DNA from: a virus
DNA: 64,000 bases
Virus record (IMG/VR): IMGVR_UViG_3300008954_003554
Location: 1-64,000 of that record
Reading direction: 5' to 3' (one strand)
Shown here: positions 1-64,000 of the stretch, piece after piece
Layout: each line of letters begins with the position of its first letter
How positions within the stretch are numbered: position 1 is the first letter of the stretch
Translations under genes and position numbers: made by a program
Notes under the pieces: generated by a model
What the model was told of the DNA's origin: nothing
The model's input: the letters and a program-made list of their open reading frames with translations, nothing else
Database searches by the model: none

Positions 1-206
1 AGAAGTTCGGTGGACTACGATTCTATATGACCTGCGGGACTGACGAAATCTTTGACCTGATTTCCGAAGCAGAAGCCTTATCTTACAAGACCTGTGAAGA
101 GTGCGGAGAGCCGGGAGAAGAAAGAAACACAGGCTGGATTCGAACTCTTTGCGATACATGCCACAAGAACTGGGATAAGATTCGAGCAAAGAGGTGGGAA
201 GAGTGA
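1..206 (+). CDS. Small two-CxxC zinc-binding protein (5' end missing)
   Basis: The reading frame is open from base 3 to the TGA at 204-206, so only the C-terminal ~67 residues are present. It carries CEECG and CDTCH pairs about 23 residues apart, a likely single zinc-knuckle fold. Small proteins with this LRFYMTxGTDE...CxxC...LCDxC layout are common unnamed genes in large phages (recalled, not searched). The stop overlaps the GTG start of the next gene by 4 nt, so translation is probably coupled. Confidence 0.75.
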   Translation, partial: KFGGLRFYMTCGTDEIFDLISEAEALSYKTCEECGEPGEERNTGWIRTLCDTCHKNWDKIRAKRWEE

Positions 207-406
207 AAGTCGGTGATTTGGTGAAGAGAAATACGTGGGATGATATTGAATACAATCCACACAAAATTCAGCGCTCTATGGGTATCATTATTTCATATGA
301 AAAAGATAAAGAAAGCCTGGGCGGTGCTGGCATTGGTGTGGCGTTTTCTGATGGAATACACTATGAGTATTCTCATCATCTGGAGGTAGTCAATGAAATC
401 GGGTGA
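203..406 (+). CDS. Small SH3/KOW-like protein, MKVGDLV family
   Basis: 67 residues from GTG at 203. I chose this start because the peptide then begins MKVGDLV like about 15 relatives in this window. The family layout is an N-terminal xVGDLV strand, a central GIIIS/GVIVEI strand, and a C-terminal strand ending in EVVNE. This fits a small SH3-like barrel, but the function is unknown. Its last codons are read again in another frame as the start of the next gene (393-406). It is the first member of a two-gene chain at the left edge. Confidence 0.75.
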   Translation: MKVGDLVKRNTWDDIEYNPHKIQRSMGIIISYEKDKESLGGAGIGVAFSDGIHYEYSHHLEVVNEIG

Positions 407-584
407 TTTGGTTCGTGGGTGGTGCCAGGAGACGACGCTGGGTGAGCAGGTAGGGATTGTTATTGAGATTGTGCGGACCCATCCGGGGATGGAGCTTATT
501 CCGCCAGCCGCCAGAGTCTTGTGGGCATCAGGTGAAATCGGAAAAGAATGGACAGATGATGTCGAGGTGATCAGTGAAAGTTAA
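393..584 (+). CDS. Small SH3/KOW-like protein, MKVGDLV family
   Basis: 63 residues beginning MKSGDLV, with GIVIEI in the middle and ending EVISES. It starts inside the last 14 nt of the upstream gene. Its own tail (GTGAAAGTT) forms the GTG start of the next gene at 574. There is no separate ribosome-binding site beyond the GGAGGT inside the upstream coding sequence, so expression is probably by translational coupling. Function not recognised. Confidence 0.75.
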   Translation: MKSGDLVRGWCQETTLGEQVGIVIEIVRTHPGMELIPPAARVLWASGEIGKEWTDDVEVISES

Positions 585-849
585 AGATTTAAAAATTGGA
601 ATGATACTTAGGCCTATGAACGATAGCCAAGTCTTTGGGGAAACTTATGCCGGAGAATGGCTTCAGGTTACCAACAAGTACACGAGGAGCGGGCGCGAAT
701 TCTTGAAGCCAAGTTTTGCGATGTACCTGGGAACAAAAGAGGATCTGGCCGATATTGACACTAAGTGGTCTGACAAGTTTGTTTTATTTAAAAATAAGAT
801 TCTAGCTGTAGACCCGTCAGCGTGGAGATATATTGAGGAGGTAAAATGA
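574..849 (+). CDS. Hypothetical 91-residue protein starting MKVKDLKIGM
   Basis: Starts at GTG 574 inside the preceding gene's tail. The first residues (MKVKDLKIGM) recall the MKVGDLV family, but the body differs: it is longer and lacks the closing EVxxES. An AGGAGG-like sequence inside its last codons (836-841) serves the following gene at 846, overlapped by 4 nt. No known domain recognised. Confidence 0.65.
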   Translation: MKVKDLKIGMILRPMNDSQVFGETYAGEWLQVTNKYTRSGREFLKPSFAMYLGTKEDLADIDTKWSDKFVLFKNKILAVDPSAWRYIEEVK

Positions 850-1169
850 AAAACGGAAAACTTGTTCGAGATCTTATACCACAAATAATTGAAGAGACCG
901 GATCATTTTGCGCTAGTTCACTAGTAAAGAATTCTGAAGAACATCACAGTAGACTCAAAGATAAGATTATTGAGGAGGCTCAGGAGTTTATTGAGAATCC
1001 GTCATATGAAGAGGCAGCGGACATGGTAGAGGTTATCAAGGCGTTCTGCCACTTGAACAACCTGGAATGGGAAGTGGTGCTGGGTGTTGCTGTGAATAAG
1101 CAAGAAACACACGGTGGGTTTCATATAGGCACTATCTTGGAGAGAGTTGAATATGAAATCAAAGACTAA
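846..1169 (+). CDS. MazG-like / phosphoribosyl-ATP pyrophosphatase-like NTP hydrolase
   Basis: 107 residues. The N-terminal KLVRDLIPQII, an acidic EEAQEF helix, EEAADMVEVIKAF and the C-terminal GGF pattern match the all-alpha MazG/HisE-like superfamily, where clustered Glu/Asp bind Mg2+. Family members hydrolyse nucleoside triphosphates to monophosphate and pyrophosphate. Phage copies are thought to adjust nucleotide or (p)ppGpp pools. The exact substrate cannot be told here. Preceded by GAGGAGGTAAA. Confidence 0.7.
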   Translation: MKNGKLVRDLIPQIIEETGSFCASSLVKNSEEHHSRLKDKIIEEAQEFIENPSYEEAADMVEVIKAFCHLNNLEWEVVLGVAVNKQETHGGFHIGTILERVEYEIKD

Positions 1170-1398
1170 AGAGAGCATTAGTTATAATATCGATATAGAA
1201 AAGACCACAGCTGGTAGACTTCAAGCTGGTGACGTCTTTCTATTTAGAAAAAACGTTTGGACAGTTATGAATAGATCCGAGAGTGGGAGGTTTGTTAGAA
1301 CCCTTCTCGGAAAATATCATGAGTCTAAAACTATTCCCCCCGATGCTAAGGTAAAGAGAATTGTATCAATGAAGAGATCTAGAGATAAAAGTGGGTAG
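1153..1398 (+). CDS. Hypothetical 81-residue basic protein
   Basis: I take ATG 1153 (GAGAGTTG upstream) over the in-frame TTG at 1147. It overlaps the MazG-like gene by 17 nt. The middle reads RLQAGDVFLFRKNVWTVMNR, which resembles the GDxV...V strand pattern of the SH3-like small proteins nearby. The C-terminus is strongly basic (KRSRDKSG). No family recognised. Confidence 0.55.
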   Translation: MKSKTKESISYNIDIEKTTAGRLQAGDVFLFRKNVWTVMNRSESGRFVRTLLGKYHESKTIPPDAKVKRIVSMKRSRDKSG

Positions 1399-1401
1399 GT
1401 C

Positions 1402-1620
1402 GTGAAAGAGGGCGACCTTGTTAGATTTAGGTGGGAAGAATTTCCGAGAAAAAATCCTAATGACTGCGGAATATGGAGGTGGAGAATTGGACTGCTGATA
1501 GAATACCAGACCTGGGAGAAAGTAGCAACAATTTTATCAGAAGGAAAGACCTTTAGGATTCAAGGAAGTGAAGTTCAAAAAGCAGGAAAAAAAGATATAG
1601 AAAGATTTAAATCATTTTGA
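1402..1620 (+). CDS. Small SH3/KOW-like protein, MKVGDLV family (variant)
   Basis: 72 residues from GTG 1402, beginning MKEGDLVRFRWEEF with a central IGLLIEY strand. The N-terminal half matches the MKVGDLV family. The C-terminal half is lysine-rich (KAGKKDIERFKSF) and lacks the usual ES(R) ending, and no gene overlaps its stop. Likely a stand-alone member that does not chain to a neighbour. Confidence 0.65.
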   Translation: MKEGDLVRFRWEEFPRKNPNDCGIWRWRIGLLIEYQTWEKVATILSEGKTFRIQGSEVQKAGKKDIERFKSF

Positions 1621-1732
1621 ATGACGGGGGTGTACATCTACTTTCTGGTGATTATAATTTAAATAGGTTAGGAAATTGCTTAATGGATTTCTTAGACCTT
1701 TAGTTAACTTGCTTAAAAAAGGAGATAATACT

Positions 1733-2176
1733 ATGAGCAACAACGCACTTACAACCTTCGGTTCTAGACCTTCGCTATTGGGTAATACTGTATTCAATAG
1801 CTTTTTTAATGATTTTTTTAGAGATGAAGTTTTCCCTTCTCATCTGATTAAATCAACGTCAGGTTATCCTGTTGCAGACATCTACACCCTGGAGAATGGA
1901 TCAACAGCAATGGAATTTGCTCTTGCTGGGTTTAGCAGAGATGAGCTTACTATCGATGTCAAGCCTGAAAACCGAACAATTACAGTCTCTGCAGACTCCT
2001 CAGGTGAAAGTAGTGACAATCGAAGAATTGCTCGACGCAGCTTTACAAAGACTTATGTAAATTATGACAACAATCTGGACATGGCAAATACAACAGCTAC
2101 GTTTGAGAACGGGCTACTTACTGTGACTGTTCCAACTCGAGCAGAAATTGAGCCCATTAAGATTGAGATTCAGTAA
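1733..2176 (+). CDS. Hsp20-family small heat-shock protein
   Basis: 147 residues from ATG 1733, chosen because GGAGATAATACT lies just upstream; an in-frame upstream ATG at 1676 lacks this. The alpha-crystallin domain runs from about residue 40. It shows VADIYTLENGS, EFALAGFSRDELTIDV, and ENGLLTVTVP, the conserved GxLxxxxP-like motif near the C-terminus; an IKIEI tail provides the I-x-I inter-dimer motif. These ATP-independent holdases prevent aggregation. Hsp20 genes are known in T4-like cyanophages. A strong terminator follows, so this is probably a monocistron. Confidence 0.88.
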   Translation: MSNNALTTFGSRPSLLGNTVFNSFFNDFFRDEVFPSHLIKSTSGYPVADIYTLENGSTAMEFALAGFSRDELTIDVKPENRTITVSADSSGESSDNRRIARRSFTKTYVNYDNNLDMANTTATFENGLLTVTVPTRAEIEPIKIEIQ

Positions 2177-2182
2177 TATCTT

Positions 2183-2213
2183 GCCGGTGTCGAACTGGCA
2201 CCGGCTTTTTTTT
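2183..2213 (+). terminator. Rho-independent terminator after the Hsp20 gene
   Basis: Perfect stem GCCGGTG/CACCGGC (2183-2189 with 2199-2205), loop of about 9 nt, then a run of eight T. It lies 6 nt past the Hsp20 stop codon. Confidence 0.92.
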
Positions 2214-2222
2214 GGGAGATTT

Positions 2223-2423
2223 TTGAAACTTAGTCTAAAGAAAACACTTGTAAAAGTTTTCGCCTGGAGGGTAACTTCAGTTTTAACAACTTTAATTTTT
2301 ACATTATTGATTACTGGTGACTTTAGGGAAGCAACATCTTTTACACTCATGCTACATGCTATTTTAATGACAGCTCACACTATTTTTGAAATTATCTGGG
2401 AGAAAAATTGGGAGAAAAAATGA
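2223..2423 (+). CDS. Small membrane protein, DUF2061-like
   Basis: 66 residues from TTG 2223, with GGGAG (2214-2218) as ribosome-binding site; the frame stays open upstream through the terminator but that part has no start signal. The pattern KxLVKVFAWRV, TTLIFTLLITGDFREATSF, and HTIFEIIWEK matches the two-helix DUF2061 membrane family (WRv..T..i.yl.TG....A......E.. WEK). Role unknown. Its stop overlaps the next start (ATGA). Confidence 0.65.
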   Translation: MKLSLKKTLVKVFAWRVTSVLTTLIFTLLITGDFREATSFTLMLHAILMTAHTIFEIIWEKNWEKK

Positions 2424-2644
2424 AATCGGGAGAAATTTACACGTGGCTGGATCAGGGTCCAGCTGTCCTACTAGAAGAAAAAGAGATCCTGGATCCAATT
2501 CCAGAAAAAGATCTCGACAAGTTTCTGTCTAATCCAGATTTCTGGCCAAAAGAAACAGGATGGATAGTTAGATTGATTGAGACAGATGAGATACTTCATG
2601 TCCATGCTGAAACACTTTCGCCTTCTGGGACTCAATCATGTTAA
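2420..2644 (+). CDS. Hypothetical 74-residue acidic protein
   Basis: Starts at ATG 2420 (GGGAGAAAAA upstream), overlapping the previous stop by 4 nt. It begins MKSGEIYTW, with WIVRLIETDEILHVHAETL at the C-terminal half, a beta-rich layout distantly like the MKVGDLV proteins. It is very acidic in the middle (EEKEILDPIPEKD). No known family. Confidence 0.6.
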   Translation: MKSGEIYTWLDQGPAVLLEEKEILDPIPEKDLDKFLSNPDFWPKETGWIVRLIETDEILHVHAETLSPSGTQSC

Positions 2645-2687
2645 CGAGGTCCAGTCTTTAAGATACATTCTTTATTGAGGTGTAGGA

Positions 2688-3212
2688 ATGAAACTTTACT
2701 TAGCTAACGTACCTATGATTTCTTTAAAAGTCATTGAAACCTTAACAGGTGACGGGTCCATTGAAGTATCACCCGGGAATAAACAAGAAGTAGCAAAAGA
2801 TCTTGAGGCGATTATGGAAGAGTTTCTTAGAAGAGATAGAAATATAAGAAGGGAGACTAAAGACATGATGTCTCGGATGACATTGCCATACGATCAGTTT
2901 GGAATGCAGAAATCTAAAATTTCAAAAAGAAAAAATCATCCCACTGGGCCTGATATAGAAAAATTTTTATCGAGACAATTTATAGAAAGCTTTATGATTT
3001 CTAATTTTGTTGATGAAGTTTATTCAGAAGATGACCACATGTATAAAAAGTTATTACAAGTCTTAAGAGATTTCCATGTAGATGAAAATGAGATTAGAAA
3101 TGAAGCGATGTCTCGAATAATGAATATTACAAAGGGTACTGTTGAATATGAAATATCACTTCAGAATGCTATTAGAGAAGTTAAGAAAAAAAGAGGATTA
3201 ATAAAAAATTGA
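2688..3212 (+). CDS. DUF507-family protein
   Basis: 174 residues, preceded by GAGGTGTAGGA. The KLYLANVPMIS...KVIETLTGDGSIEV start, EFLRRDRNI, FVDEVYSEDDHMYKKLLQVLR and the closing AIREVKKKRGL follow the two-repeat layout of DUF507, a bacterial family of unknown function found mainly in Myxococcota, Desulfo-type and Aquificota genomes. Finding it in a phage-like setting is unusual and hints at the host lineage. No catalytic motif is visible. The next gene overlaps its stop by 4 nt. Confidence 0.7.
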   Translation: MKLYLANVPMISLKVIETLTGDGSIEVSPGNKQEVAKDLEAIMEEFLRRDRNIRRETKDMMSRMTLPYDQFGMQKSKISKRKNHPTGPDIEKFLSRQFIESFMISNFVDEVYSEDDHMYKKLLQVLRDFHVDENEIRNEAMSRIMNITKGTVEYEISLQNAIREVKKKRGLIKN

Positions 3213-3436
3213 ATATAAAGAGCTTGCTCGTTTTTGTGACCTGCCTGTGCTATATTGGGACAGTTGACTATGTAGACGGTGATTTTGCCCGAGTCGAGAT
3301 AAGAGGAGAAAGTGAAGTTTACGTCACTGATATTCCTATAGCTATGTTTCCTTGCAATCTATCTGAGGGAGACTTGTTTTACATAGACACGGTAGATGGA
3401 GTGACAGAAATTAGGTGCGGAGAGCCTGACTTGTAG
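3209..3436 (+). CDS. Small exported protein, DUF3006-like core
   Basis: 75 residues from TTG 3209 (TTGA overlap with the DUF507 stop). It opens with a short hydrophobic, signal-like stretch (SLLVFVTCLCYIG). The core VDYVDGDFARVEI...DIPIAMFPCNLSEGDLFYI matches the DUF3006 pattern. A clear relative lies at 27239-27478 (PLASFPCDIGEGSTF). Role unknown. Confidence 0.55.
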   Translation: MNIKSLLVFVTCLCYIGTVDYVDGDFARVEIRGESEVYVTDIPIAMFPCNLSEGDLFYIDTVDGVTEIRCGEPDL

Positions 3437-3440
3437 ACTC

Positions 3441-4322
3441 TTAGGGTCTTATTGTCTTGACAATAATTCCTCGATCAGAGACTTTTCTTCTTATCATTTC
3501 TGACTCAGAGTGAGTTAGCCTGATATCAGAGTCAAAATCAGATATTATTAAAAGAGTCTCCCCGGGTGACATATAATCTAAAACTTTCCAATAAGAGTAC
3601 CAGATCTCTGTCCCCCCACCCGGAGATACTCTGTCAAGAGACCTGTTTTGAAAACATCTTTCAGCCGTTGAAAGATATATTCTACTTCCCGGCTCAAATG
3701 ATGCATTAATTATACCTGTCCATCTTTGCCATTGTCCACTCATTGAGCCTGAGGCATCTATTAGATAGACATCAGCCGGTATTTTCTCAATCCTTGTTGT
3801 AACCGATCTGCTTGTATGAACTATTATATCTACCCTTCTAGCTTCAGGATCATGACTTCTTGATCCTTCGCCAGCTACCACGCTGTTGATTCTACCTCTG
3901 GGAATATTTCCATCAATTTCTTGTCTAACAGAGCCAATTCTTCTTCTTGCCAGATCTGAGTTGTGACCTCTTGTTCCACACCCATCAGTGTAGCCTACAA
4001 GGGTAATTTCTCTGCTTCCCGTTTCTGACATAATTTTGGATATATTTTGAATTTTATTTTCCTGAGAACCTATGATTTGATTGGAGTCTTCTGTAAAGTA
4101 AATTGAAATTCTTCTTTCTTCGGGAAGCAGAGAGGTTACTGGATCAGGAACTTCGCCGGGTGATGCCCTGCAGAGACAATGTAACGCTATGCATCTTGAT
4201 CCTCCGTGAGTTCTGTTATCAACTTGAACGCCGTGCCTGCTGAAATCAGGTTGTCTGGCTGATTTATTTGAAACATCAGCGGGAAATAGCATTAATAAAA
4301 ATAAAAGTAGTCCTATAAACAA
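3441..4322 (-). CDS. Exported OmpA-like + von Willebrand A fusion protein
   Basis: 293 residues on the minus strand. An N-terminal hydrophobic signal segment (MFIGLLLFLLMLFPADVS) is followed by an OmpA_C-like domain at about residues 85-170: ITLVGYTDGCGTRGHNSDLARRR and a VDIIV strand. OmpA_C domains bind peptidoglycan. Residues ~178-290 form a VWA domain with an intact MIDAS start (DASGSMS). Family knowledge suggests a periplasmic protein tethered to the wall that binds a partner through metal. The two-domain order on a phage-like element is unusual. Convergent with 3209-3436 (4-nt gap). Confidence 0.72.
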   Translation of the reverse strand: MFIGLLLFLLMLFPADVSNKSARQPDFSRHGVQVDNRTHGGSRCIALHCLCRASPGEVPDPVTSLLPEERRISIYFTEDSNQIIGSQENKIQNISKIMSETGSREITLVGYTDGCGTRGHNSDLARRRIGSVRQEIDGNIPRGRINSVVAGEGSRSHDPEARRVDIIVHTSRSVTTRIEKIPADVYLIDASGSMSGQWQRWTGIINASFEPGSRIYLSTAERCFQNRSLDRVSPGGGTEIWYSYWKVLDYMSPGETLLIISDFDSDIRLTHSESEMIRRKVSDRGIIVKTIRP

Positions 4323-4365
4323 TGTGAATGCCTAAATTTAAATAATTTAATTAATAAGTATTACT

Positions 4366-5142
4366 ATGCCAAAAATAACAGAACAAAAGCTTAGATCCAT
4401 TATAAGACAAATTTTACTCGAAGATGTCCCAGGCGGCTTTGAAGTCGAGGATCTTGGTGGGATCGGATCCTGGATTTCTGATCCCATTGATAAATACAAG
4501 GGTCGGTCTGATGTGACTGGCGAAATGTTCAAAGTGGCCCCTGAGACTTCAGACATTAGACTATCAAGATCTTCCCAAGACGTGAGACGGTTTGCGTCTG
4601 CCGTTGGAATAGTTTCAGATAGAATGGGATTCGAAACTCCTGTAGTCACATCAGGAAAGAGAAGTGCTCAAGGTCAAGCTGTTGCCATGCTTATGAAATT
4701 TAAGAACGGTGAAGACTTACTTGATCTTTACATTTATGAATGTTCTGAGTGTCTAGAGATTGTCGGAGACGAGTCTGCGGCAACTGAGTTGATCAACAGC
4801 ATAATCGATATCTTTTCCAGCATGTCAGGAGATGAGGGACTAACAGAGAGAGATGCCATCCGAGACGTAACAGCTTTGCTAAGAAGGATAAAGATATCTG
4901 CTCATCAAGCTGGTATGGCAATCGACTTCAGGCCAACACAGGGTCTATCGGAGATCTTTGAAGCCCTTAGAAATTATGCTTCTTTTAATATAATAGATGA
5001 AACAAATAGACCCGGAGCTTCTCACTGGCATGTTTTTGTCAAAGAGTTTTCAAGAAGCGGTTATGAAGATGTAGTTGGAAATGTACAGCGCCGAGACCCA
5101 AGATCTCAAGAGGGCATTGATCCGGATCAAGACATAGACTAG
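4366..5142 (+). CDS. Tagged M15-like peptidase
   Basis: 258 residues. The N-terminus (MPKITEQKLRSIIRQILLED) is a divergent copy of the shared tag. The C-terminal half shows TSGKRSAQGQA, SAHQAGMAIDFRP and ASHWHVF, the S-x-H...D...H-x-H zinc-ligand set of M15/DD-carboxypeptidase-like and endolysin peptidases. The predicted role is cutting peptidoglycan cross-links. If the tag is a capsid-targeting propeptide, this would be a virion-carried wall enzyme. Divergent from the OmpA-VWA gene. Confidence 0.68.
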   Translation: MPKITEQKLRSIIRQILLEDVPGGFEVEDLGGIGSWISDPIDKYKGRSDVTGEMFKVAPETSDIRLSRSSQDVRRFASAVGIVSDRMGFETPVVTSGKRSAQGQAVAMLMKFKNGEDLLDLYIYECSECLEIVGDESAATELINSIIDIFSSMSGDEGLTERDAIRDVTALLRRIKISAHQAGMAIDFRPTQGLSEIFEALRNYASFNIIDETNRPGASHWHVFVKEFSRSGYEDVVGNVQRRDPRSQEGIDPDQDID

Positions 5143-5155
5143 ATCGAGATAATCA

Positions 5156-5183
5156 TGTAATATCTCGTGAGCTGTGGTATAAT
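5156..5183 (+). promoter_or_regulatory. Promoter TGTAAT-N16-TATAAT
   Basis: -35-like TGTAAT 5156-5161, 16-nt spacer ending TGG, TATAAT 5178-5183. It drives the lipoprotein gene at 5209 through a short leader containing AAAAGGAG. Confidence 0.85.
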
Positions 5184-5208
5184 ATAAACATCAAAAGGAG
5201 ATTTTTTT

Positions 5209-5487
5209 ATGCAAACTCTTATGAACACTTTCCTGATTCTTTCTATTGGTGTGGTAGTAGTTTCTTCATGTGGGCCATCTGGCAATGAAGCGATGACTTC
5301 CAATAGAGAGCTTTCATCAAGCTTGTGCTTCGATGAAATTGACGGCGATGGCGATGGCAAAGTAGATTGTGAAGATAGTGATTGCTGCTGGGCATGCTTG
5401 CCAGACTGCGGCGGAGATCCTGATTGTAAGGGTGAGGACTGGGTCATGAAACAATTGGTTGAGAGTGAGACCCAGCAATCCCTGTAG
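5209..5487 (+). CDS. Small lipoprotein with EF-hand-like Asp-rich, Cys-rich segment
   Basis: 92 residues. A signal peptide ends in a lipobox (VVSSC). The middle contains DEIDGDGDGKVDCEDSDC, followed by CCWACLPDC. This DxDGDGxxDCxDxDC pattern is typical of calcium-binding MopE-like repeats in exported Myxococcota proteins, suggesting capture from such a host. Predicted to be lipid-anchored outside the cytoplasm. It has its own promoter, and the L,D-transpeptidase follows. Confidence 0.72.
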   Translation: MQTLMNTFLILSIGVVVVSSCGPSGNEAMTSNRELSSSLCFDEIDGDGDGKVDCEDSDCCWACLPDCGGDPDCKGEDWVMKQLVESETQQSL

Positions 5488-5543
5488 GATTTATATTTTT
5501 AACCTGCTTTGTAATAATTATTTTATATTGTAGGTAGTGCACA

Positions 5544-6230
5544 ATGGCTTGTGAAAAAGATCTCGATCGGGGAATGACATTCACTGAGATCCACCGTTCT
5601 CTTGTAGAAAGTGATGCTGTATCAGAAAATGAGGCTATCTTAATAGTTGATGGGTACAGACAAAAAATCTATTTAATGGAAGGGGGGGAAGTTTCCGCCT
5701 CTTATATGTGCAGTACAGGATCCAGTGGCTTCGGAAATGAAGAGGGTAGTGAAAAGACATCAACTGGCCTGATGTATGTCTCCAGAAAAATAGGTAACGG
5801 TGAACCTATCGGGAGAGTCTTTCAGTATAAAACTCCGACGCAGTACATTCTACCTGAAGACGCAGGTGAGTATGCATGGGTTTGTACAAGGATTCTTGTT
5901 CTTTCTGGGCGCCAGCCAGAAAATAACAATGTCTACCAGAGAGCAATATACATACACGGAACAAATAGAAAAAGTAGACTCGGCCTGCCGGCTAGCGGAG
6001 GATGCATTAGAATGAGCAATGATGGGTGCATCAATCTGTTTAACAGAATTTCAGTTGGTACAAAGGTTTTTGTTGCTTCGTCAAACCCGGAAGATAATCC
6101 CCCGCTTCCCTGTGGGGATGCTGATAGATCTCTACTTCAAGTTGCTAAAGATAAATATGCACAAATATTTAGAACCCCTGACCCCTATGAGGGAGAAGAT
6201 GACATCGGGTCTGAGCCAGAGCATGATTAA
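5544..6230 (+). CDS. L,D-transpeptidase (YkuD fold)
   Basis: 228 residues. AILIVDGYRQKIYLMEGG begins the YkuD domain. The catalytic signature is complete: IYIHGTN at about residue 134 and LPASGGCIRMSNDGCINL about 20 residues later (H...S-x-G-C-x-R). The family makes 3-3 or lipoprotein cross-links in peptidoglycan through the Cys. There is no obvious N-terminal signal or membrane segment, so how it reaches the wall is unclear. It sits between a lipoprotein and a possible holin-like membrane protein. Confidence 0.88.
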   Translation: MACEKDLDRGMTFTEIHRSLVESDAVSENEAILIVDGYRQKIYLMEGGEVSASYMCSTGSSGFGNEEGSEKTSTGLMYVSRKIGNGEPIGRVFQYKTPTQYILPEDAGEYAWVCTRILVLSGRQPENNNVYQRAIYIHGTNRKSRLGLPASGGCIRMSNDGCINLFNRISVGTKVFVASSNPEDNPPLPCGDADRSLLQVAKDKYAQIFRTPDPYEGEDDIGSEPEHD

Positions 6231-6279
6231 ACGAGCTTGGGAGAATATGTATATCTGTCATCTATAGGAGTTTTTTGAT

Positions 6280-6687
6280 ATGACAGGAATACTACAATCT
6301 CTCGGAGACTTTGTTCTCAGCGTTTTAGAATTGGCATGGGGTCTCTTGGTTTCAGGATTTGATCTTGTGTGGGGAGTTCTTTACCACCTCCACGTCGACG
6401 CACCTAGACTAGAAGGTCTTCTCATTGGTGTTGGACTAGCTTGGCTACTCTCTCGAAGAGATAGACATCCATTGCTTAGGGCTTTAAGTGCACCCCTGAA
6501 GCTTGTTATTGATATTTTAGATCTTGCCTGGGATCAGTGTGCAGAAGTCGTCAAGGATGTCTGGGGCGTCGTGTGGGACTCAGTTACCGGAACAGCCGGA
6601 TGGGCAAGAGATAGGGTTAAAGGTGCTTACGGATTTTTGCTAAGATCTCTTCGAGGCTTTAAGAATACCCTTCTGAGGAAAAGGTGA
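6280..6687 (+). CDS. Membrane-associated protein with amphipathic repeats
   Basis: 135 residues; GGAGTTTTTTGAT precedes the ATG. The N-terminal half has hydrophobic Trp-rich stretches (LVLSVLELAWGLLVSGFDLVWGVL) and a second segment, GLLIGVGLAWLL. The C-terminal half repeats xLDLAWDQ / DVWGVVWD and ends very basic (FKNTLLRKR). Size, basic tail and position between wall enzymes make a holin or membrane-scaffold role possible, but this is a guess. Confidence 0.6.
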   Translation: MTGILQSLGDFVLSVLELAWGLLVSGFDLVWGVLYHLHVDAPRLEGLLIGVGLAWLLSRRDRHPLLRALSAPLKLVIDILDLAWDQCAEVVKDVWGVVWDSVTGTAGWARDRVKGAYGFLLRSLRGFKNTLLRKR

Positions 6688-6690
6688 GAA

Positions 6691-7113
6691 ATGAAGAAGC
6701 TTACTGCTAGAGAACTTCGAAGAATCATTCGAGAGGAGACAATTTCGATCGGAGGTAGAGAAATGGATGTAAGTGTTCAGGGCGGGGATATCTACGTTGA
6801 TGAAGACTTGGACGGTAAAGACGATTATCAGTACTCTGCTAAAGTCATGGGCAGGGGCGCAGATATTAGTGATTTCTCATATGACACCGGGACTGAGACG
6901 CTCAATGCAAAGGGAAGCGTCGGGCTCTTTGGGTTTGACGAAGATATGCCGCCTCCTGATGCTGAGGACATGGCCAGGGACCTTGGAGATGATGAGATTA
7001 TAATATCTAAGAATGATGGCGGTCCGGCCTATGATGTTACATTAACAAAGGTAAATGAGGTTCGTAGATTAATAAGGATGCTAGTGCGTGAGGAGATCAT
7101 AAGAGAGAGATGA
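6691..7113 (+). CDS. Tagged protein with a tag-like helix at both ends
   Basis: 140 residues. The N-terminus MKKLTARELRRIIREE is a clear tag. The last 20 residues (NEVRRLIRMLVREEIIRER) repeat the same helix pattern. The body is acidic, with DEDLDGKDDYQ resembling a calcium loop. Its stop overlaps the next start (ATGA), so the C-terminal copy directly abuts the next gene's tag. No enzymatic motif. Confidence 0.75.
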   Translation: MKKLTARELRRIIREETISIGGREMDVSVQGGDIYVDEDLDGKDDYQYSAKVMGRGADISDFSYDTGTETLNAKGSVGLFGFDEDMPPPDAEDMARDLGDDEIIISKNDGGPAYDVTLTKVNEVRRLIRMLVREEIIRER

Positions 7114-8645
7114 AGATTACCCTCGCTAAGCTAGAAAACCTTATTAATGAAGAGCTAAGAGCTCTTAACGAGGCTCCTTCTATGCCATGGGAAGATGATT
7201 TTGGCTGGGATGATGTGGGAGGATGGGCAAAGACTGCTGCTATCGGCGGACCGTCTTCGGCAATTGCGCTTGCGCATGCAAAGACTGTCGGGGCAGCATC
7301 TGGTGAGTTGACCAAGGTTGCATGGAATAAGCTTGGGCCGTCAAATGCGCAGATCATTGCTTACCTAGATACCTGGGCAATGGAGCACCCTACAGTGAAG
7401 AAGCTAGTGGCCTCGGAAGGCAGGGGCATAACACGATATCTTCTTAAAAATCTCCCAGAGCCTACAAAATCAATAACCCTGACACCGTACAAAGGGAAGA
7501 ATGTTAGCATTAAAGTCATTCTGGACACAGACGGGGATGCATCTGTTATTCTTCAAGCCTCCTTCGCTCGCCAAGGTGTGACCCTAAAGTATGACCTTGA
7601 TGATCTTCTTCTCAATTATCTTTCAACTGATAGTGGATTTGATACATGGACAGCCGGGTTTGCATCTTCAATTATTGAACAACTCGAGCCAATGATCCAT
7701 AATCTGGTGGCCACAAAAGACACGCTTGACAAGGGGGTAAAATTTATAACCACCGCGGGTGGCCTCCTCGGAGATGAAGAAGATGAGGGTGATGGTGAGG
7801 AAGAGACCCTTGATGTTCAGGCCGTGATAAAAGACGTAAGGAGAAGAATAAACGGTCAGATTACCAGAAACATAGTTCCCCGCAAGAGCGAAATAATCTC
7901 AGGAGTCGAAGAGATATTTGACGGTGTTAAATCTTTTGTTGAGGATCATCCGTCCTACATAGTAGGACATTACGTTGTCCAGTGGCTGTCAACCCTCGAT
8001 GTACCCGGTGACTGGCAGTCGGAATGGGAAACCAGGGCAGCCAAAGAAATAGCAGAGATGATTGAATCTGAAATGGAGTCTGCTGACTTGTTTACAAAAA
8101 TAGGAAAAGCTCTTCAACCTCTCGATCGTGCCATAGAGCAACAATTTGGCATGAATGAAAATATACACAACCAAAAAATCGCTATGACAAAAACGGAGAT
8201 TAGACAAATCATACGAGAAGAGCTGAAGATAGGCTTTGAACGCCTGCCCGGAGGTTCCTATAAGATGTATGATCCTGATCCAGACGATTCTACTTTCACC
8301 ATATCTGCCGAGCCTCTAAGAAATTCCGAGGTAAGGCTTAAGATAGAAGAGTATTTGGGATTTGATAGTGAGAAAGATATCGATCGATTTCTTCGAATTC
8401 ACAATGAGCCTCTAAGCATGATATTCTGGCATGCACAGAAACAAGGCGGTGAGCTATTATCAGCTTGGGATAATGCCAAGGATTATATTGATACCATGTC
8501 CGAGAAAGATATGCTAATGAAGAACAGACCTATCCGCCAAAAAAGAATTGCCAAGCAGATCATAAGTGAAGATGTTGATCGAGACAGTGAGTCACAAGGT
8601 GACATAGTCGGTGAGCCTCCGGGAATGCCGGATCCTACAGCATAA
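7110..8645 (+). CDS. Large tagged protein with an internal second tag
   Basis: 511 residues. The N-terminal tag MKITLAKLENLINEELRALNE ends in an LNE site. A second tag (MTKTEIRQIIREEL) sits at about residue 359, after NENIHNQKIA. It divides the protein into a ~355-residue module and a ~150-residue module, as if two tagged proteins had fused. An acidic linker (DEEDEGDGEEE) lies near residue 225. No enzyme motif recognised. Confidence 0.72.
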   Translation: MKITLAKLENLINEELRALNEAPSMPWEDDFGWDDVGGWAKTAAIGGPSSAIALAHAKTVGAASGELTKVAWNKLGPSNAQIIAYLDTWAMEHPTVKKLVASEGRGITRYLLKNLPEPTKSITLTPYKGKNVSIKVILDTDGDASVILQASFARQGVTLKYDLDDLLLNYLSTDSGFDTWTAGFASSIIEQLEPMIHNLVATKDTLDKGVKFITTAGGLLGDEEDEGDGEEETLDVQAVIKDVRRRINGQITRNIVPRKSEIISGVEEIFDGVKSFVEDHPSYIVGHYVVQWLSTLDVPGDWQSEWETRAAKEIAEMIESEMESADLFTKIGKALQPLDRAIEQQFGMNENIHNQKIAMTKTEIRQIIREELKIGFERLPGGSYKMYDPDPDDSTFTISAEPLRNSEVRLKIEEYLGFDSEKDIDRFLRIHNEPLSMIFWHAQKQGGELLSAWDNAKDYIDTMSEKDMLMKNRPIRQKRIAKQIISEDVDRDSESQGDIVGEPPGMPDPTA

Positions 8646-8650
8646 TATCA

Positions 8651-8678
8651 TGTAAACATTCACTTCTTGTTGTATAAT
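8651..8678 (+). promoter_or_regulatory. Promoter TGTAAA-N16-TATAAT
   Basis: TGTAAA 8651-8656, 16-nt spacer, TATAAT 8673-8678; it then gives GGGAGTGAGG ahead of the M15 gene at 8699. Confidence 0.85.
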
Positions 8679-8698
8679 AAGGGAGTGAGGTTAGTCTT

Positions 8699-9319
8699 AT
8701 GAAACGAACACTTCTTGTCTCTGCTGGTTTAATTCTCGGCTGCGGAGAATATGTCGCTGAGTTTGGTCATCATGTTATCAATAAATCGCACTGGTCAAAA
8801 AGTGTGTTTGATGCTGCAGTACATCTTCAGGACAAGACAGATTTTAACAACTGGATCGCAGATGAGAATCTTGATCGTGACTACCAAGACTTTCTTATTT
8901 ATCTTGAAGAGAACAGCGTGCTGGATGCAGTTGAACCTTGGCAACTTATGAGACAAGGGACAGACTGGGAAGATGTAGGTCACTCACCGTTTTCCATGCC
9001 ACCGAGAGATAAGTGGCATGAAATATTGCCGACTTTAGAATTGATTAGAGATGAGATTGTCCCTAAGGTCGGGGCAGTTGAAGTCGTGTCAGGATACAGA
9101 ACTAGAGAGTACAACTCTGTTGCCGGGGGAAGTGTAAATAGTCAGCACTTATATTTCTCTGCTGTTGATTTAATTCCCAAGGAGAGAATAGGCAGGGATG
9201 ATCTTGTAAGCAGCCTTAGAGGTATCTACGTTGAATCTGGTGATCACCGACACATGGGCTTGGGTATATACTCGAATGTTAGATTCCACGTTGACACGCA
9301 TAGAAAGAGGACGTGGTAA
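8699..9319 (+). CDS. M15A-like peptidase, probable lipoprotein
   Basis: 206 residues. A short hydrophobic leader ends ILGCGEY, a plausible lipobox. The C-terminal domain has the M15A zinc set: SGYRTREYNSVAGGSVNSQH, AVDLIP and RFHVDTH, as in phage endolysins and DacL-like proteins that cleave D-Ala or stem peptides. Unlike the M15-like proteins at 4366 and 18526 it carries no tag, and has its own early-type promoter. So it probably acts in the periplasm of the infected cell rather than in the virion. Confidence 0.8.
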   Translation: MKRTLLVSAGLILGCGEYVAEFGHHVINKSHWSKSVFDAAVHLQDKTDFNNWIADENLDRDYQDFLIYLEENSVLDAVEPWQLMRQGTDWEDVGHSPFSMPPRDKWHEILPTLELIRDEIVPKVGAVEVVSGYRTREYNSVAGGSVNSQHLYFSAVDLIPKERIGRDDLVSSLRGIYVESGDHRHMGLGIYSNVRFHVDTHRKRTW

Positions 9320-9672
9320 AATTGTGGAGTAATCTCTTAATTGGTGTTACTTTCTTTATCGTGCTTCACGTTATGGTGTGGTTTAGTACAAACCTTCAGT
9401 TTGTCAACTCTGAAATATCCGATAAGAGTCTCTTAATTTCTCTTTTCCTTGCTATTCCAATTTCTCTTTGTGCATATTACGGTAGTCGATTTACTTATAC
9501 AGGACTAGACAGCTCGGTCTGGGCTGTGAGATTTATTGGGTTCGGGACTTCATATCTTATTTTTCCCATTCTGACTTGGGTTATTTTGAAAGAATCAATG
9601 TTCACACCAAAGACCCTTGTTTGTATTTTGCTTTCAGCAGTTATAGTTTGTATTCAGGTTTTCTGGAAGTGA
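9313..9672 (+). CDS. Four-helix small membrane protein
   Basis: 119 residues. GTG 9313 overlaps the M15 stop; a TTG at 9322 is an alternative. Four hydrophobic segments are visible (LIGVTFFIVLHVMVWF, LLISLFLAIPISLCAYY, FIGFGTSYLIFPILTWV, TLVCILLSAVIVCIQVF), and the ESMFTPKT turn between the last two recalls small multidrug/DMT-type transporters. Function not established. Confidence 0.65.
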   Translation: MVKLWSNLLIGVTFFIVLHVMVWFSTNLQFVNSEISDKSLLISLFLAIPISLCAYYGSRFTYTGLDSSVWAVRFIGFGTSYLIFPILTWVILKESMFTPKTLVCILLSAVIVCIQVFWK

Positions 9673-9872
9673 AAATTAAGGAATTTACTGTAGGAGACTT
9701 GGTTTCAATTCGGCCAGGACCCGGTGAGATGTCTTGCGGAATAGTAGTTCGAAACGGCAGGTGTAGCATGTATGACCCGTCAACACCAGGCAGATCCTTC
9801 TATGTCTACTCCGTTTTGGTTGAAGGAGATGTTCAGTATGTTCCAGAAGATTACATGACCTTGCAAGAATGA
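9669..9872 (+). CDS. Small SH3/KOW-like protein, MKVGDLV family
   Basis: 67 residues from GTG 9669, overlapping the membrane protein's stop. It starts MKIKEFTVGDLVSIRPGPGEMSCGIVVR, with a VLVEGDVQYV closing strand. The core matches the MKVGDLV family, but the overlap into the next gene is the common ATGA type, not the 14-nt type. Confidence 0.65.
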   Translation: MKIKEFTVGDLVSIRPGPGEMSCGIVVRNGRCSMYDPSTPGRSFYVYSVLVEGDVQYVPEDYMTLQE

Positions 9873-10243
9873 AAAAGACAAGATACAAACCAGGAGACAT
9901 TGTTCTTGTCAAGTCTCCGGCTGGAGACTGCATCCCTAGAATTCACGTCAAACTTTTAAAAAGAGTTGTAGTGAAACCCCGGCCAGGGAAAAAAATCGGG
10001 ATAAGAACTTCAATCGACTGGCCCGGATACGCTGGCTGGGAGGCAACCCCCGTGTTTCAGGAAGAGATTGATGTACTTAGAAAAGTGTGGTCAATTCCTT
10101 TTACAACTCCCGGTAAAGACGAGACCTGGGTATACGAAGAAAATATTATTAAAAAGCCTAGAAACCCCAAGCCTAATATTAAAAAGAAGTCAAAAAGGAG
10201 GGGGTCAGCTGTATTAAGAAAAAAATCTACAAAGAGATCATAA
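9869..10243 (+). CDS. SH3/KOW-like protein with basic tail
   Basis: 124 residues. It begins KPGDIVLVKSPAGDCIPR, a longer SH3-like domain, followed by WVYEENIIKKP. The last ~35 residues are almost all Lys/Arg/Pro/Ser, suggesting nucleic-acid binding. ATGA overlap with the upstream relative. Confidence 0.6.
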   Translation: MKKTRYKPGDIVLVKSPAGDCIPRIHVKLLKRVVVKPRPGKKIGIRTSIDWPGYAGWEATPVFQEEIDVLRKVWSIPFTTPGKDETWVYEENIIKKPRNPKPNIKKKSKRRGSAVLRKKSTKRS

Positions 10244-10271
10244 TTATCTGGTAATCTCTGATCAGGTATCA

Positions 10272-10505
10272 ATGATAAAAAAACCTCTAAGATATGAACC
10301 CGGTGACTTATGCCTCCTGCTAAGTGCAGTTACAGGAGAAGTATTGTCAGGATCGAGTTCTGTGTTAATACTTGAAGAGAAAATTGGTTACGCTAACGCT
10401 CCGGGATATTCTCATAAGCCTGGGTATGTGTATACTATTCTATGGGATTCGAAAATAGAAGAAAGAATATCACCCGAATGGCTTACCCTTTTTGTTAAAT
10501 TGTAA
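10272..10505 (+). CDS. SH3/KOW-like protein related to its upstream neighbour
   Basis: 77 residues. EPGDLCLLLSAVTGE, SVLILEEKIG and YTILWDSKIEERISPEWL follow the same strand order as the two genes before it. Its stop (TTG TAA) forms part of the -35 of the next promoter. Confidence 0.6.
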   Translation: MIKKPLRYEPGDLCLLLSAVTGEVLSGSSSVLILEEKIGYANAPGYSHKPGYVYTILWDSKIEERISPEWLTLFVKL

Positions 10506-10528
10506 ATTTTCATTTGTTTTGTTATAAT
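10501..10528 (+). promoter_or_regulatory. Promoter TGTAAA-N16-TATAAT, leaderless layout
   Basis: TGTAAA 10501-10506 contains the upstream stop codon TAA. TATAAT 10523-10528 lies only 6 nt before ATG 10535, so the transcript should begin at or next to the start codon. Confidence 0.8.
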
Positions 10529-10534
10529 TCAAAT

Positions 10535-10771
10535 ATGGAAATGCATAAAGAAAAATACGAAGAGTTGTTGCTTCGTTTTGCAAAAGAACTGCACGAAGTG
10601 GGTGTAACTGAAAATGTTAAGAAGCTCATCGAAAGCAAGTATACAAGAACTCCCAACATTGCTTCTGCGGGTGCCGATGAGAATACACGTAAATTTACGT
10701 ATCGTCACAATGGATACGAAATTGAAGCAGTCCAAAACGTCAAGCTTACTATAAAAAAGGTATCACAGTGA
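10535..10771 (+). CDS. Hypothetical 78-residue protein, possibly leaderless mRNA
   Basis: Starts at ATG 10535 (or the second Met at 10541). No Shine-Dalgarno fits in the 6 nt after the -10 box. The N-terminal half is a charged helix (HKEKYEELLLRFAKELHEVG). The C-terminal half is beta-rich (TRKFTYRHNGYEIEAV). No family recognised. Its last codons overlap the GIY-YIG gene. Confidence 0.6.
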   Translation: MEMHKEKYEELLLRFAKELHEVGVTENVKKLIESKYTRTPNIASAGADENTRKFTYRHNGYEIEAVQNVKLTIKKVSQ

Positions 10772-11346
10772 AACAGGTTTGGTTATATGAAGACTGGAGA
10801 GATATAACCATAAGGGATATGAGGGAAGCTTTTGTAGAGAGATCTCGTAAATCTCCCAGGCTTGGTGATCTAAAAGTATTTGACCTTTGCTGCCTTGCCT
10901 GTGAGCAATCTTCTCCCGTGGGCCTCTACGCATTTACTAGAGATACTGATGTCCTGTACGTCGGGAAAACTCACGGGAGATCTTTGCAAGAAAGAATGAT
11001 ATCACATATTGACAACAGGAAGCCTGCTGAAGGCTCTCCCCATCTTGCCCAGCTTGTTTCAACCCTTGTTAAATCGAACGGGTGCAGCAATGAAAGTGAA
11101 GCTGTGTTTCATATTCTCAATATGAAGGTTACGTGGCTTCCGGTACCTTCGGGTAAAGAATCACTAGAGATTTTAAAGAAATCAATAGCCCTGATCGAAA
11201 GAAGACTTTTATGGAAACAATGCTTAGATCCCATTTATAATTCGCCTAGGGTGAAGAGGAATAATTCATTTACTATCAAGGGAAAGCGATATCATCTTTC
11301 AGAATCTGATTTAGTAGGAGAGTTAGTTAAAAATGAGATTGTTTAG
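10768..11346 (+). CDS. GIY-YIG nuclease domain protein
   Basis: 192 residues from GTG 10768 (GTGA overlap). The domain starts around residue 50: GLYAFTRDTDVLYVGKTHGRSLQERMISH holds the GLY...YVG pair and the catalytic Arg. A later ALIERRLLWKQ with Glu and ILYNSP-like PIYNSPR complete the fold. GIY-YIG enzymes cut one DNA strand through a single metal. It is free-standing rather than within an intron, so a homing or repair role is uncertain. Confidence 0.72.
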   Translation: MKQVWLYEDWRDITIRDMREAFVERSRKSPRLGDLKVFDLCCLACEQSSPVGLYAFTRDTDVLYVGKTHGRSLQERMISHIDNRKPAEGSPHLAQLVSTLVKSNGCSNESEAVFHILNMKVTWLPVPSGKESLEILKKSIALIERRLLWKQCLDPIYNSPRVKRNNSFTIKGKRYHLSESDLVGELVKNEIV

Positions 11347-11635
11347 GTGGATTAAAAATAGGCTTAGGCATAAGCTACAACACTTGAAATGGTCAACTAT
11401 TAAATCGACAATGAGAGAGCACGGTCTCTCTCTTGTGGTAATTATAATTGCTTGGGAAATCATTGAAGATATTTTATTCCCTCTGCTTTTTATATTTCTT
11501 GGAAATCATATTCATCCCATCTTTTATGCTGGTGTGCCCGGTGCATGGTTGCTATGTGTACATTGGCTTGCTGTTCCTTTGATTTGGAAATGGTGGATTA
11601 AAATTCGTGGTGAGAAAAATGTTGAACCTGAGTAG
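11333..11635 (+). CDS. Small two-helix membrane protein
   Basis: 100 residues overlapping the nuclease gene by 14 nt. A basic N-terminus (RWIKNRLRHKLQ) precedes two hydrophobic helices (LSLVVIIIAWEIIEDILFPLLFIFLG and IFYAGVPGAWLLCVHWLAVPLIW), ending basic/acidic. Role unknown. Confidence 0.6.
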   Translation: MRLFRWIKNRLRHKLQHLKWSTIKSTMREHGLSLVVIIIAWEIIEDILFPLLFIFLGNHIHPIFYAGVPGAWLLCVHWLAVPLIWKWWIKIRGEKNVEPE

Positions 11636-11720
11636 TGCTGGCTTAGCAGTGATTTCTATTTTGCTGTATGCAGGTATTTTATTTTTACGAGAGAGGATTG
11701 AAAAAAATGAAGACAGTTGA
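11619..11720 (+). CDS. 33-residue single-helix membrane peptide
   Basis: ATG 11619 to TGA 11718-11720, overlapping the gene before by 17 nt and the gene after by 14 nt. It encodes one hydrophobic helix (GLAVISILLYAGILFL) and a charged tail, RERIEKNEDS. Overlap on both sides and a membrane-like composition favour a real tiny gene, but no ribosome-binding site is clear. Confidence 0.42.
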   Translation: MLNLSSAGLAVISILLYAGILFLRERIEKNEDS

Positions 11721-12138
11721 CAAGAAGAAAAGAAATTGGGCAAAAAATAGAGAGATTCTTAAGTCTATTCCGAACCCAAGCAAAGAAGCATATGAAATTA
11801 AGATGAAAATTCCCGAACTCACGTTTGAAGGAGTCAGGGGACAGCCTGACTTTGCAAAGCTTTATATTACCTTTTATCCCGGAGATAAGGTTATTGAATT
11901 GAAATCTCTTAAGGAATATTTCTTTGCATTTCGTAGCCAGCTATATTCGTATGAAAGAGTTATAAATGTGATTTATGACGATATGGTAGCTGCGTATGAG
12001 CCCTCTAGGTTGCGCTTGGTCATGACATGCAATCCAAGAGGGGGAATATCATCTAAGCTGACAGTGGATTCAGATTGGGTTGCAAGAGGCGGAGAAGATA
12101 CATTCAGAGATTGGGTCGGCCAGTCAGATGAATGGTAA
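11707..12138 (+). CDS. QueF-like (7-cyano-7-deazaguanine reductase family) protein lacking the catalytic Cys
   Basis: 144 residues from ATG 11707 (GAGAGG upstream). The T-fold core is clear: GQPDFAKLYITFYPGDKVIELKSLKEYFFAFR and NPRGGIS. In QueF enzymes the residue five before GQPDFA is the nucleophilic Cys (L-C-P-x-T-GQPDFA); here that position is Glu (F-E-G-V-R-GQPDF). The active-site His in the FHED motif is Tyr (YSYERV), while the Asp and the Glu remain. So it probably does not reduce preQ0. It may bind a deazapurine or have another role in phage DNA or tRNA modification. Length is close to short bacterial QueF. Confidence 0.78.
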   Translation: MKTVDKKKRNWAKNREILKSIPNPSKEAYEIKMKIPELTFEGVRGQPDFAKLYITFYPGDKVIELKSLKEYFFAFRSQLYSYERVINVIYDDMVAAYEPSRLRLVMTCNPRGGISSKLTVDSDWVARGGEDTFRDWVGQSDEW

Positions 12139-12334
12139 GAGTGTTCATGAATGGAATGTGATAGTTGTCAATGAATACGGGTTTCCAAGAAAACCAGCTG
12201 AAGAGTTTCAGGTATTTTCAAAATCCCTGATGGGTGCCTCGATACATGCGAAGAATAAAATCAAAAAAGATTTCCCAGGGTGGAAAGTTAAATCAATATG
12301 GTGGATGGATCCCAATAGAATTAGGAGAGAATAA
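12128..12334 (+). CDS. Hypothetical 68-residue protein
   Basis: ATG 12128 overlaps the QueF-like stop. A beta strand (HEWNVIVVNEYGFPR) and an amphipathic helix (IHAKNKIKKDFPGWKVKSIWW) suggest a compact alpha/beta fold. Not recognised. Confidence 0.55.
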   Translation: MNGKSVHEWNVIVVNEYGFPRKPAEEFQVFSKSLMGASIHAKNKIKKDFPGWKVKSIWWMDPNRIRRE

Positions 12335-12335
12335 T

Positions 12336-12431
12336 GTGAAATTAATACTAATTAAGAGTTTATCTTTTGTAATTCTTCTTGTTTCTTGTACGTGGTTATC
12401 TCTGTTTCTCGGAAACATGATCACTTTCTGA
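12336..12431 (+). CDS. 31-residue hydrophobic peptide with lipobox-like motif
   Basis: GTG 12336 to TGA 12429-12431, preceded by TTAGGAGAGA. It encodes one hydrophobic segment containing LLVSC and then another hydrophobic run. Its 3' end overlaps the end of the opposite-strand gene at 12396. Either a tiny membrane protein/lipoprotein or noise. Confidence 0.4.
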   Translation: MKLILIKSLSFVILLVSCTWLSLFLGNMITF

Positions 12432-12716
12432 CAGGGTTTGAATAACCGCCAGATCACAGGCAAACTCCTCCGACAGCCCGGTCTCCGGACTGTTCCACTT
12501 TTCCTCAGACCATCTCACGTAGATTACTTCAAGAAGTGATTGCGTCTCCGGGTCATCTCCGATTGTTTTTGAAGCTATCTCAACTATGACTCCAATTGGT
12601 CTTTTATCATGAGGAATGACTCTTCTTGATGGAACCCTAGCTGGTGGGTTTGTTTCGAATCTCACTAGATCACCCGCTTTCACTTGCCCCCTTTCTGATA
12701 AAGTTAGTAGACTCAA
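12396..12716 (-). CDS. SH3/KOW-like protein, MKVGDLV family, on the minus strand
   Basis: 106 residues if ATG 12716 is used. An internal GTG at about 12682 would start it as MKAGDLVRFETNPP, the family form. IGVIVEIASK and a VRWSEEKW strand match relatives. This is the only family member on the minus strand, and its ending (ESDHVSEKQR) lacks the overlap signature, so it may have moved by inversion. Confidence 0.65.
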   Translation of the reverse strand: MSLLTLSERGQVKAGDLVRFETNPPARVPSRRVIPHDKRPIGVIVEIASKTIGDDPETQSLLEVIYVRWSEEKWNSPETGLSEEFACDLAVIQTLSESDHVSEKQR

Positions 12717-12752
12717 ATACTTATTTAAGTCTCATCGCTTGAGGGGAGTAAA

Positions 12753-13382
12753 GTGAAAAAGTTTTTAATCTTTCTTTTTTGTATCTTGTTTTTTTCTGGA
12801 GAGGTGAGGTCTGAAACGCCTATACACATTCCCCTAATTAATCCAGAAGATACTGAGGCACTACCTGCTAGAGTTCAGGATGCTGCACTTTTTAATAGGA
12901 GGCCTTTTATAACATCTTACTGGACCATTCCACCCTCTATTAGAATATGTCAATCATCTGGTGTGACAGAGGAGAGGCTGGAAAGTGCAGCTAATTTTTG
13001 GAGGAGGCTTGGGTATACTATCGGAAATGTCTTTGTGGACGAGGGCTCTAGTGCTTGCATGTCCGGAGGGTTGACCGGAGAGATTACAATTCTTCTGGTC
13101 AATGCTGATGTTCCAATGGGAGATAACATAGCTCTTACAAAAACGTATTATTACACAAGCTCTAGACAAATTATTAGATCACAAATCTATATAAATTCTT
13201 ATGCTGCTGACAAAGAAAGAGTGTTAGAGCATGAGATAGGTCATGCCCTGGGGTGGATGCATTACAATAGGAGTTATCATATCATGCATAGGGAGTATAG
13301 AAGGGGTGGTCATAATATAACTGGCTTGAGATATAGTGAATATCTTTCTCAATCCGAAAGAATAAATCAGCAAGATGATTAA
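12753..13382 (+). CDS. Exported M10-like zinc metalloprotease
   Basis: 209 residues. A signal peptide (MKKFLIFLFCILFFSGEVRS) precedes a catalytic domain carrying the full metzincin zinc motif HEIGHALGWMH at about residue 162 and a downstream Met (YHIMHREY) that can form the Met-turn. AGGGGAGTAA precedes the ATG. Matrixin-like proteases act outside the cytoplasm. Here it could process wall or outer-membrane proteins. It is the first of several zinc peptidases in the window. Confidence 0.82.
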   Translation: MKKFLIFLFCILFFSGEVRSETPIHIPLINPEDTEALPARVQDAALFNRRPFITSYWTIPPSIRICQSSGVTEERLESAANFWRRLGYTIGNVFVDEGSSACMSGGLTGEITILLVNADVPMGDNIALTKTYYYTSSRQIIRSQIYINSYAADKERVLEHEIGHALGWMHYNRSYHIMHREYRRGGHNITGLRYSEYLSQSERINQQDD

Positions 13383-13400
13383 AATCGCTGTCAAGAGTAA

Positions 13401-13409
13401 TATTTAATA
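13401..13409 (+). promoter_or_regulatory. Candidate late promoter TATTTAATA
   Basis: TATTTAATA at 13401, 40 nt before ATG 13441. The sequence that follows (ATTGATCAGG) is nearly shared with the copy at 21357. The motif resembles the T4 late TATAAATA box in composition only. Confidence 0.5.
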
Positions 13410-13440
13410 ATTGATCAGGTATACCTGATGAGCGCATACA

Positions 13441-13635
13441 ATGAAAATTAATTGTCGACATCTTAGAGACTATAACATATCGTGGATTGATCACCACAAG
13501 AGGGCTGTAAAGTGGGCATGGACTATGCAAAAAGCTACGATATGCCTGACTATTCACTCAATTCTCCCCTGGGCTTTTGAATCTTACGCATCCGCTAGAG
13601 TTCACGAGATATCGAAAGAAATGAGAGTACAGTGA
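13441..13635 (+). CDS. Small membrane protein, DUF6356-like
   Basis: 64 residues. HHKRAVKWAWTMQKATICLTIHSILPWAFESYASARVHEIS resembles the DUF6356 pattern (His/Pro-containing single membrane helix, S...I..L). A weak ribosome-binding site precedes it. It overlaps the start of the tagged gene at 13632 by 4 nt (GTGA). Confidence 0.55.
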   Translation: MKINCRHLRDYNISWIDHHKRAVKWAWTMQKATICLTIHSILPWAFESYASARVHEISKEMRVQ

Positions 13636-14222
13636 GAGTTACATACAGACAGCTAAGACAAATTATTAGAGAGGCTCTAGAGAAGCCTCTCCCCACGGGT
13701 GCGTGGGAGTTTACAGAAGAAGAAAGAGAAGATCTCCGGTCCATCGGTGATTGGGTTCTTCCTGCAGAGTATGAAAATATCCAAATTGATATGAAGGATA
13801 GTGAGATTCCCAAGGTTAAGAAAAAAATAATATCAGCCCTAGAGCTTCTTTCTAAAAAAGCCAGGCCGGAATTTGAGATAGTTCGAAATAATCTAAAAAA
13901 GATAACGTCTGGTGAAAAAAGCGGGATCGACATAAGAAACAAAAAATTCTCTGTATCTGATGTTTCTATTTTAGATCAGACGACCGAGTGGCTTGCAAGC
14001 ATAATTTATCATGATGCATATCATGTTGAGCAAGGTGAGAAGGGCTGGCATAAAAAAGATAGAGAGACACCTGCAAATCTTAAGCAGCTAGATCTCCTAA
14101 GAAAGCTCGGAGCTGACAATGAAATTGCCCATCTCGCGGCTGTTATAAAAGCAGGCGACCACTCAGACCTTGATGGAGATGGAGACTTTGATATGGACGA
14201 TTATAATTTAAGGACTTATTAA
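13632..14222 (+). CDS. Tagged zincin-like protein with C-terminal EF-hand loop
   Basis: 196 residues from GTG 13632. The N-terminal tag is MRVTYRQLRQIIREALEKPLP. Mid-protein SIIYHDAYHVEQGEKG has an H-x-x-x-H arrangement on a helix, suggesting a zincin-like site, although the Glu of HExxH is replaced (HDAYH). A DLDGDGDFDMDDY calcium loop lies near the C-terminus. First member of the long tagged cluster. Confidence 0.7.
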   Translation: MRVTYRQLRQIIREALEKPLPTGAWEFTEEEREDLRSIGDWVLPAEYENIQIDMKDSEIPKVKKKIISALELLSKKARPEFEIVRNNLKKITSGEKSGIDIRNKKFSVSDVSILDQTTEWLASIIYHDAYHVEQGEKGWHKKDRETPANLKQLDLLRKLGADNEIAHLAAVIKAGDHSDLDGDGDFDMDDYNLRTY

Positions 14223-14223
14223 A

Positions 14224-14982
14224 ATGAAAATCACACGTAGACAATTAAGACAGATCATCAAGGAAGAGCTAAGCAGGCTAGATGAGAGTATGAGCGTGGA
14301 CACCATGGAGGCTCTTGAAAATGCTGTAAAGAGCGGCAACAGGGAAGAACTTAATCGTGTCTTAAAGATTGCGTATGAGGAAGGAATGCGCTCTTACTCT
14401 CCGGACCAAAGAGTCATAGGAATCCCTGGCAAGACAGGGGATCGACCTGTGGATCCTGATCCACACGCTGAGGTTGTCAACACACTTGTATCTCTTGTGA
14501 AAAGCATGCAAGATGACACAGACAGTGATCGTGTCGAGAAGCTAGACCCTGATCTTCTGAAAGGCGCGTATGTATCTTCAAAAGAAGATCGGGAGGCTAT
14601 GAAAGATTACATTGCTAAGTTAAAGGCGAAGAAAAAGTCTATGGACACCGACGGTGACGGTGCTCTCGACGCAGATGAACTGAGAGCTATCGCTGACGAT
14701 CTAGAAGGAGAAGGCCAGGATCCTCCTAAAAGCTTTAGTGTTCCATACAGAAGCTCCGGCTATCAAGGTAGGCGTATCATCTCACGTGACAGGGCGTGGC
14801 TTGAGTTTGTACCCAAGGGAAACCCGTCCCGGACTCCGGAAGACATGTTTAGAGAAGTTACCCTACTCAAGAACTGGGATCCAGAGATTCAAAAGGCTCT
14901 AGACGCCTCCGATCATGACCTCTCGAGAGGCGATATAGATCAGTACGACGTTTACAGCGTGTACGCAACGACAACAGGATAA
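14224..14982 (+). CDS. Tagged EF-hand protein
   Basis: 252 residues. A textbook tag, MKITRRQLRQIIKEEL, then SRLDE gives an LDE site. At about residue 141 there is a canonical 12-residue EF-hand loop, DTDGDGALDADE, followed by LRAIADDLEG. That LRxIADDLE continuation recurs in the proteins at 17396 and 18526. The C-terminal half has no recognised family. Starts right after the upstream stop. Confidence 0.78.
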   Translation: MKITRRQLRQIIKEELSRLDESMSVDTMEALENAVKSGNREELNRVLKIAYEEGMRSYSPDQRVIGIPGKTGDRPVDPDPHAEVVNTLVSLVKSMQDDTDSDRVEKLDPDLLKGAYVSSKEDREAMKDYIAKLKAKKKSMDTDGDGALDADELRAIADDLEGEGQDPPKSFSVPYRSSGYQGRRIISRDRAWLEFVPKGNPSRTPEDMFREVTLLKNWDPEIQKALDASDHDLSRGDIDQYDVYSVYATTTG

Positions 14983-14985
14983 ACA

Positions 14986-15327
14986 GTGAAAATCACACGC
15001 AGACAACTAAAGAGAATCATTAAGGAGGAACTGGATTTACTAAATGAAGGGCAGTCTCTTGGACTTACAGTTCGTCAAGACTTAGAAGACTTTGACCAGC
15101 TGGGAGATCCCAGTAGGGACGTTTTCTCAAATGCTCACTCCGAGATGTCAGAGCTTATTTGTGATCTTCAGAGTAAAAACGATGAAGCCGGATTAAAAGA
15201 TGTCAGGTCCGACTGGGAACATACTATCAATACACACCATAACAGGGGAGCCGGTGAGCTTAGTGATGCAACAAGACAAGCAGCACACGAAGCACTTGAT
15301 ATCCTCTTTTCTACGCAGTGCGGATAA
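14986..15327 (+). CDS. Tagged helical protein
   Basis: 113 residues from GTG 14986. Tag MKITRRQLKRIIKEELDLLNE with LNE before GQSLG. The cargo is predicted mostly helical and polar (DLEDFDQLGDPSRDV, MSELICDLQSKND). Not recognised. Confidence 0.75.
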   Translation: MKITRRQLKRIIKEELDLLNEGQSLGLTVRQDLEDFDQLGDPSRDVFSNAHSEMSELICDLQSKNDEAGLKDVRSDWEHTINTHHNRGAGELSDATRQAAHEALDILFSTQCG

Positions 15328-15339
15328 AAGGAGACTAAA

Positions 15340-16044
15340 ATGAAAATCACACGCAAACAATTAAGACAGATTATTGAGGAGACGGCGGGTCCCGAAGGGG
15401 CTGATGATTTTGCAATACCCCAGCTTTCAGCCCATGATTTAAAGCTTAGGGCAAGTACAGACCATGTTCTCGATCTTCGTCGTAAGATGCAAAACGTGAA
15501 ATGGATGAGTCCAGAGTGGAAACGGATGCATGATGAGGTAAAAGAAATACAAGCTTCATACACAGATGTTGAGACAACCGCTACACACCCACTTGATGTG
15601 GATGGCGATGGTAAGTTGACAATATCTGAAATGAAAATCACACGTGGACAATTAAGACAAATCATCAAAGAGGAAAGATCCAAACTTCTCTCAGAAGGTG
15701 TCACTAGCGAAGCAGCAAGAATAGGAAGAGAGTTGAACAACATACCAAGTCAGGCAATGCGCGCTGTTGGCGGTGATTTTTCAAAGCTTAATGACGCAGT
15801 TAATAAAGCTCAAGAAAAAATATTTGTTGACATCTTTCTGTCATACATGGATCAGAATCTTGCAAAGATGGATCAGCGGTATGGTCTCTCACCGGGTCAA
15901 GCGCATGACGTTGCAGACAGGGCAAGGGCTAGATATCAGGATATGCTTAGCAATATGGGAGCCATCTCTACAGAGATTGGAGAGGCGATCAAGCCATTCA
16001 TGAGGCTACTTGGGAAGTATTCTGAGGACATGGAGTTGGGATAG
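15340..16044 (+). CDS. Double-tag fusion protein with EF-hand joint
   Basis: 234 residues, GGAGACTAAA before the ATG. Tag 1 at residues 1-15 heads a ~70-residue cargo. The EF-hand loop DVDGDGKLTISE then leads straight into a second complete tag, MKITRGQLRQIIKEE, at about residue 98, with its own cargo (LLSEG...). The joint I-S-E/M fits an [LI]xE cleavage site. The same joint occurs at the end of the gene at 26259. It looks like two tagged genes fused in frame. Confidence 0.8.
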   Translation: MKITRKQLRQIIEETAGPEGADDFAIPQLSAHDLKLRASTDHVLDLRRKMQNVKWMSPEWKRMHDEVKEIQASYTDVETTATHPLDVDGDGKLTISEMKITRGQLRQIIKEERSKLLSEGVTSEAARIGRELNNIPSQAMRAVGGDFSKLNDAVNKAQEKIFVDIFLSYMDQNLAKMDQRYGLSPGQAHDVADRARARYQDMLSNMGAISTEIGEAIKPFMRLLGKYSEDMELG

Positions 16045-16045
16045 A

Positions 16046-16426
16046 ATGAAAATCACACGCAGACAATTAAGACAGATCATACAAGAAGAGCTGGGAAGAC
16101 TTAATGAAGGTCCTAAACCAGAAGGGTACATAAAAACTGTTAATGTCGGAAAAGATGGAAAAACAATAGATGACGTTCGTAATGGCTTAAAAAATCCAGC
16201 CTACGTCGACAGACTATTCATCCACGCGACATCTAAGCGCCCATCAGGACAATTCTTTATTGCTTCGCTAGAGTCGCTGGGCGGCATAGAACATCATCAC
16301 AGCCAGGAAGGAAAGGATGAGCTCAAGAAACTTGCTAAAGAGAAGGGCCTCGCCGGCAAGATCATGCACCTTGACAGTGTTCTTATTGATGGAAAACCAT
16401 CAGTAGTAGTAATTGAGTTATTGTAG
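16046..16426 (+). CDS. Tagged protein of unknown function
   Basis: 126 residues from ATG 16046, selected over an in-frame upstream ATG (16010) because it gives the tag MKITRRQLRQIIQEEL and starts just past the upstream stop. An LNE site precedes GPKPEG. The cargo has alternating strands and a His-rich GIEHHHSQEGKDELKKLAKE segment. Not recognised. Confidence 0.77.
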   Translation: MKITRRQLRQIIQEELGRLNEGPKPEGYIKTVNVGKDGKTIDDVRNGLKNPAYVDRLFIHATSKRPSGQFFIASLESLGGIEHHHSQEGKDELKKLAKEKGLAGKIMHLDSVLIDGKPSVVVIELL

Positions 16427-16434
16427 GATAAAAA

Positions 16435-17391
16435 ATGAAAATCACACGCAAACATTTAATAAGGATAATCAAGGAAGAGCTTCTAAGAGAGCAGTATCAA
16501 CCTCATGAGCCCGGGATTAGAACTGATGAAGACGGTCTAGCCAGGTCTTACGGAAGAAGGGTTGCTGACAACGTTTATATGCATGATAATGTGGACAGAG
16601 ACGGAAGTAAATATTTCGAAAGCCCCGGTGCGATGACCGGTGTGCCAGACGCTGTGCTTATCCTTACGGGATCCGGCACAGAAAGAATAAGGCCTGAGCC
16701 CACGCCTAAGCCTGAGCCCATGCCCGAGCCGGCATCTGATCCGTCGCCCACACCTGAGCCTGAACCTGAGACTCAGACCCAATACCAGCCTCGGTCATGG
16801 ACCGACGACGAATCCGTTACTAAGAGCTCTATTAAGTCTCGATGGTTTCCAAAGTTCGCCAAAACTGATACAACTTCATCACCAAACGGAAGCTATGTAG
16901 ATCTCGTTGATAATGATGGTGACGGGCCATGGTACGTCACACCTGGAATGGGAGGATTAGATCAGAGTCACTTCGACAGAGATGGATGGGTCTGGTGGAA
17001 GATGACCAAGAAGGGAATATATTACACACCCAAAAAGCCAGGAGGAAGAGTTGGAGACTGGGATGACAGCGGAGATTCAGATATTGCATATGCCCCTATG
17101 GAAATTAGTGCTGATCTACCTGGGGGATACAGTATCAAAAATTTTAACCTTGATAACATGTTCTATAGATTTGGCGGGAAGACCGGACTTGGCTTAGAGG
17201 GTGATATCAATCTCGTCGGATCGGGCCTTCGACCGGACGTCAGTAGGTCTAATAGGCAAATGAATCAGCTTACTGACTGGGGTACCTTGCGGACATTTCT
17301 TAGCAGACTCTTTAGAACCGGTTCATCATCATTGACATTAAATATTGACACAACTATAGGGGACGTCCCCATAACTCTTTCAGTAGGATAG
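16435..17391 (+). CDS. Tagged protein with Pro-Glu linker and beta C-terminal domain
   Basis: 318 residues. Tag MKITRKHLIRIIKEELLRE, then QYQPHEP (the LREQYQP motif). A PEPxP-type linker spans about residues 85-120. The C-terminal half is beta-rich and ends VPITLSVG, almost the same as the end of the protein at 20741 (DVTITLSVA), so the two share a C-terminal domain. An aspartate pair (DNDGDGPWYV) may bind calcium. Role unknown. Confidence 0.77.
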   Translation: MKITRKHLIRIIKEELLREQYQPHEPGIRTDEDGLARSYGRRVADNVYMHDNVDRDGSKYFESPGAMTGVPDAVLILTGSGTERIRPEPTPKPEPMPEPASDPSPTPEPEPETQTQYQPRSWTDDESVTKSSIKSRWFPKFAKTDTTSSPNGSYVDLVDNDGDGPWYVTPGMGGLDQSHFDRDGWVWWKMTKKGIYYTPKKPGGRVGDWDDSGDSDIAYAPMEISADLPGGYSIKNFNLDNMFYRFGGKTGLGLEGDINLVGSGLRPDVSRSNRQMNQLTDWGTLRTFLSRLFRTGSSSLTLNIDTTIGDVPITLSVG

Positions 17392-17395
17392 ATAG

Positions 17396-17935
17396 ATGAA
17401 AATCACTCGTAGACATCTAAGACAGATTATCAGAGAAGAATTAATTAGAGAGGCAGATCCGGATACCGATGCTGATGATGCAGCTGAGCTGAGAGATATT
17501 GCAGATGATCTTGAAACACAAAGCTTGGACCCGGTCGTCGATAGCTGGATTAAATTTGTTGATAGAAACTCTGATATAAAGGACACTCTGCTTTCCGCGT
17601 GGGAAAAGATGACTACAGGTACCTCTGATCCCTGGGAGGTAGCTAGTGAAGTCGGCGAGGCTATTGGCCTCCCGTGGATCGAAAAGGGCCAGTTCTATTT
17701 GCCTGACAGGGGTAGTAAAGAAGAGGGTCTGTCTAGCGTTCGAACGGGAGTTTTATGGCATGCAAAGAAGATGAGACCTGGGAAGAAGTATCTCAATAGA
17801 GGTGAGATTGAACAAGAGCTTGAGAGGCGAAAATCTGATCGAGACACAGCCAGATCAGCAATGAAACCTGCGCCCTTAAGTAAAAAACCCTATGGGGGCG
17901 GTTCTCGTTATAGACCCTGGGGTCGGTCAACCTAA
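17396..17935 (+). CDS. Tagged protein with DPDTDADD acidic motif
   Basis: 179 residues. Tag MKITRRHLRQIIREELIRE, then an acidic DPDTDADDAAELRDIADDLE motif shared with the protein at 18526. Near the C-terminus IEQELERRKSDRD is encoded by a 34-nt stretch identical to one in the gene at 22699. The tail is basic and Pro-rich. Function unknown. Confidence 0.75.
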   Translation: MKITRRHLRQIIREELIREADPDTDADDAAELRDIADDLETQSLDPVVDSWIKFVDRNSDIKDTLLSAWEKMTTGTSDPWEVASEVGEAIGLPWIEKGQFYLPDRGSKEEGLSSVRTGVLWHAKKMRPGKKYLNRGEIEQELERRKSDRDTARSAMKPAPLSKKPYGGGSRYRPWGRST

Positions 17936-17944
17936 GCAAGAAAG

Positions 17945-18103
17945 ATGAATCTTACACCAGCCCAACTAAGAGAGATAGTCATTCTTACTTTAAAAGGCAA
18001 GACTGAAGAGAGAGATCAGTTTATAAGAGAGCTTAGAAAAAGATTTGAACATTCACAAAAATATCTAAATGAGAAAACAAGAAAGAAAAAATATGTAAAA
18101 TAG
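17945..18103 (+). CDS. 52-residue tag-like helical protein
   Basis: ATG 17945 to TAG 18101-18103. It begins MNLTPAQLREIVILTLKG, a divergent tag, followed only by a charged helix (EERDQFIRELRKRFEHSQKYL) and a Lys-rich end. It may be a tag with almost no cargo, or a small helical adaptor. AGCAAGAAAG precedes the start, a weak ribosome site. Confidence 0.55.
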   Translation: MNLTPAQLREIVILTLKGKTEERDQFIRELRKRFEHSQKYLNEKTRKKKYVK

Positions 18104-18110
18104 GATTGCA

Positions 18111-18503
18111 ATGGAACTTATCTCGACACATTTTTGTAAAGCTGCGAACGTTGGATATCATGGAAATCTTTTTGGAGGAACTATGCTCGGATGGCTTGAT
18201 GAAGCCGGAGCGATATTTGCGTGTGAGGCATGTGACACTCCGAGAATGGTGACAAAAAAAATCACTGAGGTTGTATTCAATAAGCCAGTTCGACCAGGAC
18301 AAATTATAAAAATATACGGTGAAGTGGTGGGGGTTGGAAACAGGTCGATTACAGTTAGGCTAGAAGCCAGACGACACAGCGTGTACAATGGCTCTCAGCG
18401 CACTGTCCTGACTACAGATATGACTTTTGTAAGAATTGACGGTGACGGTGAGCCTATTCCTATTAGTGATAAAGTAAAATCTAAATATAGTGATTTATCG
18501 TAA
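18111..18503 (+). CDS. Hotdog-fold acyl-CoA thioesterase (YciA-like)
   Basis: 130 residues. GYHGNLFGGTMLGWLDEAGAIFA contains the N-x-x-x-G...D signature of YciA/ACOT-type hotdog thioesterases. VRPGQIIKIYGEVVGVGNRSITVRLEARR is the conserved second half. These enzymes hydrolyse acyl-CoA to free acid and CoA. No tag, and it is placed within the tagged cluster. A phage-carried thioesterase would act on host lipid metabolism; that is inference. Confidence 0.85.
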   Translation: MELISTHFCKAANVGYHGNLFGGTMLGWLDEAGAIFACEACDTPRMVTKKITEVVFNKPVRPGQIIKIYGEVVGVGNRSITVRLEARRHSVYNGSQRTVLTTDMTFVRIDGDGEPIPISDKVKSKYSDLS

Positions 18504-18512
18504 TATTTATCT
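18504..18512 (+). promoter_or_regulatory. Weak late-promoter-like TATTTATCT
   Basis: TATTTATCT directly past the thioesterase stop, 22 nt before ATG 18526. It differs from the TATTTAATA consensus at the end and has shorter spacing, so it is only a possible site. Confidence 0.3.
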
Positions 18513-18525
18513 ACAGGGACAATTG

Positions 18526-20292
18526 ATGAATCTAAAACTTTTAAGAAACATTATTAAGGAAGAAATGCTTCGTGAGCAAACTCCGAGAGAGAGGAAGCCC
18601 ACGAGCTGGTGGCTAAGGCAAGAAGTTCCTGAGACTCCTGCCTCCTCAGACACTCCCTGGCGGGCACTCTCTGACGATAGCTTTCCTATGCTTACTAAAA
18701 TATCTACGGGTAGCAGCAATGAGCTAATTAGATCTGGTGCGAGTAGTGAAAGCATTACTGAGTTGCAGAAAGCGCTAGTATCTCTTGGGTTTGATATTGG
18801 TAGATCTGGACCTAACAGCGACGGTGTCGACGGGAAGTGGGGCCGGAAAACCAGAAATGCTCTAATTGATTTTCAGACTGAGATGGTTGCGGACCACCCT
18901 GAGACATACACCACCGACGATATTGACGGTGTCGCAGGAGAAAAAACAGCCGCTGTCCTGCTAACATCACTCCTAGATGTACCCCCATATGATTCAGCCT
19001 CTCCAGAACCTGGGCCTGAAGATGATGATATCAGTCTTGACCTTGACTCTATTCAGAATCTTGGGAGAGTGCTGACTCCCGAAGAAGTTCCGCTGGAGCA
19101 GGTCGGTGATCAGGAGCCGTTTAGAATGGATACATCAGATGAGCCAGACGATTGGGATGAGGATCTTGCTGATGACTGGGAACATCTTCAGAATAGAACA
19201 AAAGGTTTTATTTCTGCAATGCCCGCTACTATCGCCTCAATGGGACATGCTAGAAATGTGGACGACGCAAAAGATCAGTCTGAGGACATCCTGGGTAGCG
19301 CATATAGAGATGCCTGGGACCAATCTGTAGCTGTTTATAACTTCCCATATTTGTGGGATCTTAGAGTTAGAAGACAAAACCCAGAACTTCAACCGGGAGA
19401 TTATTACAAGTTCGGACAAGCCGAGGATGAGGGAAGACTGGAGATGATGCAGCAAGCTCTCAGAGATCTGGGTGCCAGCGGTGACACTAAAGGTGTATAC
19501 AACAATACATCTTCAAGCCAATATATACAGGTGTTTGACGATTGGGAAGCTTTGACTGGAGGTGATCTCGATAATCATCGAAACAATCGACAAGCAGCCT
19601 ATCGACTTCTTTATGATAGGATTCACGATACCTATGCTAACGGACACGGAGACGGCAAAGCAATTGATGTACCCCTTTTTCGAGGTGCAAGAGACGTTCT
19701 AGATAAGGCAGAGCAAATTGCTGGCGTTAATCACAAGACGCACAAAGAAGCCGACCACTGGCACGTAACAATTTCTGAAAATGAGGATTTAAAAATGGAA
19801 AAAGAAAAAAGAAAAATGACACTCCTGGAAAGAAACATTCAGGCATTTCTTGTGGAGTCAGACCCAGATACGGATGCTGATGATTCCGATGAGCTTAGAG
19901 ATATTGCAGATGACCTTGAAGGATCTAAAAGTTACTCTATGTCTGCACAGTTGCAAGACGTTATGGGGCCCGATGAGCTTGAGGCATACGGGGCGAGTTA
20001 CGATGAAGGAGGAGATCCTACAGATGATGACCCGCGAAACGACCTGGCAGATAACCTTAATAACGCTGTATACGCTGCAAAAGTTTCCAAAATGGATCTA
20101 AAGAATATAATTGATGTTCTTGCTGAAATTCTTGTTACGTCACAGGGATATGATGAAGTTGCTGTTCTTGACGCATTTAGTAGTTATGTCAGAGCTGCAG
20201 ACGAGGGTGCCCACAGGTGGATGATGAGGGAAAGAAGACTATTTGAAGCTTCACGAGGAAGATGGCAGAAACTTTCTGGTCTCACAGAGTAG
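18526..20292 (+). CDS. Large tagged peptidoglycan-binding + M15-like peptidase
   Basis: 588 residues from ATG 18526 (ACAGGGAC upstream). The start MNLKLLRNIIKEEMLRE is a shortened tag with an LRE site. A PG_binding_1-type domain follows (ITELQKALVSLGFDIGRSG, DGVDGKWGRKTRNALIDFQ). Near residues 380-420, GHGDGKAIDVPLF and ADHWHVTI give an M15-like zinc ligand set. A second tag-like helix (TLLERNIQAFLVESDPDTD) then leads to the DPDTDADD...IADDLE motif and a C-terminal helical module. Likely a virion-carried or late wall hydrolase. Confidence 0.76.
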   Translation: MNLKLLRNIIKEEMLREQTPRERKPTSWWLRQEVPETPASSDTPWRALSDDSFPMLTKISTGSSNELIRSGASSESITELQKALVSLGFDIGRSGPNSDGVDGKWGRKTRNALIDFQTEMVADHPETYTTDDIDGVAGEKTAAVLLTSLLDVPPYDSASPEPGPEDDDISLDLDSIQNLGRVLTPEEVPLEQVGDQEPFRMDTSDEPDDWDEDLADDWEHLQNRTKGFISAMPATIASMGHARNVDDAKDQSEDILGSAYRDAWDQSVAVYNFPYLWDLRVRRQNPELQPGDYYKFGQAEDEGRLEMMQQALRDLGASGDTKGVYNNTSSSQYIQVFDDWEALTGGDLDNHRNNRQAAYRLLYDRIHDTYANGHGDGKAIDVPLFRGARDVLDKAEQIAGVNHKTHKEADHWHVTISENEDLKMEKEKRKMTLLERNIQAFLVESDPDTDADDSDELRDIADDLEGSKSYSMSAQLQDVMGPDELEAYGASYDEGGDPTDDDPRNDLADNLNNAVYAAKVSKMDLKNIIDVLAEILVTSQGYDEVAVLDAFSSYVRAADEGAHRWMMRERRLFEASRGRWQKLSGLTE

Positions 20293-20303
20293 GGAGAGAG
20301 TTT

Positions 20304-20723
20304 ATGAAAATTTCCGAGAAAAATCTTAGAAAGCTGGTTTTATTGGAAATCCTAAAAGAACAGTATCAGCCCCGGGACGACGACCCCGAAGAAAGCCCTG
20401 AAAGCCCTGAAGGATCAGAAGAAAATGAATCCTACCAGGTTAATAAAAGAGTTGAGAAGGCAATAAAAAAAGCTTCTACTTCCACCTTTAGGAATAGAAA
20501 ATTTCGATCTCTTCTTAATAAGTTGCAGACCGTTACGGTTCCTCTTTACGGCAACAAGACGATAGATTTTAAGCTAGACCCGAAGCAGCCGACCAGCCTT
20601 CATTTTACTATTAAGAATATTGTAACAAGCCCAAAACTCCAAAATATCAACCTAACAGGAAAGGTAGATGATCTGATGAAACGTGATCCCAAGGTTTCAT
20701 TGAGAATCTCTGGACGATTTTAG
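20304..20723 (+). CDS. Tagged protein with LKEQYQPR motif
   Basis: 139 residues from ATG 20304 (GGGAGAGAG upstream). Tag MKISEKNLRKLVLLEILKE, then QYQPRDDDPEE and an acidic linker with a short SPEGSEE-type repeat. The C-terminal 80 residues are strand-rich (TVTVPLYGNKTIDFKL, VSLRISGRF). Not recognised. Confidence 0.74.
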   Translation: MKISEKNLRKLVLLEILKEQYQPRDDDPEESPESPEGSEENESYQVNKRVEKAIKKASTSTFRNRKFRSLLNKLQTVTVPLYGNKTIDFKLDPKQPTSLHFTIKNIVTSPKLQNINLTGKVDDLMKRDPKVSLRISGRF

Positions 20724-20740
20724 CACAAGGAAAATTTACT

Positions 20741-21319
20741 ATGAAAGTCACACGCAAACAATTAAGAAATCTTGTCAGGAAGACCCTCAAGTCTGATCTG
20801 AGAGAGCAGTATGAACCCAGAGAGCCTAGTCTTCCGAATCCGGAAGATCATGACTTTACAGGTCCGATCGGAGATGGAAATATTCTCAGGAAGTGGATCT
20901 GCATGAGCGGAATCCCTGGGGGTGAGGGAGAGGAACAATGGGGGTGGATGCGAATTCAACCTAACAAGAAAATTAAATTTGGAAATTGGGGTGATCAAAG
21001 TGTAGTCTCGATTTCCCAACTCGAGATAGAATCTAGGGTTGATAAGTCTTTTAACGAGGATGAGATTAGGGTTTATGGATTTAAGAGGGGTCGGAACGGT
21101 AAGCTCTACGTTTCTGGAGAAGTCAACATGGGTCGACTTCTTGGAGGCTGGCAGGGTGTAGAGCCCGGAACCTGGAAAAGGGTTGATGCTCCCGATGCGA
21201 ATTCTGTGATTAGAAGCATACTCACCCAATTATACCGACATGAGGAAGCTTCTGTTGAACTCGAAAGACACGATGTTCCTGTGGTAGGGGATGTCACAAT
21301 AACACTTTCTGTGGCATAA
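20741..21319 (+). CDS. Tagged protein sharing a C-terminal domain with the gene at 16435
   Basis: 192 residues. Tag MKVTRKQLRNLVRKTLKSDLRE, then QYEPREPS. The tag has an insertion, and the LRE site is kept. The final ~60 residues, ending VVGDVTITLSVA, match the end of the 16435 protein. AAGGAAAATT precedes the start. Confidence 0.74.
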   Translation: MKVTRKQLRNLVRKTLKSDLREQYEPREPSLPNPEDHDFTGPIGDGNILRKWICMSGIPGGEGEEQWGWMRIQPNKKIKFGNWGDQSVVSISQLEIESRVDKSFNEDEIRVYGFKRGRNGKLYVSGEVNMGRLLGGWQGVEPGTWKRVDAPDANSVIRSILTQLYRHEEASVELERHDVPVVGDVTITLSVA

Positions 21320-21356
21320 TTTAAAAGAGTCTTCTGATAATAAATGAGCAGCATAA

Positions 21357-21365
21357 TATTTAATA
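21357..21365 (+). promoter_or_regulatory. Candidate late promoter TATTTAATA
   Basis: TATTTAATA at 21357, exactly 40 nt before ATG 21397, followed by AATGATCAG as at 13401. Confidence 0.5.
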
Positions 21366-21396
21366 AATGATCAGTGAATTAGGGAGCTTTTGATTG

Positions 21397-21717
21397 ATGA
21401 AAATATCAAAAAAATATCTTAGAAGACTCATCAAGGAAGAGCTCACACACCTATCAGAGGGAGTCGTACGTCTTAGATTTCTCCACAAACAGAAGATTGA
21501 TGACTATGTGTGGCGGGCAACCTCCGATAGCGGCGGCGGTGGCCAGCATGAAATCACAACACCTGATGGTGAAGAATGGGTGAAGGAGGACAGTGAGCTC
21601 GTAAAGGTTCACCGCAGCGGTGATTATAATCCAGCGGATGACATAGATGAGATCCACGCTGCCATGAAGAGTCACCGTGACACAGGCGAGTTTCCTGAGG
21701 GATGGACTAAACGATGA
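21397..21717 (+). CDS. Tagged small protein
   Basis: 106 residues from ATG 21397. Tag MKISKKYLRRLIKEELTHLSE, LSE before GVVRL. The cargo is a small basic/beta fold (RLRFLHKQKIDDYVWRATSD, GGGGQHEITTPDGEEW). ATGA overlap with the next gene. Confidence 0.75.
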   Translation: MKISKKYLRRLIKEELTHLSEGVVRLRFLHKQKIDDYVWRATSDSGGGGQHEITTPDGEEWVKEDSELVKVHRSGDYNPADDIDEIHAAMKSHRDTGEFPEGWTKR

Positions 21718-22079
21718 AGATAACACGTAGACAATTAAGAAGAATCATACTTGAGGAGAAGCAGAGGTTGATGCTTGAGTCTAGCGCTGGTGAGAAAAGA
21801 CAGTCAGAGATGCGCCAGTTTGCAGAGAGCAGAGGCGGAGCTAGAGTCAGGAGTGAGGGCAACAAGATTAAAGCATCTTCCGAGGCGATTCAGCGACTGG
21901 CAACAGAGCAGACCGGTCTCATGAGGGACACACTCTATAGGATGTCTGAGTTTGTTAGGAAGGTCGGTGAGTCATATGGAAGCATCGGCTTGCTAGATGA
22001 GGGTGGTTCGGTCGGAGACACCCTGCCATCGATCAAAGAGCTGAAAGCCTTAGCGAAGTCAATGAAAAAACTTGAATAG
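21714..22079 (+). CDS. Tagged helical protein
   Basis: 121 residues. Tag MKITRRQLRRIILEEKQRLMLE (an MLE site). The cargo is rich in Arg/Glu/Ser and predicted helical (RDTLYRMSEFVRKVGESYG; ELKALAKSMKKLE). Overlaps the upstream stop by 4 nt. Not recognised. Confidence 0.74.
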   Translation: MKITRRQLRRIILEEKQRLMLESSAGEKRQSEMRQFAESRGGARVRSEGNKIKASSEAIQRLATEQTGLMRDTLYRMSEFVRKVGESYGSIGLLDEGGSVGDTLPSIKELKALAKSMKKLE

Positions 22080-22087
22080 GAAGCATC

Positions 22088-22702
22088 ATGAAAATAACAC
22101 GCAGACAATTAAGACAGATTATTAAAGAAGAGATGAATAGGTCACTTCTGAAAGAAGGCGAAAGCGCACGGATGGCAGCCCGTGCACTGAACCGCTCTCG
22201 GGTAGGTACAGCATACTGGCAAAGTAGTGGCCTAAACTATAGTGGAAATCCTGCCTTTAGAATGATGCCGCCTGCTCACATTGCTCTCGCAGTCGCTGCC
22301 GGGGTTGTGTCTGCTGCTGTAGCTACAGAGGTGATGAGAGCTGCCGGGATGCTTCCGACCGCGTCAGGTGAAGCTCTAACAATATATGATATCGGAAAGA
22401 TAGATCCTTTCTATAGCGCGCCTGACGTTAAAAAGAGTGCTGAATGGCAGATATGTCTCGCAGATGCTCGGACTCACGCAAGGAGTGTTGGGAAAGTTTG
22501 TGTCTGGGTGAAGGGAAACATCGGTGAAGAGAAGGTTTATGTCATACATCCTGATGGAAATCTAACAAGTGGGGACAGAGATCAGAACGTGATGACTGTG
22601 AGTGAGAATGGAAGATTTGCCCGTGACGGCAGGCTTTTCTATGAGAGAAGTTGTTCTATATGTGATGATGCAGCAGAGGTTAGAAGCAGATGTCATCGAT
22701 GA
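22088..22702 (+). CDS. Tagged protein with one membrane helix
   Basis: 204 residues, AGGAAGCATC before the ATG. Tag MKITRRQLRQIIKEEMNRSLLKE (LKE before GESAR). A hydrophobic segment (HIALAVAAGVVSAAVATEVM) around residue 65 is long enough to cross a membrane. The C-terminal domain holds several Cys (WQICLADARTHA, KVCVWVKG, SCSICDDAAEVRSRC), which may form disulfides or bind metal. Function unknown. Confidence 0.74.
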   Translation: MKITRRQLRQIIKEEMNRSLLKEGESARMAARALNRSRVGTAYWQSSGLNYSGNPAFRMMPPAHIALAVAAGVVSAAVATEVMRAAGMLPTASGEALTIYDIGKIDPFYSAPDVKKSAEWQICLADARTHARSVGKVCVWVKGNIGEEKVYVIHPDGNLTSGDRDQNVMTVSENGRFARDGRLFYERSCSICDDAAEVRSRCHR

Positions 22703-22926
22703 AAATCACCCGCAGACAACTAAGACAGATAATCAGGGAGCAAGCGGGGGAGCAATCTAAGATTGAACAAGAGCTTGAGAGGCGAAAATCTGATCAAGTA
22801 CTCACTTCAGTGTCTGATCTTATGGATCAGTTCATTAGGGCTCAGAATGCTCCGGCGCTACTTGGGGTTTTAGAAAGATTGCAGAGCCTGATTGGCCATT
22901 ATTCTGAAGCGGAGATACTACAATGA
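22699..22926 (+). CDS. Tagged short helical protein
   Basis: 75 residues from ATG 22699 (4-nt overlap; an in-frame ATG at 22690 is possible). Tag MKITRRQLRQIIREQAGEQ, then IEQELERRKSDQV encoded by a 34-nt block identical to one in the gene at 17396. The rest is a coiled-coil-like helix. Confidence 0.72.
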   Translation: MKITRRQLRQIIREQAGEQSKIEQELERRKSDQVLTSVSDLMDQFIRAQNAPALLGVLERLQSLIGHYSEAEILQ

Positions 22927-23129
22927 AGATCACGCGAGAACAACTAAGGCGAATGATTTTAGAAAGCTGGGGTGAGGCATCCAGACCCGCAACACCCGAG
23001 GAGGCTGAATATTTTGAAAGGTTGCAGAATATTCAAAGATCAAGACAGCCTGGCCAAACTGTGGAACAAAGAATGGAAAAGCTTGAAGCGAAGGTTGATG
23101 CTATCCTAGATATGATAGGAGAGCTATAG
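22923..23129 (+). CDS. Tagged coiled-coil protein
   Basis: 68 residues. Tag MKITREQLRRMILESWGE; the remainder is a long heptad-like helix (VEQRMEKLEAKVDAILDMIGEL). 4-nt ATGA overlap with the gene before, and 1-nt overlap (TAGTG) with the gene after. It may mediate oligomerisation. Confidence 0.72.
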   Translation: MKITREQLRRMILESWGEASRPATPEEAEYFERLQNIQRSRQPGQTVEQRMEKLEAKVDAILDMIGEL

Positions 23130-23230
23130 TGAAAACAGATTTGGACAAAGCTCTGGAGAGTTTATCACCAGAAGAGCTAGCAGAGTATGAAGAGATCATA
23201 GAGCTCTGGATCACATACGGAGGGGATTAG
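23129..23230 (+). CDS. 33-residue acidic helical peptide
   Basis: GTG 23129 to TAG 23228-23230, starting on the last base of the upstream stop and ending at the base before the next ATG. Content: KALESLSPEELAEYEEIIELW, a single acidic helix. Exact packing between neighbours supports a real gene, and the GGAGGGG for the next gene lies in its tail. Confidence 0.6.
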   Translation: MKTDLDKALESLSPEELAEYEEIIELWITYGGD

Positions 23231-24295
23231 ATGAAAATTACAAGAAGACAACTGAGAAGGCTAGTTGAGGTTGAGGTCAAGCTGACGGATGAGGAGATGA
23301 ACGCTGCAAGAGACGAGTTAATGCAGAAAGGTGGAACTTCAGACCCAGGAGACTTTGTTCAAGCTGTCAGGATGGCATCAGCTGATGATACTGACGAAGA
23401 TCTTTCAGATGAAGAGCTTTTGAAAATAGTCACAGATCAAGTTGATGATATCGCTGTTCATCCAATGGGAGACATCATTGACACCGAAAAACTTAATGAG
23501 GGATCTTGGGTGGGTTCTCGGAGAAAACTACTCCAGATTATTCAAGAAGAGCATGCTCGAATTGTGGAAGGCGACGTCGTCGGAATGTTCCCTCCGGGAC
23601 AGACAGCGATTCTGCAAATTGCAAGGGCACTAGCTTCCCGTGCTGAGGAGATGCTTGATCTCGACGGCGCTGGTGATGATATTGAGGTTCGTGTCGAACC
23701 AAACCTCTTTCTTACTCCTTACATAGATTTTGACGGACATGGCCAAGAGGTTCCCTCTCTTGCAAATCACGTCTATACCAACTATGTATCAGGAAAAGCC
23801 GGAGACCAGGCAGACTCGCTTGATGATATTCTTACGAGAATTAGTATTGACTATTTTGATGAACCCATTGAATACGCACTGGAGGCATTAGGTGATGACA
23901 GGTTCACAATGCCTGACACATATCACCAGGGTGATAAGTCGCAGATGATGAAGACAAAGGAGCTAGCATCTCAACAGGATCCCGAAGAGGTTGAGAAGAT
24001 GGGCATGGACTTTGAGAGATTCTTGCAAGGTATTGATCCAGAGGACCTGAGTGAGCAGCATCAGCCTCGCAACAACAAGCTGAATCAAGTAAATATACTT
24101 TTAGATGATGCTCTCAAACTTGTCGGAACGAACAACAAAGAAGCTTCCAGGAAGGTCCGGTCTGCTTCTAAAATTATGGACGGCGAGGCGGACGAGGGTG
24201 CTGTTGAGCAAGTTTCTCGTCTCGGTGACAAGCAAACAATAGTTGATATGAAGAGAATGGTAAACTCTAAGGGGTTTTCGTTTGCGCCAGACTAA
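23231..24295 (+). CDS. Tagged multi-module protein
   Basis: 354 residues, with TACGGAGGGG before the ATG. Tag MKITRRQLRRLVEVEVKL at the start. A second tag-like helix (SRRKLLQIIQEEHARIVEGD) follows KLNEGSWVG at about residue 95, and a LSEQHQPR motif lies at about residue 280. The three sites KLNE/G, RIVE/G and DLSE/Q could cut it into separate pieces. No enzyme motif found. Acidic throughout. Confidence 0.74.
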   Translation: MKITRRQLRRLVEVEVKLTDEEMNAARDELMQKGGTSDPGDFVQAVRMASADDTDEDLSDEELLKIVTDQVDDIAVHPMGDIIDTEKLNEGSWVGSRRKLLQIIQEEHARIVEGDVVGMFPPGQTAILQIARALASRAEEMLDLDGAGDDIEVRVEPNLFLTPYIDFDGHGQEVPSLANHVYTNYVSGKAGDQADSLDDILTRISIDYFDEPIEYALEALGDDRFTMPDTYHQGDKSQMMKTKELASQQDPEEVEKMGMDFERFLQGIDPEDLSEQHQPRNNKLNQVNILLDDALKLVGTNNKEASRKVRSASKIMDGEADEGAVEQVSRLGDKQTIVDMKRMVNSKGFSFAPD

Positions 24296-24349
24296 GAAGC
24301 TTTTCTGAAATTAAGTAAGAATTATTATGAACTCAATCGGGAGATGTGT

Positions 24350-24355
24350 TATAAT
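24350..24355 (+). promoter_or_regulatory. TATAAT box, leaderless layout
   Basis: TATAAT at 24350-24355, 5 nt before ATG 24361. The expected -35 position (24328) holds TGAACT, a weak match to the TGTAAA form. Transcription would start at about the A of the start codon. Confidence 0.45.
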
Positions 24356-24360
24356 AATTC

Positions 24361-25521
24361 ATGGATTTATTTACAGTTGCTGGCCACGGAACTAATACTC
24401 AGATTATTGAAAGACGACTGACTACATGTCAATATAGGCCCGAAGCTGTCTTCATGTCACCGGGAGTTCAATACGATTTTTGGGCTAAGTTCGATCCTAA
24501 AATTGAACCAGTTGTAGATTCTCCAGAGGGAAAGTTGATTCATGTACCGACATTTATAAATCCCGGACAGCACCACGTGAATTCTGTTTTTGACCTGAGT
24601 GATACACTTTCGCTTAGAGGTTTTAGCAAAGATTTGCATCTTAGGGGTCTTAATTTTGGTCGAAATGGTAGACATTTTCATGCTATCCTATCATGTGCTG
24701 CGCTTAGAGAGTCTACAGGAGACTTGGTCAGGTGGTCAGTGGGAAGAAAAAATATTTTAGACGTGGGAAATGCAGGAGAAACATGGCTTTATCAGGCACT
24801 TAAACTTTCTGGACCTATGTTTGTGGAGAATTTAAACTATTACACCCTTGATATCTGTGATGATGTAAAGTTAGCAAGAAACAGTACATCCCTAGAAGTT
24901 CCCGCTGATAGATGGCATCATTTCGCTCACGATGCTAGAAAGGTTGACGGGATAGACAAAAGACTTCTACCCGAAGAGGGGTTTGATGTCATTCACATTG
25001 CACAGGCTTCATGTGAACTTTTCACGGGTACTGACTATATTCAAACACTTGAAAAACTTTATAACTTACTTGCCCCCGGTGGCACAATAATATTTCCTGC
25101 TAAAAAATTAGAACTAGATACTTCGTGTGACCCCGAGAAGAGCAATGAAACATTATATAAAATGGGTGAAGGAGAGTTTAGAATTGGAGGAAATATTTCA
25201 GTTTTAACAGCTGAAACTGAAGACCTGATTGCTGAAAGAGGAACCATTAGTACTCGGGACTGGATTGCTTATAAGTTTTGGGTGCAATCCAACATACAAT
25301 ATTTCTATCAAAGCAACCGATCAGGAATTGATCTGTTTACGTATTGTAAAAGATATTTTGATGCAAGGGAGCCGCTGAGAATAGACTCGCTCTCGTTTTT
25401 CAATAACGTTAGAATTAGATCAGTTTCTATTCAGACTTCCGACGTTCTGCTGACTCAAAATTATATTCCAACACTCACGAGTCGTGCCACTCTTACGGCG
25501 ACAAAACCTTTCGATAAATAG
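24361..25521 (+). CDS. SAM-dependent methyltransferase-like protein
   Basis: 386 residues. Around residue 130, KNILDVGNAGETWLYQAL resembles methyltransferase motif I (LDVG-x-G). VIHIAQASCELFTG and LYNLLAPGGTIIFPAKKL match the motif IV and post-motif (L.PGG...) region of class I enzymes. Flanking N- and C-terminal domains are not recognised. Substrate unknown. No tag; it follows a -10 box with almost no leader. A PD-(D/E)XK nuclease gene follows, so a modification/nuclease pairing is possible but unproven. Confidence 0.6.
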   Translation: MDLFTVAGHGTNTQIIERRLTTCQYRPEAVFMSPGVQYDFWAKFDPKIEPVVDSPEGKLIHVPTFINPGQHHVNSVFDLSDTLSLRGFSKDLHLRGLNFGRNGRHFHAILSCAALRESTGDLVRWSVGRKNILDVGNAGETWLYQALKLSGPMFVENLNYYTLDICDDVKLARNSTSLEVPADRWHHFAHDARKVDGIDKRLLPEEGFDVIHIAQASCELFTGTDYIQTLEKLYNLLAPGGTIIFPAKKLELDTSCDPEKSNETLYKMGEGEFRIGGNISVLTAETEDLIAERGTISTRDWIAYKFWVQSNIQYFYQSNRSGIDLFTYCKRYFDAREPLRIDSLSFFNNVRIRSVSIQTSDVLLTQNYIPTLTSRATLTATKPFDK

Positions 25522-25546
25522 AAGATCCGACATGCCTATTTAATAT

Positions 25547-25936
25547 GTGGCACGAAAAAGGCGACAACGTAGGCGTAAGAGGGAGCTGTGGAGCAAGAAG
25601 TCAGACTACACATGTCTTGACGGATCGATAGTCTCAATGGATAGTACCTGGGAAGTTGCCTGTGCCAACCGTCTGGATGAACTTGGAATCCGATGGATAA
25701 GAAACCCATCTCTTAAGTTGAAGTACACCACGCGGGGCAGGAGACTCCGGAATTATATCCCAGACTTCTACCTGCCGGACCATGATGTCTACATCGAAGT
25801 CAAAGGGTATTGGACGGATTCGGCAAGACATAAGATGATGAGTGTGCAAGCACTGAATCCGGTAAAAATTATAATTCTCGAGAGCCTCGAAGAGATAGGA
25901 AGATTTGCCCCTGACCATCACGAAGATAAAGAATAA
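25547..25936 (+). CDS. PD-(D/E)XK-fold nuclease-like protein
   Basis: 129 residues from GTG 25547. A very basic start (RKRRQRRRKRELW) precedes STWEVACANRLDELGI, IPDFYLPDHDVYIEVKGYW and a KIIILE strand. Together these supply the E...PD...E-x-K metal-binding set of small PD-(D/E)XK nucleases (VSR/TnsA-like, phage homing or repair types). TATTTAATA lies directly upstream at 25537. Confidence 0.72.
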   Translation: MARKRRQRRRKRELWSKKSDYTCLDGSIVSMDSTWEVACANRLDELGIRWIRNPSLKLKYTTRGRRLRNYIPDFYLPDHDVYIEVKGYWTDSARHKMMSVQALNPVKIIILESLEEIGRFAPDHHEDKE

Positions 25937-25980
25937 AACACATCATTTCATAATAGTTATAATATGGACCGGAGCCGCCA

Positions 25981-26259
25981 ATGAAAATAACACGCAGACA
26001 GCTAAGACAGATTATTAAAGAAGAAACTAGAAAACTATCAGAAGGGTGGGGTATAGATACTGGGATAGCGATTCCGAAACACGGCGTGACAATCGGTGAT
26101 GTCCAGGACGAGGCTATGAGGCTTGATCAAGACCTTTATTTCATTAACGACCGTGGAAAAACATATAAGGTGATGTCAGATGGTAATCTCCAAGGTCTGC
26201 CCGGAGATGAGCTTCCATCAGGTGTTGATGATAGATTAGTATATACAAGGAGATCATAA
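25981..26259 (+). CDS. Tagged small protein
   Basis: 92 residues. Tag MKITRRQLRQIIKEETRKLSE, LSE before GWGIDTG. Cargo is beta-rich (GKTYKVMSDGNLQGLPGDE). A TATAAT-like box at 25959-25964 lies upstream without a good -35. 1-nt overlap (TAATG) with the next gene. Confidence 0.75.
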   Translation: MKITRRQLRQIIKEETRKLSEGWGIDTGIAIPKHGVTIGDVQDEAMRLDQDLYFINDRGKTYKVMSDGNLQGLPGDELPSGVDDRLVYTRRS

Positions 26260-26870
26260 TGAAAATCACGCGCAGACAGCTAAGGCAGATCATTAAGGAA
26301 GCTGGCGGGTATCGTGATTATTCTGATGATGAAGTTGAATATACCTCGCGTGCCGGAACATTATATGACGAGCTCCCTGGCTTAGGCCCGAGAGACGATC
26401 ATCTTGAAAACATAAGTTCGCAAGACATGGCTGACGCAAAAAGACATGCGGGTGATGACCCAAAGGCACAAGCAGATTATCTCGACATCAGTGTTGAAGA
26501 TTGGAATCGAATTCGCCAAGAGACAGATGATTGGTACGAAGAGAGACACATTCTTGATCAGATGGAGATGGTTGATGACAAATTTATTGACTGGTCCAGA
26601 GACTTAGCAAAAGCTTTGAAGTATAGAAGCGTTGAAGATATGCCTGCCGATATGACAAGTGATTCTTACGGAGGACCCTATGATGCTTGGGACAGAGGTG
26701 TAAGTCCTGCAGACTATGCAGCGAGTGCTTATTCTCCAGGGCTAGATAAGACTTCTTCGGGCGGGAGGCACCCGCTCGACGTCGACGGAGACGGAAAGCT
26801 GACAATATCTGAAATGAAGATCACGCGTAGACAGCTAAGAAGAATCATAAGAGAGGCTGCTGAGATATAA
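26259..26870 (+). CDS. Tagged protein with EF-hand and a second tag at its C-terminus
   Basis: 203 residues. Tag MKITRRQLRQIIKEAGG. The cargo is helical and acidic (LDISVEDWNRIRQETDDWYEE). The end reads HPLDVDGDGKLTISE followed by MKITRRQLRRIIREAAEI and stop. This EF-hand/tag joint is the same peptide as at about residue 85 of the 15340 protein, but with many synonymous base changes. The second tag has no cargo, like a fusion whose following gene was lost. Confidence 0.78.
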   Translation: MKITRRQLRQIIKEAGGYRDYSDDEVEYTSRAGTLYDELPGLGPRDDHLENISSQDMADAKRHAGDDPKAQADYLDISVEDWNRIRQETDDWYEERHILDQMEMVDDKFIDWSRDLAKALKYRSVEDMPADMTSDSYGGPYDAWDRGVSPADYAASAYSPGLDKTSSGGRHPLDVDGDGKLTISEMKITRRQLRRIIREAAEI

Positions 26871-26897
26871 ATCGAGCGCCCGGGCACGAGACACGCG

Positions 26898-26925
26898 TGT
26901 AGTCAAGAGCAGACTGTGGTACAAT
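26898..26925 (+). promoter_or_regulatory. Promoter TGTAGT-N16-TACAAT
   Basis: TGTAGT 26898-26903, TACAAT 26920-26925 preceded by TGG, then CCAAGGAGG. Drives the genes from 26952. Confidence 0.82.
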
Positions 26926-26951
26926 AGAAACATCCAAGGAGGATGTAAACT

Positions 26952-27239
26952 ATGTCACTATCAGTTAATCAACAAATGCAAAATGCTAAGCTGCTCACTC
27001 TTGGCGAGCTGCTGGAACTCAATCAATTTATCGTGGAGCAAATTAAGCAAGGGAGAGCAGAACAGGCACGCCAAATGAAACGAATGCTTTCTGTCGGAAG
27101 CAAGGTCTCGTTCGAAAACAATGACAGTAAGGTCGTTCAAGGTGAGGTCATCAAGATCATGAGGAAGTTCGCCCGGGTTAAGATCGGATCGGATACATGG
27201 CGAGTCCCGCTCAATCTTCTGACACTGGAGATGTCGTAA
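26952..27239 (+). CDS. Small protein with helical start and SH3-like C-terminus
   Basis: 95 residues with a strong AAGGAGG. Residues 1-45 are helical (TLGELLELNQFIVEQIKQGR). Residues ~48-95 (VGSKVSFENNDSKVVQGEVIKIMRKFARVKIG) form a KOW/SH3-like barrel. This layout is common in unnamed phage proteins (recalled). Confidence 0.68.
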   Translation: MSLSVNQQMQNAKLLTLGELLELNQFIVEQIKQGRAEQARQMKRMLSVGSKVSFENNDSKVVQGEVIKIMRKFARVKIGSDTWRVPLNLLTLEMS

Positions 27240-27478
27240 TGAATCTAGTAACAGTACTCTTCGTAAACGGGATCGTAAGCTCGGTCAGCGGGCAGTCGGT
27301 AACAGTCCAGATGGATGCGAAACCCGAATGTGATCCCGTCGTCCTGGTGATGCCACTCGCCTCCTTTCCGTGTGACATCGGTGAGGGATCTACTTTTCAT
27401 CTCATGAAACTAGAAGAGGATTCTGAGACGATCGTTGTTTGTGGAAACTTCAACCAGTCAATCAAGGAAAGGAGGTAG
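27239..27478 (+). CDS. DUF3006-like small protein, relative of 3209-3436
   Basis: 79 residues from ATG 27239 (TAATG overlap). VNGIVSSVSGQSVTVQMD and VMPLASFPCDIGEGSTFHL match the pattern of the protein at 3209 (PIAMFPCNLSEGD), but there is no signal peptide here. Function unknown. Confidence 0.6.
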   Translation: MNLVTVLFVNGIVSSVSGQSVTVQMDAKPECDPVVLVMPLASFPCDIGEGSTFHLMKLEEDSETIVVCGNFNQSIKERR

Positions 27479-27480
27479 AC

Positions 27481-27633
27481 ATGGATGATATCGAATATCC
27501 ATTTACTTTGAGTTATACCAAGCCTGATGGTGAGAAGATCAGTGTGGAAATCCACAATGACGGACAAGCCGAGGACGAGTATCACAATATGTGGTGGTTC
27601 TGCGGATATGACGTCAAATTTAGTGTGGACTGA
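27481..27633 (+). CDS. 50-residue hypothetical protein
   Basis: ATG 27481 preceded by AAAGGAGGTAGAC. A small beta-type protein (YPFTLSYTKPDGEKISVEIHND) with DEYHNMWWFCGYDV. Not recognised. 3 nt before the exonuclease gene, so co-transcribed. Confidence 0.62.
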   Translation: MDDIEYPFTLSYTKPDGEKISVEIHNDGQAEDEYHNMWWFCGYDVKFSVD

Positions 27634-27636
27634 TAG

Positions 27637-28458
27637 ATGAAAGTAGTATTATTTGATGCAATGAATCTGATACACAGGTCACGAAATGGTTTTCACAAAG
27701 GTGATCACCCACTAACATATCAGTTTTTTAGATCATTCAAGCCCCTCCTAGAGAAGCTTCAGCCTGACCTGGCTTACTTTGTCTTAGAGGGCAGACCTAA
27801 GAGTCGAACTGAGGCATATACAGACTATAAGTCTAATCGGCCATCACTACCCGATTCGTTTTGGCGGCAGCAAGGAGAGATTCTAAGCATCATGCAAAAT
27901 CTACCTGTCGTCCAGATCAGACATCCTGATCATGAGTGTGATGATGTTATCGCCAATCTTGCGAAGCATCACACAGAGTCAGGGAATAGTGTTGTCATTG
28001 TGTCAGGTGATTCTGACTTCATTCAGGTGTTTGACTCAATGGATCGTGAGCTCGTTGATATTTATCACCCAATTAAAAAGACGTTTGTCGAAAAACCTAA
28101 CTACACCTATCTCGACTGGAAAGCACTCCGGGGAGATGTAAGTGACAACATTCCTGGAATCAAGGGGGTGGGAGATAAGACGGCGACTAAGCTCATCAAT
28201 AATCCTGACCTGTTGAGTGAGACACTATCCAATCCCGAGAAGCGTGAGATATTTGAAAGGAATAAGTCACTCATTGCTTTTCACTGGTTCGAAGATCTAA
28301 GTGATGACTTAAGAAATGAAGGTGCTGAGATCTTCTATCCTGTGCCCTCTATGAAAAATGTCATGGAATCGTTTGATCAGATGGGATTCAAGACCATGCT
28401 GACAGACAAGTACTGGCCGAAGTTTGAAGGTGCTTTTCACTCTCTGCTTACTGACTGA
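27637..28458 (+). CDS. 5'-3' exonuclease / flap endonuclease (T4 RNase H / T5 D15 type)
   Basis: 273 residues. VVLFDAMNLIHRSRNG gives the first catalytic Asp; YFVLEGRPKSRTEAYTDYKSNR, HECDDVIANLAKHH and VIVSGDSDFIQVFD supply the other metal ligands. GDVSDNIPGIKGVGDKTATKLI is the helix-3-turn DNA-binding segment. The family removes RNA primers and flaps from lagging-strand fragments. It is the clearest replication gene in the window. Size is as expected for the phage members. Confidence 0.92.
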   Translation: MKVVLFDAMNLIHRSRNGFHKGDHPLTYQFFRSFKPLLEKLQPDLAYFVLEGRPKSRTEAYTDYKSNRPSLPDSFWRQQGEILSIMQNLPVVQIRHPDHECDDVIANLAKHHTESGNSVVIVSGDSDFIQVFDSMDRELVDIYHPIKKTFVEKPNYTYLDWKALRGDVSDNIPGIKGVGDKTATKLINNPDLLSETLSNPEKREIFERNKSLIAFHWFEDLSDDLRNEGAEIFYPVPSMKNVMESFDQMGFKTMLTDKYWPKFEGAFHSLLTD

Positions 28459-28496
28459 TCCAGCACCCAGCATCTCGTGCGCTACTAATAATAAAA
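28455..28496. repeat. Intergenic repeat A (42 nt)
   Basis: Begins on the exonuclease stop and is nearly repeated at 29195-29236: both read CTGATCCAG-ACCCAGCATCT then GCTACTAATAATAAAA, with about four differences. Confidence 0.75.
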
Positions 28497-28547
28497 TAAT
28501 AGAGTAGCTTAATAGTTATATAGGAGCTGCAAGGGAGAGCACAAGAC

Positions 28548-29198
28548 ATGCGCATTACTCGTAAACAACTGAGAAGAATCGTACAAGAAGAGATCTTGAG
28601 AGAGCAACAGTACCAACCTAGACCACCCAGCCTCGGTCGCGCCGGAGATTCCCGACCCTTAGACCCCTCAGATGTGGAGGCAGGTGATGAGCTTCTTGAC
28701 GTTCAGTTTAATATTCCAAACCGAGGGGGAAATCCCAGGATGTTCACTGCCACTGCTAGCGGCGTCGATGCCCCGGGAGGTTTTGCCTATGTCTATGCAA
28801 AGCCAGTAAAGATACGCAGTGATCATCTCACTAAAAGCTACGACCCAGAAGAAGAGACCGGGGGACTTCGTCGGATAGTGCCAGCTGTAGGAGTGAGCGA
28901 GGACGATATTGAGATTGAAATAACTAGCTTTGAATGTGTTGATCCCGCAGCAGGAACATACAGGATTAGCTGCGATTATGCATATGACGTCACTCTTGCC
29001 GGCCAAGATGCTGCGTCAGGTGATGGTACGACCACCACCACATTGTCCTGGGCTGAGATGCAGGCTTTAGCCACAGCACTTAAGAGGGGTGAGCAGTTTG
29101 GAAAATATGAACCCCCTGCCCCGCACAATCAGCATATAGGCATCAAGATATGCGTAACAGCTGGCACACCTAGATGGATATCCATCCGAGAGACCTGA
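28548..29198 (+). CDS. Tagged protein with LREQQYQPR motif
   Basis: 216 residues. Tag MRITRKQLRRIVQEEILRE, then QQYQPRPPS. The cargo is beta-rich with DVQFNIPNRGGNPRMFTAT, an acidic centre and Cys pairs (FECVD, RISCDYAY). Isolated from other tagged genes, in its own 0.65-kb block flanked by the intergenic repeats A and B. Confidence 0.74.
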   Translation: MRITRKQLRRIVQEEILREQQYQPRPPSLGRAGDSRPLDPSDVEAGDELLDVQFNIPNRGGNPRMFTATASGVDAPGGFAYVYAKPVKIRSDHLTKSYDPEEETGGLRRIVPAVGVSEDDIEIEITSFECVDPAAGTYRISCDYAYDVTLAGQDAASGDGTTTTTLSWAEMQALATALKRGEQFGKYEPPAPHNQHIGIKICVTAGTPRWISIRET

Positions 29199-29236
29199 TC
29201 CAGGACCCAGCATCTCACCCGCTACTAATAATAAAA
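29195..29236. repeat. Intergenic repeat B (42 nt)
   Basis: Second copy of the 28455 repeat, again starting on a stop codon (29196-29198). Shorter pieces of it (GAGCGCCCAGCATC) occur twice at about 30718-30742. Confidence 0.75.
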
Positions 29237-29339
29237 GCTCTAAGAGTAGATCAAGGGCGTAAGGAACAGAGAGCCGCTAAACCTCTCAGAGAATCATCAA
29301 TCACCCACACATACGTTACCACCCCTAAGAGAGCGCGCG

Positions 29340-29367
29340 TGTAATCAGGAGCTGACCGTGGTACAAT
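29340..29367 (+). promoter_or_regulatory. Promoter TGTAAT-N16-TACAAT
   Basis: TGTAAT 29340-29345, TACAAT 29362-29367 after TGG, then ATAAGGAGG. It is the only promoter seen for the seven-gene MKVGDLV array. The 29240-29339 stretch before it shows no gene. Confidence 0.82.
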
Positions 29368-29388
29368 AGATCTATAAGGAGGTTCTCA

Positions 29389-29571
29389 ATGAAAGCCGGT
29401 GATTTGGTGAGAATGAGAGGCACGCTTGAGTGGAATGGTCAGGTTGGGCTAATCACTAAGGTTCCTAGAACTCAGTGGGGCATGTGGGTTGTTATGCTTG
29501 CTTCCGGTGATGACACTTTTGTTGCGACCGGTCGTAAAGAGTGCATGGAGGTAATCAGTGAAAGTCGGTGA
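29389..29571 (+). CDS. MKVGDLV-family gene 1 of the seven-gene array
   Basis: 60 residues. MKAGDLVRMRGTLEWNGQVGLITKV... ends CMEVISESR. ATG with AAGGAGG. The last 14 nt (GTGAAAGTCGGTGA, 29558-29571) are also the start of gene 2. The ESR ending is dictated by the neighbour's start in the other frame. Confidence 0.82.
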   Translation: MKAGDLVRMRGTLEWNGQVGLITKVPRTQWGMWVVMLASGDDTFVATGRKECMEVISESR

Positions 29572-29782
29572 TTTGGTAATCAGGAAGATCCCTGAGCGTG
29601 GCACCAGCCGTAGGGCATCAGCCCTTAGCCAACGCCGGGAGCTGGGCCATGGCCTTATTTTAACGAAGCAAATGGGGGGAAGTAATCCTGTCCACCCATG
29701 TGTTACAGTCTATTATCCGTTGACTGGTGAAATGTATGATATCGCAGAGTCGCTCATGGAGGTAATCAGTGAAAGTCGGTGA
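29558..29782 (+). CDS. MKVGDLV-family gene 2 of the array
   Basis: 74 residues from GTG. MKVGDLVIRKIPERG, GHGLILTK, PCVTVYYPLTGE, MEVISESR. 14-nt overlaps on both sides. GGAGGTAATCA inside the upstream coding region acts as ribosome-binding site for this GTG. Confidence 0.82.
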   Translation: MKVGDLVIRKIPERGTSRRASALSQRRELGHGLILTKQMGGSNPVHPCVTVYYPLTGEMYDIAESLMEVISESR

Positions 29783-29972
29783 TCTGGTCGCACTTAGATT
29801 ATGTCAACAAGCAGGTACGATTGGAATGATTACAATGCTAACCAAGCCATCTCATCTTGCTAGGACTAAGCCTGAGCTCCGACTATACTGGGTTTTGACT
29901 GATTTGGGTAACCAATGCTTCACGGGTAGTCAGTTGATAAGACATGTCTGGATGGAAAATGAAACTCGGTGA
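29769..29972 (+). CDS. MKVGDLV-family gene 3 of the array
   Basis: 67 residues from GTG. MKVGDLVALRLCQQAGTIGMITML then a tail ending WMENETR. The closing overlap still spans 14 nt, although the sequence is ATGAAACTCGGTGA. Confidence 0.78.
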   Translation: MKVGDLVALRLCQQAGTIGMITMLTKPSHLARTKPELRLYWVLTDLGNQCFTGSQLIRHVWMENETR

Positions 29973-30138
29973 TTTGATATATGATTCTCACTTCAAAGAA
30001 CACGGTGTGGTGGTCGAAGCTAAACCCTGCGAGATTGGGCAAGGTGAGTGGTGTGCGATCCTTTATGCAGACGGTGAGCTAGTAGAGGGCATTCGGTCAT
30101 GGGAAGAAACAGTTGAGGTGGTTAATGAAAGTCGGTGA
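29959..30138 (+). CDS. MKVGDLV-family gene 4 of the array
   Basis: 59 residues from ATG 29959 (14-nt overlap). MKLGDLIYDSHFKEHGVVVEA, WCAILYADGELVEG, VEVVNESR. An in-frame ATG at 29944 is possible but breaks the family pattern. Confidence 0.8.
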   Translation: MKLGDLIYDSHFKEHGVVVEAKPCEIGQGEWCAILYADGELVEGIRSWEETVEVVNESR

Positions 30139-30322
30139 TCTCGTCCAGGTAGTGCAATCGGAATCGTGCACACTTCACACACCATTTGAAGGACAAGTAG
30201 GCGTAATCATTAATGTCTGTCTAGCTAAGTCTAAAGAACAGGATAGGTTTGTAGTACTAACAAGGAACTGTACTCTAATATTCGGACCAAGTTACCTCGA
30301 GGTTATACATGAAAGTCGGTGA
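30125..30322 (+). CDS. MKVGDLV-family gene 5 of the array
   Basis: 65 residues from ATG 30125. MKVGDLVQVVQSESC, QVGVIINV, RFVVLTRNCTL, LEVIHESR. 14-nt overlaps with both neighbours. Confidence 0.8.
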   Translation: MKVGDLVQVVQSESCTLHTPFEGQVGVIINVCLAKSKEQDRFVVLTRNCTLIFGPSYLEVIHESR

Positions 30323-30497
30323 TCTGGTAAAGAATCTAAACTCGGAATCGATGATGCATGGCGTTGTTGTGGACTTTGAGTTGCGGAGGGCGGGCGGCGG
30401 ACTTTACTCTGTGAGAATGCCTGTGGTGTTGTGGGCAGATAAAAGGTGCAGTCCAATTATGCCAGATATGGTGGAGAAAGCAAATGAAAGTCGGTGA
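30309..30497 (+). CDS. MKVGDLV-family gene 6 of the array
   Basis: 62 residues from ATG. MKVGDLVKNLNSESMMHGVVVDFELRR, PVVLWADKR, VEKANESR. Overlap of 14 nt each side. Confidence 0.8.
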   Translation: MKVGDLVKNLNSESMMHGVVVDFELRRAGGGLYSVRMPVVLWADKRCSPIMPDMVEKANESR

Positions 30498-30705
30498 TCT
30501 AGTTTTGTTTCCATGCGACTGGGAGCGCTATCAAAAAAGAATTGGAGTTTTGGTAGAGATTAGAGATAATCCAGCCGATTTAAATAATATTTTTATGCAG
30601 AGGCAAGGGCACTCGCCGCGAAAAATTGCTGACATTTTGTATAAAGGAAAAATGACTGGGTGCTGGGTGTCACATTTGGAAGAGGTGGCCAGTGAAAGTC
30701 GGTGA
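30484..30705 (+). CDS. MKVGDLV-family gene 7, end of the array
   Basis: 73 residues from ATG. MKVGDLVLFPCDWERYQKRIGVLVEI, then LEEVASESR. It still ends in the 14-nt overlap sequence although no full gene follows, showing that a downstream member was lost. Confidence 0.8.
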   Translation: MKVGDLVLFPCDWERYQKRIGVLVEIRDNPADLNNIFMQRQGHSPRKIADILYKGKMTGCWVSHLEEVASESR

Positions 30706-30709
30706 TTAG
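30692..30709 (+). pseudogene. Vestigial MKVGD start of a lost array member
   Basis: GTG AAA GTC GGT GAT TAG: the family start peptide MKVGD is followed at once by a stop, inside and just after the end of array gene 7. Confidence 0.6.
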
Positions 30710-30768
30710 TGACTGATCGAGCGCCCAGCATCGAGCGCCCAGCGAATCGTAGCAGCGAGCCCGGGACA

Positions 30769-30880
30769 AGACAGTCTGACATCGCTGTCGACACACTGTC
30801 ATCGTCTGTGACAAATGGTCATACCTAAAGACAACATGTCACTAGCTGTGACAACATGTCAATACTGTGACACCGTGTCA
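30769..30880. repeat. 20-bp-periodic TGACA-N3-TGTCA palindrome array (operator/iteron candidate)
   Basis: Five copies of a 13-bp palindrome start at 30789 (CGACA-CAC-TGTCA), 30809 (TGACA-AAT-GGTCA), 30829 (AGACA-ACA-TGTCA), 30849 (TGACA-ACA-TGTCA) and 30868 (TGACA-CCG-TGTCA). A degenerate sixth at 30769 is AGACA-GTC-TGACA. The spacing is 20, 20, 20, 20, 19 bp, about two helical turns, so all sites face the same side. It fills the centre of the 330-bp gene-free stretch 30710-31039. The rest of that stretch holds repeat fragments, a promoter and nothing else I can see. Confidence 0.75.
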
Positions 30881-30976
30881 TTTCCCATCTAGCACCCAGG
30901 ATAATGCATTTCATCTAGCGCCCAATAGTTACAGACTTAAACAGGGGGGACACCCCGACTCGCCCTAACTTTCTCG

Positions 30977-31004
30977 TGTACATCGGGTCAGCATGTGGTA
31001 TGAT
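30977..31004 (+). promoter_or_regulatory. Promoter TGTACA-N16-TATGAT
   Basis: TGTACA 30977-30982, TATGAT 30999-31004 after TGG. About 100 bp downstream of the palindrome array, so it may be the regulated promoter. Drives the small membrane genes from 31040. Confidence 0.78.
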
Positions 31005-31039
31005 ATAGATATGGAGGTGCCGGTAGTTGGGAGGCAGAG

Positions 31040-31195
31040 GTGTCGAGGGATCGGATCAGGGTCAGAGTCGACCTGTTCAGGCGGATGGTCAAGGAGCAAG
31101 AGAGAATTCGGAGGGTGGCGCTGACGACGCAGGTCATCAGTCTGCTCGCGCTTGCGATCTCTGTCGGGGCGATGATCGTTGCGTACACGGGCTAA
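31040..31195 (+). CDS. 51-residue membrane protein with basic N-terminus
   Basis: GTG 31040 (GGGAGGCAGAG upstream) to TAA 31195. A charged helix (SRDRIRVRVDLFRRMVKEQERIRR) leads into one membrane helix (VISLLALAISVGAMIVAY). First of three tiny membrane genes rich in GTCGAC hexamers. Confidence 0.65.
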   Translation: MSRDRIRVRVDLFRRMVKEQERIRRVALTTQVISLLALAISVGAMIVAYTG

Positions 31196-31496
31196 GGAGA
31201 CGATGTGTTCGGTAGACGGGAGGTGGACACTGTGCTCCTGCGAGTACGAGAGTCAGAGGCCAGGTCGACCCAAAAGATCAAGGATCTCCAGGAAAGGGTC
31301 GACGCCGTTGAGGATGCCTGGGTCGACACCCTGGGGGAGATTCATCGTTGGCGCACCTGGATGACGCTTAGTGTCTTCTCTCTGGCTGTCACCTCTCTCG
31401 TCCTGTCAGGCATCTACCTCGGGGGTGTGCTTTTCTAGGGGGTCGACCCGAGGAGAAAGGGGGTCGACTCTGCAGGGCAGTGGAGGTGGGGTCGAC
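31067..31496. repeat. Cluster of seven GTCGAC palindromes
   Basis: GTCGAC occurs at 31067 and then six more times up to 31491, several within GGGGTCGACCC-like contexts (31439-31496). It is scarce elsewhere in the window. Confidence 0.6.
31205..31438 (+). CDS. 77-residue coiled-coil plus membrane-helix protein
   Basis: GTG 31205 with AAGGAGACGAT. A long charged helix (VLLRVRESEARSTQKIKDLQERVDAVED) is followed by one C-terminal membrane helix (WMTLSVFSLAVTSLVLSGIYL). Size and order are like small spanin- or holin-associated proteins, but no specific match. Confidence 0.68.
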   Translation: MFGRREVDTVLLRVRESEARSTQKIKDLQERVDAVEDAWVDTLGEIHRWRTWMTLSVFSLAVTSLVLSGIYLGGVLF

Positions 31497-31500
31497 CCTG

Positions 31501-31611
31501 GTGTTCAGCTGGAGTCTGGCGGTCGCGATTCTCGTGTCAGCCCAGCTCTACACCCGGAGAAAACGACGTGAGGAGGAGAAGGCGAGGAAAAAAAGAGTTC
31601 GACGTTGGTGA
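31501..31611 (+). CDS. 36-residue membrane peptide with very basic tail
   Basis: GTG 31501 to TGA 31609-31611. One hydrophobic helix (WSLAVAILVSAQLY) then TRRKRREEEKARKKRVRRW. No clear ribosome site. It overlaps the next gene by 44 nt in another frame, so it is less certain. Confidence 0.42.
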   Translation: MFSWSLAVAILVSAQLYTRRKRREEEKARKKRVRRW

Positions 31612-31774
31612 GCTAGTGACGTGGAGCTGGGGAGGCAAGAAGGCGAATATCTTCCACGGACTCGTGATTGACAAGCGGGACCACATGGGTATCTGGGTCT
31701 ACACGGTCATGTTTGAGAATCAGATTGTCAGTGGCTTCAATCCCGAGGAGCTGCGTCGGCTCAAGATCTTGTAA
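31568..31774 (+). CDS. SH3/KOW-like protein, MKVGDLV family (variant)
   Basis: 68 residues from GTG 31568. A basic leader (RRRRRGKKEF) precedes DVGELVTWSWGG, FHGLVIDK, and YTVMFENQIV, the family strand order. Its stop TAA lies inside the next promoter's TGTAAA. Confidence 0.7.
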   Translation: MRRRRRGKKEFDVGELVTWSWGGKKANIFHGLVIDKRDHMGIWVYTVMFENQIVSGFNPEELRRLKIL

Positions 31775-31797
31775 ATCTCAAAATCCTGAGGTATAAT
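31770..31797 (+). promoter_or_regulatory. Promoter TGTAAA-N16-TATAAT
   Basis: TGTAAA 31770-31775 includes the upstream stop codon; TATAAT 31792-31797. Confidence 0.88.
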
Positions 31798-31814
31798 AGA
31801 GACAGGAGGCATAC

Positions 31815-32138
31815 ATGGCTAAGTACAAGCTAACCGCGGCCCAAAAGCGTGACATCAAGAAACAGGTGGGTGTCGCTAGGTCGAATGGAGCATCGCTTCC
31901 CCGGCAGAAGAAGACCTGGTCTTTCAAGAAGGGAGACCTGGTGACCCTAAATAAGAAAGGCATGCGCCAGCAGGGGTTGACAGAACCTCCCTGGGGTGTG
32001 GTCGCGGGACCCTACCACGAGGGGTCGAATAACGGGGGCTACTTCAGGGTGATGACCAGCACAGGCATGCAGGATTGGCACGGTGGTCAGATGGACAGGA
32101 TTCAGGAACTTGACAAGGAAGACGCTGAAGACGTGTAG
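31815..32138 (+). CDS. SH3/KOW-like protein, 107 residues
   Basis: ATG with AGGAGG (31804-31809). A basic helical start (YKLTAAQKRDIKKQVGVAR) then FKKGDLVTLNKKGMRQQGL, PWGVVAGPYHEG, YFRVMTSTGMQDW. The stop TAG is part of the next -35 element (TGTAGC). Confidence 0.72.
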   Translation: MAKYKLTAAQKRDIKKQVGVARSNGASLPRQKKTWSFKKGDLVTLNKKGMRQQGLTEPPWGVVAGPYHEGSNNGGYFRVMTSTGMQDWHGGQMDRIQELDKEDAEDV

Positions 32139-32161
32139 CAGCCGCCTACTTATGGTATAAT
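32134..32161 (+). promoter_or_regulatory. Promoter TGTAGC-N16-TATAAT
   Basis: TGTAGC 32134-32139 overlaps the upstream stop, TATAAT 32156-32161. The 40-nt leader has an unusual CCCAAACCCCGAGGAAA before the MoxR start. Confidence 0.9.
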
Positions 32162-32203
32162 AGAAACACAGGACAACAATAAACCCAAACCCCGAGGAAA
32201 CTC

Positions 32204-33259
32204 ATGGATATCAAGACCTTCGCATCCACCGTTCGCGCCCTTCCGGCCGACGTCTCCGTTCTTATTCGAGGCCCACACGGGATCGGTAAGTCCCACCTCG
32301 CCGAGAAAGCGGCTGAGGACATAGGGCTGCCCCTCATCGACCGGCGTCTCTCGCAGATGTCCGAAGGTGACCTGGTCGGGTTGCCGGAACTGGTGGACGG
32401 TGTCACCCGCTTCTGCCCTCCGGACTGGTACGCTCGGGCTTGCCGCGAACCGGTGGTTCTCCTCCTGGACGAAATCAACCGGGCGACCCCGGAGCTCCAG
32501 CAGGGAGCCTTCCAGATCGTTCTGGCCCGGGAGCTTAACGGCCACAAGCTGCACCCCGACACCCGCGTCATCGCGGCAGTCAATGCCTCGGCAGAATACC
32601 AGGTGAACGAGATGGATCCGGCTCTGCTGGACCGATTCTGGGTTGTGGACCTGGACCCCACCACCGATGATTGGATCGAGTGGGCATCTGGCCCTGGAGA
32701 TATTGACTCGGTCATCGTGGACTTCATTCGCCACAATCCGGCTCACCTTCGATTCAAGGGACAGGCGGAGCCGGATAAGATCTACCCCTCTCCTCGGTCC
32801 TACGACCGGTTGAACCACACCTTGCAGCACGCCTCGATGGCACCTTCCGAGGTGGCTGGAGACGTCAAGTCGAACGTTGGATTCTACGCCATCTCTCACG
32901 GCTTCCTCGGTACCGAGGCTGCTATCGCCTTCCGGGACTTCGTTGATAACTACGAACTCCAGGTATCTCCGGAGGACGTGCTGAATGACTACAAGAAGAA
33001 CAAGAAGTCTCTTGAGGCGCTCACCAATGATCAGGGGAATGGTCTGATCGCCAAGGTGGTTGACCACTGCAAGCAGAACAGCTGGACGGTGGATCAGTGC
33101 TCCAACCTCTCCAAGTGGGCTAAGACCCTGCCTGGTGAGATGATGGTGAGTCTCTGGAACGGTGTGATGGAGACCAAGGAGGTCAAGAACATCACCAAGC
33201 TCCACAAGTTCCTGGGTCAGTCTGTTGTTGAAGCAGTTCAGCGGTCACGCAGTCTGTAG
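32204..33259 (+). CDS. MoxR-type AAA+ ATPase
   Basis: 351 residues. Walker A GPHGIGKSHLAEK at about residue 26, Walker B VLLLDEINRA near residue 85, sensor-1 VIAAVNASAEY and an arginine-finger-type MDPALLDRFWVVDL follow the MoxR/dynein-related AAA+ order. MoxR ATPases act as chaperones that load or remodel metal-containing partners, usually with a VWA protein encoded next door, as here. GC-rich codon use differs from the AT-rich right end. Confidence 0.9.
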   Translation: MDIKTFASTVRALPADVSVLIRGPHGIGKSHLAEKAAEDIGLPLIDRRLSQMSEGDLVGLPELVDGVTRFCPPDWYARACREPVVLLLDEINRATPELQQGAFQIVLARELNGHKLHPDTRVIAAVNASAEYQVNEMDPALLDRFWVVDLDPTTDDWIEWASGPGDIDSVIVDFIRHNPAHLRFKGQAEPDKIYPSPRSYDRLNHTLQHASMAPSEVAGDVKSNVGFYAISHGFLGTEAAIAFRDFVDNYELQVSPEDVLNDYKKNKKSLEALTNDQGNGLIAKVVDHCKQNSWTVDQCSNLSKWAKTLPGEMMVSLWNGVMETKEVKNITKLHKFLGQSVVEAVQRSRSL

Positions 33260-33270
33260 TTGTCCTGCCC

Positions 33271-33305
33271 CCTCCCGTGTAGCACACACGGGAGGGTGGT
33301 ATAAT
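33271..33305 (+). promoter_or_regulatory. Promoter TGTAGC-N16-TATAAT superposed on a hairpin
   Basis: A 10-bp perfect stem CCTCCCGTGT/ACACGGGAGG (33271-33280 with 33286-33295) has a 5-nt loop. TGTAGC (33278-33283) lies across the loop and TATAAT at 33300-33305 follows. The hairpin may end the upstream transcript while the same DNA starts the next. Confidence 0.82.
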
Positions 33306-33322
33306 ATAGTCAGGAGGTACTA

Positions 33323-34621
33323 ATGGAACCCATGGAACAGAAAGATCAAGGCACCGCGACCGAGCTTCCGAGCAAGCTGGAAGCCACTGATGAACAGGTG
33401 TCTCGATTCAAGCTCGATGATCATCTCGTCAACCTCATGTTGCACGAGCCTTTCTTCAGTCAGGTGATGGTTAAGCTCAACAAGTCAGAGACCAGCGCGG
33501 TGCCGACAGCAGGCGTCATGGTGAAGGACTGTGTCCCTCACTTCGTCTGGAACCCTCGATTCGTAGCAGCACTCTCGGCACTCAAGGTGCGAGGGCTTCT
33601 CAAGCACGAGTGCTACCATCTCATCTTCAATCACTGCACCCAGCGTCGACAGGAGCCACACCGTGTGTGGAACTTCGCCACCGACCTGGCCATCAACTCA
33701 ATCATTCCTCGCAAGGAGCTGCCAGACGGTGGTCTCTTCCCGGGTGAGGCACTCGACCTAAGCGGGATCACAGATCCCGAGCGGTTGAAGAAGTGGCAGA
33801 AGGTATCAGACCTGATCGCCTCGTTTCCTACCGAGAAGTCAGCTGATTGGTACTTCACCGAGCTGATGAAGGACCCTGAGATCTCTGAGACCATCGAGCC
33901 GGAGCCCGGTGAGGGTGAGCCCGGTGGGATGGACGATCACGAAGGCTGGGGTGACATGTCTGATGAGGAACGTCAGGTGGTCGAAGGCCGCATCAAGCAG
34001 GCACTGGCAGAGGCAACTCGACGCTGTGATGGTAACGGGCAGTGGGGATCGGTCCCTAGCTCCGTCCAATCTCGAATCCGTCAGATGGTAAGTAACGAGG
34101 TGGACTGGAAGTCGCTTCTCAGGAACTTCTGTGGTCGGACACAAAGGGCTCACCGAAGCTCGACCATGAAGAGAATCAACCGGAAGTATCCGTACATTCA
34201 CCCTGGTCGGAAGCGAGGTCACAGCGCTCACCTGGCCATCTACCTCGATCAGTCCGGTTCGGTTGCTGACGATGATATCGCCCTGCTGTTTGGTGAGCTC
34301 AACAACCTGGGCCGGATGGTTGAGTTCACGCTCATCCCGTTCGACTCCACTGTGGACACAGAGAACGAGATGAAGTGGCGACGCGGTGCCAAGGTCCCAC
34401 CCCAGCGCTGGCGGTCAGGAGGTACCTGCTTCGATGCTGTGGCTAAGCACGCTGTCGAGAATAAGCACCGATTTGACGGCTACATCGTCCTCACTGACGG
34501 TGAGTGCTCTGATCCCGGGCCATCAAAGATGCGACGGGCCTGGGTGATCGTTCCAGATCGGAAGCTCTACTTCAAGCCACACCCCAAGGATATGCTCATC
34601 AATATGAAGCGTAGCGTGTAG
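33323..34621 (+). CDS. VWA protein with putative metallopeptidase-like N-terminus (DUF2201 type)
   Basis: 432 residues, CAGGAGGTACTA before the ATG. N-terminal half: FVAALSALKVRGLLKHECYHLIFNHCTQR has an H-E-x-x-H motif typical of the DUF2201 metallopeptidase-like domain. An acidic linker (EPGEGEPGGMDDHEGW) follows. C-terminal half: VWA domain with AIYLDQSGSV (D-x-S-x-S) and IVLTDGECSD. This is the standard partner of the MoxR ATPase upstream. Confidence 0.88.
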   Translation: MEPMEQKDQGTATELPSKLEATDEQVSRFKLDDHLVNLMLHEPFFSQVMVKLNKSETSAVPTAGVMVKDCVPHFVWNPRFVAALSALKVRGLLKHECYHLIFNHCTQRRQEPHRVWNFATDLAINSIIPRKELPDGGLFPGEALDLSGITDPERLKKWQKVSDLIASFPTEKSADWYFTELMKDPEISETIEPEPGEGEPGGMDDHEGWGDMSDEERQVVEGRIKQALAEATRRCDGNGQWGSVPSSVQSRIRQMVSNEVDWKSLLRNFCGRTQRAHRSSTMKRINRKYPYIHPGRKRGHSAHLAIYLDQSGSVADDDIALLFGELNNLGRMVEFTLIPFDSTVDTENEMKWRRGAKVPPQRWRSGGTCFDAVAKHAVENKHRFDGYIVLTDGECSDPGPSKMRRAWVIVPDRKLYFKPHPKDMLINMKRSV

Positions 34622-34644
34622 CACGCGCCAGGCGGTGGTATAAT
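34617..34644 (+). promoter_or_regulatory. Promoter TGTAGC-N16-TATAAT
   Basis: TGTAGC 34617-34622 contains the upstream stop TAG; GCGTG-TAG-CACGC forms a mini hairpin; TATAAT 34639-34644; then CCCAAGGAGG. Confidence 0.9.
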
Positions 34645-34666
34645 AGAAACACCCAAGGAGGATAAC

Positions 34667-35365
34667 ATGGAAGACAGTCGCAGAGACGCCATCATTGACG
34701 ATCTACTCAAACTCAGACCTGAAGGTCTACCCACAGAGAAAGTTGAGTACGAGGAGTACACGGAGTTCTGTTACCAGGCATACAAGGACAAGACACGATA
34801 TCGTTGTACTCACCCAAACTGGGGATACGACATCGACACGCTGTTCAGCCTGGGTCTCCGTACTCGAAACGAGCTGGAGGAATACGTCGCTAAGCGCTTC
34901 TATGAGGTTGAACATTCCAGCAGGCTCAAGAAAGGAAAGAAGTCCGGCCACAGCCGGAAGGTCAATCGACTCTGGTCTCGAATTGATTCCGCTGTCACCC
35001 AGGTCCAAGACGAAGGTCGACCAGGGATCTACACTCTCACCAAGAGGTGGGGGTCAGCAGTCCTCGCCTCAGTGTGGGCTACGGACCATGATGAAGCTCG
35101 AACAATGGGAGAGATGTTCTACGGTCATGTCCTCAATGAGGAAGACGGACTTCGGACTCGCTTTGTGAGAATCGGTTCACCCGAAGAGGTGATTCCAGTT
35201 AACGTCGAGGCGGTAACTAGTTTGAGAGAAGACATCGATAGCTGTCAGAGTCGCATCAAGAGACTACAGAATCAGATCGACCAGGCAAAGGCACGTATCG
35301 GGGCCATTCAGATGATGCAGTCTCACATTCTGGGAAGCTGTGCCTCCCGTGCAGAAGAAGGCTAG
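34667..35365 (+). CDS. Hypothetical 232-residue protein with C-terminal coiled coil
   Basis: Starts MEDSRRDAIIDDLLKL with AAGGAGGATAAC. A central globular part contains YRCTHPNWGYDIDTLF and RFYEVEHSSRLKKGKKSG. Residues ~185-220 form a heptad helix (LREDIDSCQSRIKRLQNQIDQAKARIGAI). It sits between VWA and RadA-like genes, each with its own promoter. Not recognised. Confidence 0.75.
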   Translation: MEDSRRDAIIDDLLKLRPEGLPTEKVEYEEYTEFCYQAYKDKTRYRCTHPNWGYDIDTLFSLGLRTRNELEEYVAKRFYEVEHSSRLKKGKKSGHSRKVNRLWSRIDSAVTQVQDEGRPGIYTLTKRWGSAVLASVWATDHDEARTMGEMFYGHVLNEEDGLRTRFVRIGSPEEVIPVNVEAVTSLREDIDSCQSRIKRLQNQIDQAKARIGAIQMMQSHILGSCASRAEEG

Positions 35366-35377
35366 TGGTGGTATAAT
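35350..35377 (+). promoter_or_regulatory. Promoter TGCAGA-N16-TATAAT
   Basis: TATAAT 35372-35377 after TGG, with TGCAGA at the -35 position (35350), a weaker variant. The leader to 35420 includes CCCAAATCCATCGAGGAAA. Confidence 0.75.
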
Positions 35378-35419
35378 AAGAAGGTAAGCTAAAACAAACC
35401 CAAATCCATCGAGGAAACA

Positions 35420-36166
35420 ATGAAGCTTAAAGTCAATCACAGTGTCTCACGAGGCACAAACATCCTGAATGTGGATGTCCCAGATCAACTTCGAAAGAGG
35501 ATTCCTACCGGACTTCCTCACATTGATGATGCACTGGGAGGCAGGGGATTTACCCCGTCCATGGTTACTCTCTTCACCGGAACACCTGGTGCGGGTAAGA
35601 CCACACTCATGCTCGAAGCAGCCAATGCTTTGCAGGGAAAGGGTGCCACAGTTCTCTTCAATACCGCTGAGGAATCTCTCTTTCAGCTCAAGATGACAGT
35701 TGAGCGACTGGGTCTCCGTCACGGTTTTGTGGCAGGACAGGATACCATGGTCAAGAACTTGCTGGAGCACGCTGATGAGCTTCGCGCTAGCAATCCGAAC
35801 AAGCCCTTCTTCCTCATCGTGGACTCTCTGCAGTGCCTCAATGATGGTAAGTACGGTAACCACCAGACCAACAGCAAGACAGCTCAGCGGTCGTTGTCGA
35901 TGATTACGGATTATTGTAAGAAGCACTTCTGCAATGCTGTTATCATTGGGCAGGTCACCAAGTCAGGTGCTATGGCAGGAGCAAACGTCCTGAAGCACAT
36001 GGTTGATGCTTACATCACTCTTGATGTGGAGCGCAAGGATCAGGATCTGCTCGGTTGTCGGGTACTCGCCACTGAGAAGAATCGGTTCGGCGGTGCTGGT
36101 CACATCTTCTTCCTCGCTCTGAGGGAATCTGGTTTTATGGAGGTATCACGGGTTTCGGTGGGTTAA
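35420..36166 (+). CDS. RadA/KaiC-like RecA-fold ATPase
   Basis: 248 residues. GLPHIDDALGG, the Walker A GTPGAGKTTLMLEAA, NTAEESLFQLKMTVERLG and Walker B FFLIVDSLQCLND match the RadA/Sms ATPase core; KNRFGG is the RadA-specific KNRFG motif. It lacks RadA's N-terminal zinc finger and C-terminal Lon-like domain. RadA promotes branch migration in recombination. A phage version could serve recombination-dependent replication. Confidence 0.86.
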   Translation: MKLKVNHSVSRGTNILNVDVPDQLRKRIPTGLPHIDDALGGRGFTPSMVTLFTGTPGAGKTTLMLEAANALQGKGATVLFNTAEESLFQLKMTVERLGLRHGFVAGQDTMVKNLLEHADELRASNPNKPFFLIVDSLQCLNDGKYGNHQTNSKTAQRSLSMITDYCKKHFCNAVIIGQVTKSGAMAGANVLKHMVDAYITLDVERKDQDLLGCRVLATEKNRFGGAGHIFFLALRESGFMEVSRVSVG

Positions 36167-36223
36167 CCGCCGAACCTGCCGGCCGGGTGTGATACCTCTA
36201 CCTCATGGGTTGCCCGGCCGGCA
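36140..36223 (+). promoter_or_regulatory. Competing hairpins at the end of the RadA-like gene
   Basis: A 10-bp stem GAGGTATCAC/GTGATACCTC (36140-36149 with 36189-36198) encloses a hairpin TTCGG...CCGAA (36154-36174). A perfect 11-bp stem TGCCGGCCGGG/CCCGGCCGGCA (36177-36187 with 36213-36223) cannot form in a simple nested way with the first. There is no T run. It could be an attenuator, pseudoknot or mRNA-stability element. Confidence 0.65.
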
Positions 36224-36253
36224 CCCCCTCCCACACGTCTAAGGAGAGCCAAA

Positions 36254-36460
36254 ATGACAGTCGGTGACATGGTACGAATCAAAGGCAACTTTCAGGTGCA
36301 GCATGGCGCTGCCCTCGGTGAAGTCTGGCCCGAGGTTTACGGCCAGATCGGTGTGATCGTTGGCTTGGCCAAGCGACTCTATATTCCCGCAGCCAAAGTC
36401 ATGGTACTGGGTGAGGTCGCTGAGTTCGACCTCGATGAACTGGAGAAAGTAAATGACTGA
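36254..36460 (+). CDS. SH3/KOW-like protein, MKVGDLV family
   Basis: 68 residues, TAAGGAGAGCCAAA before the ATG. MTVGDMVRIKGNFQ, GQIGVIVGL, AKVMVLGEVAEF. Its end overlaps the next ATG by 8 nt, not by the usual 14-nt module. Confidence 0.75.
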   Translation: MTVGDMVRIKGNFQVQHGAALGEVWPEVYGQIGVIVGLAKRLYIPAAKVMVLGEVAEFDLDELEKVND

Positions 36461-36611
36461 CAAAGAGATTATTCGTGAAGCATACTTCGCACTGGCCGGC
36501 TATCGAAGCCCGACACTAACAAGACAGCAGCGGGAGAATGAACTACAGAGATGTTATACACTTCTTGCGGACGCTCTGTATAGACGGGATGAGGAAGATG
36601 AAAGTAGGTGA
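36453..36611 (+). CDS. 52-residue helical protein ending in the ESR overlap
   Basis: ATG 36453 to TGA 36611. MTDKEIIREAYFALAGYR...YRRDEEDESR is helical and unlike the MKVGDLV family. Yet it ends in the same ESR-stop because its last 14 nt (ATGAAAGTAGGTGA, 36598-36611) are the start of the next MKVGDLV gene. It shows that unrelated genes can be linked by the same joint. Confidence 0.68.
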   Translation: MTDKEIIREAYFALAGYRSPTLTRQQRENELQRCYTLLADALYRRDEEDESR

Positions 36612-36765
36612 CCTGGTAAAGTATAAAGGTTCAGTCGGAATTGTTCTTGGGCCTTGCACAAAGCGCTGGGCTAAGCCCGCTGATGTTTGGGTACTTTGGC
36701 CTCATAAGCACAGGCCCATGATCGAGAGCAGCGACTTTATGGAGTTAGTAAATGCAAGTCGGTGA
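36598..36765 (+). CDS. MKVGDLV-family gene
   Basis: 55 residues from ATG 36598. MKVGDLVKYKGSVGIVLG, DVWVLWPHKHRP, MELVNASR. 14-nt overlaps at both ends. An in-frame ATG at 36538 is ignored as it lies inside the previous gene. Confidence 0.8.
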   Translation: MKVGDLVKYKGSVGIVLGPCTKRWAKPADVWVLWPHKHRPMIESSDFMELVNASR

Positions 36766-36943
36766 CCTGGTATCATTGAAGATGAAGAAGACACAACCCC
36801 CTCAGGTACCTTGCCATGGCATCGTACTCAATCTATGGCGGAATCATAAGGGACGGCTTGTTGAAGTAGAGGTGATGTGGTCAGAAGGTAATGTTAGAAG
36901 GTTCCGTGCTGATCTCTTCGAGGTGATCAATGGAAGTAGGTGA
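36752..36943 (+). CDS. MKVGDLV-family gene
   Basis: 63 residues. MQVGDLVSLKMKKTQ, CHGIVLNLW, VEVMWSEGNVRRF, EVINGSR. 14-nt overlaps both sides (ATGCAAGTCGGTGA and ATGGAAGTAGGTGA). Confidence 0.8.
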   Translation: MQVGDLVSLKMKKTQPPQVPCHGIVLNLWRNHKGRLVEVEVMWSEGNVRRFRADLFEVINGSR

Positions 36944-37112
36944 TATTGTTCATGATCATGCTGTTGGTCGCAATGGCATCATCCTATCTAAGACGGTGTG
37001 TGCGTGGAAAGTTAACTGGTTCTATGTCTTTTACGGCGACGGCTCCATCGAGCAGGCACGTGCCAATGAGCTAAGCATACTTTCTTGTAAAGCGCTCAGA
37101 AATGATGTATAA
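36930..37112 (+). CDS. MKVGDLV-family gene, last of this group
   Basis: 60 residues. MEVGDIVHDHAVGRNGIILS, WFYVFYGDGSIEQA, then a tail (SCKALRNDV) without ESR. Its 3' end lies over the promoter at 37086-37113. Confidence 0.76.
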   Translation: MEVGDIVHDHAVGRNGIILSKTVCAWKVNWFYVFYGDGSIEQARANELSILSCKALRNDV

Positions 37113-37113
37113 T
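37086..37113 (+). promoter_or_regulatory. Promoter TGTAAA-N16-TATAAT
   Basis: TGTAAA 37086-37091, TATAAT 37108-37113, then ATCACCAAGGAGG. It lies inside the end of the upstream gene. Confidence 0.88.
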
Positions 37114-37136
37114 ATAATCACCAAGGAGGAATATTC

Positions 37137-37544
37137 ATGTCAGTTCAGTTAGCAAATATTCAACACGACGGCGGCACTCACGATGTGTCTGTGGAAACAG
37201 AGGGTGATCAGTGTGTCATCAAGTTTGGCGGCAGCTTCACGCTCCGCGTGGATGAGGCAAATCTAAATAAGCTGCGTGAGATGATTCACATCGCGGCTCG
37301 TGACTTGACCATTGAGCGACGTGATACTGCCGGTGCTCGGGAGTGGTCGGAGTCGGGGTTAGACGACGTGTTTGACTTTGATGAGAGCGATGAGATCTCG
37401 GGTGAAGACCTGAAGGCGGCTGATGAGATCTGGCAATCGAGCGTTGAAGCTGACATGATCCAGCGTGGGATCGACGCGCGCGAGATGATGAAGGGAACAG
37501 CTAGCGCTGGAGACTGGAACCCGAACGATCCATCCAACTGGTAG
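37137..37544 (+). CDS. Hypothetical 135-residue acidic protein
   Basis: Strong AAGGAGGAATATTC. The N-terminal half is strand-rich (DVSVETEGDQCVIKFGGSFTLRVDE) then a helix (NLNKLREMIHIAARDL). The C-terminal half is acidic and disordered-like (DDVFDFDESDEISGED). No family recognised. Confidence 0.72.
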   Translation: MSVQLANIQHDGGTHDVSVETEGDQCVIKFGGSFTLRVDEANLNKLREMIHIAARDLTIERRDTAGAREWSESGLDDVFDFDESDEISGEDLKAADEIWQSSVEADMIQRGIDAREMMKGTASAGDWNPNDPSNW

Positions 37545-37550
37545 GTAGAT

Positions 37551-37760
37551 ATGTTACAAATTCCATGGACAGTCGTGTTTGCGAAAGAGAGACAATCATT
37601 TACGCACCCCTCAGAGTACGTTGCGAAGGAGCTCTACGGGTCGATAGAGCAGAAAGCTATGCTCGAACAGGCCAATCAGTATGCGACACATGTCGGCTAT
37701 GCGTCGGTTGTCTGCATCATCAAGGGGAGCCATGCTGGAGGATTCTATGCAAATCGGTGA
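37551..37760 (+). CDS. Hypothetical 69-residue protein ending in the 14-nt joint
   Basis: MLQIPWTVVFAKERQSFTHP...YASVVCIIKGSHAGGFYANR. It is not an MKVGDLV protein, but its last 14 nt (ATGCAAATCGGTGA) are the start of one, like the 36453 gene. Confidence 0.65.
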   Translation: MLQIPWTVVFAKERQSFTHPSEYVAKELYGSIEQKAMLEQANQYATHVGYASVVCIIKGSHAGGFYANR

Positions 37761-37920
37761 CATTGTTAGGTATAAGAACGAGAACACACCCTTTGGGACG
37801 ATTGTTTGGATCATGCCCAAGGAAGAGAGAAAGGATAATGTTCTTGTGATGTGGAGCAAGAATAGGAAGTGGTTTGTGTGGCCTGAGAACATCGAGGTAG
37901 TAAATGAACGTGCAGCTTAG
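37747..37920 (+). CDS. MKVGDLV-family gene
   Basis: 57 residues from ATG 37747. MQIGDIVRYKNENTPFGTIVWIM, VLVMWSKNRKWF, IEVVNERAA. Overlaps the next ATG by 17 nt. Confidence 0.77.
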   Translation: MQIGDIVRYKNENTPFGTIVWIMPKEERKDNVLVMWSKNRKWFVWPENIEVVNERAA

Positions 37921-38098
37921 TAAAGAAGAGTATGATACAATGATTGAGGCACTTGCACTCTATTCTAGCACCCATCACAAGGAGTTCCTAGATAACCAGG
38001 TCTACGCCGGAGTAGAGAGCAAAGGGTGTAGGGATCGATGGCTGAATTCACATAAGCTCATTGAAAAGCTTGAAATGATTGAAGGTCAGAATACGTAA
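37904..38098 (+). CDS. Hypothetical 64-residue helical protein
   Basis: MNVQLSKEEYDTMIEALALYSSTHHKEFLDNQ, polar and helical. It begins within the end of the upstream MKVGDLV gene. Not recognised. Confidence 0.65.
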   Translation: MNVQLSKEEYDTMIEALALYSSTHHKEFLDNQVYAGVESKGCRDRWLNSHKLIEKLEMIEGQNT

Positions 38099-38103
38099 CA
38101 ACG

Positions 38104-38131
38104 TGCAGCTCTTGCGCTTTGTTGGTATAAT
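38104..38131 (+). promoter_or_regulatory. Promoter TGCAGC-N16-TATAAT
   Basis: TGCAGC 38104-38109, TATAAT 38126-38131 after TGG, then TTCAAGGAGG. Confidence 0.8.
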
Positions 38132-38150
38132 AGATTCAAGGAGGCAAACC

Positions 38151-38933
38151 ATGCCACGCAAATCTCACGATCTTCGTCTTAGTCAGGCTGTTGAGCTTCT
38201 TCAGGCCTATGAGGCAGCTGACCATCAAGGGACCGAGGTCTCTTTCGTCAGGGACATGATTGCCCGCATGGGGCGTCGGAAGCAGATGTCTCCCAAGCAG
38301 AGGGGCTGGCTTGATTCACTCATCGAGCAGGGGGTTCCAGCTCCCAAGGGGGACTCAAAGCTTATTGATGAGATCGAGCGCCTGCTCAAAGTTCCCGGCG
38401 CTGATCACGTTCATCAGCCGCTGCGAGACTTTCTCTTCCGAGAAAAGAAGGGTTGGACACTTTCTCCCAAGCAGATCGCCTTTCGAGACAGGCTGATAGA
38501 TGAAGCCAGAGTCATCGAGCGCGACGGTCCTTGGTTCCCATCGAGCGAGCAAGCAGAAAAGCTCAGAAGCTGTGCAGCTATGTCTCCGAGCCGCAGCGGG
38601 ATGTACTGGTCCACGCACCCAGGCGAGGAGCGAGCGCTTAAGAAGGTTTTGTCGTGGCTAGAGGGCTGTGATAAGTTTGTAGACTCGTGGTCTGTAGACA
38701 AGGTGCTTCACAGCTTCAGGAGCGGATTGAAAGAGATGGAGGCACCTTACGCTTCCGCCGGTGATATCGTCTGGGGGAATCACGGAAAGTATTACGGAAA
38801 GATGGCTCTTGTTACCGGTGGTCCTGCCATCGCTGAGAACGGCCGTATCGGATACCCGGTCTTGATCGACGGGGTATCAACAACCTTCTCGAAAGGGATG
38901 ATCACCAAGCGCCGACCGAAGGCAAGGGAGTAA
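38151..38933 (+). CDS. Hypothetical 260-residue protein with repeated SPKQ helices and SH3-like end
   Basis: ATG 38151 with AAGGAGGCAAACC. Two similar segments, MSPKQRGWLDSLIEQG and LSPKQIAFRDRLIDEA, suggest an internal repeat. The last ~60 residues (AGDIVWGNHGKYYGKMALVTGG...YPVLIDGVSTTF) look like a KOW/SH3 barrel related to the small proteins around it. Function unknown. Confidence 0.74.
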   Translation: MPRKSHDLRLSQAVELLQAYEAADHQGTEVSFVRDMIARMGRRKQMSPKQRGWLDSLIEQGVPAPKGDSKLIDEIERLLKVPGADHVHQPLRDFLFREKKGWTLSPKQIAFRDRLIDEARVIERDGPWFPSSEQAEKLRSCAAMSPSRSGMYWSTHPGEERALKKVLSWLEGCDKFVDSWSVDKVLHSFRSGLKEMEAPYASAGDIVWGNHGKYYGKMALVTGGPAIAENGRIGYPVLIDGVSTTFSKGMITKRRPKARE

Positions 38934-38935
38934 CC

Positions 38936-39118
38936 ATGGGTGATACGATTAAGTCAGGGAAGTGCAGACTGTGCACGGGTCAAGGTCTCGGAGTTCAGAT
39001 GGTCGACACACGTGGTCAACCAGCTGTGTTCCACTGCAAGCAGTGCGAGCCCGTCTACTTCCACCGTCTATCGATGCTTGACAAGGAGAGGTTTCTCAAA
39101 GGTGCAGGTGTAGAGTGA
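38936..39118 (+). CDS. Small zinc-binding protein
   Basis: 60 residues. CRLCTGQG and HCKQCEP form a CxxC...CxxC pair set about 22 residues apart. GTAACC and GGGAG sequences precede the ATG. The next gene's GTG overlaps its stop (GTGA). Confidence 0.7.
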   Translation: MGDTIKSGKCRLCTGQGLGVQMVDTRGQPAVFHCKQCEPVYFHRLSMLDKERFLKGAGVE

Positions 39119-39234
39119 CATTTGATCTAGGCTTCTGGCTAAGTGGCGGGTTCTTCTTCTCTCTCGGCATGTTCATTGGGATTTGGGCTGAGCATCGAGC
39201 CCGAGAATATTATGAACGGAAGGGAAAGGAGTAG
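39115..39234 (+). CDS. 39-residue membrane peptide
   Basis: GTG 39115 to TAG 39234. One membrane helix (FWLSGGFFFSLGMFIGIWA) then a charged tail (EHRAREYYERKGKE). 4-nt overlap with the upstream gene supports it. Confidence 0.62.
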   Translation: MTFDLGFWLSGGFFFSLGMFIGIWAEHRAREYYERKGKE

Positions 39235-39254
39235 TCCCCGGACACCCTCTCTCA

Positions 39255-39282
39255 TGTAAACTTGGGTAGTCTGTGGTATAAT
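39255..39282 (+). promoter_or_regulatory. Promoter TGTAAA-N16-TATAAT
   Basis: TGTAAA 39255-39260, TATAAT 39277-39282 after TGG, then ATCACCAAGGAGG. Confidence 0.9.
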
Positions 39283-39303
39283 ATTATCACCAAGGAGGTC
39301 CAG

Positions 39304-39588
39304 ATGGATTTGAATGTTGATGTGATCGATAACGAGACCGGTGAGATTTACCGGGAGGGCGTGCTGCTTGCGAGTGCGCATATCTTTATTGCCAAAGAGA
39401 ATGGTAATATTGTCCGGGACGAAGTGAACACCGTTCACCTTGATGAGATTGATGGCGGCGGCGAGATAAAAGTCCGTGATATCTATGTCGATTTTCCGGA
39501 AGAGAGAAGGAAGAGAGATTTGTCAGCTGAGGCAATAATCAAGGCCAGGGAGTTCTGGCAGTATGAGAATGGCGGGGGTCAGGTATGA
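39304..39588 (+). CDS. Hypothetical 94-residue beta-type protein
   Basis: ATG 39304 with AAGGAGGTCCAG. LNVDVIDNETGEIYREGVLL and VNTVHLDEIDGGGEIKV strands, then a helix (SAEAIIKAREFWQYE). ATGA overlap with the next gene. Not recognised. Confidence 0.7.
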   Translation: MDLNVDVIDNETGEIYREGVLLASAHIFIAKENGNIVRDEVNTVHLDEIDGGGEIKVRDIYVDFPEERRKRDLSAEAIIKAREFWQYENGGGQV

Positions 39589-39833
39589 ATATCTATACAT
39601 TTGTAATCGGTAGCGCTGACGACTTCGAGGGAATCGAAGATTTGACGGACTATGTGGACCAGGAGGGTTGCGACGGCGGTTTGAACTACAGCTGCCATGA
39701 GTTCGCAGTACATCCGGAGTGTGACGAGGAGACAGTGACCCTGATCGGTCGTGGTATCGCGTTCAGTAACGACTGGTGCATGGACCACACTTTCAGTTTC
39801 CTCGTCCGCGGGGAGATTTCCCCTGTAGTCTGA
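39585..39833 (+). CDS. Hypothetical 82-residue protein
   Basis: MNIYTFVIGSADDFEGIEDLTDYVDQEGCDGG...CHEFAVHPECDEETVTLIGRGIAF. Four Cys, strand-rich and acidic. The stop TGA lies between the -35 and -10 of the promoter at 39824. Confidence 0.68.
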   Translation: MNIYTFVIGSADDFEGIEDLTDYVDQEGCDGGLNYSCHEFAVHPECDEETVTLIGRGIAFSNDWCMDHTFSFLVRGEISPVV

Positions 39834-39851
39834 AGTGTGTGGTGGTATAAT
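39824..39851 (+). promoter_or_regulatory. Promoter TGTAGT-N16-TATAAT
   Basis: TGTAGT 39824-39829 lies in the end of the upstream gene; TATAAT 39846-39851 after TGG; then CACCAAGCAAGGAG. Confidence 0.86.
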
Positions 39852-39875
39852 ATAATCACCAAGCAAGGAGATGCA

Positions 39876-40106
39876 ATGCCTATTCAAGAACTAGACGAAA
39901 TGGAAAAGCTACTCGATGAAACTGCAGACTGCTTCGAGGACACTATGAAGCAGCTGTTCGATGAGGATCCCGGGATGTTCGAGGGTCGGTCTACCCAGGC
40001 AAGCTGGTCAGCTCAGGTAAGTTTTGCTGGCGATGAGCTTCGCAAGGAACTCAACAAGGTTATCGAGCAGATAGAGATTCGACTACACGATGGACAGTTC
40101 GCATAA
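39876..40106 (+). CDS. Hypothetical 76-residue acidic helical protein
   Basis: ATG 39876 with AAGGAGATGCA. MEKLLDETADCFEDTMKQLFDEDPG and a C-terminal helix (LRKELNKVIEQIEIRLHDG). 1-nt overlap (TAATG) with the next gene. Confidence 0.68.
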   Translation: MPIQELDEMEKLLDETADCFEDTMKQLFDEDPGMFEGRSTQASWSAQVSFAGDELRKELNKVIEQIEIRLHDGQFA

Positions 40107-40186
40107 TGTGGAGGGTCGAAGCTATATTCTGGATTCTATCCGGACTTGCGGTTGGATGGCTCGTGCTGGGTGTTCCAGCACACTAG
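40106..40186 (+). CDS. 26-residue membrane peptide
   Basis: ATG 40106 to TAG 40186: MWRVEAIFWILSGLAVGWLVLGVPAH, essentially one membrane helix. It starts on the previous stop and ends 12 nt before the next ATG. Confidence 0.5.
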   Translation: MWRVEAIFWILSGLAVGWLVLGVPAH

Positions 40187-40198
40187 GGGATGATTGTT

Positions 40199-40369
40199 AT
40201 GTTAAGTCAAATGTGGTTATGGACAGCGACAGTGAGGCTCCCAAACGGAGATGCTCCTGCTACAGTGATCGCTCCCGATCAGTGGACAGCGCGACGAATG
40301 ATTGAAGCGCAGTTCGGGAAGGGATCGATTCTTGGTGACTACGTCGAGTGCGTAAAGGCTGTCGGATGA
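40199..40369 (+). CDS. Hypothetical 56-residue protein
   Basis: ATG 40199 to TGA 40369. MLSQMWLWTATVRLPNGDAPATVIAPDQWTARRMIEAQFG is a short strand plus helix layout. ATGATG overlap with the next gene. Confidence 0.62.
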   Translation: MLSQMWLWTATVRLPNGDAPATVIAPDQWTARRMIEAQFGKGSILGDYVECVKAVG

Positions 40370-40554
40370 TGGAGCGAGGGGACCAGGTCCTTGTAACTCA
40401 GGGAACTTATCGCGAGTGCACTGGGCAGGTTGTATTTCTTGATCATGTTGACAGCCTTGCCACCATTGCCCTCGACCAGCACAGCATGCTGCTGAAGATA
40501 AGTATTGCTAGTCTTGAGCTAGTCACGTGTAAATCCAGGGCTGGTAAGGTATAA
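40366..40554 (+). CDS. KOW-domain-like small protein
   Basis: 62 residues. RGDQVLVTQGTYRECTGQVVFLDHVDSLATIAL is close to a classical KOW motif (G-x-V-x-x-x-x-G-x-x). Its stop TAA lies in the next promoter's -10 box. Confidence 0.7.
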   Translation: MMERGDQVLVTQGTYRECTGQVVFLDHVDSLATIALDQHSMLLKISIASLELVTCKSRAGKV

Positions 40555-40555
40555 T
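40528..40555 (+). promoter_or_regulatory. Promoter TGTAAA-N16-TATAAT
   Basis: TGTAAA 40528-40533 and TATAAT 40550-40555 both lie within the last codons and stop of the upstream gene; CAGGAGG follows. Confidence 0.86.
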
Positions 40556-40573
40556 ATATCCAGGAGGCGACAC

Positions 40574-40735
40574 ATGCCCAAGAAGAAGCAGAAGAAGCAA
40601 TTCACCAGCAAGGCCCAGGAGCGTCGTGCTCGTAACTGGCTCGCTGTCCACGCGTTTCAGCGGAGCGGTGCTGGTCGGCATACTGATAAGAAGAAGAAGG
40701 CCAGCAAGCAGGCGTGCCGAGGGAGCCATCAGTGA
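40574..40735 (+). CDS. 53-residue highly basic protein
   Basis: ATG 40574 (CAGGAGGCGACAC) to TGA 40735. PKKKQKKQFTSKAQERRARNWLAVHAFQRSG...KKKKASKQ, probably nucleic-acid binding. 1-nt overlap (TGATG) with the next gene. Confidence 0.66.
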   Translation: MPKKKQKKQFTSKAQERRARNWLAVHAFQRSGAGRHTDKKKKASKQACRGSHQ

Positions 40736-40917
40736 TGGAGTCAGCTGTTGCTATCGTGTTCTTCATACTCTGGACAGTCTTGATTATCCTAGTCTTGAAC
40801 CCAGAGTTATTCATCCGGCTCAGGTACCGTATCGACATCGATGATGTGGATGATCAGTCTGACAAGCCTGATCTAGCGCCGGAGAAAGATGAACCAAAGC
40901 TAGATCGTTACGTGTAA
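40735..40917 (+). CDS. 60-residue single-helix membrane protein
   Basis: ATG 40735. One membrane helix (SAVAIVFFILWTVLIILVL) then a charged cytosolic tail (DIDDVDDQSDKPDLAPEKDE). Its stop TAA forms part of the next TGTAAA. Confidence 0.66.
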   Translation: MESAVAIVFFILWTVLIILVLNPELFIRLRYRIDIDDVDDQSDKPDLAPEKDEPKLDRYV

Positions 40918-40940
40918 AGCGCCCATAAGTTTTGTATAAT
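40913..40940 (+). promoter_or_regulatory. Promoter TGTAAA-N16-TATAAT
   Basis: TGTAAA 40913-40918 contains the upstream stop; TATAAT 40935-40940; CCCAGGAGG follows. Confidence 0.88.
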
Positions 40941-40959
40941 GTACCCAGGAGGTAATACC

Positions 40960-41190
40960 ATGACCGAGCTTGAAGAAGCACAGATGAGAGCAGCCGAGTT
41001 CACGAACTCATTGGCATGCTTGTATCACATTCAACAACTGCTTGCTGTGGGAGAGGAGGCTAAGGGAAGTATCCGAGACAGGACACTGCCTGATCCGGTT
41101 CGCAAGCAGGCAATTCAGGATCTTCGCCACGTCAATCTACAATTCAATGTGGTCGCTGCTGCGCGCGCTGTGTTGGGAATCTCAGCTTAG
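40960..41190 (+). CDS. Hypothetical 76-residue helical protein
   Basis: ATG 40960. TELEEAQMRAAEFTNSLACLYHIQQLLAVGEEAKG...HVNLQFNVVAAARAVLG, all helical. Not recognised. Confidence 0.7.
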   Translation: MTELEEAQMRAAEFTNSLACLYHIQQLLAVGEEAKGSIRDRTLPDPVRKQAIQDLRHVNLQFNVVAAARAVLGISA

Positions 41191-41200
41191 GAGAAGAATC

Positions 41201-41437
41201 ATGACAACTGCAGAGATCATTGCTAACTACAAGGCCATGCAGGAGATGAAGCCTCATAGCTCCATCCTCCGCGAAGTGCGCATCCAGTATGCCGACATGG
41301 CAGAGGGTGGCGACGGGGGGACCTTGGGTTACGCCCCTGACGGTTTCAATCGCCCACCAACCTGTCGTGAGTACAACTACCCTGGCAAACCGGACTCTTT
41401 CTTCCAGGAAGTCAGACAGGCTCTGGGATGGCAATGA
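41201..41437 (+). CDS. Hypothetical 78-residue protein
   Basis: ATG 41201 with TTAGGAGAAGAATC; a longer in-frame start at 41042 would overlap the previous gene, so I reject it. A helical start and a Gly/Pro-rich middle (GGDGGTLGYAPDGFNRPP). Overlaps the next gene by 10 nt. Confidence 0.66.
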   Translation: MTTAEIIANYKAMQEMKPHSSILREVRIQYADMAEGGDGGTLGYAPDGFNRPPTCREYNYPGKPDSFFQEVRQALGWQ

Positions 41438-41724
41438 GCGAATCCAATATTGTCTACCTTGATGACCACAGACAAATTAATCCCATCCTGGGTCGAGGCG
41501 ACCTGGTCCGAATTGTCTCTCCGGAGATAGATGGGATTGTTGTGGGGGTGACAGCTGTCATGGGACCCGATTCAGACGCACCAGGTCAGGCAGCGTCTGT
41601 TGATGTTGCTGTTCCTTACGACGAAGAATGGGTGATTCATGAGGACGTCCCAGTCCAGGAATTGCATCGAGTTATCAACAAGGAGTATCAGGTGTCGAGG
41701 ATGATAGACACAGAGGAGGGATAG
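41428..41724 (+). CDS. SH3/KOW-like protein, 98 residues
   Basis: ATG 41428. LGRGDLVRIVSPEIDGIVVGVTAV, SVDVAVPYDEEWVIHEDVPV. The core follows the MKVGDLV strand order, with a longer N-terminus and tail. Confidence 0.7.
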   Translation: MAMSESNIVYLDDHRQINPILGRGDLVRIVSPEIDGIVVGVTAVMGPDSDAPGQAASVDVAVPYDEEWVIHEDVPVQELHRVINKEYQVSRMIDTEEG

Positions 41725-41756
41725 AAAAAAGAATTGTGACCTACGTGTCGACTTCG

Positions 41757-41784
41757 TGTAGCACTGAGGGTGTGATGGTATAAT
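41757..41784 (+). promoter_or_regulatory. Promoter TGTAGC-N16-TATAAT
   Basis: TGTAGC 41757-41762, TATAAT 41779-41784 after TGG. The leader contains CTCAACCCCAAAACCCCCGAGG before the gene at 41841. Confidence 0.88.
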
Positions 41785-41840
41785 ATTATCATGGAGGGGA
41801 TGGATCCCTCCTCTCAACCCCAAAACCCCCGAGGTTAATC

Positions 41841-42200
41841 ATGGCTATCACCGCTAACTCCCGCTACCTGTTCGAAATCCTCAGCTCCGACGAGCTGGCT
41901 GCTCACCCGAAGTCCGGTCTCAAGACCGTCGTGGTCTCCGGGACCTGCACCAACGCTGACGGCGTCAGCTTTGACTTTATCGCTACCAACAACTTGGACC
42001 AGCGGTACCCCGACCGGTTCAAGGTGAACTGGAACGGAAAGGCAGCTCGGATGCCTAAGGTCGTCGGCTTCGGTATCGCGGAAGACGTCCGCACCGATCG
42101 CAAGGTGACTGAGGACCTCTACTTCACCCGCGGCGCTCGCATCGCAATCGCTCGGAAGTGCAAGTCGCTCTTCCCGCTTTGGAAGCAGGCGTCAAGCTAG
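41841..42200 (+). CDS. Hypothetical 119-residue protein
   Basis: ATG 41841 with CGAGGTTAATC, a ribosome site shared with the MoxR and RadA-like leaders. MAITANSRYLFEILSSDELAAHPKSGLKTVVVSGTCT, then strands and a basic C-terminus (RGARIAIARKCKSLFPLW). GC-rich codons suggest high expression. Function unknown. Confidence 0.74.
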   Translation: MAITANSRYLFEILSSDELAAHPKSGLKTVVVSGTCTNADGVSFDFIATNNLDQRYPDRFKVNWNGKAARMPKVVGFGIAEDVRTDRKVTEDLYFTRGARIAIARKCKSLFPLWKQASS

Positions 42201-42281
42201 GACACTGGCTGGGACTTCCGGTTGTTCGGCACCGTAACGGTTCTGATGACTTGACCGGCACTCCCAGCCTCACCTGGCTGT

Positions 42282-42315
42282 CCCGATGTACAATCGGGGC
42301 GGTCCTCTTTATAAT
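42282..42315 (+). promoter_or_regulatory. Hairpin plus promoter for the tRNA
   Basis: CCCGAT/ATCGGG (42282-42287 with 42293-42298) surrounds TGTACA (42287-42292). TATAAT at 42310-42315 follows after 17 nt (one more than the usual 16). It lies 8 nt before the tRNA, so the tRNA is probably transcribed from here. Confidence 0.72.
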
Positions 42316-42323
42316 GTTCACAT

Positions 42324-42400
42324 GCGCCCTTAGCTCAGTTGGATAGAGCATTGGCCTTCTAAGCCAAGGGTCGTAGGTTCGAATCCTACAGGGCGTACCA
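42324..42400 (+). tRNA. tRNA-Arg (anticodon TCT), CCA encoded
   Basis: 77 nt. Acceptor stem GCGCCCT/AGGGCGT (with one G-U), D-arm TAGCTCAGTTGGATAGAGCA, anticodon loop CTTCTAA inside a TTGGC/GCCAA stem, T-loop GGTTCGAATCC, and ACCA encoded at the 3' end. It reads AGA codons, which dominate the tagged genes (CGTAGACAATTAAGA contexts), a typical reason for phages to carry a tRNA. Confidence 0.96.
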
Positions 42401-42411
42401 TTTAGTTCTCG

Positions 42412-42439
42412 TGTAAAACAAGCAGAGTTGAGGTATAAT
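42412..42439 (+). promoter_or_regulatory. Promoter TGTAAA-N16-TATAAT for the large RNA
   Basis: TGTAAA 42412-42417, TATAAT 42434-42439, 12 nt past the tRNA. No start codon with a ribosome site follows for 770 nt. Confidence 0.85.
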
Positions 42440-42445
42440 AAAGAG

Positions 42446-43110
42446 GTAAGGAACAAGGAGCACTGTTCGCACCGGTTGCACGCCCTAGTGAGTAAGGATC
42501 TTCGTAAGGGGACCGCTCCAGGTGGTATCAAAGATGCAATGTCGTCTGGAGTCGAAAGACCTAAGCTCCGCTTCCCTTACTGATCTTTAACATTCTAATC
42601 CCCCAGGTCCGAAAGGAGGAGCTCAAAGAGGCACCGGACGGTCCAGCCAGTTATTGGTGTTCTGGGGGATTTATTTGAGGCCTTGGATTTAGCGGTCCGA
42701 GGAGCCGGTGGGAGTCGGCAGTCGTGGAACGAAGAGCTCACGGTGAGTGACATATTGGTAGTCACAAGAGGTCCGGGGTGCTGAGAGGTGTGTGCACCAA
42801 CCGCACATCGCGCAACAACTAAACGGACTCCCACCCCCTCTACCCTTTATGTGGGGGACACAGACCAGAGTGGTTGCCGATACTAGTTGTGGCAACTCGT
42901 GGTTGCGTAAGCGTGGTCAGGATTTCTGACTTTACAGGCTGTGTCTAGATAGAGAAGTTGGGAACTCTATCACCATCTCCGCGGCTGGCGGTAAAATGGG
43001 AGCGAAGTCAGACACGTCCATCCAGTCCTACCCGGCACCCGCCTGGGGAAACTGACAGCGGGTATATTTTAATAGAGGAGATTTGGGAAGAGCGAGGGTC
43101 TCTTCCAAGG
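42446..43110 (+). ncRNA. Large structured non-coding RNA candidate (GOLLD/ROOL-like in setting)
   Basis: About 660 nt with its own promoter, no convincing gene, and many perfect helices: GTAAGG/CCTTAC (42492/42575), CTCCAG/CTGGAG (42516/42546), AATCCCCCAG/CTGGGGGATT (42597/42662), GTCCG/CGGAC (42607/42635), GGTGGGAGTC/GACTCCCACC (42707/42826), GTGAC/GTCAC (42747/42761), GACACAG/CTGTGTC (42857/42939), GTTGCC/GGCAAC (42873/42891), GTCAG/CTGAC (42916/42926), ATAGAG/CTCTAT (42949/42965), TACCCG/CGGGTA (43029/43059), GGAAGAG/CTCTTCC (43086/43100). Giant ornate RNAs (GOLLD, ROOL) are known near tRNAs in phages. The exact family and ends are uncertain. A frame open from 42958 to the next gene is, in my view, not translated before 43210. 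Confidence 0.72.
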
Positions 43111-43209
43111 TTAACAAAAGGCGGGACGCTGCTGAAAGTGATGATAACAATCCCAGCTCGGGGGAACATTCCGGCCTTCACTAACCCTACATTTAAGGAG
43201 ACTCAGAGG

Positions 43210-43401
43210 ATGAGGTCAGGTGACATTGTTAGGAATCGAAACTCAGAGAGCGGAGAGATGGGTGTCTTCATGGGCATGACAGTGTTCAAGAACCAGACGA
43301 ACAACGAGCTCTATGAGTGTGCCGAGGTTTACTGGCCGGAGAGAAGGAAGGTGGGGACGATTCAGACTAGCCTAGTGGAGGTGATCAGTGCAGGTCGGTG
43401 A
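43210..43401 (+). CDS. MKVGDLV-family gene
   Basis: 63 residues from ATG 43210 (TAAGGAGACTCAGAGG). MRSGDIVRNRNSESGEMGVFMGM, AEVYWPERRK, VEVISAGR. Ends in the 14-nt joint GTGCAGGTCGGTGA. First gene after the structured RNA. Confidence 0.78.
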   Translation: MRSGDIVRNRNSESGEMGVFMGMTVFKNQTNNELYECAEVYWPERRKVGTIQTSLVEVISAGR

Positions 43402-43564
43402 TCTGGTAGGTCACATCAGCGGAGACGGCCCCACCGGCATTGTTCTGGCCACATGGGCGGATGTTCAACCCGGTATTGGCATCGAGGAAACATGGTGTGA
43501 GATCCTCTGGGGCTGCGGTGAGATCTGGGAATATGCCGAGAAAGATCTCGAGAGGGTTCAGTGA
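43388..43564 (+). CDS. MKVGDLV-family gene
   Basis: 58 residues from GTG 43388 to TGA 43564. MQVGDLVGHISGDGPTGIVLATW, CEILWGCGEIWEY, LERVQ. It ends without the ESR joint, closing a two-gene chain. Confidence 0.76.
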   Translation: MQVGDLVGHISGDGPTGIVLATWADVQPGIGIEETWCEILWGCGEIWEYAEKDLERVQ

Positions 43565-43572
43565 TTCGTGCA

Positions 43573-43600
43573 TGTAACAGCAAGACAGCTGTGGTATAAT
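43573..43600 (+). promoter_or_regulatory. Promoter TGTAAC-N16-TATAAT
   Basis: TGTAAC 43573-43578, TATAAT 43595-43600 after TGG, then CACCAAGGAG. Confidence 0.9.
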
Positions 43601-43620
43601 AGAAGCACCAAGGAGATATT

Positions 43621-43845
43621 ATGACAGAGGAAGAGAAACGAGCGCTGGTTGAGAGGTACGAGTGTGATTCATCGATTGCGTATGACGTCACAGACGATGA
43701 GCTGGATGTTTTGCTCCTAACGCTGGGAGAGATGGAGCCTATCGTCGACGCGATCAATGTTCGCTGCGGTGCAAGCATCGAACAGCGAGCAGCGGATATC
43801 GGGTGTGATCCGGAAGACTTTGCTTATGAGATCCAGGGATTTTAG
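43621..43845 (+). CDS. Hypothetical 74-residue acidic helical protein
   Basis: TEEEKRALVERYECDSSIAYDVTDDELDVLLLTLGEMEP, helical and acidic; single-gene promoter cassette. Not recognised. Confidence 0.7.
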   Translation: MTEEEKRALVERYECDSSIAYDVTDDELDVLLLTLGEMEPIVDAINVRCGASIEQRAADIGCDPEDFAYEIQGF

Positions 43846-43847
43846 CA

Positions 43848-43875
43848 TGTAATCATATCCTAGCTGTGGTATAAT
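43848..43875 (+). promoter_or_regulatory. Promoter TGTAAT-N16-TATAAT
   Basis: TGTAAT 43848-43853, TATAAT 43870-43875 after TGG, then ACGGGAGG. Confidence 0.88.
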
Positions 43876-43897
43876 GAGAACACAACGGGAGGTTGTC

Positions 43898-43999
43898 ATG
43901 AGAACTGGAACTTTGAAAGATAGGTATAACAACTACGTGAGCGCGATGATTAGCATGGGTCTTCCCTACGTTGACTTCGACACCTGGCTCAATCGATAG
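43898..43999 (+). CDS. 33-residue peptide gene with own promoter
   Basis: ATG 43898 (CGGGAGGTTGTC) to TAG 43999: MRTGTLKDRYNNYVSAMISMGLPYVDFDTWLNR. A complete promoter and ribosome site in front and a promoter behind argue that this tiny gene is real. Confidence 0.66.
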   Translation: MRTGTLKDRYNNYVSAMISMGLPYVDFDTWLNR

Positions 44000-44006
44000 G
44001 ACTGCG

Positions 44007-44034
44007 TGTAACCCACGAGCTGCCGTGGTATAAT
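44007..44034 (+). promoter_or_regulatory. Promoter TGTAAC-N16-TATAAT
   Basis: TGTAAC 44007-44012, TATAAT 44029-44034 after TGG, then CACCTAAGGAGG. Confidence 0.9.
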
Positions 44035-44055
44035 GGTATCACCTAAGGAGGTACA

Positions 44056-44235
44056 ATGAAGTACACAATCAAGAAGTTCAATGGCGACGATCAATACAGC
44101 TGGGCGGTCTTTCGCGCGGCAGACGTGAAGGGGATGCGGAGTCCGATCTTTTACGGTGATGCTGAGCCGATCATCAATGGTCTGGACCGCAGTGAGGCAC
44201 GGTACCACAGAGATCGACTGGAGAAGATCGCATGA
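44056..44235 (+). CDS. Hypothetical 59-residue protein
   Basis: ATG 44056 to TGA 44235: MKYTIKKFNGDDQYSWAVFRAADVKG then a helix (SEARYHRDRLEKIA). Overlaps the zinc-ribbon gene by 4 nt. Confidence 0.68.
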   Translation: MKYTIKKFNGDDQYSWAVFRAADVKGMRSPIFYGDAEPIINGLDRSEARYHRDRLEKIA

Positions 44236-44336
44236 AGTATTACTGTAGATTCTGCGGCGTCAAGTCGCACAACCCACACTGGGTGCAGGGTATGTGCCCT
44301 CGATGCGGAGCAAGAACACCCCCGAAGGAATGGTGA
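44232..44336 (+). CDS. 34-residue zinc ribbon
   Basis: ATG 44232 to TGA 44336. Two CxxC pairs, YYCRFCG and MCPRCGAR, about 15 residues apart. A clear relative lies at 45277 (MKYYCPTCG...RCPACGS). 1-nt overlap (TGATG) with the next gene. Confidence 0.7.
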   Translation: MKYYCRFCGVKSHNPHWVQGMCPRCGARTPPKEW

Positions 44337-44416
44337 TGATAATCTATGCACTGTTTATAGGTGGTGGGCTCTGGTTTACTATCGCTGCATTCATGAACAT
44401 CGTGCAGCACTCGTAG
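44336..44416 (+). CDS. 26-residue membrane peptide
   Basis: ATG 44336 to TAG 44416: MIIYALFIGGGLWFTIAAFMNIVQHS, one membrane helix. Starts on the zinc-ribbon stop; its last codons hold the next promoter's TGCAGC. Confidence 0.52.
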   Translation: MIIYALFIGGGLWFTIAAFMNIVQHS

Positions 44417-44430
44417 CCCTGTGGTATAAT
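44403..44430 (+). promoter_or_regulatory. Promoter TGCAGC-N16-TATAAT
   Basis: TGCAGC 44403-44408 and TATAAT 44425-44430 after TGG, then CACCAACCAAGGAGG. Confidence 0.86.
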
Positions 44431-44455
44431 AGAATCACCAACCAAGGAGGCCCAC

Positions 44456-44626
44456 ATGGCAACAACAGCAAATGCCAACCGAGCCGCCCACAAGAAGTGC
44501 GCGGGAAGCGGATACCCTGTAGCCTTGTTCCTTCTACGGCTGGGTCACACCAAAAACCCTTGCGGCCACTGCGGCCGGAAAGTAAGGATTCTCAAGAACG
44601 GCCGGATGGCGTCTCATCGGGCGTAG
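44456..44626 (+). CDS. 56-residue zinc-binding basic protein
   Basis: ATG 44456 to TAG 44626. ANRAAHKKCAGSGYPVALFLLRLGHTKNPCGHCGRKVRILKNG; one lone Cys plus a CGHC pair. Strong AAGGAGG. Possibly a nucleic-acid-binding knuckle. Confidence 0.66.
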   Translation: MATTANANRAAHKKCAGSGYPVALFLLRLGHTKNPCGHCGRKVRILKNGRMASHRA

Positions 44627-44660
44627 CTACCCAAACGAAAGACATAAGGGAGAAACCAAA

Positions 44661-44780
44661 ATGACCAAGACCCAGACCAGCCAGAAGCCCTACGTCAGTC
44701 AAACCGGCAGCAAGTACCATGTGCTCAACAGCCGGGGCAAAGTTGCGGCGACGTTCACCAGCATCTCACTTTCGGCGTGA
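44661..44780 (+). CDS. 39-residue protein
   Basis: ATG 44661 (AGGGAGAAACCAAA) to TGA 44780. TKTQTSQKPYVSQTGSKYHVLNSRGKVAATF, polar with a short strand pair. Not recognised. Confidence 0.58.
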   Translation: MTKTQTSQKPYVSQTGSKYHVLNSRGKVAATFTSISLSA

Positions 44781-44783
44781 ATA

Positions 44784-44999
44784 ATGGCGACTAGAACTTC
44801 AAAGCTCAAGGCAATCATCCCGGGAAACTGGGGTTACCAGAAGGTTGAGATATACTTTGGCCAGGTGCGGGTGACTAGCTGTCAGCAGTGGGTGATGGCC
44901 GGTGAACTGATGCAGCACATAGAAGGTGGATCGGTGTGGGAGTTTAGGTATCGTGAGGGAGATGTGCTGCGCGGATATCCTGTAAAGCATCACCGGTGA
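44784..44999 (+). CDS. Hypothetical 71-residue protein
   Basis: MATRTSKLKAIIPGNWGYQKVEIYFGQVRVTSCQQWVMAGELMQHI, a compact alpha/beta layout. Its end overlaps the promoter at 44981. Confidence 0.65.
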   Translation: MATRTSKLKAIIPGNWGYQKVEIYFGQVRVTSCQQWVMAGELMQHIEGGSVWEFRYREGDVLRGYPVKHHR

Positions 45000-45008
45000 T
45001 GGTATAAT
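44981..45008 (+). promoter_or_regulatory. Promoter TGTAAA-N16-TATAAT
   Basis: TGTAAA 44981-44986 lies within the upstream gene (different frame from its stop); TATAAT 45003-45008 after TGG; then CACCAACCAAGGAGG. Confidence 0.88.
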
Positions 45009-45034
45009 ACATACACCAACCAAGGAGGCCCACA

Positions 45035-45280
45035 GTGGCTATCAGAACTTTCAATTGTCGCTTTAACTCACTGACCACACATACAAAAAAGACGTTCCAC
45101 GTCCATGTGAAGTGGTGGGCATTTGACGATGATCGGCTCAATGCCCGGGGACCGGCGAGGCTGAATGAGGCCAACGTTGAGGTCCGGGCAGGAGATGCCG
45201 CGAAAGCCAGGGCACTGGTTGTCCGTGAGTGGAACGGTGTATCATCGTTCATCGGCCAGGCCGAAGAGGTGGCAGTATGA
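45035..45280 (+). CDS. Hypothetical 81-residue protein
   Basis: GTG 45035 (AAGGAGGCCCACA). FNCRFNSLTTHTKKTFHVHVKWWAFDDDRLN and ARALVVREWNGVSSFIG; strand-rich. 4-nt overlap with the second zinc ribbon. Confidence 0.68.
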   Translation: MAIRTFNCRFNSLTTHTKKTFHVHVKWWAFDDDRLNARGPARLNEANVEVRAGDAAKARALVVREWNGVSSFIGQAEEVAV

Positions 45281-45402
45281 AGTACTACTGCCCAACTTGC
45301 GGATATGCAACAATTCACAGACTGTGGCATCGGTGCCCAGCTTGTGGTTCTAGTCATCAACCGAAGGAGGTGGCAAGTGAAGCTATTCCTGTGGAAGCTT
45401 AG
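45277..45402 (+). CDS. 41-residue zinc ribbon, relative of 44232
   Basis: ATG 45277 to TAG 45402. YYCPTCGYATIHRLWHRCPACGSSHQPKE aligns with the 44232 protein, including the closing PKE. It extends past that paralogue and overlaps the next gene by 26 nt. Confidence 0.68.
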   Translation: MKYYCPTCGYATIHRLWHRCPACGSSHQPKEVASEAIPVEA

Positions 45403-45682
45403 TCAAGACGTCAACAATGATTACGACACGTACAGCGATGCTGTTGTGGTGTCGAGCAACCCAGTCGCAGCTAAGAGGATCCATCCGAGCGTCGATAGCC
45501 AGACAGGTGAGATGATGTTCCGGTGGGTCGAGGGAGAAGGTTGGCGCTGGACCCATGACGGAGAGCGCTATAGCAATGGCTGCTGGGCTGACCCGAAGGA
45601 CATTCAGGTCACATGTGTCGGTGAGGCAGCTGACTGGTTAGGTGAGGGTGCAGTGGTTTGTCGGTCCTTTCATGCTGGGTGA
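45377..45682 (+). CDS. Hypothetical 101-residue protein
   Basis: GTG 45377 (GAAGGAGGTGGCAA). MKLFLWKLSQDVNNDYDTYSDAVVVSSNP, MMFRWVEGEGWRWTHD, DIQVTCVGEAADWL, a pattern often seen in unnamed phage proteins. The frame is open upstream to 45305 but that part is the zinc ribbon in another frame. Confidence 0.7.
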   Translation: MKLFLWKLSQDVNNDYDTYSDAVVVSSNPVAAKRIHPSVDSQTGEMMFRWVEGEGWRWTHDGERYSNGCWADPKDIQVTCVGEAADWLGEGAVVCRSFHAG

Positions 45683-45684
45683 CG

Positions 45685-45712
45685 TGCAATTCTCACATCC
45701 CCGTGGTATAAT
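45685..45712 (+). promoter_or_regulatory. Promoter TGCAAT-N16-TATAAT
   Basis: TGCAAT 45685-45690, TATAAT 45707-45712 after TGG, then ATCAAGGAG. Confidence 0.85.
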
Positions 45713-45735
45713 ATAGAAGTAATCAAGGAGATTCC

Positions 45736-46191
45736 ATGAACTTCACCGCTCGCGAAAACAGCCTCCTCTCCAACACCGACGTCCTGGGTTACATCCAGGC
45801 GAAGAACGCCGAGCGCGACGCGCAGGCGAAGGCCGAGGGCTGGGAGTTCTGGACACTGATGCCTGAAGGTAATCTGTTCGTGGCGGAGTTCGCCAACGTC
45901 TATGAGCTGGAGATGCGCTACGCTCGCGGCACCTACAGCGACGTGTACAAGGAGTGGTGCGGCATCCGCCCGTCCATCCCGCAGGGTCTGACCCTGACTC
46001 AGCTGGAGGCAGAGATCGAGCAGCTGTCCGAGATGGCAGCTGAGTCCCACAAGGCGGACCTTGAGTGGCAGGCCGAGATGGACCGCCAGGATCGTGAGGC
46101 TATCGCGATGGGTCTGGCTGAGCCGACCGAGGAGACAGAGTTGGAGCAGTGGGAAATCTATGAGGCGAAAGCCGAAGCGGAGGGATACTAA
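45736..46191 (+). CDS. Hypothetical 151-residue acidic helical protein
   Basis: MNFTARENSLLSNTDVLGYIQAKNAERDAQAKAEGWEFWTL; the second half is a long acidic helix (LTQLEAEIEQLSEMAAESHKADLEWQAEMDRQDREAI). GC-rich codons. Not recognised. Confidence 0.74.
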   Translation: MNFTARENSLLSNTDVLGYIQAKNAERDAQAKAEGWEFWTLMPEGNLFVAEFANVYELEMRYARGTYSDVYKEWCGIRPSIPQGLTLTQLEAEIEQLSEMAAESHKADLEWQAEMDRQDREAIAMGLAEPTEETELEQWEIYEAKAEAEGY

Positions 46192-46192
46192 G

Positions 46193-46381
46193 ATGGAGGA
46201 ATCTATGCATCGTATTTATGTTGCCTGGGAGGGAGGTTACTTTGTTACCTCTCTTAACAACTCGAACTTTCATGCCGACCTTCAAGAGATGGTTGCAGAT
46301 CTAGGACCACCTACTACGGTGGAGTTTCGGCATACGGACGAAGGTTGGTATGTAGAACCAGAGGAAGAGGAGAAGTCGTGA
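46193..46381 (+). CDS. Hypothetical 62-residue protein
   Basis: ATG 46193. MHRIYVAWEGGYFVTSLNNSNFHADLQEMVADLGPP then an acidic tail. Overlaps the next GTG by 4 nt. Confidence 0.66.
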   Translation: MEESMHRIYVAWEGGYFVTSLNNSNFHADLQEMVADLGPPTTVEFRHTDEGWYVEPEEEEKS

Positions 46382-46545
46382 CCAAGTATCAAGTACACTA
46401 TGAGAAGGCAACCTGCAAAGGTATCAAGCGTGGCATACGCACAGTCAAGGCTCGCAATGAGGCTGAGGCTAAGCTGAAGGTGGCCTCTGTGGTTGATGGA
46501 AGCTTTGGTCACTGGGTTAACCGGCTCGCAAACGAGGCGCTATAA
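46378..46545 (+). CDS. Hypothetical 55-residue basic protein
   Basis: GTG 46378. MTKYQVHYEKATCKGIKRGIRTVKARNEAEAKLKVAS, strand then helix. Not recognised. Confidence 0.64.
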   Translation: MTKYQVHYEKATCKGIKRGIRTVKARNEAEAKLKVASVVDGSFGHWVNRLANEAL

Positions 46546-46548
46546 ATA

Positions 46549-46911
46549 ATGAAAAGAACTAGACGCGATACGGTCAGGAGACTCTACAGGGAAGCGATCC
46601 TTGAGTACTTCGGGGAGTCAGACCACCTAAGGGAGGCAGTAAAGAGAGATGTGCACTGCGCTAACAAGGCTCCAGGGGAGTGGGTAGGTGCTCACGGTGT
46701 CCTAGAGATCTACTGTGAGGGAGGGATCCCGAATGCTTCAGATATAATCGAGCCAGGCTGGTACGGCCTCGAAGGCCCTACACACTATAACAGCGACACC
46801 TGGGCCAAGGTAGATGACTGGGTGAATCTGGGACTAGCTGCTCTCGGCAAGACAGATCGTGTCCACCACGAGCCCTGGAACAGTGCAGTGATCGGGGTCT
46901 ACTGGTCCTAA
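46549..46911 (+). CDS. 120-residue protein with a possible divergent tag
   Basis: MKRTRRDTVRRLYREAILEYFGESD begins like a degenerate tag (TRRxxxRRLxRE...ILE). The cargo has a Cys pair (DVHCANKAPGEW; LEIYCEGGIP) and Trp-rich end. No promoter of its own seen. It marks the end of the GC-rich region. Confidence 0.62.
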   Translation: MKRTRRDTVRRLYREAILEYFGESDHLREAVKRDVHCANKAPGEWVGAHGVLEIYCEGGIPNASDIIEPGWYGLEGPTHYNSDTWAKVDDWVNLGLAALGKTDRVHHEPWNSAVIGVYWS

Positions 46912-46924
46912 CATCCTAGACCCA

Positions 46925-47110
46925 GGGACCCAGGGCCCTTCTACAGGGCCTTCATACAGGGCCCTATTTCTGTGCATCTAGCTCGGATAGGGGCCTAGGG
47001 CCCCCCTCAAAAAAGGGCTAAAAAGAGCCCTATAGAGCCCCAGGGGGTAGGGGCCCCCCAGGGCCCCCGGCAGGCTCAGTGGGCCCTCTGGGGCCTCCTG
47101 GAGGGGGCTA
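46925..47110. repeat. GGGCCC-rich palindromic island
   Basis: Within about 190 bp there are at least six GGGCCC palindromes, three direct repeats of ACAGGGCC at ~14-nt spacing (46939-46975), and stretches such as GGGGCCCCCCAGGGCCCCC. Multiple alternative GC hairpins could form. There is no coding frame of note. It separates the early-type region from the tagged region on the right. Confidence 0.65.
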
Positions 47111-47147
47111 AGGCTCTTAACCGATCACGACAAATTTCCAAAAACTT

Positions 47148-47336
47148 CTAGTCAGCTTCCTGGTTTCCTGTGCTGAAGTCTCTTGGTTCGTACAGCTCTA
47201 TAGTTTCAGACACGTGGTTATTACTGGTCATTGCACCAGCAGCACCCATCTTGATTAGAACATAGATGGTAAACATTGCTCCTGCTAGGGCCCACGCCAT
47301 TGCAACTACCAAGGGATGTTCATCACTATGATTCAT
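47148..47336 (-). CDS. Small membrane protein on the minus strand
   Basis: 62 residues: NHSDEHPLVVAMAWALAGAMFTIYVLIKMGAAGA gives one long membrane helix, followed by a polar tail. A GGGAG lies about 20 nt before the ATG, which is far. Plausible but uncertain. Confidence 0.5.
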   Translation of the reverse strand: MNHSDEHPLVVAMAWALAGAMFTIYVLIKMGAAGAMTSNNHVSETIELYEPRDFSTGNQEAD

Positions 47337-47485
47337 CGTACGGCAATAAGTATTACTCCCAGAAGAAAGAAGCTAAAATCTGGGCTGGAATCAAAAAGGA
47401 AAAGCTCATTTTTTGTCAAAAATTTCCGGAGAAAATTTAAAAACCATTCCATATGTATAAAGGATCATCATCAGGAGACAAAGGG

Positions 47486-47971
47486 ATGAGAGTTACTCGC
47501 AAGCAGTTAAGAAAAATAATCCGGGAAGAATCCTTCAGGGCACTTAGGGAGCAAACAGCACCTGAGCCCCCAGAGCCAGGAGAGGAAGATGAAGAAGATG
47601 AAGAGAGAGACTATGGAGACAGCCGAGCCGGACGACCAGACCCGAAAGCTGTCCCCTGGAGGAAAATTACTGAAGAGATGGCTGGACAGGGCGGTAAGCT
47701 CGTTGCCATGGACAAGGGTTCCGGTCTTGGACAGGTTTACTTTTTTGGTGTTGGAGATCACCCCCCGAAAGGGTGGCCAGTCAAAATGCTCATGCGAGTA
47801 AAGAATGAAAAAGGACAAAGTGCCAAGGAGCTTGGAATAGAGATACGAAGGGTCGGAAGTGCTGTAAGTGGAAATAAGAATGTGAAGCTCGGTCGAGCAA
47901 GCACAGACTTTGAGATGGTTTCAGATGCTGAGCTTATCTTTGTTGCTTACAATGCAAATGCAGACTTCTAA
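47486..47971 (+). CDS. Tagged protein with acidic linker
   Basis: 161 residues from ATG 47486 (CAGGAGACAAAGGG). Tag MRVTRKQLRKIIREESFRALRE, then QTAPEPPEPGEEDEEDEERD as linker. The cargo is a beta-type domain (KLVAMDKGSGLGQVYFFGVG; IEIRRVGSAVSGNKNVKLG). Not recognised. Confidence 0.75.
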   Translation: MRVTRKQLRKIIREESFRALREQTAPEPPEPGEEDEEDEERDYGDSRAGRPDPKAVPWRKITEEMAGQGGKLVAMDKGSGLGQVYFFGVGDHPPKGWPVKMLMRVKNEKGQSAKELGIEIRRVGSAVSGNKNVKLGRASTDFEMVSDAELIFVAYNANADF

Positions 47972-47979
47972 GGTTAAAA

Positions 47980-48528
47980 ATGAAAATTACACGTAGACAG
48001 CTAAGAATGCTTATTGAAAAAGTTCTAAGAGAGCAGACCGCCTCTGTCTCACCTTCACAGGCCCAAATCGAAAAGAACCTTGAGAAGTTGGCGAAGGGCC
48101 CTCCCGTGCTCACCCATCTGGGGACGGATCCCGGAAAAGAGAGCGTTTTCGACAAAGTCTCAGATGATGAATTTCCCAAGCAGATGGCCGGGGTATTGGC
48201 ACTTGAAATGATAAAGTCTACCAGAAAGACAAAGAGAGCTGCACGGAAAGCAGGTGTTGATAGGGTGGCTGATTTCTATGATGGAATAGAGCTACTAAGG
48301 ACCGATGATTCTCGAGGGCAAGGGGTAACAGAGCTTGTGTACACTGTCGACTTAGGGGACCAGACTCTCAAGGACGCATGGGTAGATAGTTACAATAAGT
48401 TCAATTCAAGTGCCCTGGATAGAATAATGCGTAATCATGACAAGACAGGTCAATATTCTGTCGGAAGCTTTGGGAACGCTGATGGGACTGCTATCCAGAT
48501 CGGAATCATTGACAGCCAGACAAAGTAA
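47980..48528 (+). CDS. Tagged protein of unknown function
   Basis: 182 residues. Tag MKITRRQLRMLIEKVLRE, then QTASVSPSQ. The cargo has a helix (GVLALEMIKSTRKTKRAARKAG) and strands (TELVYTVDLGDQTLKDAWVD; TAIQIGIID). 8 nt from the upstream gene; probably the same operon. Confidence 0.75.
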   Translation: MKITRRQLRMLIEKVLREQTASVSPSQAQIEKNLEKLAKGPPVLTHLGTDPGKESVFDKVSDDEFPKQMAGVLALEMIKSTRKTKRAARKAGVDRVADFYDGIELLRTDDSRGQGVTELVYTVDLGDQTLKDAWVDSYNKFNSSALDRIMRNHDKTGQYSVGSFGNADGTAIQIGIIDSQTK

Positions 48529-48597
48529 GTCAATTTAACTCATAAGTTTTAATACCATTAGAATACATATAATAGTCATTGATCAGGAGACAGAGAG

Positions 48598-48867
48598 ATG
48601 AAAATCACAAGAAGCCGGCTAAGAAAGATTATACTTGAAACAGTAGTTAATGAAGGTGATTCAGGTGCCGGAAGAGGTAAGATTCTGAATGCCATAGAAG
48701 ATGTATATGGAGTCGATCAGCAAGAGGCCCAGCAGATATGGGCTACTGTACCGGAAGATAGGGCTGCGCAAGCAGTCCAGCTTGCATCGTCAGACTGGGT
48801 CACAGAAGAACTAGTTGAGTCCATCATCAGAGCTCTTCAGGAGCGCGGTCATCTTCGTAGAAGCTAG
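48598..48867 (+). CDS. Tagged small helical protein
   Basis: 89 residues, CAGGAGACAGAGAG before the ATG. Tag MKITRSRLRKIILETVVNE, VNE before GDSGAG. The cargo looks like one small helical domain (ILNAIEDVYGVDQQEAQQIWATV). Confidence 0.74.
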   Translation: MKITRSRLRKIILETVVNEGDSGAGRGKILNAIEDVYGVDQQEAQQIWATVPEDRAAQAVQLASSDWVTEELVESIIRALQERGHLRRS

Positions 48868-48902
48868 GACCAGGTCAATTTAAAAATTTCTTTAAGAAAT
48901 TT

Positions 48903-48930
48903 TGTAAACTTCCCTCAGATATAGTAGAAT
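48903..48930 (+). promoter_or_regulatory. Promoter TGTAAA-N16-TAGAAT
   Basis: TGTAAA 48903-48908, TAGAAT 48925-48930. An early-type promoter within the tagged region, for the single gene at 48990. Confidence 0.78.
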
Positions 48931-48989
48931 TTAATATTGGATCGGTCATCGGTCCAATTTTTTATGCTTATATACAAGGAGAAAAAAGC

Positions 48990-49229
48990 ATGTCATTTAC
49001 CAAGTCAAAGTCCACGAAGCGCTTCAGCTTCGATATTAGCCGCAACCTCACTGCAAAGAAGGCCGGTAGCAACACTGTTACCATTGCAACCAACCCGATC
49101 GCAGAGGGCCGATACAGTTATGGAGGTACCCAACTTACCATGACAGTGCGTGAGGCACAGGCACTTCGTAGCTTTCTCAATGAGAATCTTACCCCGGTAA
49201 GCTACGACAGCGGCGAAGGAATTGGCTAG
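48990..49229 (+). CDS. Hypothetical 79-residue protein, monocistronic
   Basis: CAAGGAGAAAAAAGC before the ATG. SFTKSKSTKRFSFDISRNLTAKKAGSNTVTIATNP then a helix (VREAQALRSFLNENL). Promoter in front and terminator behind make it a stand-alone unit. No tag. Confidence 0.75.
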   Translation: MSFTKSKSTKRFSFDISRNLTAKKAGSNTVTIATNPIAEGRYSYGGTQLTMTVREAQALRSFLNENLTPVSYDSGEGIG

Positions 49230-49250
49230 CATCAAGACTTAGTCATCTAA

Positions 49251-49280
49251 AAGGCCTGGCTAGACACCAGGCCTTTTTTA
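49251..49280 (+). terminator. Rho-independent terminator
   Basis: AAGGCCTGG/CCAGGCCTT stem (49251-49259 with 49267-49275), 7-nt loop, then TTTTATTTTT. Confidence 0.93.
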
Positions 49281-49340
49281 TTTTTAAAATCAGCATCTAA
49301 GTGATAGTTATAAATGTGACTAACGCAAATAGGAGAAAAA

Positions 49341-49832
49341 ATGCGTAAACTTAAGATTAATGAGCTAAGACAGCTAATCAAAGAGGAGGCCGACACCGAC
49401 GAAGAGGGTGAGGAGGGCAGCGAGGCTGTTGATGAGCAACATCAACCCAGAGCTGGCAAGTTTAAGACACCAGCTGAGTACATCGCCAGCGGTCACGAGG
49501 ACACCTTTCTTGAAGTCACCGGACGCCTCATGGGATACAAGAAGCTCTGGGAAGGTACATGGGGCACCAAGGGAGTCGAAGAAATGGCTAAGCAGCAGGC
49601 GAGATTCTCCGGTGGCGAACTTAGCTACCATGAGCTGGATGTAGGTGGCCTGAGATTCTGGCTCACCATAGGAACGGTCCTATCAGATTACCACGACGGC
49701 AGCGTCGGCGCTAACGTCATCGAGGAGCTTGAGTCTGACGGGATCATCGACGGTAGTTTCAGGAGAGTGAGCAGCAACATGGGAATTAGCCTCGTAGCCC
49801 TAAACGGTTGGGCTAACAGGGAAGGGATCTAG
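49341..49832 (+). CDS. Tagged protein, paralogue of 51612
   Basis: 163 residues, AGGAGAAAAA before the ATG. Tag MRKLKINELRQLIKEEAD, then an acidic linker and DEQHQPRAGK. The domain from there on (AEYIASGHEDTFLEVTGRLMGYKKLW; LSDYHDGSVGANVIEELE...IDGSF) aligns with the 51612 protein along its full length. Function unknown. Confidence 0.76.
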   Translation: MRKLKINELRQLIKEEADTDEEGEEGSEAVDEQHQPRAGKFKTPAEYIASGHEDTFLEVTGRLMGYKKLWEGTWGTKGVEEMAKQQARFSGGELSYHELDVGGLRFWLTIGTVLSDYHDGSVGANVIEELESDGIIDGSFRRVSSNMGISLVALNGWANREGI

Positions 49833-49852
49833 GACCTTTAAGGCACCAATCA

Positions 49853-50176
49853 ATGAAGATCACGCGGGGACAGCTTAGGCACATACTCCAGGAGGAGATG
49901 ACACGGGCATTGCGTGAAGACGGTCACACCGATATCCCCTCAGCACAAAGGGCCATGATGACCTCGATGGAGGACGCGACAGACATTTTAAACGCGTTAG
50001 CCCATGCTGATGGCGGTCACCACCTGCCCTCCTGGTGGATGAAGAAGGTGCACTTAGCCGCGGATTACCTTAATGTGACTCGCGATTATCTCGTCACTAA
50101 GCCTCATACGGGACAACAAATTTCTGAAGAGGAGGGTTCCGGTGGATGCGACTGTGGTTGCGGTAACTGCGGCTAG
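49853..50176 (+). CDS. Tagged helical protein with Cys-rich tail
   Basis: 107 residues. Tag MKITRGQLRHILQEEMTRALRE. The cargo is helical with a His-rich turn (HADGGHHLPSWWMKKVHLAADYL). The tail GGCDCGCGNCG has four Cys in nine residues, a possible metal site. Its 3' end overlaps the next gene's GTG by 35 nt. Confidence 0.72.
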   Translation: MKITRGQLRHILQEEMTRALREDGHTDIPSAQRAMMTSMEDATDILNALAHADGGHHLPSWWMKKVHLAADYLNVTRDYLVTKPHTGQQISEEEGSGGCDCGCGNCG

Positions 50177-50450
50177 ATCCGGCAGCGCAGGTAAGGTCAC
50201 CCTGCGTAAGCGGGACCTGATTGAATTAATTAAATGCGATGTTGTCGATCTCACCGAGGGTGCCTTCCGGGTCGTGCTTGACTCTGACGACGGCGGCACT
50301 CTCATTAACGTCATGCTCGAGGATCACGCCAACACGCATGAGATCATGAAAGAGCTGTATCTGGCCTATCCTGGTCAGCGCCTGGTAATCACCAAGGTCC
50401 CACTTGGGTGGTTAAAGGTGTTTATGCCATTAAATAGCCACAGAGACTGA
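50142..50450 (+). CDS. Hypothetical 102-residue protein
   Basis: GTG 50142 (GAGGAGGGTTCCG). The first ~12 residues are encoded by the same bases as the Cys-rich tail upstream. KVTLRKRDLIELIKCDVVDLTEGAFRVVLDSDDGGTLINVML, alpha/beta layout, no tag. Not recognised. Confidence 0.65.
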   Translation: MDATVVAVTAARSGSAGKVTLRKRDLIELIKCDVVDLTEGAFRVVLDSDDGGTLINVMLEDHANTHEIMKELYLAYPGQRLVITKVPLGWLKVFMPLNSHRD

Positions 50451-50480
50451 TTTTGAGCGTGTAGTTTCAATTCTCGATCA

Positions 50481-50489
50481 TATTTATTA
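50481..50489 (+). promoter_or_regulatory. Weak late-promoter-like TATTTATTA
   Basis: TATTTATTA 25 nt before GTG 50506; spacing is shorter than at the four good sites. Confidence 0.3.
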
Positions 50490-50505
50490 CATGAGGGGTA
50501 TCGCC

Positions 50506-50856
50506 GTGAGAATCACATTGCAAGAGCTACGTCAAATAATCTCTGCGGAGATCAGTGGGCTAAGTGAGGATATGAGGACACCCGAATTCATGAGTATGAC
50601 GCAGGGTGCGAGACTCGGGGGATCGGAGGAATCCGAAGTGGAGCAAGAGGTCTCTCTTGCGACGCTCGGAGAAAGAGTTCTATTGGGTCTTTTTGGCATT
50701 AGGGGATCTCTTGAGACAGTATTATCTGAGATTGAGGATATGGCTAACCACCACGAATCACAGTCTCGGGGTCTAGAGATGCAATTTGCTGATAGTCATG
50801 CGGAACTAGCCATGGTTTTATCAAATCTTGAGCAAGCAATTGATAGGATGAAGTGA
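50506..50856 (+). CDS. Tagged helical protein
   Basis: 116 residues from GTG 50506, chosen over ATG 50491 because the peptide then starts MRITLQELRQIISAEISGLSE like the tag, and GAGGGGT is placed correctly. The cargo is helical with heptads (ETVLSEIEDMANHHESQS; LAMVLSNLEQAIDRMK). Confidence 0.72.
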   Translation: MRITLQELRQIISAEISGLSEDMRTPEFMSMTQGARLGGSEESEVEQEVSLATLGERVLLGLFGIRGSLETVLSEIEDMANHHESQSRGLEMQFADSHAELAMVLSNLEQAIDRMK

Positions 50857-50866
50857 GGGGAATGAT

Positions 50867-51019
50867 ATGGAAAGAATAAAAAAAATTTTTCGAAACCTGA
50901 ATTCAAAAATGGAGTGGCGAGGTATCACACCCAACGATATTATGATGTCAATTTTTTCTCTGGGAGTCCTGGCTGGTTTTATTTTTTGGATTGCGATAGG
51001 CTTTTTATCCCAGACATAA
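50867..51019 (+). CDS. 50-residue membrane protein
   Basis: ATG 50867 (GAGGGGAATGAT) to TAA 51019. A basic start (MERIKKIFRNLNSKMEWRG), then one membrane helix (IFSLGVLAGFIFWIAIGFL). Its stop region leads into the TATTTAATC box at 51020. Confidence 0.66.
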   Translation: MERIKKIFRNLNSKMEWRGITPNDIMMSIFSLGVLAGFIFWIAIGFLSQT

Positions 51020-51028
51020 TATTTAATC
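51020..51028 (+). promoter_or_regulatory. Candidate late promoter TATTTAATC
   Basis: TATTTAATC at 51020, 39 nt before GTG 51059. One base from the consensus. Confidence 0.45.
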
Positions 51029-51058
51029 CTATATCACTAACACACGGGAGATGTAACA

Positions 51059-51586
51059 GTGAAAAACTTAACCAAAAAAGGTCTTCAAAAATTGATTCTT
51101 CAAGAGGCCAAGAAACTTAATAGTAAAAAAAGAGCCCTCAACGAATCGGTCTTGATTGATAATAGCAGGGGAAGTAGAAAAAATCTTAGAACAATGATTC
51201 TCAGAGAGGCCAAAAAGATGGGTATCGTTGATGCACCCAAAGAAAACTGGCCCAGGCCTGGTGACAAAGTATCAGATATTGCAAATAAGGCTGAGTTCTC
51301 TAAGATGAAGGTTGACAAGGAAGCAGCGAAGCTCGTTTCTCACAGCTGTGCCAATCACGTCCTGATGGAATCACCTGGTGATCAGAAGACTCACGGTATT
51401 TCAGAAAAACACTCCCTTGGAACCTGTGTCTGGCACTCACTCAACGAATCAGGTCACGTCTCCCATTACGATGTTCGATTTGGTGATAAGGTTGTCAAGA
51501 ACATCCCGGCTAGCAGACTAATCGTAATATCTGAAAGAAGCCATCAACATGAAACCCGTTCAAAAAGAAAGTCTAAGAAAAGCTAA
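51059..51586 (+). CDS. Tagged protein with two tandem tags
   Basis: 175 residues from GTG 51059 (ACGGGAGATGTAACA). Tag 1 MKNLTKKGLQKLILQEAKKL ends at RALNE. Tag 2 (SRKNLRTMILREAKKM) follows about 20 residues later. The cargo contains SHSCANHVLMESPGDQKTHGISEKHSLGTCVWHS, a His/Cys-rich core, and a basic end. Not recognised. Confidence 0.73.
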   Translation: MKNLTKKGLQKLILQEAKKLNSKKRALNESVLIDNSRGSRKNLRTMILREAKKMGIVDAPKENWPRPGDKVSDIANKAEFSKMKVDKEAAKLVSHSCANHVLMESPGDQKTHGISEKHSLGTCVWHSLNESGHVSHYDVRFGDKVVKNIPASRLIVISERSHQHETRSKRKSKKS

Positions 51587-51611
51587 ATTTCAGAAAACTA
51601 TAGGAAAAAAA

Positions 51612-52043
51612 ATGAAAATTTCAATGAATCAACTTAAGAGCATCATCAGAGAGGAATCATCTCGAATGAGAGAGCAGCACCAACCCAGGTCAGGAGGAGG
51701 AAAAACCGCGGCTGAGTACATCTCCGGAGGACATGAGGGCGTATTTATGGAGGTAATGGGAGCTCTCGCTGCATGTGATAAAATATGGGATTGGGTCGAA
51801 GGGCAGGTAAGCAACTATGCAAGAATTAATCAGGGTCCAGTGTCTACTAGCAGCGGTACAGATTATCATGACATTTTAGTTGTTGGGGCAGTCTGCAGTG
51901 ATTACTTTGACGGTAGTTCAGGTGCAAAAACTTTTGAGGAGCTTGAAGCGGACAATAAGATTGACGGCTCCTGGAGAAAAGCAGCAGCTAGCGATGGGTT
52001 TAGCCTGATGTGGGCCAACGGAATTAAACAGAAGAATTGTTAA
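51612..52043 (+). CDS. Tagged protein, paralogue of 49341
   Basis: 143 residues from ATG 51612 (AGGAAAAAA). Tag MKISMNQLKSIIREESSRMRE, then QHQPRSGG. The domain AEYISGGHEGVFMEVMGAL...CSDYFDGSSGAKTFEELE...IDGSW aligns with the 49341 protein. An in-frame ATG at 51549 lies inside the gene before. Confidence 0.76.
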   Translation: MKISMNQLKSIIREESSRMREQHQPRSGGGKTAAEYISGGHEGVFMEVMGALAACDKIWDWVEGQVSNYARINQGPVSTSSGTDYHDILVVGAVCSDYFDGSSGAKTFEELEADNKIDGSWRKAAASDGFSLMWANGIKQKNC

Positions 52044-52075
52044 ATAAATAGTTTGATTATTTTTTAAACTTTTCT

Positions 52076-52103
52076 TGTAAATCGTATCACATAGTGGTAT
52101 AAT
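52076..52103 (+). promoter_or_regulatory. Promoter TGTAAA-N16-TATAAT
   Basis: TGTAAA 52076-52081, TATAAT 52098-52103 after TGG. Drives the lipoprotein gene at 52159. Confidence 0.88.
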
Positions 52104-52158
52104 AAAAGAGTTCTAAATAAGTAGAGCTCTTTTTCTTTTAATAAAAAAGGATTTAAAT

Positions 52159-52692
52159 ATGCTTAATGCAAAATCAATCGTTCTCCTCTCCCTTCTTCCT
52201 CTCACCCTCGTTGCATGTGAAGGCGACTATGACGAAAGTATTTCTTTTCCAGAAGATGCCCTTTCTGATACGAGCTCTTTTGAAACAGATGACGATGTTG
52301 TTTTCGATACTTCTCCAAGCACCCCGGATCATCCGTTTGGTCGATCTCCGATCATGACAGAAGATTTTGATAAATTTGGGGTCTGTTATTCTGAGGCACA
52401 GAGTGATCAGGCAGATTTTTTCAATAGCGGTACACCCTGTATTGACGGGATGGTGGCGTTGATTAGTGGCCGAGGCTGTCCCGAGGTTGTCTATGAGGAT
52501 AACGAGGATGGCACACACAGTATTTACTGCACCACTGAGCCGACATGCGATGTGGTCCACAGTGATGGTTATCTTGCTATTCCAAATAGCCTTGACTGGA
52601 GTGATTTTGGAAATCGGAGCCAGATGATGTGTCAAGATAATAATGTTACTCTTGTTTATTTTTCAAACAAGTCTAGTGTTATTGATCAATAG
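52159..52692 (+). CDS. Lipoprotein, 177 residues
   Basis: AAAAAAGGATTTAAAT before the ATG. Signal peptide MLNAKSIVLLSLLPLTLVACEGD with lipobox LVAC. The mature part is acidic with eight or so Cys in pairs (FGVCYSEAQ, PCIDGM, GRGCPEVV, SIYCTTEPTCDVV, MMCQDNN). Expected to be anchored outside the cytoplasm, possibly a surface/superinfection protein, but no family recognised. Monocistron between promoter and terminator. Confidence 0.76.
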   Translation: MLNAKSIVLLSLLPLTLVACEGDYDESISFPEDALSDTSSFETDDDVVFDTSPSTPDHPFGRSPIMTEDFDKFGVCYSEAQSDQADFFNSGTPCIDGMVALISGRGCPEVVYEDNEDGTHSIYCTTEPTCDVVHSDGYLAIPNSLDWSDFGNRSQMMCQDNNVTLVYFSNKSSVIDQ

Positions 52693-52711
52693 ATCTTAAA
52701 AATTATTTTTT

Positions 52712-52736
52712 AAGCCCGCAATTTGCGGGCTTTTTT
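52712..52736 (+). terminator. Rho-independent terminator
   Basis: AAGCCCGCA/TGCGGGCTT stem (52712-52720 with 52724-52732), short loop, and a run of T. Placed 20 nt after the lipoprotein stop. Confidence 0.92.
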
Positions 52737-52847
52737 ATTGCTCTGTATCAGCTCTGTTTGACACGAGAGTCCTGGCTTGATAATCTAATCATTATAGCAC
52801 CTAAGATGCAATAGAGTTCAAGCTAGATACTACAGATAGTTATTGGT

Positions 52848-53192
52848 ATGAGTTCTATACTCTTGCCAAACCAACCCTTTAAACTTGTTATCAGCATGGA
52901 GGGGGTCAACCCAACAGCAGATGGTTTTGCAACATTTTCATGGTTTGGGAAAAGAATGAAACTATATGAAAAAGTTGATCTTGATACCTACCCGTCTATG
53001 AAAGACTTTAAAGGGAATAGTTTTTATTTTGATATTGGGACGGTAGGGACCGTCGTTAGACTTGTAGGTCGACCAGACAAGATAAAAAAAGATCCAATCT
53101 GGTGCAAATTTGATCTATATGAAGTTCTAATTGGAGGAAAAATTATTCAGATGTTTAGACAAAACATGGAACCAATAAGTTATCATATATAG
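52848..53192 (+). CDS. Hypothetical 114-residue beta-type protein
   Basis: MSSILLPNQPFKLVISMEGVNPTADGFATFSWFGKRMKLYEKVD...IGTVGTVVRLVGRPDKI, strand-rich. The IGTVGTVVRLVGRPDK and KFDLYEVLIGG strands resemble a larger SH3-like fold. No good ribosome site. Not recognised. Confidence 0.6.
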   Translation: MSSILLPNQPFKLVISMEGVNPTADGFATFSWFGKRMKLYEKVDLDTYPSMKDFKGNSFYFDIGTVGTVVRLVGRPDKIKKDPIWCKFDLYEVLIGGKIIQMFRQNMEPISYHI

Positions 53193-53215
53193 TTATATAA
53201 GCTAAGAGGCACTTA

Positions 53216-54022
53216 ATGAAAATTACAGCGCGCGAAATTAGAAAAATGATCCTAGAAGAATCTCAAAAGCTAGAGAGAGAGAAAAGAGATCAAGACGATG
53301 AAATCCTAAGAGAAGCCTGGTTAGATCTTAGAGATCGAGGATACACAGATTCAGAAGTGATTGATGGTTTGCTTTCTAGTGCAGGCGTTATGATTGAGTC
53401 AAGATTTCTCAACGAAGAAGATGCTGCCGGAGAAAATGGAGGCGCGGGTTTCTTTTCCACTATTGCGACTGGGGCAGGAGATGTCCTTAAAGGTAAAATT
53501 TCACAGATTGTAATTGATACAATTCTATCTGCATTCCAGGTAGATCTTCGAACACCTTTTGGAAGAATGGTCAGAGCCTTAGCAATCAACGTCGGTGAAA
53601 ACTTTGAGTATGCGAGGTGGAGAGAATATTTCGGAGGGGAAAGTAGTTGTGGTCTTTGGGCAGAAACAATTTCACAAGCTGTTGGAGAAACTGTGATCTT
53701 AGAGCCGATAATGTCAGCAATTTTAGTGCAGCTCGGACTTCGAGGAGCGGGAGGGGCAGCAACGCCGACGCGACCTCCCGATATTGCTGCACCAGACGCA
53801 GGTATTGGGGGAGTGCTCGCGGGAACTTTAATTAGAACCATAGAAGAGGCAATAAACGAAGCCCTTGTGGGACCCGTTTCCGATGCAATTGCTGACAGGT
53901 TGTGTAGAATTAGAGTTAGGGATCTGGTTGGAGATACTTTTGGACTAGGCTCTATAGCCCGCAGACTAACTGGGTCTGACAGGCCTGAAGGATATTACTC
54001 AGCACTATCCGGTGCAACTTGA
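53216..54022 (+). CDS. Tagged protein with hydrophobic central region
   Basis: 268 residues, AAGAGGCACTTA before the ATG. Tag MKITAREIRKMILEESQKLERE. A second short helix ends SRFLNEEDAAG (LNE site). Residues ~80-230 are Gly/Ala/Ile-rich with amphipathic or membrane-active segments (FFSTIATGAGDVLKGKISQIVIDTIL; ILEPIMSAILVQLGLRGAGG; GIGGVLAGTLIRTIEEAI). It could insert into a membrane. Function unknown. Confidence 0.73.
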   Translation: MKITAREIRKMILEESQKLEREKRDQDDEILREAWLDLRDRGYTDSEVIDGLLSSAGVMIESRFLNEEDAAGENGGAGFFSTIATGAGDVLKGKISQIVIDTILSAFQVDLRTPFGRMVRALAINVGENFEYARWREYFGGESSCGLWAETISQAVGETVILEPIMSAILVQLGLRGAGGAATPTRPPDIAAPDAGIGGVLAGTLIRTIEEAINEALVGPVSDAIADRLCRIRVRDLVGDTFGLGSIARRLTGSDRPEGYYSALSGAT

Positions 54023-54023
54023 T

Positions 54024-54677
54024 ATGGTGGTAGACAAAGCTGCTCTAAGAGAAATCATAAGATCTGTAATTTTTGAAGATCTCGGTAAGCACAAAACTAG
54101 AATGTTCAAGGGTACGGGTGCATCTCATAGCTACAATACAAAGTCCGGACCTAGCATGCTTGGAGATCTAGATCCTTTTGACGTTGAGGACGAGACACCT
54201 GACAGTCCAGTTGAAAAAATAAAAACTAGTCGAGCCTTTAAAGAAGATATAAAAAACATGTTTGAAAATAAATCTGATCAGTTCAGATCTGTCTACGACT
54301 CTAAGATAAATTACAAAGTAAGGCCTGAAAAATATAGAACCACGCGAGATGCCCAAGGTGTTTATACTGTCATGCCATACAAGTCAGACTTTATTAATTA
54401 TTTTAGTTTTTCTTCTCCCGGCCAAGCAAGAAAATCTGCACAAAAAATATATGAAATTTTTACAGACTATAGGGATAGGAATGATTTTGTCGGAATGGAC
54501 ATGGCTAGAAAATATTTACAGCTAGGGTACAAGCTTTCAAAAAGATTTGAAAAATATCCCTCCGGAAAAAGGTCCCTAAGGAGCGAATCGGGAGATAGAG
54601 ATATGTCGCTATCTGCACTAGAATTTAAAAAAAAATTAGTTAAAGTAATGAAAGACAAAGAGTATAATCCTTTTTAG
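54024..54677 (+). CDS. Protein with divergent tag
   Basis: 217 residues from ATG 54024; GTG 54012 is an alternative. MVVDKAALREIIRSVIFEDLGKH keeps the tag helix pattern. The cargo is polar with KTRMFKGTGASHSYNTKSGP and many Lys. The GSPGQARKSAQKIYEIFTDYRDRNDF-like C-terminal part is helical. Not recognised. Confidence 0.68.
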   Translation: MVVDKAALREIIRSVIFEDLGKHKTRMFKGTGASHSYNTKSGPSMLGDLDPFDVEDETPDSPVEKIKTSRAFKEDIKNMFENKSDQFRSVYDSKINYKVRPEKYRTTRDAQGVYTVMPYKSDFINYFSFSSPGQARKSAQKIYEIFTDYRDRNDFVGMDMARKYLQLGYKLSKRFEKYPSGKRSLRSESGDRDMSLSALEFKKKLVKVMKDKEYNPF

Positions 54678-54709
54678 ATTACTGTTTTGTATTTTTATCC
54701 ACGCCGCTA

Positions 54710-54718
54710 TATTTAATA
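54710..54718 (+). promoter_or_regulatory. Candidate late promoter TATTTAATA
   Basis: TATTTAATA at 54710, 39 nt before TTG 54749, as at the three other good sites. Confidence 0.5.
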
Positions 54719-54748
54719 ATATAGTTTCACCTGGAATGGGAGTGTATT

Positions 54749-56881
54749 TTGGAATTTACTGAAGACAAACTTCGAAAGCTTGTTAGAGAAGAGGCAGCCA
54801 AAAAGCTTGTCTCTGAGAAAAAAACTGAAGTAAAAAAGTTTTTAACTCTGCAGGAGCAGCGGAGTACAGCACAGGTTCGTAGTGATAATCAGCGGGGATA
54901 TCTTGGAGGCTCAGTTGTGGGGGCTTTTCAAGGACAGCTTGGAATAACAAGTCGCATCTTCACTCCGGATTTTAAGGTAGAGTTTGCAGCCAACTACATG
55001 GATGGAAGAAAGGGGAGGGCTACGCGTAGCACCAACGAAGATGAGATCGATAGTGCACTACGTGATTTTCAACTTGAAGTTGAAGAACACAAGCTAGGAC
55101 CCTACACACATCGTGCCTGGGAGATCTGGGTCGGAGATAACTACACATCCGAACAAAGAAACAAAGCAACTCAGGTGTACAATGATCCAAGGTGGGGTGC
55201 AGAGCTAGCAAAAATATTTGATGATAGTGATGAAACTGTGCCTATTCAGGCACCATCAGCTGGATCAGTAGCCCACACCTGGGAGGTTGCAGGAAGAGAG
55301 CTAGGCTGGACAATAGGAACCCGATCAAGACTTCAAGGATATTCGAGATCTACCACGTATCATGTTGAAAATGCAAGGGACTTTATGCAGGCAATCATAA
55401 GTAACAGCAATTTTGGTGGCTTCAATCCTAGATTAGTTGCCCTGGCCCTGGCAGAAACTGACGAGGCAGCAGAAAGGGCGCGTCGCCGAACCGATGAGGA
55501 GCCTGATGAAGCTGATCGATCTCGTCAGGTAGACATTAGCACGATCGAAGGATCAGACGTCGCTGCTGTTGTACCTCAACGGCAAAATGAGCCCCAGACA
55601 GACTATGGTGACCGACTTGATGCTTCGGCTGCCTATCTTAACGGTGCACCCCTCCAGTTCGGACTTTCAGACATTCCCCTTGAGGAAAATCCAGCAGAAA
55701 TTGAGCTGGGTGGTCTCTATGATTATGGCGGGCAGTGGCAAAGCAACGTTCCAACACAAGTTTATTTTCTTATCACCCCTGGTAACCTACCCGGCCCCAG
55801 GGGTCAGAAAAAAATGCACCCAATCATTACAAAAGGAGCACTAAATACCCTTTCCCAGCAGATGGCAGAGGGATTTTATCACGGTGCTTTTTCAGGGATA
55901 GGTGCCAACGTTGGAGCGGGATCAATAGAGTCGTGGATCCAACTAATCAAATGGCTATCAGGTACAGGTAACAGATGCGGCGGAGGAGTCTTTGACGGAA
56001 CAGGTGGAGGAAATCTATCAGGAAGGGTCGGATATAGGGATGGCGGAGGGGTTTATGATGCCCTAAGTTATCTTTTGGCCCAATTCAAATCAAATAGTTC
56101 AGCAACCATTGATAGCGATTTTGCCAACATGACCCTTGTCGATGCTGCACTTCAGTCAGAATACACAGATGACAGTGATGACTGGGGCGACGACGATGAT
56201 GTAAATAAAAGAAGGGATTATCTTGGACGATTAACAAGGGCTTTTGTTCAGAGACCCGGGGGTAGAAGGAGAGCAAATACTGATACAGTTCTACAAAACC
56301 CTTGGGTTGTAAGACTAGCTAAAGAAAGAACAGATGAAATAGCAAGAGAGATTAACCCCAGGATAGTAAGAGAGTCAGCATCTGAAACATTTTCCAGAAA
56401 GGAAATCTCATCATTATCTTCAATTATCACCGGGGCAATACAGGAGTCATTCGGCGTTGAAAACGTGTCTAGGAGAACCGGTCGATCACAAAGAAGGGCC
56501 CCGGTGAGACCAGTTGCTGAACCCCCTGCAGCGCCACCGACCCGAAGAGGAACGGTGTTTTCAATTGGAATGTCCAATGACCCGAATTCAATTATTAAAA
56601 TCCAAAGATTCTTCAATACCGCAAACACGGGTGTGTGGAGTGGCGACGATGACCGATCATTTCTTTCATATTTTGAACTTTACTACTCTGGTAGGCTTAA
56701 GCCTGGACTGAGTGGAGTACTGCAAACCGGGGGTTGGGATGCAATGGCTCAGTACCTTGCCGTAAATCAGATCGGAGGCGGATATAATAGTGGGCCTAGT
56801 GGCCTATTAAGCTTTATCACCACCCCGGGGTATTTCTCTAGTCAGCGAAGAAGAATACGAAATTTTGAAAGAGATGAGTGA
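54749..56881 (+). CDS. Largest tagged protein, 710 residues
   Basis: TTG 54749 with TGGGAGTGTATT. Tag MEFTEDKLRKLVREEAAKKLVSE. An N-terminal region of mixed helix and strand reaches about residue 250. A Gly-rich middle follows (GTGNRCGGGVFDGTGGGNLSGRVGYRDGGG), then an acidic DDSDDWGDDDDVNKR segment. Near the end, SIIKIQRFFNTANTGVWSGDDDRSFLSYFELYYSG resembles a peptidoglycan-binding-1-type repeat. Function unknown; size and late-type promoter fit a virion or injected protein. Confidence 0.72.
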   Translation: MEFTEDKLRKLVREEAAKKLVSEKKTEVKKFLTLQEQRSTAQVRSDNQRGYLGGSVVGAFQGQLGITSRIFTPDFKVEFAANYMDGRKGRATRSTNEDEIDSALRDFQLEVEEHKLGPYTHRAWEIWVGDNYTSEQRNKATQVYNDPRWGAELAKIFDDSDETVPIQAPSAGSVAHTWEVAGRELGWTIGTRSRLQGYSRSTTYHVENARDFMQAIISNSNFGGFNPRLVALALAETDEAAERARRRTDEEPDEADRSRQVDISTIEGSDVAAVVPQRQNEPQTDYGDRLDASAAYLNGAPLQFGLSDIPLEENPAEIELGGLYDYGGQWQSNVPTQVYFLITPGNLPGPRGQKKMHPIITKGALNTLSQQMAEGFYHGAFSGIGANVGAGSIESWIQLIKWLSGTGNRCGGGVFDGTGGGNLSGRVGYRDGGGVYDALSYLLAQFKSNSSATIDSDFANMTLVDAALQSEYTDDSDDWGDDDDVNKRRDYLGRLTRAFVQRPGGRRRANTDTVLQNPWVVRLAKERTDEIAREINPRIVRESASETFSRKEISSLSSIITGAIQESFGVENVSRRTGRSQRRAPVRPVAEPPAAPPTRRGTVFSIGMSNDPNSIIKIQRFFNTANTGVWSGDDDRSFLSYFELYYSGRLKPGLSGVLQTGGWDAMAQYLAVNQIGGGYNSGPSGLLSFITTPGYFSSQRRRIRNFERDE

Positions 56882-56887
56882 TAGATC

Positions 56888-58069
56888 GTGAAATATTTAA
56901 AAAATATTATTCTGACAGAGAGGGATCTAAGAAGTATTATCTCTGATAATATACTTTCTGAAAAAAGATTTTATTCTTACGACGGGCCCAGGCGTGCAGG
57001 ATTTCAAACTTCTGGAGAAGCGGCGTGTAGTGTTGCAGGCGCAGTAGGTACCAGAATATCGAGTGACAAAGCTAGGATAAAGGCTGGTATCATACTCGGA
57101 GTCGGGGTCGATGACGATGACCCGATAGCCAAAGAAACCTTTGTATCTGATCCGATTAGAAAGAGTGAGTCAGCGGCTGCAATAGGGAGCGATTCAGAGG
57201 TAGACGCTGATAGGATGTGGAAGATGACTATTGGGTATGCTGACGGAGATGGGCCTCAGGCTAACAAACACATGCTAGCACTTTTCATCCTACCAAAACC
57301 CGATGAGATTACAATCAGGGCTGCAGAAACTGCGGAAGACGATGAGGGAGATGAGGTTGTGTTGACCCCGGCGGTAACTACTCCCGGAAGCACTTTAAGA
57401 TTTATTCTAAGGTACGCAAATAGTGACGGTTCTCCCATCACCGACGACAGCGGGCACATAGCAGTTGATCCACACACGGGGGCAGTGACTGACAACGATG
57501 ATAAGTGGTTTAAATCTGTTGTTCCAATAGCTTTTGAGTGGATGGCACGGTATGTTAATAATGTTGAACTGTGTGATGAAAGGACCCGGGCAAGCATTAG
57601 TCGCAGGTCTGGAAGAACTGGGGGGACTACGGGCGTTTATGCTGCAGGAGCCCTCGCGTTGTCATCGTGGTGGGACGGAGACAGGGATACAGGGCTGCCC
57701 GTAAGAGCAGCTTCAGATATTGAAGCCCCCGCCCGACGGGTTCTTGTTGTGTCCAGAATGACTAGCACTGTGAACGAAAAGCTCGAACAAAAAGCTTCAG
57801 GCCTGAGGCGCTGGAGGGTTGATGTAACAGAGAGTGGAACTCATGTCTATCTTATTCCAACGGGTACCTTCCAGAAAGACAACTCTTATGCAACATCAGC
57901 CCGTGAAGATTACAGCACCAACAAAGCAAGAGTTGGGAGTGCCGATGCGGCCATGCGTAAATTTGGATCCCACGGAAATTTTAAAACATTTTTACAAATT
58001 TTAACAAAAGTTTGTGAAGAGCTGGGGGAAAATGATCCAGGCTCGACTCTTATTGATATGTCAAGATAG
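56888..58069 (+). CDS. Protein with divergent tag, 393 residues
   Basis: GTG 56888. MKYLKNIILTERDLRSIISDNILSE carries the tag helix shifted by a short leader, ending in an LSE site before KRFYSYDG. The cargo is alpha/beta with LRRWRVDVTESGTHVYLIPTG and a Cys in VELCDERTRASISRR. 6 nt from the 710-residue gene, so co-expressed. Not recognised. Confidence 0.68.
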   Translation: MKYLKNIILTERDLRSIISDNILSEKRFYSYDGPRRAGFQTSGEAACSVAGAVGTRISSDKARIKAGIILGVGVDDDDPIAKETFVSDPIRKSESAAAIGSDSEVDADRMWKMTIGYADGDGPQANKHMLALFILPKPDEITIRAAETAEDDEGDEVVLTPAVTTPGSTLRFILRYANSDGSPITDDSGHIAVDPHTGAVTDNDDKWFKSVVPIAFEWMARYVNNVELCDERTRASISRRSGRTGGTTGVYAAGALALSSWWDGDRDTGLPVRAASDIEAPARRVLVVSRMTSTVNEKLEQKASGLRRWRVDVTESGTHVYLIPTGTFQKDNSYATSAREDYSTNKARVGSADAAMRKFGSHGNFKTFLQILTKVCEELGENDPGSTLIDMSR

Positions 58070-58077
58070 AAATATCC

Positions 58078-58497
58078 CTAGATAAGCTTTTTGTGTAAAT
58101 TTTCATATATCTTTTTTCTGCCCGGTTTTTTTGCATAAAGCTTTATAAGCTCACCCGCCCTGGCATTTGCTTGATCTTCGTGAAAACCTCCGGCATCTCT
58201 AATGTTGCCGTGCAATAAATCTTGTTCATCTTGCATCATGTGCGTCATTTCGTGGGCGATGGATCTCAGGACATCGACTGTGGCACGATTTTTTCCATAG
58301 ATTCTAATTTCACCATCTCCAACCATGTAAGCAGCGGTTGTTGATATTGAGTATGGCTCTCTCTCTGAGACTATATAGACATTACAATTACCGTGAATTG
58401 GGAGTGATTCACAGCAGAATATAATAAAGTCACCTATTAACAGTGCTTTTTCTGGATCTATTTCAAGATCTTGGGAAATAAATAGTTTTCTTTTCAT
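58078..58497 (-). CDS. Zincin-type metallopeptidase-like protein
   Basis: 139 residues on the minus strand. SIAHEMTHMMQDEQ holds the HExxH motif, and FHEDQANARAGEL about 25 residues later offers the third ligand Glu. Small phage and bacterial zincins of this kind are common. No signal peptide and no tag. Convergent with 56888-58069. Confidence 0.76.
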   Translation of the reverse strand: MKRKLFISQDLEIDPEKALLIGDFIIFCCESLPIHGNCNVYIVSEREPYSISTTAAYMVGDGEIRIYGKNRATVDVLRSIAHEMTHMMQDEQDLLHGNIRDAGGFHEDQANARAGELIKLYAKKPGRKKIYENLHKKLI

Positions 58498-58765
58498 ATT
58501 ATTTTTTTCAATATTTGTGTAAACGGTTTTCTTTCCTGTGTACTATTTAATTATACAGGGACAGAGGATTAGGTCAGACCTTTTTCATTTTGAATTTAGG
58601 AGAAATGAGATGAAATTTGTAATTTATAGGTAAACATATTCAAACAGTAATTCAATAGAAAGGTGAAATATCTTTAAGCTTTTCTTTGAAACTTAAAACT
58701 AAACGTATTAGGTGAAAGAGGTGTAGATATTTCCTCCTTTAGTAACCAACACCTTAAAATAAAAA

Positions 58766-59032
58766 ATGACAGATCAAATATTAATAAAGATAAAAATGTT
58801 GGAACAGGGAATATTGCCTGCTAGAACGGGACGGGATTTAGTAAAAATGCTAGAGTCAATCCCAAAAGATGAAAGAAGAGAATTTAAAAGAAAATTTAGA
58901 AAAGCTTGGAGAAAAATTGCCAAAAAAGATCCTGACCTTAAGTTTCCAATGGGACTAGGAAACAAAAAGCCCACCAGAGAGCAAAAGATACAAAGAGTTT
59001 CAAGAGTTTATATGAATGCCGCGAAAAAGTAA
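58766..59032 (+). CDS. Hypothetical 88-residue very basic protein
   Basis: TDQILIKIKMLEQGILPARTGRDLVKMLESIPKDERREFKRKFRKAWRKIAKK; helical and Lys/Arg-rich, probably nucleic-acid binding. No clear ribosome site. The 58498-58765 gap before it holds a promoter-like TGTAAA-N17-TACTAT at 58518 and a TATTTAATT at 58544, then only a 7-codon frame after AGGAG (58599). Confidence 0.6.
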   Translation: MTDQILIKIKMLEQGILPARTGRDLVKMLESIPKDERREFKRKFRKAWRKIAKKDPDLKFPMGLGNKKPTREQKIQRVSRVYMNAAKK

Positions 59033-59285
59033 AAGAAAAAGTAAAATTAAAAAAGAAGAACCCGGGATCATCGAGCACAAGGGTTTTACTGTAGGTCAAA
59101 AAATATGGTCAAAATATCTGACTGGTAAAATTATATCAGGTGTAATTACCAGATTTATTCTTGCAGAGGGTCAAGAAGAGGCAATAGAGATAATTACCGA
59201 AGACATGGGGTATAGAACAGTCAGGCTTTCTGAGTCTAGTGAGAATAGAATTATAAAGAGAAGAAATAAAGGTTTTCAGTTGTAG
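59016..59285 (+). CDS. SH3/KOW-like small basic protein
   Basis: 89 residues overlapping the gene before by 17 nt. A basic leader (PRKSKRKSKIKKEE), then FTVGQKIWSKYLTGKIISGVITRFI and a YRTVRLSES strand, a larger relative of the MKVGDLV fold. Its stop overlaps the protease gene on the other strand by 10 nt. Confidence 0.62.
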   Translation: MPRKSKRKSKIKKEEPGIIEHKGFTVGQKIWSKYLTGKIISGVITRFILAEGQEEAIEIITEDMGYRTVRLSESSENRIIKRRNKGFQL

Positions 59286-60055
59286 TCTACGCTGTTTCTA
59301 TCAAGAAAATCCCTAATATTTTCTACTCCGACACCCATTCCGACAGCTGGAAATCTTGGATCCGCCATCTGTATCATTCCTATAACTTCAAATCTAGAGT
59401 TGAGAATAAGGCTCCCAGAGCTTCCAAATATTGCAGGAGTGGTGAAGAAGCAAATGCCGCTCAAATCACATCCAGAAAAATTTCCATCGAAGTGGGGGGC
59501 AGCACCTTCTGATCGAATAGAGAGCGGGGCTGATATTGTATAGACGTCGCTTCCTATTTCCGGCATAGAGCTAGCAATTCTAATTTTTCTAAATGCTGGC
59601 ATGTCTGACTTTATTAGACATAGATCATTCTCTTCGTCTATGTCAACAATCTCTGCGGACCAGATTGCTCCATAGAAGTCTGTTACCGTTAGCTCTGTTT
59701 TCATTTGAAACAACATGTTAAGCAAGTATGTATCCGGAGAGTCTGACTCTGGGTTGTCACAAAAATGACCTGCAGTTAAAATAAGGGACTCGCCTGTCTC
59801 TAGTTCAGAAAATATCATCCCGGAGGCAGAGCTACCTTCGACTACTACACTATCACAGTCCCCTGTATCAGATTCACAATCATCATATATGATAGATTTT
59901 GATATATTTAAACTAACAAAATTTTCTGTTGGGAACTTTGTTATTTTCGGGGGCGTCTTGTCTATAACAAATGACACCATCGAAACTATAAGAGATAAAA
60001 ATAAACATAGAATTAAAATTCTTAGAAGTTTTTCTTTTAATCCTATGCTTTCCAC
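59276..60055 (-). CDS. Membrane-anchored trypsin-like serine protease
   Basis: 259 residues on the minus strand. An N-terminal helix (LLRILILCLFLSLIVSMVSFVI) acts as a signal anchor. The catalytic triad is visible in order: LILTAGHFCDN (His), DEENDLCLIKSD (Asp), AIFGSSGSLILNS (GxSGS Ser). The fold is that of S1/HtrA-type proteases without a PDZ domain. It likely faces the periplasm. Phage-borne trypsin-like proteases are rare. Confidence 0.8.
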   Translation of the reverse strand: MESIGLKEKLLRILILCLFLSLIVSMVSFVIDKTPPKITKFPTENFVSLNISKSIIYDDCESDTGDCDSVVVEGSSASGMIFSELETGESLILTAGHFCDNPESDSPDTYLLNMLFQMKTELTVTDFYGAIWSAEIVDIDEENDLCLIKSDMPAFRKIRIASSMPEIGSDVYTISAPLSIRSEGAAPHFDGNFSGCDLSGICFFTTPAIFGSSGSLILNSRFEVIGMIQMADPRFPAVGMGVGVENIRDFLDRNSVDYN

Positions 60056-60137
60056 GATATTTATCTCACTTTTAAAATTTTAAATTCTCTGCCATTCTCT
60101 TTTATAGTTTGTCTATCTCTATTAAATATGTATTATC

Positions 60138-60614
60138 ATGAAATTACGAGACGAAAATTTTCTAAGAGACTATATTAGGAACATTATTAGAGAAAGAAAA
60201 TATGATTCTATTTCTTGCGGAATAGTGGTCGTAAAAAAATTTGGAAACAAATGGAAGCCCCTTGCGCTGATTGTCGGCAGCAAGATAGATATTCCCAAAG
60301 GAAGGGTTGAAGATGGCGAAAATACGCTAGAGACTGCGACTAGGGAGACTTATGAAGAGTCGGGAATTTCTGATCTTAATTTTTCCTGGGGAAGGGATTT
60401 CCTTAGGGTTCAAAACATGGTTGTATATCTTGCATCAACAACGCAGGAACCTAAAATAATTCCAAACCCTGTTACCGGTCGAATGGAACATGATTTTTGG
60501 AAGTGGATGGATTGGGAGGATATGATATCAAGAAGTAGTCCCAAGATAAGGCACTCTCTTAGGTGGGCAAAAAGAAAAATTCAGCAAAATGATTTATTGA
60601 CATCAGTTTTTTAA
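60138..60614 (+). CDS. Nudix hydrolase with tag-like N-terminus
   Basis: 158 residues. The Nudix box GRVEDGENTLETATRETYEESGI is complete (G-x5-E-x7-RE-x-x-E-E-x-G). These enzymes split nucleoside diphosphates linked to other groups (capped RNA, dNTPs, ADP-sugars). The start MKLRDENFLRDYIRNIIRE looks like a divergent copy of the shared tag. That would make this the clearest enzyme carrying it. Confidence 0.86.
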   Translation: MKLRDENFLRDYIRNIIRERKYDSISCGIVVVKKFGNKWKPLALIVGSKIDIPKGRVEDGENTLETATRETYEESGISDLNFSWGRDFLRVQNMVVYLASTTQEPKIIPNPVTGRMEHDFWKWMDWEDMISRSSPKIRHSLRWAKRKIQQNDLLTSVF

Positions 60615-60650
60615 TTATAATGTATTGGACAGGTGGAAATAAATATAAAC

Positions 60651-61826
60651 ATGTCGATATTCAAATCAAACCCAAGGCATGCAGATAGATCAGCATCAGA
60701 CAGGTCTCGTCATAAGAAAAAGATAGCGCATGCCATAAGAGAGGGAATTCATCATATTGTATCTGATGAGTCAATTATTGGAAAAGATGGAAAGAAAAAA
60801 ATCAAAATCCCAGTCAGGGGAATTAAAGAATATAGGTTTGTATTTGGGGATAACAACAGAAAAAAAGTAGGTTCGGCACCGGGAAAGGATATCTCAAGGG
60901 GACAGCGGATAGGACAGTCTGATCAGCAGCAGCAAGGGTCAGGAAACAAACCGGGAAATGAAGAGGGTGAGGAGTATTACGAAGTAGAAATAACCCTAGA
61001 AGAGTTAAGTGAATATCTTTTTGATAGCCTTAAGCTTCCCGATATTGAAAAAAAGAAATTCAAAAGCATAGTTGGAGAAAAATATAAAAGATCAGGATAC
61101 AGAAAAAAAGGTATTCGTCCCAGGCTGTCGAAGAAACAAACACTTATTAATAAAATAAAGCGTAGAAAAAAAGCCTATTTTGAAAATAGTGAAGATGAGA
61201 ATGAAAGATTTCCATTCCACAAAGATGATTTAAAATATCATCATATTAAAACTAAACCAAAAGAAGTAACAAGCGCTGTTATATTTTTTATGATGGATGT
61301 TTCTGGATCCATGACGCAGACAAAAAAGTTCATGGCACGATCTTTTTTCTTTCTCTTGTATCATTTCTTGAGAGCAAAATATAATAATGTTGAAATAGTT
61401 TTCATATCTCACACAACAGTTGCCAAAGAAGTTTCTGAAGATGAGTTCTTTACAAGAGGAGCTAGCGGGGGTACCAAAATATCTTCTGCTCTAGAGCTAT
61501 GTCTTGACATTGTCAATAAGCGTTTTCATCCTTCCGCGTGGAATATATACACTTTTCACTGTTCAGACGGAGATAATTGGACCGATGATAATGAAAAGTG
61601 TGTTTCACTTTCTAGAACTATCAAATCACTTTCACAACTTTACTGTTTTGTTGAAATAACACCTGAAATATTTGAAAATGATGGAAATACAACCTTTGGA
61701 TTTTCCCAAGAAAGTAAAATATCCAACTCATACACACCGATGAAAGATTCTAAATTTAAAATAGTAAACCTGTTTCACAGTGATGACATATGGAAAGAAT
61801 TTAAAAGAATATTTGGAGGAAGCTAG
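60651..61826 (+). CDS. YeaH/YhbH-family (DUF444) VWA protein
   Basis: 391 residues from ATG 60651 (GTG 60633 possible). DRSASDRSRHKKKIAHAIREGIHHIV, KIPVRGIKEYRFVFGDN, and the YEVEITLEELSEYLFDSLKLP segment match UPF0229. The VWA domain starts at FFMMDVSGSMTQTKKFMARSFFFLLYHFL and contains the HCSDGDNW motif of E. coli YeaH. YeaH works with the kinase YeaG (PrkA) in stationary-phase and nitrogen-starvation survival. Here the partner genes follow directly. AT-rich. Confidence 0.9.
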   Translation: MSIFKSNPRHADRSASDRSRHKKKIAHAIREGIHHIVSDESIIGKDGKKKIKIPVRGIKEYRFVFGDNNRKKVGSAPGKDISRGQRIGQSDQQQQGSGNKPGNEEGEEYYEVEITLEELSEYLFDSLKLPDIEKKKFKSIVGEKYKRSGYRKKGIRPRLSKKQTLINKIKRRKKAYFENSEDENERFPFHKDDLKYHHIKTKPKEVTSAVIFFMMDVSGSMTQTKKFMARSFFFLLYHFLRAKYNNVEIVFISHTTVAKEVSEDEFFTRGASGGTKISSALELCLDIVNKRFHPSAWNIYTFHCSDGDNWTDDNEKCVSLSRTIKSLSQLYCFVEITPEIFENDGNTTFGFSQESKISNSYTPMKDSKFKIVNLFHSDDIWKEFKRIFGGS

Positions 61827-63143
61827 ATGTCTGACTGGTCAATGAAAGATTTAGAAACCTGGGATGAGAAGATTATACAGATTGCCAAGGGATATAATTT
61901 AGATTGGTTTCCAATAAACTATGAAATATCCGACTACTATGACATGATTGGTAGCATGGTATATCATGGGATGCCATCACACTACGGTCACTGGTCTTAT
62001 GGAAAATCATTTGAAAGAACTCATTTAAACTATAATTTTGGGATGACTGGGTTGCCATACGAGCTTATAATCAATTCGAATCCATCGATTGCGTATCTTA
62101 TGAAAGAAAATCCTCTATACCTTCAGATATTGATTATGGCTCACTGTATTGGACATTCTGATTTTTTTAAAAATAGTAGAATATTTTCACACACAAGGCC
62201 CGGGGACATTGTTACCAAGCTTAGAAGTGCAAAAAAGAGAATTCAAAAATATTCTGAAGATCCGGGTATTGGAATGGAAAAAGTAGAGAAGACTCTTGAC
62301 TCTCTAAGGTCGATACAGTATCAAACGAGCAGATTTAATCTTCCTCAGCTTTCACATGTAGAGAAAAAAAGAAGAATTGTAGAAAAAATAAATAAAACTA
62401 GTTCAAAAAAAGAAAGTGCAAAACTTAGAGAGAGTCTAGATAGGATTCCAGTTGAGCCAGAAACAGATCTTTTATGGACAATTCTTGAATTTGGAAACCA
62501 CATACCCGAATGGAAAAAAGATATTATAAACATAGTAAGAGAAGAATCTCTCTACTTTATACCCCAGATTAGAACAAAAATTTTAAATGAAGGGTGGGCC
62601 AGTTTTTGGCACTATAGAATATTAAATGATCTAAATCTGCCTCAAAAGTATCATATTCCATTTTTAAGAAGTCACAATCAAGTAATTAGACCCCATTTGG
62701 GTGGAATTAATCCGTATCATTTGGGATTTTATTTATTTGACAAGGTAGAGAAAAGAGACGGAATAGAGGAATGTTTTCTAATTAGAGAAATACATGATGA
62801 TGCCTCTGCAATTAGGTTCCTATTGGAACAAGAAGATTGTGAAAATTTAAACCTATTCTCCTATTCAAAGAAAAAAAAGCTAACTTCAATAGACGATGTC
62901 TCTGATGACGTGGGGTGGAGAAACATTAAGAATGATCTAGTAATGACAACAGGGGTTAACTCTATCCCTGTAATCGGAGTTGATGAAATTTTATCTGATG
63001 GTACTTTAATTTTATTACACGACCATGACGGAAGAGATTTAGAGTTAAATTATGCCGAAGAGGTTGTCGAGCATATTAGATATTTATGGGATAGAGATGT
63101 TAAGCTGTTTACGATTATCGAAGAAGAAACGTGGGAAATCTAA
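61827..63143 (+). CDS. SpoVR/YcgB-family protein
   Basis: 438 residues starting right after the YeaH stop. EISDYYDMIGSMVYHGMPSHYGHWSYGKSFERTHLNYNFGMTGLPYELIINSNPSIAYLM... and NEGWASFWHYRILN and GINPYHLGFYLF are the SpoVR signature. It is somewhat shorter than E. coli YcgB. Named for spore cortex formation in Bacillus; in Gram-negatives it is linked to the YeaG/YeaH pathway. Function at molecular level unknown. Confidence 0.92.
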   Translation: MSDWSMKDLETWDEKIIQIAKGYNLDWFPINYEISDYYDMIGSMVYHGMPSHYGHWSYGKSFERTHLNYNFGMTGLPYELIINSNPSIAYLMKENPLYLQILIMAHCIGHSDFFKNSRIFSHTRPGDIVTKLRSAKKRIQKYSEDPGIGMEKVEKTLDSLRSIQYQTSRFNLPQLSHVEKKRRIVEKINKTSSKKESAKLRESLDRIPVEPETDLLWTILEFGNHIPEWKKDIINIVREESLYFIPQIRTKILNEGWASFWHYRILNDLNLPQKYHIPFLRSHNQVIRPHLGGINPYHLGFYLFDKVEKRDGIEECFLIREIHDDASAIRFLLEQEDCENLNLFSYSKKKKLTSIDDVSDDVGWRNIKNDLVMTTGVNSIPVIGVDEILSDGTLILLHDHDGRDLELNYAEEVVEHIRYLWDRDVKLFTIIEEETWEI

Positions 63144-63197
63144 TGCAAAGGGTTTATATTTCCATAATTCAAAGTAAAATCTCATATAGAGGATCAG

Positions 63198-64000
63198 ATG
63201 CCTGATAAGAACAAATTTTTAAAAATCATAGAAGATCAAAGAAAAGGAAAAAAGAAAGAAAAGTTTTCTGGTAATTTCCTAGAGTATCTTAATATTATAA
63301 AGGAAAATCCTGAGACAACTCAGACGGCTCATCAGAGACTCTACAGGAAGATTGAAAGCTTTGGTGTGAGTGAGATAGATCGATCTGACCCTAGATTCCA
63401 GGGGGTTTTTTGCGGAGAAAAAGTTAAAACATATGAATATTTCAAAGATGAATTTTTTGGAATGGAAAATGTAATTTCAAAAATAATGAGATTTCTTAGG
63501 TCTGCTGCACACAGAGGTGAAGAGAGCAGGCAGGTTCTTCTCCTTCTTGGCCCAGTTGGTGCAGGTAAATCAGCGCTGACAGAGCATGTAAAAAAATCGC
63601 TCGAAGGGGAGAGGTTTTATCATTTATCAGGAGATCCCCAGAAAGGGGAGCCCCTCCAGTTGATCCCTAGAAACCTAAGGGAAAAATTTGAAGAAATTCT
63701 AGGTGTAAAAATAGAGGGAGATATCAGTCCCGTTGCCAGATTTAAGCTCCTCGAAGAGTTCAAGGGAAAATATGAGAATTTTCCTGTTGTAGAATCAAGC
63801 TTTTCCCAGAGAGCTCGTAGAGGGATAGCTGTTGTTCCTCCCATGGATCCAAATAGTCAGGACACCAGCGTTCTAATAGGGTCGGAAGATATATCTAAAT
63901 TAGACTTATATCCAGAAGACGATCCCAGAACGCTATCTCTCAATGGAGCTTTTAACGTCGGAAATAGGGGAATCGTAGAGTTTGTTGAAATTTTTAAAAA
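63198..64000 (+). CDS. PrkA/YeaG-type serine protein kinase, 3' truncated by the window
   Basis: At least 267 residues from ATG 63198 (AGAGGATC), running off the end. SGNFLEYLNIIKENPETTQTAHQRLYRKI and the DPRFQGVFCGEKVKTYEYFKDEFFGMENVI start match PrkA. LLLLGPVGAGKSALTEHVK is the Walker A of its AAA domain, and FSQRARRGIAVVPPMDPNSQDTSVLIG follows as in PrkA. The kinase domain lies beyond the window. It completes the YeaH-SpoVR-PrkA triad. Confidence 0.9.
   Translation, partial: MPDKNKFLKIIEDQRKGKKKEKFSGNFLEYLNIIKENPETTQTAHQRLYRKIESFGVSEIDRSDPRFQGVFCGEKVKTYEYFKDEFFGMENVISKIMRFLRSAAHRGEESRQVLLLLGPVGAGKSALTEHVKKSLEGERFYHLSGDPQKGEPLQLIPRNLREKFEEILGVKIEGDISPVARFKLLEEFKGKYENFPVVESSFSQRARRGIAVVPPMDPNSQDTSVLIGSEDISKLDLYPEDDPRTLSLNGAFNVGNRGIVEFVEIFK

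Follow-up and report, generated by a model that had tools for sequence, protein, structure and literature searches.

In the replication origin of phage lambda, the iterons are interrupted palindromes repeated about 20 bp apart inside the initiator gene O, and spaced palindromes combined with direct repeats are typical of both partition and packaging sites. Operators of TetR-family regulators normally comprise two or three copies next to the gene of the regulator; in bacterial chromosomes, the same 13-bp palindrome as described below occurs as two copies at 20 bp start to start, mostly in intergenic DNA. The oriE of phage T4 contains evenly spaced 12-nt direct repeats and an early promoter, and related phages have similar repeats at the corresponding position (PMC3016281).

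Here, we analyzed a window of 64,000 nucleotides, i.e. bases 1–64000 of an 83,333-bp virus record, with bases 63001–83000 joined for wider searches. A non-coding control locus at 30716–31004 heads a GC-rich early block, and an array of six palindromes related to TGACA-N3-TGTCA (P sites) is one component of it. The array has the layout of a TetR-type operator (13-bp palindromes, pairs at ~20 bp); however, it consists of six degenerate copies with a flanking second repeat, and the 83-kb record has no TetR gene. The interrupted palindromes, repeated at about 20 bp, also recall a lambda-type origin, whereas the array in the window lies between genes and no O-like protein was found among those scanned. 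The locus shares with T4 oriE the clustered repeats, their synteny in relatives, and an adjoining early promoter and small early gene (PMC3016281). In contrast to the direct repeats of T4, those of the window are palindromes plus 11–14-nt direct repeats.

Organization of the locus

The locus is located in the longest gap without genes in the record, which extends from 30706 to about 31026–31039 as defined by mechanical ORF calls. On one side are the MKVGDLV genes and on the other is the GC-rich block, and the GC content climbs from about 0.45 to 0.57 in passing from the former into the latter. Both the gap and this location had been described correctly in the sequence-only reading. The features of the locus and its surroundings are as follows.

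30484..30705, + strand, last MKVGDLV (KOW-like) gene ahead of the locus (ORF list)
30716..30743, + strand, two tandem D2 repeats, ATCGAGCGCCCAGC twice, at 30716 and 30730
30769..30781, no strand assigned, P site 1, AGACAGTCTGACA, two mismatches (motif scan)
30789..30801, no strand assigned, P site 2, CGACACACTGTCA, one mismatch (motif scan)
30809..30821, no strand assigned, P site 3, TGACAAATGGTCA, one mismatch (motif scan)
30829..30841, no strand assigned, P site 4, AGACAACATGTCA, one mismatch (motif scan)
30849..30861, no strand assigned, P site 5, TGACAACATGTCA, exact (motif scan)
30868..30880, no strand assigned, P site 6, TGACACCGTGTCA, exact (motif scan)
30887..30900, + strand, D2 repeat 3, ATCTAGCACCCAGG (repeat search)
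30913..30926, + strand, D2 repeat 4, ATCTAGCGCCCAAT (repeat search)
30931..30962, + strand, diverged ACTTAG box, ACAGACTTA, 13 bases, CCCCGACTCG (comparison with L005)
30977..31004, + strand, lead promoter of the early block, TGTACA-N16-TATGAT (form shared by L103, L096/L100 and L004; TGTACA..TAGAAT in L005)
31040..31195, + strand, first small membrane-protein ORF past the locus, 51 aa (no family match)
31205..31438, + strand, second small membrane/coiled-coil ORF, 77 aa (no family match)
32204..33259, + strand, MoxR-like ATPase in the block downstream, query for relatives (family search)

Downstream of the locus, the two small membrane-protein ORFs are followed by KOW-like small genes and the MoxR-like ATPase. 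Based on this gene content and on the promoters, we infer that the block from about 31040 consists of early genes. The hexamer GTCGAC occurs seven times within 430 bp at its beginning (31067–31496) and 21 times in the whole window, against 9.6 expected. The MKVGDLV genes (29389–30705 and 36538–36943) overlap in such a manner that the end of one gene, ...ESR and stop, is the start region of the next in another frame. Many genes at 13632–29198 and 47453–53216 start with MKITRRQLRxIIxEE and have ~44 bp of near-identical 5′ DNA in common. Genes for DUF444, SpoVR and PrkA, a trio familiar in bacterial stress operons, adjoin one another on this virus record from 60633 to the end of the window and on to record position 65129 (PrkA, L001:198–2129). 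An Rfam scan returned a single tRNA and nothing else. In the phage collection searched, the window had no DNA match among cultured phages, and the MoxR-like ATPase gave only matches below 60% identity.

The palindromic array and its companion repeats

The sequence-only reading had reported six TGACA-N3-TGTCA palindromes starting at 30769, 30789, 30809, 30829, 30849, and 30868. All six sites are present at these positions, with spacings of 20, 20, 20, 20, and 19 bp, but only two of them match the word exactly. The left-hand GACA is invariant across the six. No exact copy of the 13-mer occurs in the rest of the 83-kb record, where one-mismatch copies are scattered without forming arrays; the many equally spaced copies in coding regions that would have refuted the earlier reading are thus absent. 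The array is non-random: a chain of six sites (up to two mismatches, steps of 19–21 bp) compares with a maximum of two in 100 order-3 Markov sequences, the pattern having been picked post hoc after inspection of the window. A motif-free test for periodic inverted repeats found a chain of four in the window, a length that was also reached in 2 of 30 simulations. Because this test is weaker, the strength of the case comes from the relatives rather than from the window alone.

The proposal that all sites lie on one face of the helix fails at 10.5 bp per turn. Neighboring sites are displaced by ~34 degrees and the first and last sites by about half a turn, and the argument for cooperativity built on a common face is thus numerically untenable. 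Adjacent sites stay roughly in phase, but integral-turn spacing is not maintained along the whole array. An RNA-structure reading was rejected, as the z score of the fold was only −1.7 and there were no compensating changes. Half-sites in DNA are favored over RNA stems because GACA is retained in all site variants and compensating changes are absent. A literature search for the literal palindrome motif returned no paper.

The D2 repeats, direct repeats of ATCKAGCRCCC overlooked in the sequence-only reading, flank the array with two copies before it (30716 and 30730) and two after it (30887 and 30913). D2 is also present in the relatives L044, L045, L003, L092, L093, L096, and L103. Its identity as a −35 element was ruled out by its variable distance to promoters. 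It was also rejected as a general intergenic element, since the dense array is confined to this locus within the window; single degenerate copies trail genes at 26871, 28458, and 29198. Beyond the last D2 copy is the diverged ACTTAG box, which in L005 appears at the matching place as one block, ACAGACTTAG-CCCCGACTCG.

Conservation in related phages

Relatives, all of which are metagenomic contigs, were sought without the palindrome, using the MoxR-like ATPase (as a single sequence and as an alignment), the upstream gene at 25547–25936, and D2 alone. The ATPase search yielded the same virus (L002, 100% over 17 kb) and 16 further loci. Among these, L044 and L045 have four D2 copies at 18-bp spacing directly ahead of the membrane gene and the ATPase, and L003 has three to four copies in the same position; none of the three contains a palindrome array. 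The search with the upstream gene yielded 57 loci, 25 of them close, including L103, the closest relative beyond the virus itself. L103 has exact P sites at 16336 and 16366, one-mismatch sites at 16386 and 16417, and D2 copies at 16076, 16238, and 16287. This locus is flanked on one side by MKITRRQLR genes and on the other by a homologue of the early gene at 37137–37544 of the window.

The D2-only search identified G020 (98,044 bp), in which ten D2 copies surround and interleave the P sites. All five exact P sites of this record fall within 205 bp (96074–96278). Its neighbors are shared with the window, namely the 25547 gene and MKITRRQLR genes before the locus and homologues of the 39–46 kb genes after it. 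Thus, three distinct phages combine P sites and D2 at this position, two of which came from searches blind to P, and the exact P sites of L103 and G020 are absent elsewhere in those stretches. A functional cis-acting site is supported because the locus is conserved in relatives found without the motif, and this part of the functional proposal in the sequence-only reading stands.

Several relatives carry D2 but no P sites, so the palindromes are dispensable within the group. D2 without exact P sites was observed in G021 and in G010, which has nine copies together with three GTGTCA words at 11 bp. These three words, about 11 bp apart, lie at L092:2900–2935, after the ACTTAG box of G010 and before its promoter. 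D2 is absent from L004 and L005, in which other repeats, AGTTACTCG and ACTTTTCCTCG, precede the same box and promoter. Because these two swap the repeats yet keep the box and promoter, the latter constitute the conserved core, and the repeats turn over. The 19.9-kb contig IMGVR_UViG_3300025141_001037 (L003/L107) has D2 arrays at both ends (47–95 and 19734–19843 in the gene direction). Joining the ends would restore the gene order of the window, and the contig may be a circle or carry two arrays; therefore, the locus may be present more than once per genome.

The lead promoter

The sequence-only reading had placed the array ~100 bp before a promoter, and there are indeed 96 bases between the last P site and the −35 element, which starts at 30977. 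The form TGTA(A/C)A-N16-TA(T/A/C)NAT occurs 12 times on the + strand of the window and not at all on the − strand, compared with 0–2 occurrences in simulated sequence. In relaxed form it spans 1631–52103 on the + strand, and it is also found in the relatives L003–L006, L092, and L101. Most copies are TGTAAA..TATAAT, usually with GG ahead of the −10 element, and the ordinary promoters of the block are TGTAAA-N16-GGTATAAT.

The promoters behind the repeat arrays have TGTACA, combined with TATGAT in the window and G020, TAAGAT in L103 and L004, and TAGAAT in L005. In the D2-only members G010 and G021, the promoter retains TGTAAA. The array promoter therefore has a special form in most members, as would be expected of a separately regulated promoter. 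The array, its companion elements, their conservation at the same place, and their link to this unusual promoter form were all observed directly. Many similar promoters in the genome have no array. From the last P site to the −35 element there are 96 bases in the window, 62 in L103, and 3 in G020, a variation that speaks against an activator of fixed geometry.

The palindrome in other genomes and the search for a binding protein

Two P sites at 20-bp spacing were found in 19 viral stretches and at 19-bp spacing in 12, whereas a control palindrome with identical base composition and layout was found in no viral contig at 20 bp. Of 35 bacterial loci where the P palindrome occurs twice at 20 bp, 25 have a TetR-like ORF within 300 bp, and the TetR of one of these loci (L058) was confirmed by Pfam. 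This proximity suggests that dimeric regulators probably read the P word elsewhere.

Two podovirus-like contigs, L028 and L038, carry five and eight exact sites ~100 bp before a sigma-70-type promoter, and the arrays precede KVGDL/HTH genes. The array stretch is 84–87% conserved, versus about 66% in genes. Multiple copies of the same palindrome ahead of a promoter are shared with the window; however, these phages are unrelated to it, the spacings range from 14 to 34 bp, the promoter is TTGACA-N17-TATACT (L028), and D2 is absent. Some unrelated phages (L013, L017, and L023) have P pairs no more than about 2 kb from terminase-like genes, as annotated by eye. On a Verrucomicrobiota MAG contig (L084:326–1147, − strand), TGACATTTTGTCA is repeated at about 22 bp inside an HTH_36 ORF, as in lambda-type iterons.

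The TetR domain (PF00440) is absent from the 83-kb record, and our own TetR profile gave no match in the window, L001, L100, L103, L028, or L038. Pfam/PHROGs scans of proteins from the 83-kb record, covering most of the small genes, recognized no DNA-binding regulator. This record is part of a larger genome, and a P-binding regulator may be encoded by the host.

Possible functions of the locus

The recurrence of such sites at this position in relatives makes it very probable that the locus is a genuine switch, or a replication start, for early genes. Its best interpretation, to which we give slightly less than an even chance, is a cooperative operator array through which the lead early promoter is controlled, and the linkage to this promoter favors it. 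The six palindromes would be binding sites of a dimeric, helix-turn-helix-type protein of phage or host origin, which would assemble on adjacent sites about two helical turns apart. Together, the P sites, D2, the ACTTAG box, and TGTACA-N16-TATGAT would form the control region of the block from about 31040, and occupancy of the array would set the output of the lead promoter. Dimeric binding, cooperativity, and the regulatory effect with its sign are the presumed properties of such an array.

The sequence-only reading had also offered an origin and a partition site. As an origin, the P and D2 repeats would be iterons for an initiator, and the early promoter would provide a primer transcript or open the duplex, as proposed for T4 oriE; this is the main competing explanation, though we judge it rather unlikely. 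Multi-copy repeats in a non-coding gap, with a promoter and small genes adjoining, do form a cluster of the iteron type, and the replacement of the repeat sequence among lineages at one syntenic place (AGTTACTCG/ACTTTTCCTCG in L004 and L005, D2 alone, or D2 with P) is as expected of fast-evolving iterons. The repeated TGACA-TTT-TGTCA within the HTH_36 ORF of L084 likewise recalls the lambda iterons inside O. However, no initiator gene was recognized beside the array, and Rep/O/DnaA-like families were unmatched among the scanned proteins of this incomplete record, most of which have no match. The gap contains no DnaA box, the window has no clear AT-rich unwinding stretch, and the D2 arrays at both ends of the L003 contig suggest that the locus may not be single-copy. 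The GC-skew check suggested for an origin showed no sign change at 30.7 kb; T4 origins also occur outside skew regions (PMC3016281). In T4 itself, the iterons have no established link to origin activity (PMC3016281).

A role in partition (as a centromere) or in packaging recognition, with a ParB/ParR/TubR-like or small-terminase protein on the repeats, would account for the coexistence of spaced palindromes and direct repeats, and the P pairs near terminase-like genes in L013, L017, and L023 fit the packaging variant. Nevertheless, ParA, ParB, ParM, and TubZ families, and with them a par operon of the ParAB, ParMR, or TubZR type, are absent among the Pfam-scanned proteins of the 83-kb record, and no terminase was recognized near the locus; we consider this function highly improbable. 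We place equally little credence in the repeats being leftovers of slippage or recombination with no binding protein. Their copy number and spacing are highly variable and the sites of the window are degenerate, which would fit this view, but L103 and G020 have exact P sites at this same locus and none elsewhere in either stretch, and the control palindrome is missing from viral contigs, in which the P layout occurs 19 times.

Among the phages of this group, the palindrome array could belong to a wider arrangement. The box and the TGTACA-N16-TANNAT promoter may form one conserved control or origin locus, in front of which the repeat cassette (D2, D2 with TGACA palindromes, or AGTTACTCG) is swapped among lineages, each with its own reader protein, giving lineage-specific early-gene or replication specificity. 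We regard this extension as unlikely. The tandem TGACA-N3-TGTCA word, found mainly by TetR-type genes in bacterial chromosomes, recurs across several unrelated phages, and the locus described here is a conserved, testable cis-acting site in large uncultured phages, for which the searched phage collection contains no close cultured relative. If the proposed arrangement is true, the exchange of repeat families before a conserved promoter would show how control or replication circuits are kept apart among the phages of this group.

Follow-up and report, generated by a model that had tools for sequence, protein, structure and literature searches.

A covarying structured RNA, often beside tRNA genes, in large T4-type phages

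The DNA studied here (the window) is a stretch of 64,000 nucleotides from the IMG/VR virus record IMGVR_UViG_3300008954_003554. Downstream of a tRNA-Arg gene (Table 1) lies a region, 42446-43110, that holds no credible gene and shows no sign of translation; an 83-nt block of it is 90% identical in a relative, yet there is an indel between the two. The next gene with an ATG start begins at about 43210. A preliminary description had read the whole region as a large ornate RNA with its own promoter, lying 12 nt after the promoter-proximal end of tRNA-Arg. Position 42446 is in fact about 45 nt past the 3′ end of the tRNA (42400), and the conserved RNA stops at about 42972, short of 43110. A promoter is plausible. 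The -10 core GGTATAAT is of the phage's own type, its count of 21 was reached in none of 100 shuffled sequences, and the transcript would start near 42446; a consensus promoter scan called no -35/-10 pair at 42432-42439. Such cores stand 5′ of many small plus-strand genes, mostly within 31790-45712, which suggests that short transcription units are numerous in that part of the window.

Table 1. Features of the RNA locus (window coordinates unless a record is named)
Feature	Position	Strand	Remarks
tRNA-Arg (anticodon TCT)	42324..42400	+	ARAGORN; Rfam tRNA 74 bits; upstream neighbour of the composite
Promoter -10 core GGTATAAT (plausible)	42432..42439	+	phage-wide motif; 21 copies in the window vs 1.4 expected
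Leader motif	42457..42569	+	outer stem GGAGC/GCTCC, CACTGYTCGC ... CGTCTGGA, 3-bp hairpin with tetraloop
Leader motif, all copies	L154:5673-5762; L169 near 1491-1555; L003:2273-2340; L134:9333-9386 (-); window 42457-42569		
BoxA-like site GATCTTTAACA	42582..42592	+	suggestive only; GCTCTTTGACAATTT at the corresponding place in L134
Module D, hairpin domain	42597..42671	+	closed by 10-bp helix AATCCCCCAG/CTGGGGGATT; fold z -2.0
Module B	42677..42841	+	hairpin CCTTGG/CCGAGG (42681-42702); long-range helix 42707-42716/42826-42835; variable interior
Module A, conserved RNA core	42851..42972	+	R1 match 107.5 bits, E 9e-25 (window copy in training set)
P1 (7 bp)	42857-42863/42939-42945	+	closing helix of module A
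P2	42872-42879/42890-42897	+	hairpin of module A
CGUGGUUGCGUAAGCGU block	42898-42914	+	junction of module A
P3	42916-42920/42926-42930	+	hairpin of module A
P4 hairpin	42948-42954/42965-42971	+	3′ hairpin of module A

Both 10-bp helices that the preliminary description had named are present (42597-42606/42662-42671 and 42707-42716/42826-42835, the latter inside a 15-nt arm pair), and as a pair they are the sole unusual helix feature, occurring in 0.7% of shuffles. Its count of at least twelve perfect helices amounts to chance level: the 12 perfect inverted repeats of 7 bp or more compare with 7.7 in shuffled sequences, 7% of which have 12 or more. The folding energy is ordinary as well, with a z-score of 0.20 against shuffles for the whole of 42446-43110 and -0.16 for 42446-42973. 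Judged on a single sequence, neither folding energy nor the count of perfect helices rises above chance; it is comparison between phages that provides strong evidence.

The first relative, L003, is a related viral contig located through a neighbouring protein. The RNA is not downstream of that protein in relatives; in L003 it lies elsewhere, where plain blastn revealed the 90%-identical 83-nt block. Alignment with this relative showed a conserved core, referred to as module A, and variable hairpins. Further copies were fetched from IMG/VR with degenerate patterns based on the core, and 16 distinct sequences went into a covariance model, R1. R1 finds exactly one copy of module A in each of 21 viral records, 16-293 kb long, and none in a 22nd, the fragment of L004. 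Near-identical duplicates among the 21 (G009/G016/G017/G018, G004/G019 and G012/G020) reduce these to about 15 distinct lineages, to which two members outside the R1 training set are added: L066, a phage contig binned in a bacterial MAG (94 bits), and L154, a diverged copy found via the leader motif (27.8 bits, E 5e-6), which lies about 100 nt 5′ of the genes for tRNA-Asn and tRNA-Glu. In the genome collection a specific pattern gave no match; a looser one gave 101, and R1 applied to the first 100 loci left one real member, L066. Weak R1 matches in L021, L128 and L018-L020/L022 (14-24 bits) were set aside, being partial or located in coding-like sequence. When the stretch and four other members were compared by BLAST with 50,697 phage records, the RNA had no match, one search returning flanking tRNAs only; a plasmid search gave no match to the RNA either.

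A T4-type gp23 is encoded in 10 of the 22 records and a T4-type gp20 in eight. Where the record is large enough, the carriers are, on sequence, large T4-type myoviruses; because their portal proteins are 42-71% identical to one another, module A spans a wide phage group. The MAG label of L066 would make its host a member of the Flavobacteriales, which we do not accept; the contig carries the tagged proteins of the phage group. In the window, at least 20 open frames (14224-28548 and 47486-51612) begin with nearly the same N-terminal tag, of the MKITRRQLRQIIKEE type, also found in L003, L004 and L066. The tag resembles the T4-type capsid-targeting or propeptide tag, and the frames may encode internal head proteins.

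Covariation shows that module A folds as a P1 stem closing a multi-helix junction, with P2 and P3 inside, followed by the 3′ hairpin P4. The order of elements is GUGGG - P1 - RCCAGAG - P2 - CGUGGUUGCGUAAGCGU - P3 - AGG - P1′ - P4. P1 is paired in all 16 distinct sequences and has compensatory changes in seven of its seven pairs, its variants including GACACAG/CTGTGTC, GCTGTAG/CTACAGT, GACATGG/CCATGTC and GACACGA/TCGTGTC. P4, with the loop AAGYUGGGA, has changes on both sides in six of seven pairs. Over the entire module 84% of cells are paired, against 32-48% when partners are slid by one to three columns, a control that preserves relatedness; the covariation score is 0.48 against 0.08-0.14 in the slid controls. 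Support in the column alignment is less perfect for P2 (78% of cells paired) and P3 (62%), partly because MAFFT misplaces the variable hairpins, P2 reaching about 99 nt in L066. When members are folded individually, the P2 stem forms in most, while L010, L132 and L135 deviate in P2 or P3. RNAalifold, run on the model alignment with a few weak matches included, recovers P1 and P4, with double changes in 11 of 12 pairs. The 17-nt core block CGUGGUUGCGUAAGCGU is invariant in the aligned set, an invariance that is partly ascertained since the fetching patterns contained parts of the block; L154 retains just CGUGGUU of it.

Upstream of module A the window carries a composite of about 526 nt in all, consisting of the promoter, a leader motif, a boxA-like site, hairpin D, module B and, as its 3′ domain, module A. 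The 235-kb phage L134 repeats the arrangement over a similar length without D (tRNA-Arg, promoter, leader, boxA, B, A), the same tRNA-Arg(tct) standing ahead of it at 9435-9511. Module D is present only in the window phage and one identical record. Module B has relatives in L009, L134 and L003 (diverged); its 10-bp helix is paired in all four lineages, with compensatory changes in three pairs. For modules A and B, the reality of a new structured RNA family is beyond reasonable doubt. The preliminary description correctly recognised a structured phage RNA next to a tRNA; in relatives, the paired positions are conserved and covary.

The leader motif measures about 60 nt, or more with inserts, and six copies occur in five phages, L154 having a nested double. 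Pairs were counted on the spliced halves, leaving out the variable insert, since MAFFT shifts the stem of the window copy; 95.8% of cells are paired and six of eight pairs have changed on both sides. Neither the window copy nor that of L134 has an Rfam match. Because the motif precedes an ORF in L003, L154 and L169, it is probably a regulatory element in its own right. The copies in the window, L134, L003 and L154 are promoter-proximal. The boxA of the E. coli rrn operons is TGCTCTTTAACA, and sites of the form TCTTTRA occur within 60 nt upstream of module A at 4 of 18 loci (0.35 expected) and within 400 nt at 7 of 18 (2.2 expected), both counts having been made after the motif was seen; the link between boxA and module A loci is suggestive. 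The RNA family hints that an rrn-like leader drives operons of structured RNAs in some of the carrier phages.

The flanks of module A differ between carriers. Genes for tRNA occur near the RNA in the window, L009, L134, L137, L010, L015 and L154. In L137 module A fills the gap between tRNA-Arg, which ends at 1178, and tRNA-Met, which starts at 1319, beginning 2 nt past the former; in L134 and L009 a tRNA-Lys gene follows within about 5 nt, and in L010 and L015 a tRNA lies within about 200 nt. The association is not universal, as G004, G005, G007, G011 and G014 have tRNA genes, none of them adjoining the RNA. Members without an immediate tRNA usually have a T-run after P4 (L010, L011, L015, L131, L135, L140, L144 and L066), and promoter-like TTGACA..TATAxT sequences precede the RNA in L011, L015 and L144; members that abut a tRNA have no T-run after P4. 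The window copy has neither a U-run after P4 nor a tRNA directly downstream. A tRNA-like 3′ CCA end was considered and dropped, CACCA following P4 in two lineages only. The gene directly 5′ of the RNA in L010 (about 3524-3808; the same in L008, L012 and L013) reads as a split tRNA with a group-I-intron-like insertion in the anticodon region, for which ARAGORN gives no call.

At gathering scores, the 4227 models of Rfam 15 match only tRNA in the window and eight relatives. Relaxing the threshold to E≤10 yields four chance-level matches in the stretch, the best sub-threshold one being ZMP-ZTP (17.9 bits, cut-off 39), and GOLLD, ROOL, OLE and HEARO are not among them. Used directly, the GOLLD model (RF02032) scores 5 bits at best (E 3.5-8.8), with no match at the RNA. 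The ROOL model (RF03087) has no match at E≤10 in the 22 records, but no positive control rang in that search, so the ROOL negative rests on the E≤10 search of the stretch and the gathering scans. Membership of GOLLD or ROOL, one branch of what had been proposed, thus finds no match in the Rfam scans or the direct models, and it is the other branch, a new class, that survives. GOLLD resembles the RNA described here in being phage-borne, non-coding and often adjacent to tRNA genes, and it has a conserved 3′ part and a variable 5′ part; ROOL, an RNA of phages and prophages whose function is unknown, is often found close to tRNA islands (PMC12286853). Proximity to tRNA genes in phages or prophages, typical of GOLLD, is seen at several of our loci, not at all. 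Many GOLLD members exceed 800 nt, whereas the module A unit is 115-195 nt and the composite about 526 nt; compared with ROOL, the module A core is much shorter and no shared structure was found. Module A RNA shares the GOLLD and ROOL setting, a phage and a tRNA neighbourhood, and is a member of neither. The module A core sequence occurs in no paper searched, and no description of such a phage RNA family was found, in a literature coverage that leaves out most subscription and bioRxiv-only work and may miss an unindexed description.

The reading that we favour, and hold to be reasonably probable, is that of an undescribed family of structured non-coding RNA, present in single copy in large T4-type myoviruses, discrete and acting in trans. 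That the role is in trans we consider likely in itself. Module A would then be a stable RNA of about 115-195 nt, its discreteness being read mainly from flanks that show two ways of ending the same RNA, by tRNA borders or by a promoter and P4 with a T-run. In tRNA arrays, the processing enzymes of the flanking tRNAs would also excise it; transcription of a stand-alone gene would begin at a promoter of its own and end at P4, which would act as a terminator hairpin with a U-run. A cis-regulator of a single gene is disfavoured because the downstream neighbour varies (tRNA-Lys, tRNA-Met and several unrelated ORFs).

A cis element of another kind, in which module A, or the leader with the boxA-like site, mediates put-, nut- or EAR-like antitermination through structured tRNA operons, seems unlikely to us. 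There is a resemblance to rrn-type boxA leaders and phage nut/put sites at some loci, where a promoter-proximal leader is followed by a boxA-like sequence (directly so in L134), boxA-like sites near module A exceed expectation, and the leader recurs upstream of ORFs; the site is nevertheless absent from 11 of 18 loci, so that it marks a minority of them, and the test was post hoc to the motif. Module A is also not placed where an antiterminator must sit, since it lies between tRNAs in L137 and before a terminator-like T-run in L011, L015, L135 and L140, with nothing consistent downstream. Antitermination would suit the leader better than module A. We regard as very doubtful the alternative that the composite is one molecule, a large ornate RNA like GOLLD or ROOL that may form a multimer or cage. 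Its setting beside a tRNA in a phage, its length of over 500 nt, the recurrence of its order in L134 and the conserved 3′ and variable 5′ parts, which also describe GOLLD (PMC12286853), are all in keeping with such a molecule. Against this, neither family shows homology to it, shuffled sequences fold as well as the whole stretch does, the conserved unit of about 115-195 nt stands alone in most phages, and module B occurs in only four lineages and module D in one.

The single copy, the junction fold and the restriction, so far, to one broad group of large phages might also fit an RNA component of the DNA-packaging motor resembling pRNA, or a decoy against host defence, which we think improbable. 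The pRNA of phi29 is likewise small, present in single copy and equipped with a helix junction; RNAs of this type belong to small podovirus-like phages, a different group, no relation emerged in the Rfam scans, and module A is not linked to the portal gene, from which (gp20) it is about 60 kb or more distant in the large records. Nothing specific indicates a defence system that a decoy would address. There remains chance, an untranslated gap with ordinary folding, which the folding z-scores and helix counts would by themselves allow but which we find scarcely credible given that the RNA is conserved across phages and its pairs have undergone extensive compensatory change. The comparative data refute chance for modules A and B; the refutation does not extend to module D and 42973-43110.

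If module A RNA is discrete and trans-acting, its conserved junction sequences RCCAGAG, CGUGGUUGCGUAAGCGU and AGG would be a putative binding site for a partner, though these bases could alternatively serve a role in cis. Because the gene travels with tRNA genes, our leading guess, a weak one, is a partner in translation or RNA metabolism, such as the ribosome or a host or phage RNA-binding protein. In the window, the 5′ domains (leader, boxA-like site, D and B) would probably aid transcription, folding or processing. Going further, we tentatively suggest that giant T4-type phages make this RNA alongside their tRNAs for a specific essential step, by a mechanism new for RNA, because the core is so conserved among phages with portals about 43% identical; tuning host ribosomes or an RNA enzyme would be examples of such a step. 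To our knowledge a function is known for few structured phage RNAs, and GOLLD and ROOL illustrate how remarkable such RNAs can be. The module A family is compact, supported by covariation and searchable with one covariance model. Its carriers are T4-type jumbo phages, encountered in this analysis in metagenomes alone, and it often lies within their tRNA operons. It gives metatranscriptomics, pull-downs and structural studies something concrete to aim at.

Two further gene pairs were observed in the window. Proteins of the DUF444 (YeaH-like) and SpoVR families are encoded side by side, in a phage, at 60633-63143, and at 32204-34621 an AAA ATPase adjoins a VWA/DUF2201 metallopeptidase-like protein, forming a MoxR-like pair.
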